From Turneriella parva (GTDB lineage: Bacteria; Spirochaetota; Leptospiria; Turneriellales; Turneriellaceae), in assembly GCA_020719945.1 (NCBI GenBank), contig DYPL01000026.1, positions 1-32,323 on the forward strand: 32,323 nucleotides of DNA. The letters run 5' to 3'. A program made the position numbers and the translations under genes. Positions within the stretch are counted from its first letter, which is position 1; each line of letters begins with the position of its first letter. Positions 1 through 32,323 of this stretch are shown here, piece by piece. Under the pieces are notes generated by a model, which was given only the letters and a program-made list of their open reading frames with translations, made no database searches and was not told the origin of the DNA.

Positions 1-55
1 GTGCTTGAGTGGCCGAGTTCATCAATCTGGGAGGCTATTATTTCTGTCTCTGCTT
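1..55. repeat. 55-bp terminal direct repeat, left copy (circular overlap)
   Basis: These bases are identical to the last 55 of the window. The PadR-like gene is open across the join, so the repeat is best explained as the end overlap of a circular assembly (55 is a common assembler k-mer size) and not as a biological repeat. Confidence 0.95.
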
Positions 56-287
56 CCAGTTCTTTCGCTTTTTCCCCTCGGTGGACTAGTCCGCCGGGTG
101 CTTCTTTTAGCCAGTTCTCTTTGACCAGGCGATTCAAGGCGGGGTAGAAGGTTCCGCTCGATATGGCGCCAATATATCGGCCATACAGGCGATTATATTC
201 AATCATCCATTGGTAGCGAGTTTGAGGAGTGGGGGTACTGCGGTACACCAAGGAGAGAACGGTAATATCTTTTAGAGATAGCTTCAT
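1..287 (-). CDS. PadR-like winged-helix transcriptional regulator, N-terminal part (gene spans the circular junction)
   Basis: The gene starts at ATG 287 and leaves the window at base 1. Once the 55-bp overlap is merged it continues at 32268 and ends at TAA 32046-32048, giving 169 residues. The N-terminal 70 residues fit the PadR winged helix: LSLKDITVLSLVY at the start, a YGRYIGAIS segment, and the signature SGTFYPALNRLVKENWL. The C-terminal half is helical, as expected for PadR dimerisation. PadR proteins usually repress a neighbouring efflux gene and release DNA on binding a drug-like ligand. Here the divergent neighbour is a TetA-type pump, which fits. The start codon lies only two bases from a near-perfect palindrome and has no Shine-Dalgarno sequence, so the mRNA may be leaderless and autoregulated. 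Confidence 0.75.
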   Translation of the reverse strand, partial: MKLSLKDITVLSLVYRSTPTPQTRYQWMIEYNRLYGRYIGAISSGTFYPALNRLVKENWLKEAPGGLVHRGEKAKELEAETEIIASQIDELGHSS

Positions 288-288
288 A

Positions 289-324
289 AGGGGTTCTAAA
301 TCGAATAATCGATATAGAACCCCT
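289..324. promoter_or_regulatory. 36-bp near-perfect palindrome, likely PadR operator
   Basis: Bases 289-324 form an inverted repeat with outer arms AGGGGTTCTA/TAGAACCCCT and inner arms ATCGA/TCGAT; only two of the 18 position pairs mismatch. It lies between the divergent PadR-like gene (start 287) and the efflux gene (start 367). The position suits one repressor site controlling both genes. Binding is inferred. Confidence 0.75.
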
Positions 325-366
325 GCATAATGGTGGACAGGTTGTCAAGCAAAACCAGACTACGAC

Positions 367-1599
367 ATGAATCATCGTTATTCTCTCGGTTCCGTGTATC
401 TCGTCGTATTTCTCGATATGCTCGGCTTTGGTCTCATTATCCCAATTATGCGGGATTTGAGTGTTGAACTGATTAAAAATAGTCACTGGACTCTGGACCC
501 CGTCTTTTTTTCGGGCCTTTTTATGGGAGCGTATTCTCTGTTTCAGTTTTTGTTTGCGCCTCTGTTAGGTCGCCTTTCCGATGCCCAAGGCAGAAAGCCG
601 GTTCTCCTGCTGTCTGTTGCCGGCAACGTTCTGAGTTATTTCCTTTGGTATATTAGTGGTTCCGCTCTTGTGTTCCTGATTTCTCGCATTGTATCGGGTG
701 CGACGGGAGCTAATATTGCGGTGGCTCAAAGTTATATTGCCGACGTAAGACAGGGAAAAGAACGCGCCAAAGCCATGGGGGCCATGGGAGCTCTTCTGGG
801 GCTTGGATTTGTGCTGGGTCCCTATCTGGGCGGTGTTGCCAGCGAATGGGATGCAGTCCGTCTGCCAATAATTGGGCGTCTTGCAGGCAATAGTTTTTCA
901 GCAGTGGGGTTGATTGCCATGTTTTTGTCATTGCTGAATCTTCTCTGGATTGTGGGTACTGTAAGGGAAACCGTTCCACAGAAGCGAACTCATACATTTA
1001 AGACTTCGGATCTCAGCCTCATTGTCAGAGTTCTTTTTCGCGAAAACATTGGTCGCCTTTTTATCGTGTATTTTTTCTTTCAGGCGGCATTTGTTTTTTT
1101 TGAGTCTACGCTTGCCTGGGATCTCCAGGATCGCTTTGGCCAGAACGCACGCGATACGGGAAACTTTTTTGCCTATCTGGGTGTTCTCATGATTGTCGTG
1201 CAGGGCGGGGTTTACAGACGAATGGTCGATAAAGTCAGTACTCAAAAGATTATCTTCTACGGTGCACTTTTCGCGGCTCTCTCCATGCTGTTTATGGTGT
1301 TGTCACCAACCATTGTCTGGTTCTCTGTTGCCATCGTGTTCTTTGCTCTGGGCATGGGCCTCGGCAATCCCTCGATGAGCTCTCTTGTATCGTTTTATTC
1401 TTCCGAAGATGAACAGGGCATGAACCTTGGAATAATGCAGTCGCTGGGTGCACTCACTCGGTTTGCGGCGCCTCTCGTGGGAACTACTCTTTACATGCTG
1501 CATTCCATGGGAGCTTACTGGATTTCGCTTGTGTTTTTTGCCGTCTCTTTTGGGCTTGCCCGGATGCTGCACAAAGAAGAAGATGTTCGTGGCTCGTAA
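367..1599 (+). CDS. MFS efflux transporter, TetA-like (TCR/Tet family)
   Basis: A 410-residue integral membrane protein with about twelve hydrophobic segments, the usual size for a drug/H+ antiporter of the major facilitator superfamily. It opens with a helix containing DMLGFGLIIP. The loop between helices 2 and 3 has the motif-A sequence GRLSDAQGRKPVLLLS. Residues near 120-165 read SYIADVRQGKERAKAMG and then GLGFVLGPYLGG, typical of TetA-type proteins (motif C region). Such pumps export tetracyclines or other amphipathic compounds from the inner membrane, but the substrate cannot be told from sequence. The ATG at 367 has no clear ribosome binding site. It is divergent from the PadR-like gene with the palindrome between them, so induction by a PadR ligand is likely. 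Confidence 0.85.
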   Translation: MNHRYSLGSVYLVVFLDMLGFGLIIPIMRDLSVELIKNSHWTLDPVFFSGLFMGAYSLFQFLFAPLLGRLSDAQGRKPVLLLSVAGNVLSYFLWYISGSALVFLISRIVSGATGANIAVAQSYIADVRQGKERAKAMGAMGALLGLGFVLGPYLGGVASEWDAVRLPIIGRLAGNSFSAVGLIAMFLSLLNLLWIVGTVRETVPQKRTHTFKTSDLSLIVRVLFRENIGRLFIVYFFFQAAFVFFESTLAWDLQDRFGQNARDTGNFFAYLGVLMIVVQGGVYRRMVDKVSTQKIIFYGALFAALSMLFMVLSPTIVWFSVAIVFFALGMGLGNPSMSSLVSFYSSEDEQGMNLGIMQSLGALTRFAAPLVGTTLYMLHSMGAYWISLVFFAVSFGLARMLHKEEDVRGS

Positions 1600-1623
1600 A
1601 GTACGCGGCGCCAGGGAGCGATA

Positions 1624-2397
1624 ATGATATACATGAAAAAAGCGCTTTTATTGAGTCTTCTGTTAATATCAGGCCTGCGAGCAGAAAGTTCGGCGGTTGT
1701 TAAAGAAGCGGCAGCACTCTATAATCTCGGAACATACGAGGATATCCGCAAGGCCATTCCGATTCTCGAAAGAACAGTGTCTGTAAATCCAAACGATGCT
1801 GAGGCCGCAGCGCTGCTCGCTTTAGCTTACTATCATATTGCGACTCTTGAAAAAAGCGATCTTCTAAAGGACGATGGCGACACCCTTGCAGCGCGCGCGC
1901 TGCTCAAAGGGGATCCCAAAAATATTACCATCCTGAAGGCTTCCGCAGCCGGAAAACTGCTCGACAATAATTTTTCCGAAGCGGCGTTAATCCTCGAAGG
2001 GGCCTCCGTGATTGCGCCGCAGGATGCAGAGGTTTGGTATTATCTGGCTCTGTGCTATGAGGGCAGCCTGAATAATCCGCAAACTCCCGCCGGTATGCGC
2101 GCCCAGAAAAGTCTCTCTTTGAATCCGGGCCTGCTGTGGCTTCTCGAAGATCAGTTTATGGAAGCCCTCTCGAAAAAAGATCTTGAAACCGCACAGGGTA
2201 AAATTCTCGAAATTGAGAAGAGCCATCCTGGATATCGCTTGTTGCCCTACCTGAGTTTATTAACGGCTGCTTACCAGGATCAGGAAATAGCACTCGATGA
2301 AATTGCTGATTTCCCGGAGACAGATCACCCGCTTGCGATTCTTGTCAATGCTATGATACAGAGGGAGCGGAAAAACTCAATAGAAAACACCTATTAA
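1624..2397 (+). CDS. Exported TPR-repeat protein
   Basis: A 257-residue protein beginning with a signal peptide (MKKALLLSLLLISGLRA), so it is probably exported to the periplasm or outer membrane. The body is a chain of tetratricopeptide-like helix pairs: a region with NPNDAEAAALLALAYYHIA near residue 55, another with APQDAEVWYYLALCYEG near 135, and a third less regular one around 200. TPR proteins mediate protein contacts; no enzymatic motif is visible. AGGGAG lies five bases before ATG 1624; a second in-frame ATG at 1633 gives the better signal peptide start. It follows the efflux gene by 24 bases on the same strand and may share its transcript. Its specific role is unknown. Confidence 0.7.
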   Translation: MIYMKKALLLSLLLISGLRAESSAVVKEAAALYNLGTYEDIRKAIPILERTVSVNPNDAEAAALLALAYYHIATLEKSDLLKDDGDTLAARALLKGDPKNITILKASAAGKLLDNNFSEAALILEGASVIAPQDAEVWYYLALCYEGSLNNPQTPAGMRAQKSLSLNPGLLWLLEDQFMEALSKKDLETAQGKILEIEKSHPGYRLLPYLSLLTAAYQDQEIALDEIADFPETDHPLAILVNAMIQRERKNSIENTY

Positions 2398-2459
2398 TTA
2401 AAAAATTTTTAATTAGTTCTCTATGTTTACCGTCGGGCAAGATTGAAAAATTAATTTTT
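2395..2459. terminator. A/T-only inverted repeats between convergent genes
   Basis: Two A/T-only dyads lie between the convergent TPR gene and HEXXH gene. One pairs 2395-2404 with 2406-2415 (TAATTAAAAA/TTTTTAATTA). The other, at 2446-2459, is the perfect palindrome AAAAATTAATTTTT. Each overlaps a stop codon. They lack a G+C stem, so termination is possible but weakly supported. Confidence 0.3.
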
Positions 2460-2951
2460 AGAAGTTTCCAGAAGAAGCTGGCGGACAGTGACGAAGTGAC
2501 CGCAGGTTACCTCGCTATAAGGCATTCTGTAGGGGGGGATTTCTGCCGGGGCTGCCTTGCCGCACGAGACAACCGGGGCAGACAATATAATCGTCACGTT
2601 TTCTTCCTGTACTTCGCTTAAGTGAATGTTTCGCCAAGAAAGATAGGCATGCACCAGCTCGTGCCGCGCGGCTATGGGCTCTTTTTTGCGCAGCAAAACG
2701 GTGTTGCGGTGTGGCAGATAGACGGCCTGCATGGTATTCCCGCGCGGCACTTCAAAAAAGGCCTCCCGGGAAACTATAATTTTCGGCATTGTTGAGCCGG
2801 GCACCTCTCCGAATTCTTTCCCTAGCTGCTTCCAGAAATGTTCTGCCTGTTCGTAAAAATCATCCGGATACAGAGGAGTTCCCCATAAAATGGCAGACAG
2901 CATCGCCAGAGATATTCCGGATTTTGCCCATTTGCCGGCGTTAAATTTCAT
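2451..2951 (-). CDS. Exported HEXXH putative zinc metallopeptidase-like protein
   Basis: A 166-residue protein with an N-terminal signal segment (hydrophobic run around residues 11-27, then PLYPDD). Residues 97-101 read HELVH, the HEXXH zinc-binding and catalytic motif of gluzincin/minigluzincin-type peptidases, within ARHELVHAYLSW. No obvious third zinc ligand can be assigned; two later cysteines sit in SCGKA and VTCGHF. It is short for a full peptidase, so it may be a minimal peptidase or an inactive relative. Its ATG at 2951 lies inside the end of the zinc-ribbon gene (11-base overlap), so translation is probably coupled. With the zinc ribbon and the MCE protein it forms a minus-strand operon of envelope proteins. 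Function is inferred from the motif only. Confidence 0.6.
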   Translation of the reverse strand: MKFNAGKWAKSGISLAMLSAILWGTPLYPDDFYEQAEHFWKQLGKEFGEVPGSTMPKIIVSREAFFEVPRGNTMQAVYLPHRNTVLLRKKEPIAARHELVHAYLSWRNIHLSEVQEENVTIILSAPVVSCGKAAPAEIPPYRMPYSEVTCGHFVTVRQLLLETSKN

Positions 2952-3159
2952 ACTTGTTGCGCGTATCGCAGTGGGGGCAGCGAATCAGGACATCTCCACG
3001 GATGCGCGCTTTTCCAGTAGAGTCAATGATTCTTCCCGTGGCCGTAAACTCAAAGTCCAGGCCCTCTGGAACATAGTGCCCCTTGCCATATTTGGCCGTC
3101 CCATCCATCTGGTTGCCGCAGGCGTGGCATTTTACCTTGAGTCGTATTTTTTCTGCCAT
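2941..3159 (-). CDS. Small zinc-ribbon protein
   Basis: A 72-residue protein starting MAEKIRLKVKCHACG. Cysteine pairs C11/C14 (CHAC) and C61/C64 (CPHC) form a probable zinc ribbon. The region between is beta-rich and includes GRIIDSTGKARIRGD. I chose ATG 3159 because GGAG lies six bases upstream and the MCE gene stops only one base before (TGA 3163-3161). Longer readings with non-ATG starts run back into the MCE gene and are not needed. The stop overlaps the start of the HEXXH gene. No family name is recognised; a nucleic-acid or protein-binding accessory role is possible but unproven. Confidence 0.65.
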   Translation of the reverse strand: MAEKIRLKVKCHACGNQMDGTAKYGKGHYVPEGLDFEFTATGRIIDSTGKARIRGDVLIRCPHCDTRNKYEI

Positions 3160-3160
3160 T

Positions 3161-4084
3161 TCAATCTCCGTATACGATAGAGCTTGGTTTTGCCTTGTAC
3201 TTTTTGGAAAGATCCCTTGCCATAATGGAATAATATAACAGTTTATAGTACTGGTTTTCTTCGTGAAGCCATTCACCCGCCGGGCTGAGCTCATCGGGTG
3301 AAACCTGTTTTTGCCAGAATTCGCTTTGTCGGCGCATCTGGTAAATATTCTTTTTGAGCCTTTCTACGGTTTCGTCGGAATAATTCTGAAACGTGTAAAA
3401 AGCGTCATAGGTGCTTTGCATGGTCGTGCGCATTCCTTTGATTACCCGCTGCGTTTCTCCGGTGAAATGGCTGAGCGTTTTGCGGATTTCTCCGCGCCGA
3501 AAAAGGGGAGATCGGGAAACCGTAGAAGTGAGGAGTTTGGCCCGCAATAGTTCTCTCTCGAGCTGTGAAATGCTCTCTTCTTCGCTGCGAAAGAAATAAT
3601 AGAGCTCCCAGAGGGCTGCCGTCGTGTTAATGGTGTCTTCTATGCGGATTTTATCGCCAGGGCCATAGGACGTTGTGCCCCGAAAAGACTCCAGAATCTC
3701 TACATTGATAAAACTGGCACCAAAATATCCCCAGGATTCAATGGTAATGATAGATCCATTGATGGGCAATTGAAAATTTTTGCGGATTTTGGCATGTACA
3801 TAGTGTCTTTCCGGGCCTCTCTCTATGTATAAAACCTCACCAATGGGAACAGAGCCTTGGTAGCGCACGCGAGTGCCCGGTAGAATATCTTCCACAAAGT
3901 TGAGTTCAAAAACTACTCTGTAATACTGGCCACTTTTCCAGAGTTCCCGTGAACCAACCATCCCCAGAAAAAGCGCAAAAACAATGAGCAGCAGCCCGCC
4001 AATAAGAACGGCTCCCGGCCCTGTGTCTCTGATTTCTTCTAAAAACGCAAAATAATCGCGGGAATGTGGATTTTTTTTCTTCAT
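3161..4084 (-). CDS. MCE/MlaD-type membrane-anchored lipid-transport protein
   Basis: A 307-residue protein. After a cytoplasmic start (MKKKNPHSRDYF) comes one membrane helix at residues 24-43. Next is a domain of about 80 residues that fits the MlaD/MCE fold: YYRVVFELNFVEDILPGTRVRYQG followed by IGEVLYIERG and YFGASFINVEI. The C-terminal half is helical and charged, probably coiled coil. MCE proteins are periplasmic substrate-binding parts of ABC systems that move phospholipids between membranes. No permease (MlaE) or ATPase (MlaF) gene is in the window, so it would need partners encoded elsewhere. ATG 4084 was chosen because GAGG precedes it by six bases and the helix follows; upstream in-frame sequence looks non-coding. 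It is first in a tight operon with the zinc ribbon and HEXXH genes. Confidence 0.75.
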   Translation of the reverse strand: MKKKNPHSRDYFAFLEEIRDTGPGAVLIGGLLLIVFALFLGMVGSRELWKSGQYYRVVFELNFVEDILPGTRVRYQGSVPIGEVLYIERGPERHYVHAKIRKNFQLPINGSIITIESWGYFGASFINVEILESFRGTTSYGPGDKIRIEDTINTTAALWELYYFFRSEEESISQLERELLRAKLLTSTVSRSPLFRRGEIRKTLSHFTGETQRVIKGMRTTMQSTYDAFYTFQNYSDETVERLKKNIYQMRRQSEFWQKQVSPDELSPAGEWLHEENQYYKLLYYSIMARDLSKKYKAKPSSIVYGD

Positions 4085-4097
4085 GAAATCCTCTAAA

Positions 4098-4123
4098 GTT
4101 AAAATTTTTTCAAAATTTTTAAC
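4098..4123. repeat. A/T-rich inverted repeat upstream of the MCE gene
   Basis: The segment reads GTTAAAATTTT ... AAAATTTTTAAC, near-complementary arms. It lies in the 131 bases between the end of the penicillin-binding-type gene (4216) and the start of the MCE gene (4084). It could end the upstream transcript or be a regulatory site; its lack of G+C makes either call uncertain. Confidence 0.3.
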
Positions 4124-4215
4124 TGTTTTCTTAATACAACCTCTGAAACTCCGTGGACTCTTTGCCTGCGGTTTGCTTCGCATTTACCCTGTGGGCACAA
4201 AACACGGTAGCTGCC

Positions 4216-4995
4216 TCATGGTATTTTTTGAATGGCGATTTGGGCGGCCCGTGTAGCGGCTTTGGCCCCCATGGTTCCATCCAGTTGAAAGATGACGATG
4301 AACCTGTCAGCCATATTTTTGCGCGAGACGAGCAGAACAGCCATACCCGATGCTTTTGTTCCTTTTCCGGCTGTCCCCGTTTTTCCATATACCAGAGAGA
4401 GAGCCGGACTTTTACGAAGGAGTTCAGCCGCATCGCGGATGGTTCCTTCAGGAGATACGGACAGCCCTTCGCGTATGGGTTTATACAACGGCATAGATTC
4501 TATTTCAGAAAAAAGTCGTACATAGGCAAAGAACATGCTTTGCAGGGGTACTTTTTTCAGCAAATTATCTCCGAGAAGGGCGTCTGGCGTCTCGCTGTCT
4601 AAACCGGGCGGAAGAGACCACCTGACGGTGAGTTCATTAAAGAAGTCTTCGCGTCTATCGATAAGCCGGCCAGCCCGATAAAAATATGCATTGCACGAGA
4701 CCGAAAGCGCTCTTGCAAGATCCGTATAGCGATGTCCTTGTTGCAGCCAGCACGCTTCCCCGGGCGGTTGTTTCTCGCCCGCGCAATAAAATCGCTGTTC
4801 CGGTGGAAGAATATGGTGATCGAGAAGATAGGCGGCCAGAAATGGTTTAAACAGGGAACCCGGCATAACCTCTGTTTTGGCCCCGTTTTGAGAGACAATG
4901 CTCACGCCGCCCGCCGGAGAAATCCGGGCGAGAATCCAGGTATCTGCCCAGATAAGTGAGGGCAAAAAGAAAATCAGATTTACAAGCTGTCTCAT
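4216..4995 (-). CDS. Penicillin-binding-type transpeptidase / serine beta-lactamase-fold protein
   Basis: A 259-residue exported protein with signal peptide MRQLVNLIFFLPSLIWA. It has all three active-site motifs of the penicilloyl-serine transferase fold in the right order and spacing: S47-L-F-K50 (SxxK), S100-C-N102 (SxN) and K205-T-G207 (KTG, in YGKTGTAGKG). Members either cross-link peptidoglycan or hydrolyse beta-lactams. It is far shorter than a high-molecular-weight PBP, which would carry extra domains, so it is a lone catalytic domain; which activity it has cannot be told. I prefer ATG 4995 because the signal peptide starts there; an in-frame start at 5034 would overlap queE. Its start codon is only 19 bases from the divergent queE start. 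Confidence 0.7.
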   Translation of the reverse strand: MRQLVNLIFFLPSLIWADTWILARISPAGGVSIVSQNGAKTEVMPGSLFKPFLAAYLLDHHILPPEQRFYCAGEKQPPGEACWLQQGHRYTDLARALSVSCNAYFYRAGRLIDRREDFFNELTVRWSLPPGLDSETPDALLGDNLLKKVPLQSMFFAYVRLFSEIESMPLYKPIREGLSVSPEGTIRDAAELLRKSPALSLVYGKTGTAGKGTKASGMAVLLVSRKNMADRFIVIFQLDGTMGAKAATRAAQIAIQKIP

Positions 4996-5014
4996 TTCGC
5001 CATCTGAAAACAGA

Positions 5015-5659
5015 ATGGCAGCGCTTTCGGTCAATGAAATTTTTTACAGCATCCAAGGAGAGGGAAGTTACTCGGGCTGGCCATGCGCCTTTATCCGCCT
5101 GAAAGGCTGCCATCTCCGTTGTCATTGGTGCGATACCAAGTATGCTTTTCACGAGGGTAAGAATATGTCCGTCTCCGAAATTCTTACATCTGTGCGCGCG
5201 CTGTCCCCCTCTGGTTTTGTTGAAATTACGGGCGGCGAGCCCCTTTTGCAGAGCAACGTGTATTTACTCATGGACGAACTCGGCAGGGAAGGTTATTTCG
5301 TGATGATTGAAACTTCGGGCAGTATTTCCATTGCAAAGGTTCCGCCGCATGTCCACATTGTCATGGATCTGAAGGCACCGGCTTCGGGTGAGCACGAAAA
5401 AAATGACTGGAACAACATGGCTGTCTTGAAACGTACAGATGATATAAAAATAGTGATTGCCGACGATGCCGATTTTGAATGGGCTTTATCTATCTTGGAA
5501 CAGCATCCGGAGCATGCCGATCGATTTATTCTTCAGGCTGCTTTTGGATTGTACTCGCCCGGTACGCTTGCTCGTCGCATTCTTGATTCCGGCCAGAAAA
5601 TTCGGCTCGGCATTCAACTGCACAAGGTTGCTTTTGATCCATCAGAGAGAGGAGTCTGA
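5015..5659 (+). CDS. queE: 7-carboxy-7-deazaguanine synthase QueE (radical SAM)
   Basis: A 214-residue radical SAM enzyme that converts 6-carboxytetrahydropterin to 7-carboxy-7-deazaguanine in the queuosine/preQ0 pathway. The start MAALSVNEIFYSIQGEG matches the conserved QueE N-terminus. The Fe-S cluster motif C32-x3-C36-x2-C39 (CHLRCHWC) has the QueE spacing. EITGGEPLLQ supplies the SAM-binding glycine motif. Length is typical. ATG 5015 is in frame with the conserved start; longer readings would add unrelated sequence. Its stop is one base before the queD ATG. The 19-base gap to the divergent gene leaves no room for a separate promoter, so the promoter must overlap the neighbour's coding region. 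Confidence 0.93.
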   Translation: MAALSVNEIFYSIQGEGSYSGWPCAFIRLKGCHLRCHWCDTKYAFHEGKNMSVSEILTSVRALSPSGFVEITGGEPLLQSNVYLLMDELGREGYFVMIETSGSISIAKVPPHVHIVMDLKAPASGEHEKNDWNNMAVLKRTDDIKIVIADDADFEWALSILEQHPEHADRFILQAAFGLYSPGTLARRILDSGQKIRLGIQLHKVAFDPSERGV

Positions 5660-5660
5660 C

Positions 5661-6020
5661 ATGATAATTGAAAAAGAGTTTACTTTTGATTCTGCGCATT
5701 TTCTGCCAAATCTTACACCCGGCCATAAGTGTATTCGCCTGCACGGCCACACATACCGCGTCTTTATTTCTGTAGAAGGGCCTTTGACCGAGCTGGAGCA
5801 ATGGGTCATGGATTTTGGTGATCTAAAACGCGCCGCTAAACCTCTCATTGATTCTCTCGATCACCAATTGTTAAACGCCATTCCAGGACTCGAAAACCCT
5901 ACGGCAGAGGTCATTGCCAAATACATTTACGATAAATTACTACATAAAATTCCCCTGTTGCATTCAGTGCGCGTCGATGAAACGCCCACATCGAGGGCCA
6001 TTTACAGCGGGGATTCATGA
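5661..6020 (+). CDS. queD: 6-carboxytetrahydropterin synthase QueD
   Basis: A 119-residue tunnelling-fold enzyme making 6-carboxytetrahydropterin from dihydroneopterin triphosphate. Zinc ligands are visible as H13 (FDSAHFLP) and H28/H30 (LHGH). The catalytic cysteine is C24 in GHKCIRLHGH. The C-terminal half contains DHQLLNAIPGLENPTAEVIA and VDETPTSRAIY, typical of QueD. GAGAGGAG precedes the ATG. The stop overlaps the queC start as ATGA, so the three genes are translationally coupled. Confidence 0.95.
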   Translation: MIIEKEFTFDSAHFLPNLTPGHKCIRLHGHTYRVFISVEGPLTELEQWVMDFGDLKRAAKPLIDSLDHQLLNAIPGLENPTAEVIAKYIYDKLLHKIPLLHSVRVDETPTSRAIYSGDS

Positions 6021-6700
6021 AAGCTGTCGTTCTGCTTTCTGGCGGGTTAGATTCTTCGACCACGCTGTACCAAGCAAAGGCGACAGGGCGGGAGGTTATT
6101 GCTCTCAGTTTTCCTTATAACCAGAGGCATTACATTGAAATCGAGGCTGCAAAAAAAATTGCAGAGCGGGCCGGTATCTCGGAACATATTTTATTCCCCA
6201 TGGATTTTTCTGTGATTGGCGGTTCTGCCCTTACTGGTTCGTACGAGGTTCCTAAAGGTGGAGCAGATCTCTCCTGCGAAGACGTGATTCCCGTGACATA
6301 TGTACCCGCCCGCAATCTCATTTTTTTGTCGATAGCCGCTGCCGTTGCTGAATCTCGCGGGGCGCAGGAAATTTATATAGGCGTAAATTCTATGGATTAT
6401 TCCGGGTATCCGGATTGTCGTCCCGACTTTATTTCTTCTTTTGAGGAGACAGTGAATCTTGCTACACGGGACGGGCGAAGCGGCAAAAAATTTACTCTCG
6501 TCACGCCATTGATTTCCTTCTCCAAAAAAGAAATCATCTTGAAGGCAAATTCGCTGGGCGTTCCTCTTGAATTAACGTGGTCTTGCTATGATCCCGTTCA
6601 CTCTGGCGACAAATACATTCCGTGCGGGGAGTGCGATTCCTGCCTTTTGCGTTCGCGCGGCTTTGCGGAGGCCGGTCTGGAGGATCCGGCAATGGTATAG
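6017..6700 (+). CDS. queC: 7-cyano-7-deazaguanine (preQ0) synthase QueC
   Basis: A 227-residue ATP-dependent enzyme that converts 7-carboxy-7-deazaguanine to preQ0. The PP-loop S8-G-G-L-D-S13 near the start binds ATP. FPYNQRHYIEIEAA and VTYVPARNLIFLSIA are characteristic of QueC. The C-terminal zinc site is C190, C203, C206 and C209 (CGECDSC). With queE and queD it gives the complete route from dihydroneopterin triphosphate to preQ0. folE, queF, tgt and DNA-modifying dpd genes are not in the window, so the product is either finished into queuosine by chromosomal enzymes or used elsewhere. Confidence 0.95.
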   Translation: MKAVVLLSGGLDSSTTLYQAKATGREVIALSFPYNQRHYIEIEAAKKIAERAGISEHILFPMDFSVIGGSALTGSYEVPKGGADLSCEDVIPVTYVPARNLIFLSIAAAVAESRGAQEIYIGVNSMDYSGYPDCRPDFISSFEETVNLATRDGRSGKKFTLVTPLISFSKKEIILKANSLGVPLELTWSCYDPVHSGDKYIPCGECDSCLLRSRGFAEAGLEDPAMV

Positions 6701-7039
6701 AAACCTACCCCGTCGATTTAGATTATCCCGAACTTAGCCTGGGCCTGAGCATAGCCGAAGGGCCGAAGGACTCAGGGCAGGCTGGGCAACTTCGTCCACT
6801 GCCCCTCGGCTTCGCTACTGCGTCCATTTCATGTCGGGGTAAACTTTGACGATGTAAACTAGGCAGGGCATTACAGCGGAAAAAAGGTTCGTTAAAAGGG
6901 CTACCGATCTATTGTTCGTAGGTCATTCGTCAGCTTAATTGCCCAAATGAAAATTGTAAAAAGGCAGCGAAACGGTTATAAATAGATTCTCCTGCCGCTC
7001 GCGCGGTTTCATGGATCCGGCTCGTTTTGCAAGGCGATG
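6701..7039. other. Intergenic region with nested hairpin element (6707-6846)
   Basis: This 339-base stretch has no convincing gene. Its left half is highly structured. The outer arms are TACCCCG near 6707 and CGGGGTA near 6840. Inside, AGCCTG (6736-6741) and CCTGAG (6744-6749) pair with CTCAGG (6771-6776) and CAGGCT (6778-6783). The loop holds the tandem 8-mer GCCGAAGG twice (6754-6769). A second small stem pairs GGGCA (6784-6788) with TGCCC (6800-6804). The look is that of a REP-type palindromic element or a folded recombination site. The right half shows nothing I can assign. Confidence 0.55.
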
Positions 7040-7633
7040 TCAGAATAAAAAGGATCCGCCTTTGGGGATTTTGCCCTGCAAAAGGCGATCGAACGGCAAA
7101 ATTTCGTATTTTTGCCAGTATTTTAGCCTCTCGGTCGAGTTCCTTATCGTCAAACAACGGTAGGTAATTAAAATTTTCGGTTTGTCTATCCGACGCCGAA
7201 AATCGCCTCCGAGCTTGAAAGACCATTTCCCCCGCTCGTCCACACTTTCCTGAACCGGAGTCCGCAGAGTCTCCTCCAAAAGCCTTCTCAGGTAATTGCG
7301 CACCGCAAATTCCAGAATCCGGGAGATGGACATGCCGGAATGAATCGCCCTCTCCCAGAGAATGGAGTACAGCACTTTGCTCATGTACCACGAAACCCGC
7401 TCATATTTTCCATCGGTGACCGGGTCATTATACCGCCGCGCTGTGGCCGACTTGAGCTTGTTGCCGCGCCAGGACTGCAGGTAGAACATGGCCAGTCGGT
7501 GCAGCAAATCGGATTCGGACCAGACGAATCCTTTCACCTCCAGGGTTTCCAGCGCAGCCGTCAGGAGTGCTCTGGACTTTGGCGACAGCGTTATGGATGT
7601 CTGGTGGAATTGGGATTGATGTATTCGTAGCAT
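7040..7633 (-). CDS. DUF1564-like protein, possible DNA-binding protein
   Basis: A basic protein of 197 residues from ATG 7633 (or 221 from TTG 7705, which adds a lysine-rich leader). Residues following an ARRYND segment read KYERVSWYMSKVLYSILW and then SGMSISRILEFAVRNYLRR. This resembles the core of DUF1564, a family I know only from Leptospira and its relatives. The N-terminal part (HQTSITLSPKSRALLTAAL) looks like a short strand followed by helices, which would suit a ribbon-helix-helix-like fold. No enzymatic motif is seen. It stands alone, flanked by more than 230 bases of non-coding DNA on each side, in the manner of an inserted single-gene unit. The family call is from memory of the pattern. 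Confidence 0.55.
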   Translation of the reverse strand: MLRIHQSQFHQTSITLSPKSRALLTAALETLEVKGFVWSESDLLHRLAMFYLQSWRGNKLKSATARRYNDPVTDGKYERVSWYMSKVLYSILWERAIHSGMSISRILEFAVRNYLRRLLEETLRTPVQESVDERGKWSFKLGGDFRRRIDKPKILITYRCLTIRNSTERLKYWQKYEILPFDRLLQGKIPKGGSFLF

Positions 7634-7935
7634 CTTATAGATATAATGTGATCGAAAAATCAATTCTTTGATTTCTTTTGAATTTTTTTTATAGCTGGTA
7701 GCCAAAAACTATTTTTATTAAGCCTATAGATTGCACGGGAGCGAACTCGATCGCTGTTATTTTAAAGGCTTTTCAGACAAAAAGAAAGCTCATCGAAATT
7801 GGGGTTTAATAAGAGCGACAATGCTCAACCCACACAGAGATTCCAATAGAGCGGAAGCCTTTACGGCAATTCGTTATTCCTTTCCAGCGGTCACCCAGCC
7901 TCTCGCTCTACTTATCATGACGGGCTCGGCGTAAA
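7634..7935. other. Intergenic region upstream of the DUF1564-like gene
   Basis: About 300 bases without a supported gene. It must hold the promoter of the leftward DUF1564-like gene and follows the 3' end of maf. The octamer GTAAACTA at 7931-7938 also occurs at 6854-6861, on the other side of the DUF1564-like gene; this may be chance. I see no strong hairpin or promoter. Confidence 0.4.
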
Positions 7936-8538
7936 CTACAAGGATTCGTATACGGAAGTTAATCGTTCCAGCAACGCATGGAGGGGCAGGCCCATCACGT
8001 TAAAAAAATCACCCTCTATACGACGAATAAAACGGGCTCCAAATGCTTCTTGTATTCCATAGGCTCCCGCCTTATCGAACGGGCTGCCTGTTTCTATATA
8101 GGCGGCAATATCGTTTTCACTCAGATGGCCAAAATAGACCAGGCTTTCTTCCCAAAAAGAAATTCTAAAAGAAGGATGTACCACCGCTACGCCTGTTAAT
8201 ACGCTGTGCCTGTTGCCACTCAGGATTCTCAACATTCTCTGCGCTTCCGCTCTGTCTGTCGGCTTTCCAAGAAGCACCTCCTCGGCAACCACCCCTGTAT
8301 CTGCCGCTATGACGAGCGAATCCGGATGCATGGAATAAATCTTCTGGGCTTTTGCCAGTGCGGTTTGTACCACGGTTTCCCCGGGATGCCGGGACAGAAA
8401 CAGAGACTCATCGAGATCTGCCGGAACAACGCGATAGGGCAGAGAAAGATAATTGAGGATTTCGCTACGGCGCGGCGACTGGCTTGCAAGAAGAATATTC
8501 TCGCTGCGGAGAATATCAAGAAGGGCTGACTGGTCCAT
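7936..8538 (-). CDS. maf: Maf-family nucleoside triphosphate pyrophosphatase
   Basis: A 200-residue Maf/HAM1-fold protein. The opening ILLASQSPRRSEIL is the family signature. LVIAADTGVV with LGKPTDRAEAQRML and SGNRHSVLTGV are the other conserved blocks, followed by GSPFDKAGAYGIQ and IEGDFFNVMGLPL. Maf proteins hydrolyse non-canonical or pyrimidine nucleoside triphosphates to monophosphates in the cytoplasm and can affect division. Its ATG shares one base with the stop of yjbQ (TAATG), so it is the last gene of a coupled TPR-yjbQ-maf unit. Confidence 0.92.
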   Translation of the reverse strand: MDQSALLDILRSENILLASQSPRRSEILNYLSLPYRVVPADLDESLFLSRHPGETVVQTALAKAQKIYSMHPDSLVIAADTGVVAEEVLLGKPTDRAEAQRMLRILSGNRHSVLTGVAVVHPSFRISFWEESLVYFGHLSENDIAAYIETGSPFDKAGAYGIQEAFGARFIRRIEGDFFNVMGLPLHALLERLTSVYESL

Positions 8539-8960
8539 TATTCACCCAGAATCGTAATGACAATTTTTCGACTGCCGCCATGGTTTCTGTGCTCGCCCAA
8601 ATAAATTCCCTGCCATGTTCCAAATTGCAGTTTTCCGTTTTCTATGGGAACACTCACAGAGGAGCCAAGCAGGGAGGCTTTAATATGGGCGGGCATATCG
8701 TCGCGGCCTTCCATGTTATGAAGATAAAGAGACAAATCTTCTGAAACGTTTCGCGTAAAGTGAGATTCAAAATCTGCCCTGACGGAAGGATCTGCGTTTT
8801 CGTTGATTGTGAGACTTGCACTCGTATGCTGAATAAAAACATGGCATATACCTTGTCTGATTCCCGACTCTCGGACTTCTGCCTCTATTATATCTGTAAT
8901 AATGTGAAAGCCACGGGGATATGCCCGCAGCGATTTATGGCTTGTTTTTACCACGCGCAC
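8538..8960 (-). CDS. yjbQ: YjbQ/UPF0047 family protein
   Basis: A 140-residue protein of the YjbQ (UPF0047) family. Conserved parts visible are YPRGFHIITDII, VFIQHTSASLTINENADPSV, NMEGRDDMPAHIKASLLGSS and LQFGTWQGIYLGEHR; the histidine, glutamate and aspartate in these are typical. Some members have weak thiamine-phosphate synthase activity in vitro; the true role is unsettled. I place the start at GTG 8960, six bases after AAGG in AAGGTGG; GTG 8954 is an alternative. It overlaps the preceding TPR gene by 26 bases and maf by one. Confidence 0.9.
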   Translation of the reverse strand: MRVVKTSHKSLRAYPRGFHIITDIIEAEVRESGIRQGICHVFIQHTSASLTINENADPSVRADFESHFTRNVSEDLSLYLHNMEGRDDMPAHIKASLLGSSVSVPIENGKLQFGTWQGIYLGEHRNHGGSRKIVITILGE

Positions 8961-9423
8961 TTTCCACCTTTTTTTTGTACTCCTGTGCTATCTGTTCCGC
9001 TTTGGAAAATTCACCCTTAGACATATACACGAGAGAGAGTTGCAGCGGAACGATAGAAAAACTTTCTGCGGCTTCCTCTTCCAGCGCTTCTTCGTATTCT
9101 TTTTCAAGAACTTCCAGACTGCCTTTTGAGCTGAGAATTTTCGCAACCGTTTCTTCAAACGTTGGCGGTTTTTTTAGGTTGGGATGCTTTTCCAGCATCA
9201 GTTGCATATATCGCTGATAATGGAGAGCTGCCTGGTCTGGTTTATTCAGTTTAACATAAATATGCGCCAGGGTTTCGTGAACTTTGGGATTTGTCTCGTT
9301 GTATTTTTCCAGGTGGAGAAATTTTTCCAGAGCATCTTCCATTTTCCCGCCATTGTAGTCTTCGGCGGCAATATGGGTGAGTGCCTTATATTCTTCAAAA
9401 CTGTTGACGGGTGCAAGATCCAT
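8935..9423 (-). CDS. TPR-repeat protein
   Basis: A 162-residue protein from ATG 9423 (173 from TTG 9456; neither has a good ribosome binding site). Residues from the middle of the N-terminal half form tetratricopeptide-like helix pairs: DYNGGKMEDALEKFLHLEK, then NPKVHETLAHIYVKLNKPDQ. A later pair is LQLSLVYMSKGEFSKAEQIA. A glutamate-rich stretch (EKEYEEALEEEAAE) links them. There is no signal peptide, so it is probably a cytoplasmic scaffold. It is the first gene of the overlapped unit with yjbQ and maf. No specific partner can be inferred. Confidence 0.65.
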   Translation of the reverse strand: MDLAPVNSFEEYKALTHIAAEDYNGGKMEDALEKFLHLEKYNETNPKVHETLAHIYVKLNKPDQAALHYQRYMQLMLEKHPNLKKPPTFEETVAKILSSKGSLEVLEKEYEEALEEEAAESFSIVPLQLSLVYMSKGEFSKAEQIAQEYKKKVESARGKNKP

Positions 9424-9500
9424 AGGCGATTCTGTTACACTGTCATGTACAATCAAGAGATTCTTTGTATGAGCATGCGGTGCAGGTTATTTGATATTTT

Positions 9501-9529
9501 ATTAATTATTGATACAACTTTACCGATAA
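9501..9529 (+). promoter_or_regulatory. Possible sigma-28-type promoter for the chemosensory operon
   Basis: ACCGATAA at 9522-9529 is close to the flagellar sigma-28/sigma-D -10 box GCCGATAA. About 16 bases upstream is TTAA, a partial match to the -35 element TAAA. It lies about 85 bases before the first receptor gene. The match is suggestive only. Confidence 0.35.
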
Positions 9530-9543
9530 AGAACAGAGGTGTC

Positions 9544-9583
9544 CTCTGAAGAACAGCAGTCAAAACTGTCGATTTTTTCAGAG
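9544..9583 (+). other. Hairpin in the leader of the chemosensory operon
   Basis: CTCTGAA (9544-9550) pairs with TTCAGAG (9577-9583), and inside it CAGT (9557-9560) pairs with ACTG (9565-9568). It would form in the mRNA leader about 30 bases before the first start codon if transcription starts near 9535. A regulatory role is unproven. Confidence 0.3.
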
Positions 9584-9614
9584 TACGCAAAGAAAAAAAT
9601 ATTCAGGTGAAACT

Positions 9615-11816
9615 ATGAGCCCAAGAAACAGAATTATTTTCCTTTACATCGGAGCCTTCCTGATGCCGCCGCTCGCATGGCTGGGCCTTGGCTGGTACGG
9701 CGATATCTGGAATCTCCGGGAACTCCTGGCCATTATTTCCGCACCTTTCATCTGGATTTACGTTTTCGCTTATGTTTCCCTTGCCACATTTTTACTTTTG
9801 TGGAAACTTAAGACTCCGGACAATTGGCTAAAGGACCAAAACCCCGACGGGCTAAAAAAAGTATTAAAGTCTTTGCGCAACCTCCCCATGCTTTTTTCTG
9901 TAAACATTATACTCTACATATTGATTGGCCCCAAAATTGTCCTTTACGGACAGACCTTTTTAACTTCCACAGAATTCTGGCTGGCCGAAGCGACCGGCCT
10001 CCCGATCATTTTTCTCTTTGCCGCTCCTTTCTTCATTGGCTACTTAAAGGCCATCGAAGAGTATTCCCACGAAATTCCGCTTTCTCCCGATATTCCCTTT
10101 ATGAGCCTGCGGATGAAAATGCTCTTAACGCTAGGCTATACTACTTTGGGCGTCATTATTTTGTTTGGCCTGTTTAATATTTCGGTCGTGAATGCAGACA
10201 AAGCCAAAACTGGTGAAGAGCTTTTTAAGGTGATTCTCGAAAAAGATACCGTCGCCGCACTAATTTCCATAGCCATTATTTCCATAAACGTTCTAATGGT
10301 GATTTCATCTGTCTCTAAACCGATTTCCAAAGTAGAAGCCGGATTAAACGACATGCTTCGCAATATTGACCAGGGAGAGGCAGACCTGTCTTTTGACATT
10401 CGCGTAGACAGCCGCGACGAAATTGGATCCTTTACACGCAAGCTCAATGAAATGGTTTTGAGCCTTCGCAAACTCATTAACATTATCAAAGCAAATGCGT
10501 ATCATCTTTCGCACGCTTCACAGGACCTCACAAAAGTTTCTGCCCAAGTAACCTCCGGATCCGAAAAATCTGCCACAGATGCAGGGCAGGTTGCCTCTTC
10601 TTCTGAACAGTTGAGCGTAAACATGAACACAATGGCTTCTACAACCGAAGAGATGAGCGTAAATATTTCTTCGGTTGCCTCTGCTGCTGACCAGATCTCC
10701 CAAAACATGAACAGCATTACGAAAACCGTAGACAGCCTGGCTTCTTCCATGGATTCTATTCTCCAAAATTCCAAGGCTTCCACGCAAGTCTCGAGCACAG
10801 CTAAAGACATGGCTCAAAATGCGACTTACCGAATGAGCTCACTTGGAGAGGCTGCTAACGAGATCGGAGAAGTAACCACCGTAATTAAAGGCATCGCCGA
10901 AAAGACAAATCTTCTTGCACTCAATGCCACCATTGAAGCGGCTTCCGCCGGAGACGCAGGGAAAGGCTTTGCCGTTGTGGCGATTGAAATCAAGGAACTG
11001 GCAAACCAGAGCGCGAAGGCCGCAGAGGATATTGCGCGCAGAATTACAGAAGTCCAGAACTCCACCTCAGAAGCCGTGAAAGCCATTAACGATGTAGCCG
11101 AGATTATCAACCAGATCAATCATTCAACATCCACCATTAACAGTTCTGTGACAGAGCAGACCAAGGCAATGGAAAACATCAGTATTAACATTAATGAGAC
11201 AAATCGCGGCATCCATAATATAGCAAAATCTGTGCAGGAACTCACGCTTGGATCCGGTGATCTTTCTCGCAATGCAGGGGAGGCCGCCAAAGGTACCGAG
11301 ACTATTGCCAGCAATATTCTTACGGTGAATTCTTCCATTGCTGAAAATTATGATTCCGCGAAAAAAGTGGACAGAGCAGCCAGACAGTTGCTCAATATTT
11401 CCGAAGAGTTAAGCAGCCAGGTGAGCAAGTTTATTGTGAAGAGCCAGGTGAACATGAAAGAGTTATCGACTCTGTTTGAAGAAATGATCGCAGACCATGT
11501 GGCCAGGGGCAAAAGTGTAGACAGAATGCTCGATGGTGGCCCGCTTGCCGAACCCATAAAAGAATCTGAATGCGCATTGGGGCAATGGCTGATGCATGAA
11601 GGCGTTCAGAACTGGGGCCAGCTCGAAGAGTTCCGCAGCATTCTGCCTGTACACGAAAAGATACACTCTCTTTTGTACGATATCCGCACTGCCTACGACG
11701 CTGGAAAGTATGACACAGCTCATGAAATGAACACTGAATGGAAACGCACTTCCGATGAATTAAAATCCAAGCTGTACGATCTGCGCCAGTTTATACAGAA
11801 CTCACAGAAGATCTGA
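9615..11816 (+). CDS. Methyl-accepting chemotaxis protein with six membrane segments and C-terminal CZB zinc-binding domain
   Basis: A 733-residue chemoreceptor. The N-terminal 230 residues form about six membrane helices with almost no periplasmic loop, so it probably senses within the membrane or cytoplasm. A HAMP-like segment follows (SVSKPISKVEAGLNDML), then a long coiled-coil signalling domain with tip [18 protein letters not shown] around residues 430-446. In the tip, serine 444 replaces the arginine (Tsr R388) usual in EAARAGE. The C-terminus is a chemoreceptor zinc-binding domain with H628, C653 (CALGQW), H680 and H684 (HEKIH), the full 3-His/1-Cys site. CZB domains respond to zinc or to oxidants such as HOCl. 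No C-terminal CheR-binding pentapeptide is seen. AGGTGA precedes ATG 9615. First gene of the operon. Confidence 0.92.
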   Translation: MSPRNRIIFLYIGAFLMPPLAWLGLGWYGDIWNLRELLAIISAPFIWIYVFAYVSLATFLLLWKLKTPDNWLKDQNPDGLKKVLKSLRNLPMLFSVNIILYILIGPKIVLYGQTFLTSTEFWLAEATGLPIIFLFAAPFFIGYLKAIEEYSHEIPLSPDIPFMSLRMKMLLTLGYTTLGVIILFGLFNISVVNADKAKTGEELFKVILEKDTVAALISIAIISINVLMVISSVSKPISKVEAGLNDMLRNIDQGEADLSFDIRVDSRDEIGSFTRKLNEMVLSLRKLINIIKANAYHLSHASQDLTKVSAQVTSGSEKSATDAGQVASSSEQLSVNMNTMASTTEEMSVNISSVASAADQISQNMNSITKTVDSLASSMDSILQNSKASTQVSSTAKDMAQNATYRMSSLGEAANEIGEVTTVIKGIAEKTNLLALNATIEAASAGDAGKGFAVVAIEIKELANQSAKAAEDIARRITEVQNSTSEAVKAINDVAEIINQINHSTSTINSSVTEQTKAMENISININETNRGIHNIAKSVQELTLGSGDLSRNAGEAAKGTETIASNILTVNSSIAENYDSAKKVDRAARQLLNISEELSSQVSKFIVKSQVNMKELSTLFEEMIADHVARGKSVDRMLDGGPLAEPIKESECALGQWLMHEGVQNWGQLEEFRSILPVHEKIHSLLYDIRTAYDAGKYDTAHEMNTEWKRTSDELKSKLYDLRQFIQNSQKI

Positions 11817-11825
11817 GAGGATGCC

Positions 11826-13199
11826 ATGCTATTTCCCGGAACAACAAAACAAAAATCTCTCGAAAAGGCCCTGCAGGAAAAACTGGACGGAGAACTCAAG
11901 AAACTCTCCCGCTCGCTGAGTGATACCGAAAAGGATCTCCTGCGGCAGAACGATGCAGAAGGGAAACTGCATCTGCTTGTTTCTCTCGTAAAAGAAAACA
12001 GCGGCAGTGAACATGAAAGCCAAATTGTATCGAATCTCAAGAAAACCGCCTCGCGCGAAGATATTCCTTATCTGTTTCACGCACAAGACGCCCAGAAAAA
12101 GTTGAACACAATTTATGACATTGAATCTTTTATTGGCATTATGCGGGAAGTTTACCGCCGCGATATAGAAAACTGGAAGTATCTTGCCGAAAGCATTCCC
12201 GCAGGAATGGCAATCATTAACGCAGACGACCGCATCATATTTCACAACGAACATCTTGGCATATTGACCGGCTATTCCAGAGAAGAAATATCGGCCTCTA
12301 CGGATCTCGCCGCATTCTTCTGGCATCGCGACAGAAACCGCTCTCCACTGTGGGGATTTATTGACCGCTATATTCACGAAAACAAAAAATCCGGCACAGA
12401 AGAAACGCTCGTGATGACAAAAGCAGGTGATGAAATTCCCGTAACTGCGTACATCATTCCATACTATAATGCCAGTGGCCAGAACGTACACACGTACCTG
12501 ATTCTACAAAGCCGCCTCGAAGAAATGCAGCGTCGCTCTGAATATCTCGCGTACCAGGCAAGGCCTATTATTGCCGCTCTGGAAAGCATTTCTCAAAAAA
12601 ACATTTCCAATCCTCTGCTGTTAGAACACGGCAATGAGCTTCATTCTTTGCAGCCGGCCATTAACAATATTATCGAGAACCTGAAAGCCCTGGTTTTATC
12701 TATTGAAAATTCTACAGATTCTGCAAGTTCCGTAAGTGATGGAATCAAAGGAAATCTTGACCAGATTAATTCGTGGCACAGCAATACATTTGTGAAACGC
12801 CAGGAAGAGCTGCAAAAAATATCTGAAAGCCTGCAAAGCTCTACTGAAAAAATTCAGCTGATAATTGCGCTGATCCAGAATATTGCCGACCAGACAAATC
12901 TTCTCTCTCTGAACGCATCTATTGTGGCAAACAAGGCCGGGATTCATGGGCGTGGATTTTCTGTTGTAGCGGCAGAAGTTCGCCAGCTCGCAACAAAGTC
13001 CTATAACGCATCTAATGAAATTGCCGGCATCATCAACAAAATCAATGATAATATTCAGGCCATTGCGGAGCATACCTCTTCGACTACCGAAGAATCTAAA
13101 ATGCTTTCCGTTCACCTGGAAAATATTTCAAGGGATTTTGTTGGAATTGAATACTCTCTCAGTCGTCTCCAGAAGAACATAGAAGGATTTAGGAAGTAG
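11826..13199 (+). CDS. Soluble PAS-domain chemoreceptor
   Basis: A 457-residue receptor without membrane helices. The first 110 residues are charged helices. A PAS domain at about 115-220 contains [27 protein letters not shown]-type sequence and a C-terminal strand ending TYLILQS. The signalling domain follows, with tip [20 protein letters not shown] near 351-372. Compared with the consensus TIEAARAGE, the glutamate is V367, the arginine is K370 and the next acidic residue is I373, so contacts with CheA/CheW or within trimers may be altered. The flanking [15 protein letters not shown] is normal. It would sense an intracellular signal such as redox or a small ligand. AGAGG lies six bases before ATG; nine bases separate it from the first receptor. 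Confidence 0.88.
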
Positions 13200-13200
13200 T

Positions 13201-16200
13201 ATGTCTGATTTTGATCAGGAGATGATTTCGGACTTTGTAGAGGAGTCCAAAGAACTGCTCCAAAGCATTGTGGAGGATTTTCTACAACTTGAAAAAAGCC
13301 CGGATGATACCAATCTAGTCAACAAATTGTTTCGCGCCGTTCACACCATCAAAGGCACTTCTGGCTTTTTAGGGCTTACCTCTATAGGCACGCTGTCCCA
13401 TGCCATGGAGACACTTATGTCCAAAATTCGGGACGGAAAGATTCTTCCTGAAAACTCCCATATTAATGCACTGCTGGCTTCTTCAGATCTGCTCAGCAAA
13501 ATGATCCACGACGTTCATTCTTCTAACAGCGTAGACATATCCGCGCTGACAGCATTACTCCAGACACTCATAGATGGAAAGAGTGTTGCTGCGCCCGAAA
13601 GTCCTCCCGCCGTGCAGGGAGTTCCAGAGCTGCAAATGCTTCCCAAAGCAGCTGCAGAAATGGGAAAGCCCGCAAACAGGCAGGATAGCAGTGAAGGCAT
13701 TGATTCCGAAATACTAACCGGGTTTGTGTTTGAGGCGCGTAAATACCTCAACAATCTTGATGAACTGCTGAGCAGTTTGGCCAACCATCCTGAAAAAGCG
13801 GATAGTTCGGTTTTACAAAATATATTTCGTGCCGTGAGTGCCATTGAAGGCACAGCGCGATTTATTGGATTAAAAAATATTTCCATGCTGGCAGGCGACA
13901 TGGCCGCCTTTTTTGAAAACCAGTTGAAAGCTGGATCCGCAGTTACTGCAAACGAAATGGATTCCATGCTCACAGTAAAAGACAGGCTGGAATCTCTGAT
14001 CGATGACATTGAACACAGCGACGACATTGACGTTTCGGACTTACACCAGAAACTGCAATGGGTGGCTGGCTCGACAGAACCTGTGCCGACGACTGCAATA
14101 AATATCCCCGTGCTTCCCTCTGCCTCTCCCAACCTGCAAGTTGCAAATCCAGTGCCCCCCGGCAGGCCCGGCGCAATTTCCAAATCGCCTCAAAAAACCG
14201 CAATGCCCAAAGCGCCAGAAAAGGAAGAAATTGCGTCAGAAACAATTCGCATCACCGTTGCCTTGATTGATCAACTGATGCGCCTGGCGGGAGAACTCGT
14301 TCTGATCCGCAACCAGTTGCTGATTACCCTGAACGAAGAAGGCGGCGGCAAGAGGGAAGTAGTACAGCGCCTGGACTCTGTAACATTGGAGCTCCAGGAA
14401 GCCATCATGAAAACGCGCCTGCAGCCCGTTGGCACTATCTTCAATAAAATTCCGCGCATAATTCGCGACCTCGCACAATCGCTCGGAAAAGATATTCGCG
14501 TGCAGATTATCGGCGCAGAAGTAGAGCTCGACAAAAATATTCTGGAGCTGCTGGCCGGCCCCATGATTCATCTCGTTCGCAATTCTGCTGACCACGGAAT
14601 TGAAACACCCGAAGAGCGCACCGCAGCCGGCAAAGCTCCGCAGGGTAGTCTGGAAGTGCAGGCATACCACGAGGGCGGCCTGATTCATATTTTAATTCGC
14701 GACGACGGGAAAGGTATAGACAAAGAAAAAGTAGCAAAAAAAGCCATATTAAGCGGCATAAAAACACCTGTAGAAATTGGATCCATGAGTGAAAACGAAA
14801 TCATGAATCTTATCATGATGCCTGGATTTTCAACCGCCGAGCAGGTTACTGACGTATCCGGGCGCGGCGTCGGGATGGATGTCGTTAGTTCGAGCATTGA
14901 AAAGCTGAACGGATCTATTGACATTACCTCCCAGACGGGAAAGGGTACCACCTTTTTGATGAAGCTGCCACTCACTCTGGCCATTATTCCAAGCCTCATT
15001 ATTTCATCTCAGGGCCGCCGCTTTGCCATCCCCCAAGTAAATCTCGATGAGCTTTTTTCCATTAACGCCCAGAGCGAAGGCCCCCGCATTGAGCGCGCCG
15101 GCGACCAGGAAGTGTTTCGCCTGCGGGATTCTCTTCTTCCCATGGTACGCTTTAATGAAGTTTTGTCTTACGCTGGACGGTTCAGCCGAAACGACAAACA
15201 TCATCTTATACAAAAATATCATGGTGGCGAAAGCAGAGAAACGAGCAATACAAATTTTGCCGTACTAATTGCGGGCAATCGCCGTTTTGGCCTGATTATT
15301 GACGAAGTTATCGCCACGGAAGAAATTGTCGTTAAACCCATGCACCCGGCTATTAAGAAAATTCAAATCTATTCCGGGGCCACCATTCTTGGAGATGGCT
15401 CCGTAGCCATGATTCTCGATGCCGAAGGAATTGGAAACCATGCCGCCATCGATTTTAATGCCGGCTTGGAAGATACATCCAACCTGCTTCGCTTTGCCAA
15501 AACCGGAGAAGAAAACACGGAATCGGTTCTATTATTCCGCAATGGCCCCAACGAACAGTTTGCCATTTCTCTGCACCTGGTCCAGAGAATACAGCAAATC
15601 AATTTACCGAATATTGAAAAAGTGGGAAGCCATGAATTTGCCAATATTGACAACAAAAGTTTCCGCATTCTTCGCCTTGAATCTCTCATAAACGTTTCAG
15701 CATTTGCCGGTACCGGCAATGCTTTTCTGCTTTTGTTCAAGCATATAGCGAAACCCGTTGGCCTGCTCATATCCGAACTCATCGATATTAAGGAAGTCAG
15801 CATTTCCCTGGATTCCTTTGGCTATGGAACCGATGGCATCCTTGGCAGCGACATCCTGGATGGCAAACTAACGCTGTTTCTGGATATACATAAACTGATT
15901 GAATTGTCGGATCCAATCGTAAAGCAGACGGAAATTTCCCTGCGAAGAGCTACCGACAAACAGAACCCGGATTCAGCGAGACTGCTCGTTGTAGAAGACT
16001 CATCCATCTTTCGGCAGATGCTCACCCGCTATCTTGCTCCCGAGGGATACAATATTGATCTGGCAGAAGACGGGCTCGTGGCACTGGAAAAAGTGCGGAC
16101 GAATACATATGATCTCATAATCTCGGATCTTGAAATGCCAAACATGAACGGGCTGGAATTTATTCGCGAATTGAGACACAGCAACTACCAGAACAATATT

Positions 16201-16350
16201 CCCGCAATTGCATTGTCTTCCATCAATTCAGCCGAAATCATAGAAAAAGCACTGCAATCCGGTTTTGACCACTACGAAGTAAAGCTGGAAAAAGACAATC
16301 TTATCAAGGCCGTAAAAAGCATCCTGCTCGAAAGAAGGGGGGCCGCATGA
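13201..16350 (+). CDS. cheA: Hybrid chemotaxis histidine kinase CheA (Hpt, pseudo-Hpt, kinase, two CheW-like domains, receiver)
   Basis: A 1049-residue CheA. Hpt domain 1 (residues 1-105) has phosphorylatable H48 in VHTIKGTSG. A second Hpt-like domain (about 168-280) reads VSAIEGTARFIG, with S213 and E216 in place of the histidine and lysine, so it cannot be phosphorylated there. A proline-rich linker precedes the dimerisation helices (from about 346). The ATPase domain shows N461 in LVRNSADHGIE, DDGKGID at 501-507 and SGRGVGMD from 553. Two CheW-like domains follow, from about 596 and about 773. A receiver domain ends the protein (926-1045, acidic D933, phosphoacceptor D976 in SDLEMP). No P2 domain is evident. 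The terminal receiver may act as phosphate sink or internal regulator. Start is one base after the second receptor. Confidence 0.93.
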   Translation: MSDFDQEMISDFVEESKELLQSIVEDFLQLEKSPDDTNLVNKLFRAVHTIKGTSGFLGLTSIGTLSHAMETLMSKIRDGKILPENSHINALLASSDLLSKMIHDVHSSNSVDISALTALLQTLIDGKSVAAPESPPAVQGVPELQMLPKAAAEMGKPANRQDSSEGIDSEILTGFVFEARKYLNNLDELLSSLANHPEKADSSVLQNIFRAVSAIEGTARFIGLKNISMLAGDMAAFFENQLKAGSAVTANEMDSMLTVKDRLESLIDDIEHSDDIDVSDLHQKLQWVAGSTEPVPTTAINIPVLPSASPNLQVANPVPPGRPGAISKSPQKTAMPKAPEKEEIASETIRITVALIDQLMRLAGELVLIRNQLLITLNEEGGGKREVVQRLDSVTLELQEAIMKTRLQPVGTIFNKIPRIIRDLAQSLGKDIRVQIIGAEVELDKNILELLAGPMIHLVRNSADHGIETPEERTAAGKAPQGSLEVQAYHEGGLIHILIRDDGKGIDKEKVAKKAILSGIKTPVEIGSMSENEIMNLIMMPGFSTAEQVTDVSGRGVGMDVVSSSIEKLNGSIDITSQTGKGTTFLMKLPLTLAIIPSLIISSQGRRFAIPQVNLDELFSINAQSEGPRIERAGDQEVFRLRDSLLPMVRFNEVLSYAGRFSRNDKHHLIQKYHGGESRETSNTNFAVLIAGNRRFGLIIDEVIATEEIVVKPMHPAIKKIQIYSGATILGDGSVAMILDAEGIGNHAAIDFNAGLEDTSNLLRFAKTGEENTESVLLFRNGPNEQFAISLHLVQRIQQINLPNIEKVGSHEFANIDNKSFRILRLESLINVSAFAGTGNAFLLLFKHIAKPVGLLISELIDIKEVSISLDSFGYGTDGILGSDILDGKLTLFLDIHKLIELSDPIVKQTEISLRRATDKQNPDSARLLVVEDSSIFRQMLTRYLAPEGYNIDLAEDGLVALEKVRTNTYDLIISDLEMPNMNGLEFIRELRHSNYQNNIPAIALSSINSAEIIEKALQSGFDHYEVKLEKDNLIKAVKSILLERRGAA

Positions 16351-16856
16351 GAGAAACCTCTGGTTACGGAAATCGTCTGTTTGTAACATTTCATATGGGC
16401 GAGCAGCATTACGGAGTTGACATTCGCAGTGTTCGCGAAGTAAATTCAGAATTCCGGATGACGGACATTCCCCACAGTCCCAAAGAGGTGGTGGGATATG
16501 TTAACCTGCGTGGCCAGATTCATTTGATCATTGACCTTCGCCCTCTGTTAAGCCTTCCGGAATCCATGGTTCCTCTTTTACAAAGAAAATTAATCATTTT
16601 CAAGGAAAAGATAGGTGAGCCTTTTGGAATTATTGTGGATGACGTTGGAGACGTGATCACGATTTCAGAAGAGAGAATTGAAGATTTCAATCTTCAGGAT
16701 TCAAAACTGGATATTCCGGATCGGACATACGAGCAGGACATCATGAACGGAATCTGCAAACTGGATCAATCTCTCATGGTTACAATCGATGCCGAAAGCA
16801 TCCTGCGCATTATTACCGCAAGAATGGAGAACTATGAAAGTACTAATCGTCGATGA
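16347..16856 (+). CDS. cheW: CheW coupling protein
   Basis: A 169-residue CheW. Visible family features are FHMGEQHYGVDIRSVREV near the start, the VVGYVNLRGQIHLIIDLRPLL core, FGIIVDDVGDVITI and a terminal ILRII. CheW links receptors to CheA in the cytoplasmic array. Its ATG overlaps the cheA stop as ATGA, and its end overlaps cheB by 23 bases, so expression is coupled. The gene stands beside a CheA that already has two CheW-like domains, so the array stoichiometry may be unusual. Confidence 0.93.
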   Translation: MRETSGYGNRLFVTFHMGEQHYGVDIRSVREVNSEFRMTDIPHSPKEVVGYVNLRGQIHLIIDLRPLLSLPESMVPLLQRKLIIFKEKIGEPFGIIVDDVGDVITISEERIEDFNLQDSKLDIPDRTYEQDIMNGICKLDQSLMVTIDAESILRIITARMENYESTNRR

Positions 16857-17892
16857 TTCTATTATATTCCGAAAGGGAATAGAAAAAGCGCTCACACAGA
16901 TTCCCGGCATAATCGTAATCGGATCTTCCTGGAACGGACTCAAAGCTTTGGAGTTCTTACAGTCTCTACAAGTTTCAGATCTGCCAGATCTCATCACTTT
17001 AGATGTTGAAATGCCGGAAATGGATGGCCTGCAAACCCTGCAGGAAATTCAAAAGATAAACTATTCTCATCAGGGAAAAAAAACCATGCAGGTTCTGATG
17101 GTTTCTTCTCTCACCAAAGAAGGCGCAAAAGTAACCATTTCTGCACTCCAGCAGGGAGCGTTTGATTTTATTACAAAACCCGAAAATCTCGATTCAGATA
17201 AATCCGTGGAATTTTTGCGGGATGCGATAACCGAAAAAATAAAAATAATTTCCGGCAAAGACAAAGGGGAACAAATTATTTCCCGCACCAGCAAACTGGA
17301 AACAAAGCTGGCTTCTTCCTTCCGTTGTATTGGAATTGGCATTTCTACGGGAGGGCCAAAAACACTTATGCAGCTGTTGCCGCCCCTGTGTGAAGCGACA
17401 AATCTTCCCATACTTATTGTTCAGCATATGCCAGAAGAATTCACAAAATCTCTTGCCGCAAACCTCGATCGTTATACATCGCACCGGGTCAAAGAAGCAG
17501 AAGAGGGCGAGACCATCTCTGACAAGACTGTGTATATTGCGCCGGGCGGAAAACACATGGTTGCCCGATACGACCAGCAGGGCAAGTCAGTGATCGGCAT
17601 TAATGATCACCCCGCCGAAAACGGCTGCAAACCTTCTGTCGATATTTTATTTAGATCTCTTGCTTCAATTTTTGCAGACAAAACAATTGCCCTAATTTTA
17701 ACGGGAATGGGTAACGACGGAACGCGCGGACTGGCAACGCTTAAAAGAGCCGGTGCCCATGTGATTGCGCAGGACGAAGCGAGCAGCACCATCTGGGGAA
17801 TGCCCGGCAGCGCCGTAAAAAGCGGCGTGACAGATGAGGTTCTGCCCCTCGACGAGATACCTTCGCGCATACGGAAAATCCTTCATGGATGA
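16834..17892 (+). CDS. cheB: Protein-glutamate methylesterase/deamidase CheB
   Basis: A 352-residue response regulator. The receiver domain begins KVLIVDDSIIFRKG with phosphoacceptor D57 (LDVEMPEMDG). The methylesterase domain has the catalytic triad S171 (GISTGGP), H198 (VQHMP) and D295 (GMGNDG). It removes methyl groups from receptor glutamates to adapt the system, opposing CheR. I chose ATG 16834, where MKVLIVDD matches receiver starts and GGAG lies upstream; earlier in-frame sequence overlaps cheW. Its stop overlaps the cheR start (ATGA). Confidence 0.95.
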   Translation: MKVLIVDDSIIFRKGIEKALTQIPGIIVIGSSWNGLKALEFLQSLQVSDLPDLITLDVEMPEMDGLQTLQEIQKINYSHQGKKTMQVLMVSSLTKEGAKVTISALQQGAFDFITKPENLDSDKSVEFLRDAITEKIKIISGKDKGEQIISRTSKLETKLASSFRCIGIGISTGGPKTLMQLLPPLCEATNLPILIVQHMPEEFTKSLAANLDRYTSHRVKEAEEGETISDKTVYIAPGGKHMVARYDQQGKSVIGINDHPAENGCKPSVDILFRSLASIFADKTIALILTGMGNDGTRGLATLKRAGAHVIAQDEASSTIWGMPGSAVKSGVTDEVLPLDEIPSRIRKILHG

Positions 17893-18749
17893 TTATGGAA
17901 GACAAAATAAGCGAAAAAGACTTTGCTCCCATTGGGGAATATATCGAAACGATTTCTGGCGTGAACCTGAAGTACGAGAAAGAATACCTTGTGAGACAGA
18001 GACTTACACCCATTTTGCTGCGCAACGGTTTTGACAGTTTTTCCATATTTGCGCGCCACGTATTGAGCAACAAAAACAATACTTTTAATGCCGATGTGAT
18101 ATCAGCTATCTGCACACATGAAACCTCTTTTTTCCGCGACGAGCACTTTTTTACAGCCCTGGCCCGCCACGTGTTTACAGAATTCAGCGTCCAGAATTCC
18201 GAGCAGCCTGTAAAAATCTGGAGTGCAGCTGCCTCAACCGGTCAGGAGATTTATTCTCTTGCCATTCTCATCGATGAGTTTGTGCACTCGCACCCGTATG
18301 CGGGATTGCAGTTTAAAGACTTCCGCATTTTCGGAACAGACATAGATGGGAAGGTTCTTAAAAAAACTGCGGATGGAATTTACACGGAGGCAGAGGTTTC
18401 CAGAGGATTATCCTCGGGAAGACTTTCCAAATATTTCACACCCATCCAGGACGGCTGGTACGTAAATCCCAAATTGCGCGACATTGTGATCTTAAACAGA
18501 CTCTCTCTCCACGACTTTTCGTTATCTGATATTACAGAAGCTCCCTTCGATATTATTCTACTGAGAAACGTTCTCATCTACTTCAGGGAAGATACCACCA
18601 GAAATATCATTTCTGCCATACACTCCCTCATGAAGTCGGGGGGATATTTACTGCTTGGATCTTCAGAAAACCTATATAAAATTTCGGATCTGTTTGAATC
18701 CATCGCTTTTGAAAATTCAATTCTTTACAGGAAAAAGGACTCAACATGA
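17889..18749 (+). CDS. cheR: Chemotaxis protein methyltransferase CheR
   Basis: A 286-residue SAM-dependent methyltransferase for receptor glutamates. The N-terminal helical domain includes ISEKDFAPIGEYIETISGV and ICTHETSFFRDEHFF. The SAM-binding domain has IWSAAASTGQEIYSLAI (usual form WSAGCSTGEEPYSLA), FGTDIDGKVL, and ILLRNVLIYF with a terminal GGYLLLGSSENLY. Starts at ATG 17889 or 17895 are both possible; the first overlaps the cheB stop. Its own stop overlaps the cyclase gene as ATGA. Confidence 0.95.
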   Translation: MIMEDKISEKDFAPIGEYIETISGVNLKYEKEYLVRQRLTPILLRNGFDSFSIFARHVLSNKNNTFNADVISAICTHETSFFRDEHFFTALARHVFTEFSVQNSEQPVKIWSAAASTGQEIYSLAILIDEFVHSHPYAGLQFKDFRIFGTDIDGKVLKKTADGIYTEAEVSRGLSSGRLSKYFTPIQDGWYVNPKLRDIVILNRLSLHDFSLSDITEAPFDIILLRNVLIYFREDTTRNIISAIHSLMKSGGYLLLGSSENLYKISDLFESIAFENSILYRKKDST

Positions 18750-20263
18750 CATTCCCTCTGATAACAGAAGATCCCCTCATTGCATCTCTGCTGTCCCTTT
18801 CTTTCAAAAATAAAGGAATTACGCTCCAGATATTTTCCGAACCGGCACAGATCCCAGAGTCACGGGCCTATCTGCTCGACGCCCTTCTATATTCAAAAAG
18901 CATCTGGAAGGATTTCGCTAAAAAAAAAGGAAAGGATTCAACGGTTATTGTTCTTATAGACCCGTTTACAGAAATTCCGGATACGGAAAAACCTAACTGC
19001 CATACATTCAGCCGAAATCTGAAAGATCTGGACACGCTATACTCTCTACTTGTTTCTATAGAAAAGTCGCGCCCCGAACCGGCATCCACAAAAAATACGA
19101 ATCCGCCCACAGCTCCTGAAAAAAACGAACACGTTAGCGTTGCCGACGCCGAGGTGGGCCAAGCACCTTCTTCGGATGTCGCTGATTTTGTCGGCTCGGA
19201 TGTTCATGTACTGCTTGCAGACGACAGCAAACCAATCCGAAATTTTGTAACAAAACTTTTGCAATCTAAGAACTTTCAAGTTACGACATTTGAAAACGGC
19301 CAGGAGCTGTTAGACTATCTGCACAACGACATGGGCGATCTAATCCTCATCGATAACCAAATGCCGGTACTGAACGGAATTGATACACTGCGCATACTCA
19401 AAGCAAATGAAAAGACAAAAAGTATTCCTGTTTTATTTTTATCGGCAATCAAAGATAAAGATCAGATTGTTACGGCACTTGAATTTGGCGCAGACGATTA
19501 CATGGAAAAGCCGTTTAATAACAATGAATTTTTTGCACGCATCAACGTTCATCTCCGCATAGAAATGCTGAAAAAACAGCTGTTCCAGAAAAACAGAATG
19601 CTGGAGTCCATGAACGAAGAAATTTCTTTTCAGAAAGAACAGTCAGACAAGCTGCTTCTCAATACACTCCCCAAAAAAATTGTAGAAGAACTGAAAGAGA
19701 AGGGGAAAACAGAACCCGAAACGTTTAACAACGTAACGGTGTACTTTTCGGATATAGTAGGATTTACTAAAAAATCTTCTTCCATGGAACCGGGAAATTT
19801 GATCTCTGAATTGAACGAGATTTTTACAGAGTTCGATAGCATAATGGAACGCCATGACTGCGAGCGCATCAAAACAATCGGGGATGCATACTTAGCGGTT
19901 TGCGGAATGCCAGAGCCCAACTCTGAACATGCGCGAAACATTGCCAACGCCGCACTCGACATAAGGGGTTACCTTGCCCAGCGCAATGCTGAAAACGAAA
20001 TCCAATGGGAAGCAAGAATCGGAATTCACACGGGAAAAGTGGTGGGTGGAGTTGTCGGCATCAAAAAATACATATACGATATTTTTGGCGACACCATCAA
20101 CACTGCATCCCGCATGGAAAGCAATTCACTGCCAATGAAAATCAACGTTTCTTCTGAAATCTACGAACTACTAAAAAACGAATTTGTATTTGAAGAGCGG
20201 GAACCGCTGGAAGTCAAAGGCAAGGGGACAATGAAAATGTTTTTCCTGAATGGGCCTGCTTAA
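18746..20263 (+). CDS. Receiver-class III adenylate cyclase fusion (output of the Che system)
   Basis: A 505-residue protein. Residues 1-110 resemble a degenerate receiver without the acidic residues. A proline/glutamate-rich linker leads to a full CheY-like receiver (153-270) with phosphoacceptor D203 in LIDNQMP and conserved K in YMEKPF. A coiled linker joins it to a class III cyclase domain (about 325-503). Metal ligands are D336 (YFSDIVGFTK) and D380 (IGDAY). The base-specificity residues are K376 (RIKTIGD) and D445 (YDIFGDTIN), the adenylate-cyclase pair; guanylate cyclases have E and C. INTASRMES supplies the transition-state asparagine and arginine. It should make cAMP under control of receiver phosphorylation. 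It overlaps cheR by ATGA, so it belongs to the same regulon; no separate cheY exists in the window. Confidence 0.93.
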   Translation: MTFPLITEDPLIASLLSLSFKNKGITLQIFSEPAQIPESRAYLLDALLYSKSIWKDFAKKKGKDSTVIVLIDPFTEIPDTEKPNCHTFSRNLKDLDTLYSLLVSIEKSRPEPASTKNTNPPTAPEKNEHVSVADAEVGQAPSSDVADFVGSDVHVLLADDSKPIRNFVTKLLQSKNFQVTTFENGQELLDYLHNDMGDLILIDNQMPVLNGIDTLRILKANEKTKSIPVLFLSAIKDKDQIVTALEFGADDYMEKPFNNNEFFARINVHLRIEMLKKQLFQKNRMLESMNEEISFQKEQSDKLLLNTLPKKIVEELKEKGKTEPETFNNVTVYFSDIVGFTKKSSSMEPGNLISELNEIFTEFDSIMERHDCERIKTIGDAYLAVCGMPEPNSEHARNIANAALDIRGYLAQRNAENEIQWEARIGIHTGKVVGGVVGIKKYIYDIFGDTINTASRMESNSLPMKINVSSEIYELLKNEFVFEEREPLEVKGKGTMKMFFLNGPA

Positions 20264-20365
20264 ATTTTCTTTACAGCCGCCGTGCATCAACATATCCGAT
20301 ACTACCCAACAAAAAGAGCCTGAACAGCATTGGCTTTTCAGGATACTTAAGTAAGCTCTGATAAA

Positions 20366-20395
20366 GCATGCGTGCGGCTCGCTCCGCCGCTATGC
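20366..20395. terminator. Hairpin between the convergent cyclase and receptor genes
   Basis: GCAT and GCGGC (20366-20378) pair with GCCGC and ATGC (20386-20395) around a TCGCTCC loop. It sits in the 141 bases between two convergent genes. No T-run follows on either strand, so it may be a weak terminator. A smaller dyad CCTGAA/TTCAGG lies at 20319-20342. Confidence 0.4.
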
Positions 20396-20404
20396 GAACA
20401 GAGG

Positions 20405-21874
20405 TTACTTAAAGAAACTCACGGTTTCTTTAAGGGTTTCGGAAAAGCTTCTCATCTCAGCAGAAGTAGCGGCAAGCTCCTCTGCTGAACTTGCATTCTG
20501 CTGCACAGAAGTATTGATCTGAAAAATTGCAGAACTGATTTCAGAAATGGCGCGCGTTTGCTTTTGAGAAGTAAGGGTAATTTTTTGAATCAGCTCAACG
20601 CTTTGCTGTATCCTCGGCACTATCAGCTGTATTTCTTTTAATACATTTTCTGATTTCTGGACGCTCTGCTGAACCAAGGCAATAATTTCTTTTGCGCCTG
20701 CCTGCGATGTATCAGCAAGCTTGGACACCTCGCCGGCTACAACGGCAAATCCACGGCCATGTTCTCCTGCGCGGGCCGCCTCAATTGTTGCATTCAATGA
20801 AAGAAGATTTGTCTGGGAGGCTATTTCTTCAATTACACGGCTTTTGTTCTGAATTTCCTGAATCATCTCCATAAGATTTTTCATGGAATCCTGCACAGCC
20901 TGCCCGCTGCGACGAGTCACATCAGAACTTTCGCTGCTTTTTTCAGCAGCTGCTTCGGCCTCATCCTTGGCCTCGGAAGCAGAGCGGGAGATTTCTTCCA
21001 GTGAGCCTGTAATTTCTTCCATGGTGGCGGCCTCGTTATTGGTTTCACCAGAAATAAGATCCGCTGTAGCATTAATTTCCTGGGCAGACACGGCAAGATG
21101 CTCCGCACTGCTGCGCACATTCTGGCCAATTTCAAAGAGGCGCTCACTGAACTGCTTCATCTCTTTTTCGAGCATGCCAAATTCATTTTTAGAAAAAAAA
21201 TCCTGCTCGTAACTGAAGTGACCATCTTTCATTTTATGAACCACCTCCGTCAAATGCTTGAGCGAGCGGGTCATATAAATGGCCATCAGAGAGACAAAAA
21301 AAACGATAAACACAGAAAGCCCAATATCCATCCCGAAAATCAGATTCTGGACAAGTTCCCTAGCTTTTGGAATCATGTCAGAAAAAATTTTCCGGTTTTT
21401 TTCGGTCTCCACGAGATACCGGTTCAGGTTTGTCAACAATTCGGGATATGCCAGAGAGCCCGATAAATAGCGCTGTGTATATCCCTGCGCCTCAAGATTG
21501 TCTTTGCCTTCTTTTTCGCAAATATCAAAAGCCTCGCCAAAACCCAGCACTCCAAAACCCCAGCGCTCCAGTGGAATCACAGAAGACAAACAAAGCTCAG
21601 GCTCTGCCATATTTTGCTCCAAAATGGGAAGCAGGCCAAGGTCGTTGCGGGAAGAAGATTCGCGCGTAAGAAGAGTATGTATTTCAGCAGAAGAAACAAC
21701 AGGATCGAGAACCTGCAACGCCGCTATTTTATTTTCTTTGAGCATGGTAAATTCCGTGTGCTCTCTTTCCAGAAACTGAAAAAAACCCGTCTTTCCAAGC
21801 TCGATCATTCCAACAAGGTTAAAGATAATAAAGAAAACGATGGAACCGACAATGAGTGTCATTTTCATTTTCAT
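20405..21874 (-). CDS. Methyl-accepting chemotaxis protein, canonical transmembrane type
   Basis: A 489-residue receptor from ATG 21874. The first membrane helix follows [19 protein letters not shown], a periplasmic sensor of about 150 residues follows (it has two cysteines, in ELCLSS and DICEKE), and the second helix is [22 protein letters not shown]. Next come HAMP and a signalling domain with the fully conserved tip [20 protein letters not shown] and [15 protein letters not shown]. It therefore keeps the arginine and glutamate that the two operon receptors lack, so it may belong to a different array or seed a mixed one. No pentapeptide tail. It is convergent with the chemosensory operon and downstream of the tail-fibre-like gene. 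Starts at 21868 or 21862 are possible. Confidence 0.92.
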
Positions 21875-22175
21875 GTTTACAAACCCGGAAAAATGGAATT
21901 CATCTCCAAAAACAGCATGCTGCTTCAAAATAGCAATTGCTTTTTATGAGAAAAGCCCACACACATGAGACATAAGGTTTATTATGAGAAGTGCCGGGCT
22001 CCGCCTGCGAACCCTGCCCATACGCGCAAAAAATCAAAAGAACAAATTTCTCATCCCATATGGTTCAACGCGTTTAATCAAATGAGGTGCCCTATCCGGG
22101 CGGGACGTCGCTTCCGGAAAGGAATTACTTAATCTCCATAATGTCAATCCGCCCGCATAAACATGGTCGTATATT
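21875..22175. other. Intergenic region upstream of the third receptor
   Basis: About 300 bases without a gene. It holds ATGAGACATAA (21965-21975), an 11-base match to the 15-bp box found beside rep. A perfect -35-like TTGACA lies on the minus strand at 22142-22147, but I see no good -10 at normal spacing. It also receives the end of the tail-fibre-like gene. Confidence 0.4.
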
Positions 22176-24569
22176 TTATTTTACCAGCAAGACCTGTACA
22201 ACCGTTTCTCTGTTTTCGCTGGAAGAAGAAACTGCAATCGCCAGCGCTTTTTCGTCAGCGGCACAAACGCTGGCAACACCGGGATCTGCACCCTTAAAAC
22301 AGAGCTTATCGCCAGACTGAACCGGGCCGCGAACGCGCATGGGCAGCAACCCGGAAACGCCAACCAGGCTTTTCCCCTCTGGTCCCACTACAAGGGCTGC
22401 ACTCTTTACAAACACGCCAACCACGGGTTCTTTTTTGTCGCGAACCTGGGCAAGGCGACTTTCTTTTAATGTAAGCAGATCGCCCTCTTGTACCGGGTCG
22501 CGAATCTCCCCAGGAAAAGAAACGGCAATGGCGCCATTCTTCTCGGCAAAAACCTCTCCCGAAAAACGGGAAATTCCTTCTGCGTGCAGGGCTCGGCCAG
22601 ACCCGCGAACAGCCCCCCAGGTTGCCGGAATCGTGAGGGCATAATTTTCAGCAGAGAATGCCTGCATCCCAACGCCTTCTCTCGACGATGCCTCTACGGC
22701 TGTTCCTTTTTTAGAAACCGCCGTTAAGGCCGTTCTCTCTCCAGATCGCGATACGAGTCCACCACGCAATAGCGCTGCCGCCCCCTCTGCGTTTTTGACA
22801 TAAAGAGGGAATCCCTGCGGATCGGGAGAGTTCCAGTCTTTAACATCAGAAGTCTTCTCCCCTGCCTCCATGTGCAGCGGCCCTTTGTGTTCGGCAAACG
22901 AATGACCTGCCTTAGCATATTCTGCATGATCATGCGGGAGCGGATCTCTCGCATCGGTAAGCCGTTTATCGGTAGCCTGCACGACACTACCAGCGGCCAA
23001 ATCGCCATTGGCTGCAAGAGAAACAATCCCCGGACTGGATTCCGTTGCAGGCTTAAGCCTTTCATCACTGCTCTGAACGGCCTTTAAGGGAGAATCTTCC
23101 CCGCTGCGTGCAAACTGTACCCCGCCACGGCTCGTTTCGGTTCCTTCTGCCAGCCTTGGATCATCGGACTGAACCGCCGCAAGGGAAGCAGATTCTCCAT
23201 GAACGGCAAAGCGCCCTATTCCGGGAATCGCCGTAGAGGCCGATCGAAGCCGCGCGTCATTGCCCTGCACAACCGTGCCCGGCAATACTCCGCCATTTTC
23301 AGCAAGGATGACAATTCCAGACTGCTTCTCCGTCGCCATTTTAAGACGCGAATCGCTCGCCTGAACAGCCTGGCCAGACAATGTTGCACTGTCATCGGCA
23401 AGCTGCACAATTCCTGGATAATCCACCGTTCCACGACGCAGGCGGGGATCAGTAGACTGAACCGCCGTCATGGGACGCACTTCATCATGGCTGGCAAGCT
23501 GGATAATGCCGGGGTATTCTTCCGAAGCCGGGCGCAAACGTGGATCATGAGACTGTACCACTTTTCCAGAGGCCGACTCCCCTTCTCCCGCAAGCAAAAC
23601 AATTCCTTCATTTGTGGTCGATGCCGGTTTAAGACGGGAATCGCTCGATTGAACAGACTTCATTCGAGATGTTCCTCTATCTTCAGAAAATGTAACTACA
23701 CCGGGCATCAGCTCGCTGGCATACAGAGGCTGGTTACCACTCCCCCTGCGAGCCTGCGAATCCGGCAGGGCAAATATTTTCATATCGAGAATTCTGGAGC
23801 AAAAAGAATCTTTCTTCTTTTGAAAGGGTTCATGCACATGCAGGCGCACTCTGTTTGCCCTTGCATTTTCAATATCCCAGAAATAGATTGAGCCAGGAGA
23901 TGCAAAGAACTGGCTTTCCGTAATCACTGTTTGCCATACATTTCCATCGAGAGAAAGTTCTATGCTGAATGACGACGGGAAACAGGTTACCTCTTCGTGA
24001 ACCGACTTTAGAGCAATCCTGCGAATATACCGGGGATGGTTGAAGGAAACCTCGACAAAGTCTATGGCGGGTTCTGAAGTTTCTGCAGATGACCAGCCGT
24101 AATCTTCCCTGCCATCAAATAAATTTTCCGCAGTCCACAACCGGTCTAATTGTGAGCTCGCTTTGACCTGAAGTTCTGCATTGCGCTGTACTTCTATTCT
24201 GGGGGCCGAAAAATGAGAGAACAAACTCCCCGATCCCGGGGAAATATTGAGCTGCAAATGAGAACCCTCTGTGAGCGGAAAATCCCATACAACAAAATGA
24301 GCCTGCTTCATCTCGTGCACAATGGGCACCCTGCTCCAGTTTTCACCGTCTACAGAAGCGAACACAGATATCTTGAGATTATAGTCTGCCTCCATTCTAA
24401 TTCTGCTGAAGCTTCTCACTCCGCCAAAAGCAATGAGAACAGTGTCAGAATACACCGAATTCGTTTTTTGGAGATGGTAGGATACGGAGTCTTTTTTATT
24501 CTCTGCACTTCCATGGAGAGCCGACGCAGACTCAATTTCCAAGGACTCGGGACGGGTAATGTCTATCAT
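22176..24569 (-). CDS. Large phage-tail-fibre-like/adhesin protein with discoidin-like N-terminus and eight 32-residue repeats
   Basis: A 797-residue protein from ATG 24569 (GGAG ten bases upstream; TTG 24587 is an alternative). The first 270 residues look like two discoidin (F5/8 type C) beta-sandwiches, e.g. ISVFASVDGENWSRVP and then AENLFDGREDYGWSS with FSIELSLDGNVWQTV. Residues about 289-543 are eight repeats of 32 residues with pattern GIVxLAxxGxxxxxxxVQSxDxRLxxA. The last runs into DKRLTDARDPLPHDHAEYA, very like phage tail fibres. The C-terminal 150 residues contain VVGVFVKSAALVVGPEG, VSGLLPMRVRGPVQSGDKL and PGVASV, a beta domain that ends many tail fibres and surface proteins. No signal peptide. 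It probably binds surfaces or glycans; no other tail genes are present. It follows the four-segment membrane protein by 18 bases. Confidence 0.75.
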   Translation of the reverse strand: MIDITRPESLEIESASALHGSAENKKDSVSYHLQKTNSVYSDTVLIAFGGVRSFSRIRMEADYNLKISVFASVDGENWSRVPIVHEMKQAHFVVWDFPLTEGSHLQLNISPGSGSLFSHFSAPRIEVQRNAELQVKASSQLDRLWTAENLFDGREDYGWSSAETSEPAIDFVEVSFNHPRYIRRIALKSVHEEVTCFPSSFSIELSLDGNVWQTVITESQFFASPGSIYFWDIENARANRVRLHVHEPFQKKKDSFCSRILDMKIFALPDSQARRGSGNQPLYASELMPGVVTFSEDRGTSRMKSVQSSDSRLKPASTTNEGIVLLAGEGESASGKVVQSHDPRLRPASEEYPGIIQLASHDEVRPMTAVQSTDPRLRRGTVDYPGIVQLADDSATLSGQAVQASDSRLKMATEKQSGIVILAENGGVLPGTVVQGNDARLRSASTAIPGIGRFAVHGESASLAAVQSDDPRLAEGTETSRGGVQFARSGEDSPLKAVQSSDERLKPATESSPGIVSLAANGDLAAGSVVQATDKRLTDARDPLPHDHAEYAKAGHSFAEHKGPLHMEAGEKTSDVKDWNSPDPQGFPLYVKNAEGAAALLRGGLVSRSGERTALTAVSKKGTAVEASSREGVGMQAFSAENYALTIPATWGAVRGSGRALHAEGISRFSGEVFAEKNGAIAVSFPGEIRDPVQEGDLLTLKESRLAQVRDKKEPVVGVFVKSAALVVGPEGKSLVGVSGLLPMRVRGPVQSGDKLCFKGADPGVASVCAADEKALAIAVSSSSENRETVVQVLLVK
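22940..23705 (-). repeat. Eight tandem repeats of 96 bp within the tail-fibre-like gene
   Basis: The DNA encoding residues 289-543 repeats with a 96-bp period, seen as recurring PGIV..LA and VQ(S/A).D.RL motifs. The copies are diverged at the base level, so they are old and not a recent slippage product. Confidence 0.8.
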
Positions 24570-24587
24570 TCCTGAACAGCTCCGCAA

Positions 24588-25187
24588 TTATAGAAAAATT
24601 CCGCCAAGCCAGCCAGCAAACCACACGAGAAGAAGTGTAAGCATGGCAGAAAGTGCTATAGAGGAAAAAATGGTGAGTGACTCATAAAAAGAATGGCGAT
24701 CGAGAATAAAGCGCAAAAAGGACTGCTTATCTTCCTGGGTCATGCTTTTATACTTTTCTTCCCACATTTCAGAAGCGGAAGGATTTCCAAAGGCGTCTGG
24801 AAGATCTCTGTCCCCGGAGGCAAGGCGCATGGAGGCAACGATAAGCAGAAATCCAATAAATAAAAAGACGAGAGCTCCGGCATGCTGGTAACTATCCGCA
24901 TTAAAAATGCCGGACGAATAGGATTCGAGAAGCATTACGGTATAATAAAAAACTTCTCCTAAGAGAAGAATGGCTCCGGCAAAAGCGAGCCACTTGCCTC
25001 TTTCCGAAAACTGGCGCATTTTCTGGAGCAATAATCCAGTCACGAGATCTTCCGTGGCGCTAAACTGATAAAAGCGGGATAAAAACAAAGAAGCATTGCC
25101 CCTCGATGTGCCCGTAAATATATACCAGGCCGCCAGAAAAAGCACAGCCGCTACGATCATTACAATAAAAAAAGTTAGAATATTCAT
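24588..25187 (-). CDS. Membrane protein with four predicted helices, unknown function
   Basis: A 199-residue membrane protein. Hydrophobic segments lie near residues 2-24, 68-86, 103-121 and 174-195. A charged cytoplasmic loop (GDRDLPDAFGNPSASEMWEEKYKSM and following) separates the last two. No domain is recognised. CAGGGGG lies five to six bases before ATG 25187. The stop is 18 bases before the tail-fibre-like ATG, so the two are co-transcribed; it may anchor or export that protein, but this is inference. A sigma-28-like -10 box lies upstream. Confidence 0.6.
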   Translation of the reverse strand: MNILTFFIVMIVAAVLFLAAWYIFTGTSRGNASLFLSRFYQFSATEDLVTGLLLQKMRQFSERGKWLAFAGAILLLGEVFYYTVMLLESYSSGIFNADSYQHAGALVFLFIGFLLIVASMRLASGDRDLPDAFGNPSASEMWEEKYKSMTQEDKQSFLRFILDRHSFYESLTIFSSIALSAMLTLLLVWFAGWLGGIFL

Positions 25188-25231
25188 GAAATCCCCCTGT
25201 GAAAAGTATCTGCGTTCATCATTATTTTCCT

Positions 25232-25239
25232 TTATCGGC
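25232..25239 (-). promoter_or_regulatory. Sigma-28-like -10 box GCCGATAA
   Basis: On the minus strand the exact flagellar -10 sequence GCCGATAA occurs about 45 bases before the membrane-protein start. A TAAAGAAA lies further upstream but 8 bases too far for the usual TAAA-N15 spacing. A flagellar-type promoter is therefore only a possibility. Confidence 0.3.
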
Positions 25240-25409
25240 TATCAACCAAAATATAATTTTTCTTTACTGTGGCAATTTCTCCAGATTCCCGTTTTGTGCA
25301 AAAACTCCACTGACAAGGTTTTTACCTCCGGTTTGCTTAAGGTTCAACTAAGTTTACAGCTCGGAAAAGTCGGGAACTATATTCCTTTTTTTGTGCTGCT
25401 TATAAATAA

Positions 25410-26324
25410 TCATCCAGCGTTTTCCGACAGGGCGTCCCTCTGGGCGGCCATTAAAATCTTCAAGCGTACCCCTTTCTCTGCGGCTAACGCCTCAATGAGT
25501 TCAATGGGAACAGACGAATTCGTTGTTTGTAAAAAATGACTGCCCGAGTACGTGTACCACAGCTTAAGATCTGCCAAGTACTTCTGGAGAGTTTCTGGAA
25601 ATATGGCGGAAACCTCTTCCGGCAATGAATTCCGGACTCCCTCGCCGGACGGATTACTTTTAATCGTGTCGCGGTTTTTGAGAATACCCTCCAGATAACG
25701 GATATTGCCTTCCTTGCCCTGCCGGATGGCAATCTTAATACCCTCCCCTACTTCAAGCTCACCATATTTCTGCATTAGCGATTGGACAATCTGCTGCCTG
25801 TAATCATCCTGTTTTTCTCGAGGCTCTTTCTCCAAAAACATTTTTAACAATCCATGAATATTACTCAACAACTGCTCTTGTTTTTGATTTGATTCCTGGT
25901 TTATGTTTATATGGATATTGTTTGGGATTCCCTGGTTATCCCCCAGGGGGTTATTTTGGTATCCCTCAGGGGGATTTTGCTGTAACCGTCTGCGGAGTAT
26001 GGTTTCCTCCCGGTATCTTTCAATATCCACCTGGCTGCCCGGATAGTCAAAGCGAAAATAGTACCGCGTGTTTGTCCGCCCGGTGCCGGGAAGGATGTCC
26101 AGAAGGCCAGAAGATTGCAATTCCTTTCGTGCTTCCTGGAGGGATTTCTTTGTCTTGAATCCTGTCAGCCGCAACAGTTCTTCCGTTCCCGGGAAAACAG
26201 GTTTAAATGTTTCGTCAGAAAAGCGAAGCAATACCGGGTACAGGGATTTAGCGGACGGAGAAAGCGCCGCCCAGATTCCGGAGTCCACGAGATCGCTCAT
26301 GAACTTTGAAAAAGTATGATTCAT
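25410..26324 (-). CDS. Plasmid replication initiator-like protein (winged helix)
   Basis: A 304-residue protein. The N-terminal 95 residues form a helix-turn-helix domain of the type seen in plasmid and DnaD-like initiators: SGIWAALSPSAKSLYPVLL, then FPGTEELLRLTGF and KKSLQEARKELQSSGLL, ending GRTNTRYYFRF. A low-complexity asparagine/glutamine/proline linker (about 110-150) is encoded by repeated DNA. The C-terminal half is helical. GAGGGG precedes ATG 26324 by seven bases. Its place beside parB/parA, the repeats inside it and the controlled leader upstream all point to replication initiation. I call it Rep by architecture and context; no catalytic motif is expected in such proteins. Transcribed leftwards from a promoter near 26550 with a leader of about 196 bases. 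Confidence 0.7.
   Translation of the reverse strand: MNHTFSKFMSDLVDSGIWAALSPSAKSLYPVLLRFSDETFKPVFPGTEELLRLTGFKTKKSLQEARKELQSSGLLDILPGTGRTNTRYYFRFDYPGSQVDIERYREETILRRRLQQNPPEGYQNNPLGDNQGIPNNIHININQESNQKQEQLLSNIHGLLKMFLEKEPREKQDDYRQQIVQSLMQKYGELEVGEGIKIAIRQGKEGNIRYLEGILKNRDTIKSNPSGEGVRNSLPEEVSAIFPETLQKYLADLKLWYTYSGSHFLQTTNSSVPIELIEALAAEKGVRLKILMAAQRDALSENAG
25920..25978. repeat. Iteron-like repeats inside rep, candidate replication origin
   Basis: TGGTTATCCCCCAGGGGG (from 25933) and TGGTATCCCTCAGGGGG (from 25957) repeat with a 24-base offset. Both contain a CCCYCAGGGGG dyad. A degenerate third copy, TTTGGGATTCCCTGG, starts at 25921. They lie in the part of rep encoding the variable linker, as in RepA_N-type plasmids and phage lambda O, whose origins lie inside the initiator gene. 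Confidence 0.45.
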
Positions 26325-26363
26325 CGATACCCCTCTTATAACCTAAAAATAATCAAAAAGGAG

Positions 26364-26393
26364 TTGACAGAATGTTGGACACGTGATTATGTC
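26364..26393 (+). promoter_or_regulatory. Possible promoter of the antisense RNA
   Basis: A perfect -35 TTGACA (26364-26369) is followed at 17-18 bases by TTATGT/TATGTC, a weak -10. It would start transcription near 26400, rightwards into the leader of rep. Confidence 0.4.
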
Positions 26394-26400
26394 TCATTAT
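26386..26400 (+). promoter_or_regulatory. 15-bp box ATTATGTCTCATTAT, plus-strand copy
   Basis: It is identical to the box at 26527-26541 on the opposite strand, and overlaps the -10 region of the candidate antisense-RNA promoter. Confidence 0.5.
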
Positions 26401-26453
26401 CCAACAAGTTCCTAAGGAAACCACTGGGGGCATGCGTTGCGTGCCCCTTTTTT
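26398..26453 (+). ncRNA. Candidate antisense RNA to the rep leader (copy-number control)
   Basis: A strong intrinsic terminator on the plus strand ends nothing else that I can see: no plus-strand gene lies upstream. A TTGACA promoter is placed to start an RNA of roughly 55 bases. That RNA would be fully complementary to the middle of the rep mRNA leader, the usual layout of counter-transcribed RNAs that limit plasmid copy number. The ends are estimates. Confidence 0.45.
26427..26453 (+). terminator. Intrinsic terminator in the rep leader, plus strand
   Basis: GGGGCATGC (26427-26435) pairs with GCGTGCCCC (26439-26447), with one G-U pair and a GTT loop, followed by six T residues (26448-26453). 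On the minus strand no T-run follows, so it works only rightwards. Confidence 0.8.
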
Positions 26454-26526
26454 CTCTTCCTTTTTGACGGTCCGACAGGGCGATCTTTTTTTTTCCAACA
26501 AGCTCCGCCGGTGACCTGAATTCACC

Positions 26527-26555
26527 ATAATGAGACATAATGTATTCTCTGGCAA
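26527..26555 (-). promoter_or_regulatory. Likely rep promoter with embedded 15-bp box
   Basis: On the minus strand -35 TTGCCA (26555-26550) is spaced exactly 17 bases from -10 CATTAT (26532-26527). The inverted copy of the 15-bp box (26527-26541) covers the -10. The resulting leader to ATG 26324 would be about 196 bases. Confidence 0.5.
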
Positions 26556-26612
26556 GCACTTTTCCAAGTTTTACCAGTAGCAGGCACGCATTGTGCAGAA
26601 ATATGGCCTTGT

Positions 26613-27500
26613 TTAGGGTTGTTTTTCGGAAGAAAGGCGTAGAATGGCGTCTTTAACCACGCGGGTAAGACTTCCTTCCAGTTCGGACAGGGTGAATTGT
26701 GCCTCTACAATGTTGGTCGCCTGAATTTGTATGCCAAGCTCCTGCTCATTATTCCATTTGGCCTGAACAGAGACAGCGGGGGTCCAGCGAATAGAATTGC
26801 GGGTCGTTTCGCCAAAAATGCGCTCTTTGCCGGTCGCAGGAGTCTCTTTTTTCCCTGTTTTGACAAATTCCCGGGCTGTTTTCACGTTGCTGATGCCACC
26901 CTCCTTCCATTTTGCCAAAAACTCGTCTGACATGTTGGATTTGTGGGCTCGGGCGAGCTGGATCAGTAGATTGCTGCTGTTTATCCCTTCTTTTGCCGCT
27001 TCGGATAAGATCTCTTCTGGTATTTCGTTGATGGAAAGGATCTCAGAAATATAATTTCTGGACTTCCCTATAATGGACGAAAGTTCAGCGTCCGTATAAG
27101 AGAACTCGTCCTTGAGTCGCTTGTAGGCAACGGCTTCGTCATAGGGGTTCAGGTCTTCCCTTTGGATGTTTTCAATCACCGCCAGCTTGAACTTTTCGCG
27201 CAGGTCTTTATTGAGAATTCGGCATTCAATTTCGGTCCAGCCGGCCATAGTGGCAGCGCGGAATCTGCGCTCGCCAGCAATAATAGAGTAGCGGTTTCCC
27301 GTCTTTGTGACCACAATGGGTTGCAGGAGGCCTTCTTTCTGGAGGGAGTCGGCCAGTGCCTGAATATTGGCACCCTGCTCCTGTCGAGGCTGGTCTTCGG
27401 TTGGGTCAATCTGGGAGAGCGGGATTTTTCGGATGACTCCATCCAGGTCGCGTTCAAAGATATCGGCAGCTACGGCAAGGCGCTTACTTTTTGGTGCCAC
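26613..27500 (-). CDS. parB: Plasmid partition protein ParB
   Basis: A 295-residue ParB/Spo0J-family protein. The N-terminal nuclease-like (CTPase) fold contains IPLSQIDPTEDQPR, LLQPIVVTKTGN, then AGERRFRAA (GERR at 76-79) and ENIQREDLNPYDEA. The central helix-turn-helix region includes LSSIIGKSRNYISEIL. The C-terminus is a dimerisation segment with TLSELEGSLTRVVKDAI. It binds parS sites and spreads, working with ParA to segregate the plasmid. It starts at GTG 27500, six bases after the strong AAGGAGG. It overlaps parA by 17 bases. Confidence 0.93.
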   Translation of the reverse strand: MAPKSKRLAVAADIFERDLDGVIRKIPLSQIDPTEDQPRQEQGANIQALADSLQKEGLLQPIVVTKTGNRYSIIAGERRFRAATMAGWTEIECRILNKDLREKFKLAVIENIQREDLNPYDEAVAYKRLKDEFSYTDAELSSIIGKSRNYISEILSINEIPEEILSEAAKEGINSSNLLIQLARAHKSNMSDEFLAKWKEGGISNVKTAREFVKTGKKETPATGKERIFGETTRNSIRWTPAVSVQAKWNNEQELGIQIQATNIVEAQFTLSELEGSLTRVVKDAILRLSSEKQP

Positions 27501-28239
27501 GGATTACCTCCTTGACAAATGAAAAGTACTCTTTTGCCTGCTTGATTCCGGGGTTGTAGTCGAGAAGTGACTGCTTGGATAGATGAGATTCTCCTACGGC
27601 TACCCCGCTGGAGATAAATGTTTCGAATACCGGAAAATAGTTTTCGATTACAGGCAGAATGGTTTTTGTCAGCACCGTATTTGGCTTTAATTGTGTTACC
27701 AGTGCGCCAAGAATGGTCAGCTGAGGATTGATTCTTCTTTTAATGCTTTCGATGGTGTTTTGAAGTCCTTTGATTCCATCTATGGAAAATTTTTCCGCTT
27801 GGAGCGGAACAACGACATAGTCAGAGGCAACGAGTGCGTTCACAGTAAAAATAGAAAGACTGGGTGGGCAGTCTATGACAATGTAGTCGTAGTTGTTCCG
27901 GATTTTGCCTACTGCATCGCGTAGAACATAAGGAGCCTCTACATTTACTGTGCCTAACTCAACCTCGGCAAGATTGATTTTGGAAGGAAGCAGCTCGAGA
28001 TTTTCGTATCGCGTCTGCTGGATAACGTCATTAACATCTGCTTTTTGAAGAAACAGATCCGCCGCCGAAATCTCCATGTGATCGGGTTCGATAAAAATCC
28101 CAGAACTGTTTCCCTGTGGATCCATATCTATTAAAAGGGTTCTGTTCCCTTCGAGCGCTAGTCCGTGCGCAAGATTTATTGATGTTGTTGTTTTCCCTTC
28201 GCCGCCTTTCTGGTTTGCGATAGCTATCACTGTTGCCAT
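27484..28239 (-). CDS. parA: Plasmid partition ATPase ParA
   Basis: A 251-residue deviant Walker ATPase of the ParA/Soj type. Walker A is K11-G-G-E-G-K-T-T18, with glutamate where valine is common. The A' block LLIDMDPQGNSS and the Walker B YIVIDCPPSLSIFTVNAL are conserved. There is no N-terminal DNA-binding extension, so it is the small (type Ib/Soj-like) form. AAGGAG precedes ATG 28239. It heads the parA-parB operon, divergent from the degenerate enhancer-binding-type regulator, with a 30-bp palindrome between. Confidence 0.95.
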   Translation of the reverse strand: MATVIAIANQKGGEGKTTTSINLAHGLALEGNRTLLIDMDPQGNSSGIFIEPDHMEISAADLFLQKADVNDVIQQTRYENLELLPSKINLAEVELGTVNVEAPYVLRDAVGKIRNNYDYIVIDCPPSLSIFTVNALVASDYVVVPLQAEKFSIDGIKGLQNTIESIKRRINPQLTILGALVTQLKPNTVLTKTILPVIENYFPVFETFISSGVAVGESHLSKQSLLDYNPGIKQAKEYFSFVKEVIRGTKK

Positions 28240-28285
28240 TATGTCTCCTTAATGCGCGCGCTTGCCTGTCCCGTCAACCGGAATT

Positions 28286-28294
28286 TGATATAAT
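28286..28294 (+). promoter_or_regulatory. Extended -10 promoter element for the rightward operon
   Basis: TGATATAAT is a perfect extended -10 (TGnTATAAT) reading rightwards. The -35 at 17 bases (TGTCCC) is poor, as is usual with extended -10 promoters. Transcription would start near 28301, just before the 30-bp palindrome. Confidence 0.5.
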
Positions 28295-28321
28295 GTTTTC
28301 GGGGTCTTTCCGTTTTCGATA

Positions 28322-28351
28322 GCTTTAATGTCGGATGTCCGACATTAAAGC
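28322..28351. promoter_or_regulatory. 30-bp palindrome, candidate parS or operator
   Basis: Fourteen-base arms GCTTTAATGTCGGA/TCCGACATTAAAGC flank a TG centre with no mismatch. The core GTCGGATGTCCGAC (28330-28343) recurs as GTCGGACGTCCGAC at 29604-29617. Its position between parA and the divergent operon, just after the predicted start of transcription, suits a ParB-binding site or an operator. Confidence 0.7.
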
Positions 28352-28400
28352 ATAATCATTATTTTCTTGACTGCACGATTAAAAATAATCATCTTTGGTT

Positions 28401-29348
28401 GTGACAGAGAAGCTTTTGCCATCTTTTTATGCCGAAAAAGGGTTCTGGGGGATGCTCCGCAGTCTCTCAAGCGAGATTTCCTCGCTCTCTTTTCTTGCCT
28501 GTTCAGGGTCAGATTGTTTCACTGTGGCTATAAAAACCGCAGAAGTTCAGAGGTTGGAGCGCATGGACGATGTAGTGGTCTGCAGCAAAGGGGTCTGCCT
28601 GGGAGTGCGCTCTGTGGGTACGTCTGCTCAGGCAGGGTTCTCTTTTGAGTGTGCAGGTAGCGAGCAGTCCTGTGGCGAAATACTCGAGTCCCTCTTGTTT
28701 TATGTAGAACATATTTCGCTGTCCAGTGGATGGGAAAAAGTACTGCCTTTGTATCTTCCCGGGGAGGGAGAATTTGCGGAATATAATCGCGAGCTCTCTT
28801 CTTTTCGGAATGCGTTTTTTTTGAACGGTTTGCCCGAGTCTGGAAGGAGTCGGTTTTTGGATCGCCTTTTGATTTTTCGCGAGTTGTCTATGTCTGATAT
28901 TGTGCACGTCCCGGAAATTGCAGAGCTGGAGTTTTCCCGACAGGAAGAGCTCGTGGCGGCAGTGGAGTCAGGGGTTCTCGTCTGCATTTCTTCCGTGTAC
29001 CCTCTTGCGCCCATGCTCCAGGGAGGCCTTGTTTTTCATGCGCTTGCGCCCATTCTGGAGGAGTCGCGCATTTTGTTTTCTTCGCGATCGCCTCTTCTTG
29101 CCAGGGAGAGGGAATTCTGGGCGGGATTTTCCCGGTCCGGGCGGCTGGAGTTTTCGTCTGCGCAGCTGGTTTCTACACGCGATGGTTTGCGGGACGCGGT
29201 TGAAAAGTTGGAGATAGAGGCCATCCATGAGGCGTACCGCAGAGCGGGTCGGTCCCAGAACAAGGTGGCGGCCCTGCTCGGAATTTCCAGGGGTTCTCTT
29301 CAGCACAAGTTGCGGAAGTATCAGATTGGGGAGTACCCGGATGAGTGA
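28401..29348 (+). CDS. Degenerate enhancer-binding-type regulator with Fis-like HTH
   Basis: About 316 residues. The C-terminal 45 residues (IEAIHEAYRRAGRSQNKVAALLGISRGSLQHKL) are a clear Fis-type helix-turn-helix as in sigma-54 activators. Upstream, FFLNGLPESGRSRFLDRL sits where the Walker A (GESGTGKE) of the AAA+ domain would be, and later segments (LVCISSVYPLAPML) have the feel of that domain. The ATP-binding lysine and the GAFTGA loop are missing, so it cannot act as a normal sigma-54 activator. It may be a DNA-binding repressor or nucleoid-type protein. The start is uncertain: TTG 28395, GTG 28401 or ATG 28452. Its stop overlaps the next gene by eight bases. Confidence 0.6.
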   Translation: MTEKLLPSFYAEKGFWGMLRSLSSEISSLSFLACSGSDCFTVAIKTAEVQRLERMDDVVVCSKGVCLGVRSVGTSAQAGFSFECAGSEQSCGEILESLLFYVEHISLSSGWEKVLPLYLPGEGEFAEYNRELSSFRNAFFLNGLPESGRSRFLDRLLIFRELSMSDIVHVPEIAELEFSRQEELVAAVESGVLVCISSVYPLAPMLQGGLVFHALAPILEESRILFSSRSPLLAREREFWAGFSRSGRLEFSSAQLVSTRDGLRDAVEKLEIEAIHEAYRRAGRSQNKVAALLGISRGSLQHKLRKYQIGEYPDE

Positions 29349-30375
29349 AGAGTATATCGAAAAGAAGACAGCCCGGGGTTTTGTGATTCGCGTCAATGTT
29401 CGTCGCAGTACTTTTATTTTGCTGGATTCCTCCGGTGAGCCCGTTTCTGTAAGTCGGGGAAGTCGTATTTCCCAGATTCATCCGCTCGTGCACGTCGTAT
29501 TTTTGGGTCTGGAGTTTGATTTTTTGGATACCGAGATAGACCACGTATCATTTTTTAATCTGGATCGCAGTTACCTAAAGATTCCTTTTGGCAAGGCAGG
29601 AATGTCGGACGTCCGACTAATTCGGATTCCAGTGCCTATGTTTGAGTCGGATATGCTGCCTGCGTACGTAATGCATTTTAAGACTCACTGGCCGGGTCCG
29701 CTGCCTCCGGTGGGCGAAGGTATGCGATATTTTGTTGCAGACGAGTTTATCGATAGAGAGACTATCGTTCGCATAAAAACAAAATTTCCGTTGTCCAAGG
29801 TGATTGTCTACAGACAAGAAGAAGCCGAGCCGGTGCGCCTGGAGAACATGTCTGATCGCAAGGGTGGAAAAAAATCAGTGCGCGCGGCAGACGTTGTTCC
29901 GGGTGCAGATGTTGTTCAGTATGCGCAAAATCCTGTTTTTGCGGCAAGGGTGTTTTTGCGGCAGCTTGACTGGAGCCGGATTTACTCGCTCCCTTTGTAC
30001 GGAAGAATACGCGTTGAAGAGGTTGCAATTATTCTCGGCTTTGTGCAAACCATGCTGACCAAGTCTCAAAAGAGCAAAGAGCTTTCTGTTCACCAGCAGA
30101 TATTGAGCGAACTTGAAGTGTACTGGAAGGGGTTAGAAGTTCTTTTTAGAAGAGATATTTCTGCTCTGCGACAGTGGAAAAATGAAGTTCTCGTGCGGCA
30201 TGAGGACTTGCTCGATACGTTTGCGCTCGCCGTTGAAGCCCAGGCTAAATTTTACGAGATGGCGGGTATTGTGAAAGATGCACATTATCTGGGGGATGCC
30301 GTTCATGCAGTGCGGGAATCTGTTCGCAGCGCAGTGGATTCCCGTGACGATGATATTAAACGCGGGCTGTATTGA
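29341..30375 (+). CDS. Unknown 344-residue protein coupled to the Fis-like regulator
   Basis: From ATG 29341 the protein has 344 residues and no signal peptide or membrane helix. The first 180 residues are mixed alpha/beta (RGFVIRVNVRRSTFILLDSS, VVFLGLEFDFLDTEIDHVSFF). A basic linker (SDRKGGKKSVRAADV) follows. The last 140 residues are long amphipathic helices likely to form coiled coils (SVHQQILSELEVYWKGLEVL onward). I recognise no family. It overlaps the preceding stop by eight bases, so the two products are probably made together and may interact. The palindrome GTCGGACGTCCGAC lies within the coding sequence at 29604-29617. Confidence 0.6.
   Translation: MSEEYIEKKTARGFVIRVNVRRSTFILLDSSGEPVSVSRGSRISQIHPLVHVVFLGLEFDFLDTEIDHVSFFNLDRSYLKIPFGKAGMSDVRLIRIPVPMFESDMLPAYVMHFKTHWPGPLPPVGEGMRYFVADEFIDRETIVRIKTKFPLSKVIVYRQEEAEPVRLENMSDRKGGKKSVRAADVVPGADVVQYAQNPVFAARVFLRQLDWSRIYSLPLYGRIRVEEVAIILGFVQTMLTKSQKSKELSVHQQILSELEVYWKGLEVLFRRDISALRQWKNEVLVRHEDLLDTFALAVEAQAKFYEMAGIVKDAHYLGDAVHAVRESVRSAVDSRDDDIKRGLY
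29604..29617. promoter_or_regulatory. Second copy of the 14-bp palindrome GTCGGACGTCCGAC
   Basis: It is a perfect palindrome inside a coding region. With the preceding AAT it shares AATGTCGGAYGTCCGAC with the site at 28327-28343, too long a match for chance in 32 kb. Being inside a gene argues for a partition-type site more than a promoter operator. Confidence 0.55.
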
Positions 30376-30411
30376 CTTGTTGGAGGGTGTGCTTGCGCAC
30401 GGGGTGCTTTC

Positions 30412-30537
30412 TTGCCGAAAGTGAAAGAGAGGTCAGCCAAAGGGTATTTTGTTCTATTGTGTGTTGTCGTCTCGTTGGGCTCGTTGCTCTCATTTTACGG
30501 CTATTTTGTAGTGCATCTTGCAATCAATACATCTTGA
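30412..30537 (+). CDS. Possible small membrane protein of 41 residues
   Basis: An open frame from TTG 30412 (or GTG 30421), in the frame just after the preceding stop. It reads as a basic start (KVKERSAKG), one hydrophobic helix (YFVLLCVVVSLGSLLSFYGYF) and a short tail. GGGGTG lies five bases upstream of the TTG. The composition is that of a single-span membrane peptide, but the non-ATG start and small size make it uncertain. Confidence 0.3.
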   Translation: MPKVKERSAKGYFVLLCVVVSLGSLLSFYGYFVVHLAINTS

Positions 30538-30609
30538 AAGCATTCCCGAAAAAAGAAATTTGCATAAAAAATAATCAAAAATCTGCTTGCGTTTCCATCT
30601 GGTTGTGTA

Positions 30610-30624
30610 ATTATGTCGCATCAT
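30610..30624 (+). promoter_or_regulatory. Variant 15-bp box ATTATGTCGCATCAT
   Basis: It matches the box beside rep at 13 of 15 positions and overlaps the ATG at 30623, so a protein bound here could block expression of the exported-protein gene. Confidence 0.35.
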
Positions 30625-31486
30625 GCTTGGAAATGCAGCGAAATCAGCGAGAAAGTGGATCGGCAGGCTCATGTTTGCTGCCGCTGTTTTATTCTCTGCG
30701 TCTCCGGCGTTTTCCGCTTCTGGGGCTCCCGGTGTGTTGCCGTCTCTCGTTCAACTTGGGAGCGTAGCTGTAGAAACCACCCTCGGCGATGCGCCGGATG
30801 CGGTGCAAAAGATTGTGTCCGGGTTTCCCGTTGTCCTCGATCGGTTTGCGGTCGCTGCATCCGAAAGAAACCAGCCGATAGCAGTTCCGGTTATAGCAGC
30901 TGTTCAGCCCAAAACAAAGGTTCCTCCGGTTCGACGGAAGGCTCCGAGGAAAACGGTTGGCCAGAGACAGTTGGCAGATTTGCAGCCTGTTAGGGCTCTT
31001 CTATATTTGACCGCCACCACAGAAGAAAAAGTTCTCTGTTCTCTGTTTCTGCCAGAAGATGTATGCAAGATCCTGCTCGACGACTACGCCTTTTCTCTGG
31101 ATGTAATACAACGCCCGGATTCTGGGACAGGTCTCGGAAAAACAGTAGACTACTACCGGCTTCATTTTTTGATTGTCCATGAATCAACCTTTAGATCTAT
31201 CGACAGAGCTCCGTTGGGTTGCAGTAGACACGGAAACGACTGGGCTCAATCCATGGAAGCACGAGCTCCTGGAGATTGGAGCCGTTCGATTTGGTCTGCA
31301 GGGGATCACAGAAGAATTTCAGGTTTTGATAAAGCCGCAGCACAAGATAGATCCGCGTGCGAGAGCTGTTCACAATATATCGAACGAAGAACTGGAAGAG
31401 AAGGGCGTTTCTCTGCAGGAGGCCCTGCAGCTGTTTTCGGAGTTTATTTCAGGGGACGACCTAGTCTTTCACAACGCCCCGTTTGA
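30623..31486 (+). CDS. Exported protein of unknown function; 3' third overlaps the exonuclease gene
   Basis: The open frame gives 287 residues. The start is a good signal peptide: MLGNAAKSARKWIGRL, then the hydrophobic MFAAAVLFSASPAFSA with a likely cleavage after AFS/A. The mature part up to about residue 180 looks protein-like (EEKVLCSLFLPEDVCKILLDD, YAFSLDVIQRP) with a basic proline-rich linker (TKVPPVRRKAPRKTVG). From 31179 the frame runs through the exonuclease gene for 308 bases, and the sequence there (many R, S, G, W) looks like an out-of-frame reading. The real protein probably ended near 31180; a frameshift or lost stop may have extended it. No domain recognised. Confidence 0.5.
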   Translation: MLGNAAKSARKWIGRLMFAAAVLFSASPAFSASGAPGVLPSLVQLGSVAVETTLGDAPDAVQKIVSGFPVVLDRFAVAASERNQPIAVPVIAAVQPKTKVPPVRRKAPRKTVGQRQLADLQPVRALLYLTATTEEKVLCSLFLPEDVCKILLDDYAFSLDVIQRPDSGTGLGKTVDYYRLHFLIVHESTFRSIDRAPLGCSRHGNDWAQSMEARAPGDWSRSIWSAGDHRRISGFDKAAAQDRSACESCSQYIERRTGREGRFSAGGPAAVFGVYFRGRPSLSQRPV

Positions 31487-32045
31487 TGCCGCCTTCCTGG
31501 TTTTATCGTTTCGCAGCCTCCAATTACCAATTCCCGATGTCATATATTACGATTCTCTTTATCTCTCTAGGGTTTACTTTCCGGGGCGAAAATCGCATTC
31601 TCTCGATAATCTGAGAAAAGAGCTTGAGATAGATTCCGGGCCTTCCCATCGTGCATTGTCGGACGCCCGCGCCACGTCGCGCGTCTTTCTGGCCAATTTT
31701 GAACAAAACCGGGATATTCTCGCTTCCAGAAAAAAATACGATAAATACCTCCGGTACCATCGCAGGTTGGCTGCCTTTGAAGTAAAGGTGCCTTCGGACC
31801 TGGATCGCATTCTGAAGTACTTTGAAAGAAAGGTGAGTGCAGGGGCCTTGCTTCGCATCGATTATTATAACCGCGACGAGAAGAAATTTTCCTCTGCCAC
31901 GGTTAAGCCGCTCGACGTGCTTATTTTTAATCAGCTTGTGTATGTGAAGGCACAAAAATTCCCTCTCGAAGAAACGTTTCTGATTCCACTGAAGGGAGCC
32001 GTTATCCATGACCCAAGAGAGGGCGCCATAAAATTGGTCGACTGA
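31179..32045 (+). CDS. DnaQ-family (DEDDh) 3'-5' exonuclease with C-terminal WYL-like domain
   Basis: A 288-residue protein from ATG 31179. The exonuclease domain has all DEDDh residues: D17 and E19 (VAVDTETTG), D103 (FHNAPFDAAF), H157 and D162 (HRALSDA). This matches the DNA polymerase III epsilon/PolC type. After a basic helical linker (about 170-210), residues 212-288 resemble a WYL domain: LLRIDYYNRDEKKFSSATVKPLDVLIF, then VYVKAQKFPLEETFLIPL. WYL domains bind nucleic acid or nucleotide ligands, mostly in regulators of defence and DNA repair. Its stop abuts the stop of the convergent PadR-like gene. Confidence 0.82.
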   Translation: MNQPLDLSTELRWVAVDTETTGLNPWKHELLEIGAVRFGLQGITEEFQVLIKPQHKIDPRARAVHNISNEELEEKGVSLQEALQLFSEFISGDDLVFHNAPFDAAFLVLSFRSLQLPIPDVIYYDSLYLSRVYFPGRKSHSLDNLRKELEIDSGPSHRALSDARATSRVFLANFEQNRDILASRKKYDKYLRYHRRLAAFEVKVPSDLDRILKYFERKVSAGALLRIDYYNRDEKKFSSATVKPLDVLIFNQLVYVKAQKFPLEETFLIPLKGAVIHDPREGAIKLVD

Positions 32046-32323
32046 TTACTTGTCGGACGTTTTCAGTGCGCCCACCAGAGAGAGCCAGTTCTTTAGCATC
32101 AATAATTCAATTTTTAGCGCGTTAGACTCAAGGGTAGGCGTATGCACACTTAGCGCCAAATGTTCGGCCTTGTGGATGGCGCTCATAAGTTGGCGCTCGA
32201 TAGTGCCTAAAATTAATCCCGCCATCTTTTCGCCCTTGTAGAGCGTATGTAGGATTAATAGTAATCCGGTGCTTGAGTGGCCGAGTTCATCAATCTGGGA
32301 GGCTATTATTTCTGTCTCTGCTT
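32046..32323 (-). CDS. PadR-like regulator, C-terminal part (gene spans the circular junction)
   Basis: This is the 3' portion of the gene that begins at 287. Its unique part is 32046-32268; bases 32269-32323 repeat 1-55. It encodes a helical region (GLLLILHTLYKGEKMAGLIL, then ESNALKIELLMLKNWLSLVG) that would form the PadR dimerisation domain. TAA is at 32048-32046, directly adjoining the exonuclease stop. The unbroken frame over the join (510 bases in all) confirms the circle. Confidence 0.75.
   Translation of the reverse strand, partial: AETEIIASQIDELGHSSTGLLLILHTLYKGEKMAGLILGTIERQLMSAIHKAEHLALSVHTPTLESNALKIELLMLKNWLSLVGALKTSDK
32269..32323. repeat. 55-bp terminal direct repeat, right copy (circular overlap)
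   Basis: Identical to 1-55. Removing one copy gives a 32,268-bp circle. Confidence 0.95.

Follow-up and report, generated by a model that had tools for sequence, protein, structure and literature searches.

Among described replication systems, the repABC block of Alphaproteobacteria (R. etli p42d and pTiR10, for example) has the same order as the locus reported here, with ParA, ParB, an antisense RNA (the counter-transcribed RNA or ctRNA, also called RepE) and the initiator following one another. In repABC replicons, which include plasmids and secondary chromosomes, an RNA of ~50 nt with its own terminator hairpin lies in the gap between the ParB and initiator genes, and the origin falls within or close to the gene for the initiator (PMC3155836, PMC6090056). 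Work on p42d led to a scheme comparable to the one we propose below, in which the Shine-Dalgarno sequence is open without the ctRNA whereas the leader forms a terminator when the ctRNA is present (PMC3155836). Our locus and its relatives resemble repABC in the size of the predicted RNA, its own terminator, the occurrence on both plasmids and a secondary chromosome, and a probable origin in or near the initiator gene, but the initiator is here HTH_36/DnaD-like and the RNA sequence is unrelated. Staphylococcal plasmids of the pSK41 type offer a second parallel, their RepA being a winged-helix initiator under the control of an antisense RNA over its leader. The likeness lies in that pairing of winged-helix initiator and leader antisense RNA, with fold similarity between Rep and known initiators being weak; the difference is that the RNA gene here sits inside the parAB-rep gap. 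We consider it very likely that this gap encodes a counter-transcribed RNA of ~55 nt which limits Rep synthesis and copy number.

The first 55 bases of the window (the whole 32,323-nt stretch of Turneriella DNA analysed here) are identical to its last 55 (1-55 and 32269-32323), which makes a closed circle of about 32,268 bp (~32.27 kb) its most likely form. The genes parA, parB and rep all lie on the minus strand, with 288 nt between parB and rep, and are followed downstream of rep by two further minus-strand genes (24588-25187 and 22176-24587). The features discussed below are as follows.

25410-26324, minus strand: rep, replication initiator with a winged-helix HTH_36 N-terminus (Pfam, 5e-8), DnaD/O-like
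26325-26520, minus strand: leader of the rep mRNA, to which the antisense RNA is complementary over its full length; identity with the nearest relative 98%
26330-26337, minus strand: rep Shine-Dalgarno sequence AAGAGGGG, with a predicted unpaired probability of 0.03 in folds
26355-26364, minus strand: leader segment ACUCCUUUUU, which in predicted folds pairs with the Shine-Dalgarno of rep to form an OFF hairpin, a putative function
26364-26369, plus strand: -35 box TTGACA of the predicted antisense promoter; of 38 related loci, 37 have TTGAC in the corresponding position
26385-26400, plus strand: putative -10 region (GATTAT/TTATGT) of the antisense promoter, inside the operator-like motif ATTATGTCTCATTAT, which forms a perfect inverted repeat of 15 nt with 26527-26541 and is found class-wide
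26397-26412, plus strand: direct repeat TTATCCAACAAGTTCC, copy 1, at the antisense RNA's 5' end; the second copy spans 26491-26506
26399-26454, plus strand: predicted antisense (counter-transcribed) RNA, ~55 nt with approximate ends; promoter and terminator keep the same geometry throughout the class
26426-26454, plus strand: intrinsic terminator found by scan, with a 10-bp stem, 3-nt loop and T-run; compensatory changes among class hairpins
26527-26555, minus strand: predicted rep promoter TTGCCA-17-CATTAT, its -10 within the second operator-like motif copy (26527-26541); a promoter-like site lies beside the motif in relatives
26613-27500, minus strand: parB (Pfam ParB_N, 2.5e-21)
27484-28239, minus strand: parA (Pfam AAA_31, 2.4e-58)
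28238-28252, plus strand: weaker copy of the operator-like motif (2 mismatches) at the parA start codon, from the motif scan

HTH_36 is the only significant Pfam match of Rep, NCBIfam gave none and RepC homology was thus not recovered by either library; PHROG matches are to a DnaD-like helicase loader (8e-12) and a replication initiation protein. The predicted structure of Rep is of fair quality (pLDDT 79, pTM 0.39), and searches with it found no significant fold match, nor did Rep have a significant sequence match to a solved structure; the weak fold similarity is to 5kbj and 4pt7, two initiators of solved structure, with E of about 0.1. Subfamily models for the repABC partition proteins scored far below their cut-offs (partition_RepA 106 bits against 348, partition_RepB 31 against 201). 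By analogy, then, the unit would work like repABC control, yet on these searches it falls outside the repABC family. No Rfam covariance model matched above its gathering score in the window, and the one match to the region at E up to 10 was unrelated and at chance level; a known ctRNA family was considered as the identity of the RNA and rejected, there being no ctRNA match in Rfam.

The rep gene of the window has relatives on Turneriella parva pTURPA.01 (NC_018021.1; 46% identity over 95%) and on a 350-kb circular L. interrogans record, which from its size and gene content is chromosome II (CII, the size of which is listed in PMC2229662). All three share the order Fis-like regulator/HTH gene, parA, parB, gap, rep and discoidin-domain gene. 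Genes for queC, queD, queE, maf, an MFS protein, an MlaD-like protein, parAB and discoidin are common to the window, pTURPA.01 and a 17.1-kb circle of the relative G006, which suggests a vertically kept mini-chromid. The window also carries a chemotaxis-like cassette (9615-21928; methyl-accepting proteins and CheA-, CheW-, CheB- and CheR-like genes) that found no match on the T. parva plasmid and is apparently an insertion into the replicon. Across the class Rep is present in 36 of 48 genomes, as a single copy except in G017, which has two.

The preliminary description of this DNA had proposed a plus-strand terminator crossing the rep leader and serving no gene, and this holds: no plus-strand gene precedes it, and rep and the two genes downstream are on the other strand. 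Its arms, GGGGGCATGCGTTGCGTGCCCCT and TTTTTCTC, occupy 26426-26448 and are followed by the T-run. The hairpin has the most G-C pairs of 17 candidates between 24 and 29 kb, a region for which shuffles yield 5.5 candidates. A plus-strand open reading frame at 26316-26519 was rejected as a gene, since it spans the terminator and changes length within the frame in the nearest relative. The promoter said to face from the left was borne out in its -35 box but less so in its -10, the best plus-strand candidates (GATTAT or TTATGT) matching at 2-4 of 6 positions; because of this weak box the promoter was not listed by a consensus scan. The promoter said to face from the right is at 26555-26527 on the minus strand, as described, and its 9 of 12 matches are near chance alone (10 such sites found against 5.8 expected). 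On single-sequence evidence the terminator is clearly above chance, and both promoters are weak. Besides TTGACA and the terminator, the plus strand of the gap carries the motif CCAACAAGTTCC. The complete unit occurs exactly once in the 32-kb window. Promoter and terminator opposite the initiator leader together define a short complementary RNA, the general hallmark of a ctRNA, and its predicted extent of about 26399-26454 is close to the 26398-26453 claimed previously. The 5' motif of this RNA, TCCAACAAG(T/C)TCC, recurs as a direct repeat near the 5' end of the rep mRNA, and the same repeat is seen in other Turneriella relatives.

We applied one fixed definition of the unit (antisense TTGAC plus terminator) to the parB-rep gaps of the class and to three controls. 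It was found in 35 of 38 gaps, that of L. interrogans chromosome II included. The sense strand gave 0 of 38, dinucleotide shuffling produced the unit once in 2,280 sequences, and of 1,782 windows of 260 nt taken from elsewhere in these loci 2 contained it. It is this comparison, together with the single occurrence in 32 kb, that places the unit beyond chance. Read along the plus strand, the relatives' gaps present TTGAC at a distance of 31-110 nt from the start codon of rep, followed by CCAACAAGTTCCCTTTGGAA or a related motif and, after it, a G+C-rich hairpin with a T-run; spacing is near-constant, the terminator stem beginning about 50-66 nt past the -35. A promoter-like site for the sense strand adjoins the operator-like motif in convergent orientation in 36 of the 38 loci. 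The three gaps failing the definition are those of L013 (picked up by an earlier scan), L004 (in which the hairpin has diverged) and L042, from which the unit is absent. At this last locus, of G019, rep is kept and the parB-rep gap is cut to 149 nt. A sequence model of the unit, R1, matches the window at 26364-26451 (E 1e-9) and has strong matches solely beside parB, in 35 of the 48 class genomes. Among the genomes searched none of the genus Leptospira was evident, and for Leptospira proper the evidence is the L. interrogans record. The unit is thus restricted to this locus, with one match per genome except for two in G017, the genome with a pair of rep loci; G003, G004 and G006, none of which was used in building R1, were also found, and the remaining matches are few and weak (E above 0.001). 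The two loci of G017 (L032 and L005) are separate parB-antisense-rep arrangements, and they raise the question of how two such replicons are compatible.

The terminator stem is itself under selection. Among 14 distinct class hairpins with 4-nt loops, both sides have changed at 7 of 7 scored pairs, and two-sided changed cells number 39 against 9.9 in shuffles (0 of 500 shuffles). These hairpins were cut out and counted directly, a procedure which selects for pairing, and hence only counts of two-sided change were used. RNAalifold returned no pairs from a 33-sequence alignment because the terminator stems are misaligned in it. Selection extends to the leader as a whole. The 231 bp from 26325 to 26555 differ from the closest relative, G001 of the same genus, by 4 substitutions, while identity is 56% over the adjoining 57 bp toward parB (26556-26612) and 79-84% at the fourfold sites of rep, parB and parA; the start of the conserved block coincides with the rep promoter. 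The leader is, on this comparison, evidently under strong purifying selection. Given two convergent promoters, of which the antisense one could repress through collision, promoter and terminator might instead work through transcription interference, or form a roadblock for the transcript of rep, with the short RNA incidental. We regard this as improbable, since interference requires neither a conserved RNA body nor a terminator stem kept by compensatory changes, and both the CCAACAAGTTCC part and the entire leader are conserved. The class-wide presence of promoter, RNA and terminator opposite the rep leader instead agrees with the counter-transcribed-RNA layout that the preliminary description had recognised. 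That description had not noted the repABC likeness, the occurrence on Leptospira chromosome II, the operator-like motif common to the two promoters or the relatives in which the RNA gene outlasts rep.

Transcription of the RNA and repression of rep, as well as the mode of that repression, we infer from sequence. The antisense RNA would be made from the TTGACA promoter at 26364, end at the hairpin and T-run at 26426-26454, and pair with the rep mRNA leader to lower Rep synthesis. More copies of the replicon would mean more copies of the RNA gene and less Rep, a negative feedback that would fix copy number and cause incompatibility. The most likely mode is a leader switch with sequestration of the Shine-Dalgarno sequence, which we offer as a model. 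The middle segment ACUCCUUUUU sits just downstream of the antisense target, and the overlapping UCCUUUUUGA is able to pair alternatively with 26458-26467, upstream of that target; 26353-26362 and 26458-26467 form a perfect 10-bp inverted repeat, the partner being UCAAAAAGGA. Antisense pairing would stop the upstream leader segment from holding the middle segment, which, once freed, would fold over the Shine-Dalgarno. In the window, pairing of the middle segment with the Shine-Dalgarno exceeds shuffles at P 0.025 and that of the target with the middle segment at P 0.09. Pooled across loci (Fisher), the values are 2e-4 and 1e-3, respectively, although these overstate independence as the sequences are related, and few loci are significant singly. 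Folds of the T. parva leader gave no clear three-segment switch, and with the antisense target blocked in equilibrium folds the accessibility of the Shine-Dalgarno shifts little (P 0.09).

The motif ATTATGTCTCATTAT is a perfect 15-nt inverted repeat with one copy at each of the two convergent promoters. Allowing up to one mismatch, we counted 64 occurrences of TTATGTCNCAT in the 38 gaps and 12 at 265,226 strand positions elsewhere, and several relatives also have the motif at the start of parA or close to it. A longer form has five copies in the genome to which the window belongs, three of them on the window contig. Another perfect copy, ATTATGTCGCATCAT, spans 30610-30624, where a gene for a predicted secreted protein (30623-31486) begins, and the T. 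parva plasmid has a copy at 51-65. At the two promoters, TTATGTCNCAT probably serves as an operator for one of the replicon's own partition proteins, ParB or ParA. Rep is unlikely to be the only protein that binds it, because in the relatives G004 and G006 the promoter of a phage O-type initiator carries the motif twice though rep is absent.

These two relatives bear on what the RNA is for. In G006, a 17,261-bp contig with a 141-bp terminal overlap forms a circle, related to the replicon studied here, with parA, parB and the antisense unit and without rep; a profile search to E 1 found no rep homologue in this genome (99% complete), and the circle encodes a Phage_rep_O protein (Pfam, 5e-29). 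G004 (83% complete) likewise has parAB and the unit with rep gone, and its O-type protein, on another contig, is 55% identical to that of G006. The relevant coordinates are L089 7266-7327 and 11922-12932, L087 3139-3199, and L092. The antisense unit has, from these sequences, evidently been kept after the loss of rep, and control of rep is therefore possibly not its sole role. It might be supposed that the main target is something other than rep, such as partition, a downstream gene or an initiator in trans, particularly as the leader of the new initiator in G006 has GGGAACAA in common with the antisense target. The duplex energy of the whole RNA with that initiator is not unusual (32% of random windows are as good), and trans-targeting in G006 is at most a lead. 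The G004 leader lacks GGGAACAA and does not repeat the complementarity beyond 6 nt, and the unit faces rep in every other genome that carries it, which makes a main target other than rep highly improbable. A tentative and rather unlikely variant, suggested by the same two genomes, is that the RNA would be part of the partition module across the class, Leptospira chromosome II included, and would persist through a swap to the phage O-type initiator by acting in trans on the resident initiator or as a dedicated incompatibility RNA. It is also highly improbable that the transcript is a replication primer, or the hairpin an origin structure, rather than a regulator of rep: the cumulative GC-skew minimum of the circle is inside rep, at 25877, and transcripts do serve as primers at some origins, but this RNA ends at a strong intrinsic terminator, lies within the rep leader with fixed geometry and, where the initiator has been replaced, remains with parB and not with the new initiator.

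Leptospira plasmids of the LE1/lcp/pGui type have the same parA-parB-rep order, with a parB-rep gap of 390-456 nt, and differ from our locus in having another conserved leader and a Rep whose likeness is confined to its C-terminal part. They were rejected as carriers of the unit, the scan for TTGAC plus terminator being negative in 10 examples. Their parB-rep leader of ~400 nt is strongly conserved among plasmids and a phage (L077-L086), with TTATGTC motifs and shared blocks, and is possibly another structured regulatory leader. An open-access review (PMC6090056) mentions the L. interrogans chromid but gives no ctRNA for it, and the earlier impression that such control is not known from spirochaete plasmids of this type is in line with the open-access papers searched.

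The antisense RNA that we favour as a regulator of rep provides a concrete candidate copy-control element for Leptospira chromosome II and for the Turneriella minireplicons. It would extend an architecture of the repABC kind, built around an unrelated initiator, to another phylum, here within the Leptospira-Turneriella class of spirochaetes. Why selection should maintain the RNA gene is a question posed by the two relatives with replaced initiators. If plasmid vectors were built from such origins, the unit would predict their incompatibility and copy number.
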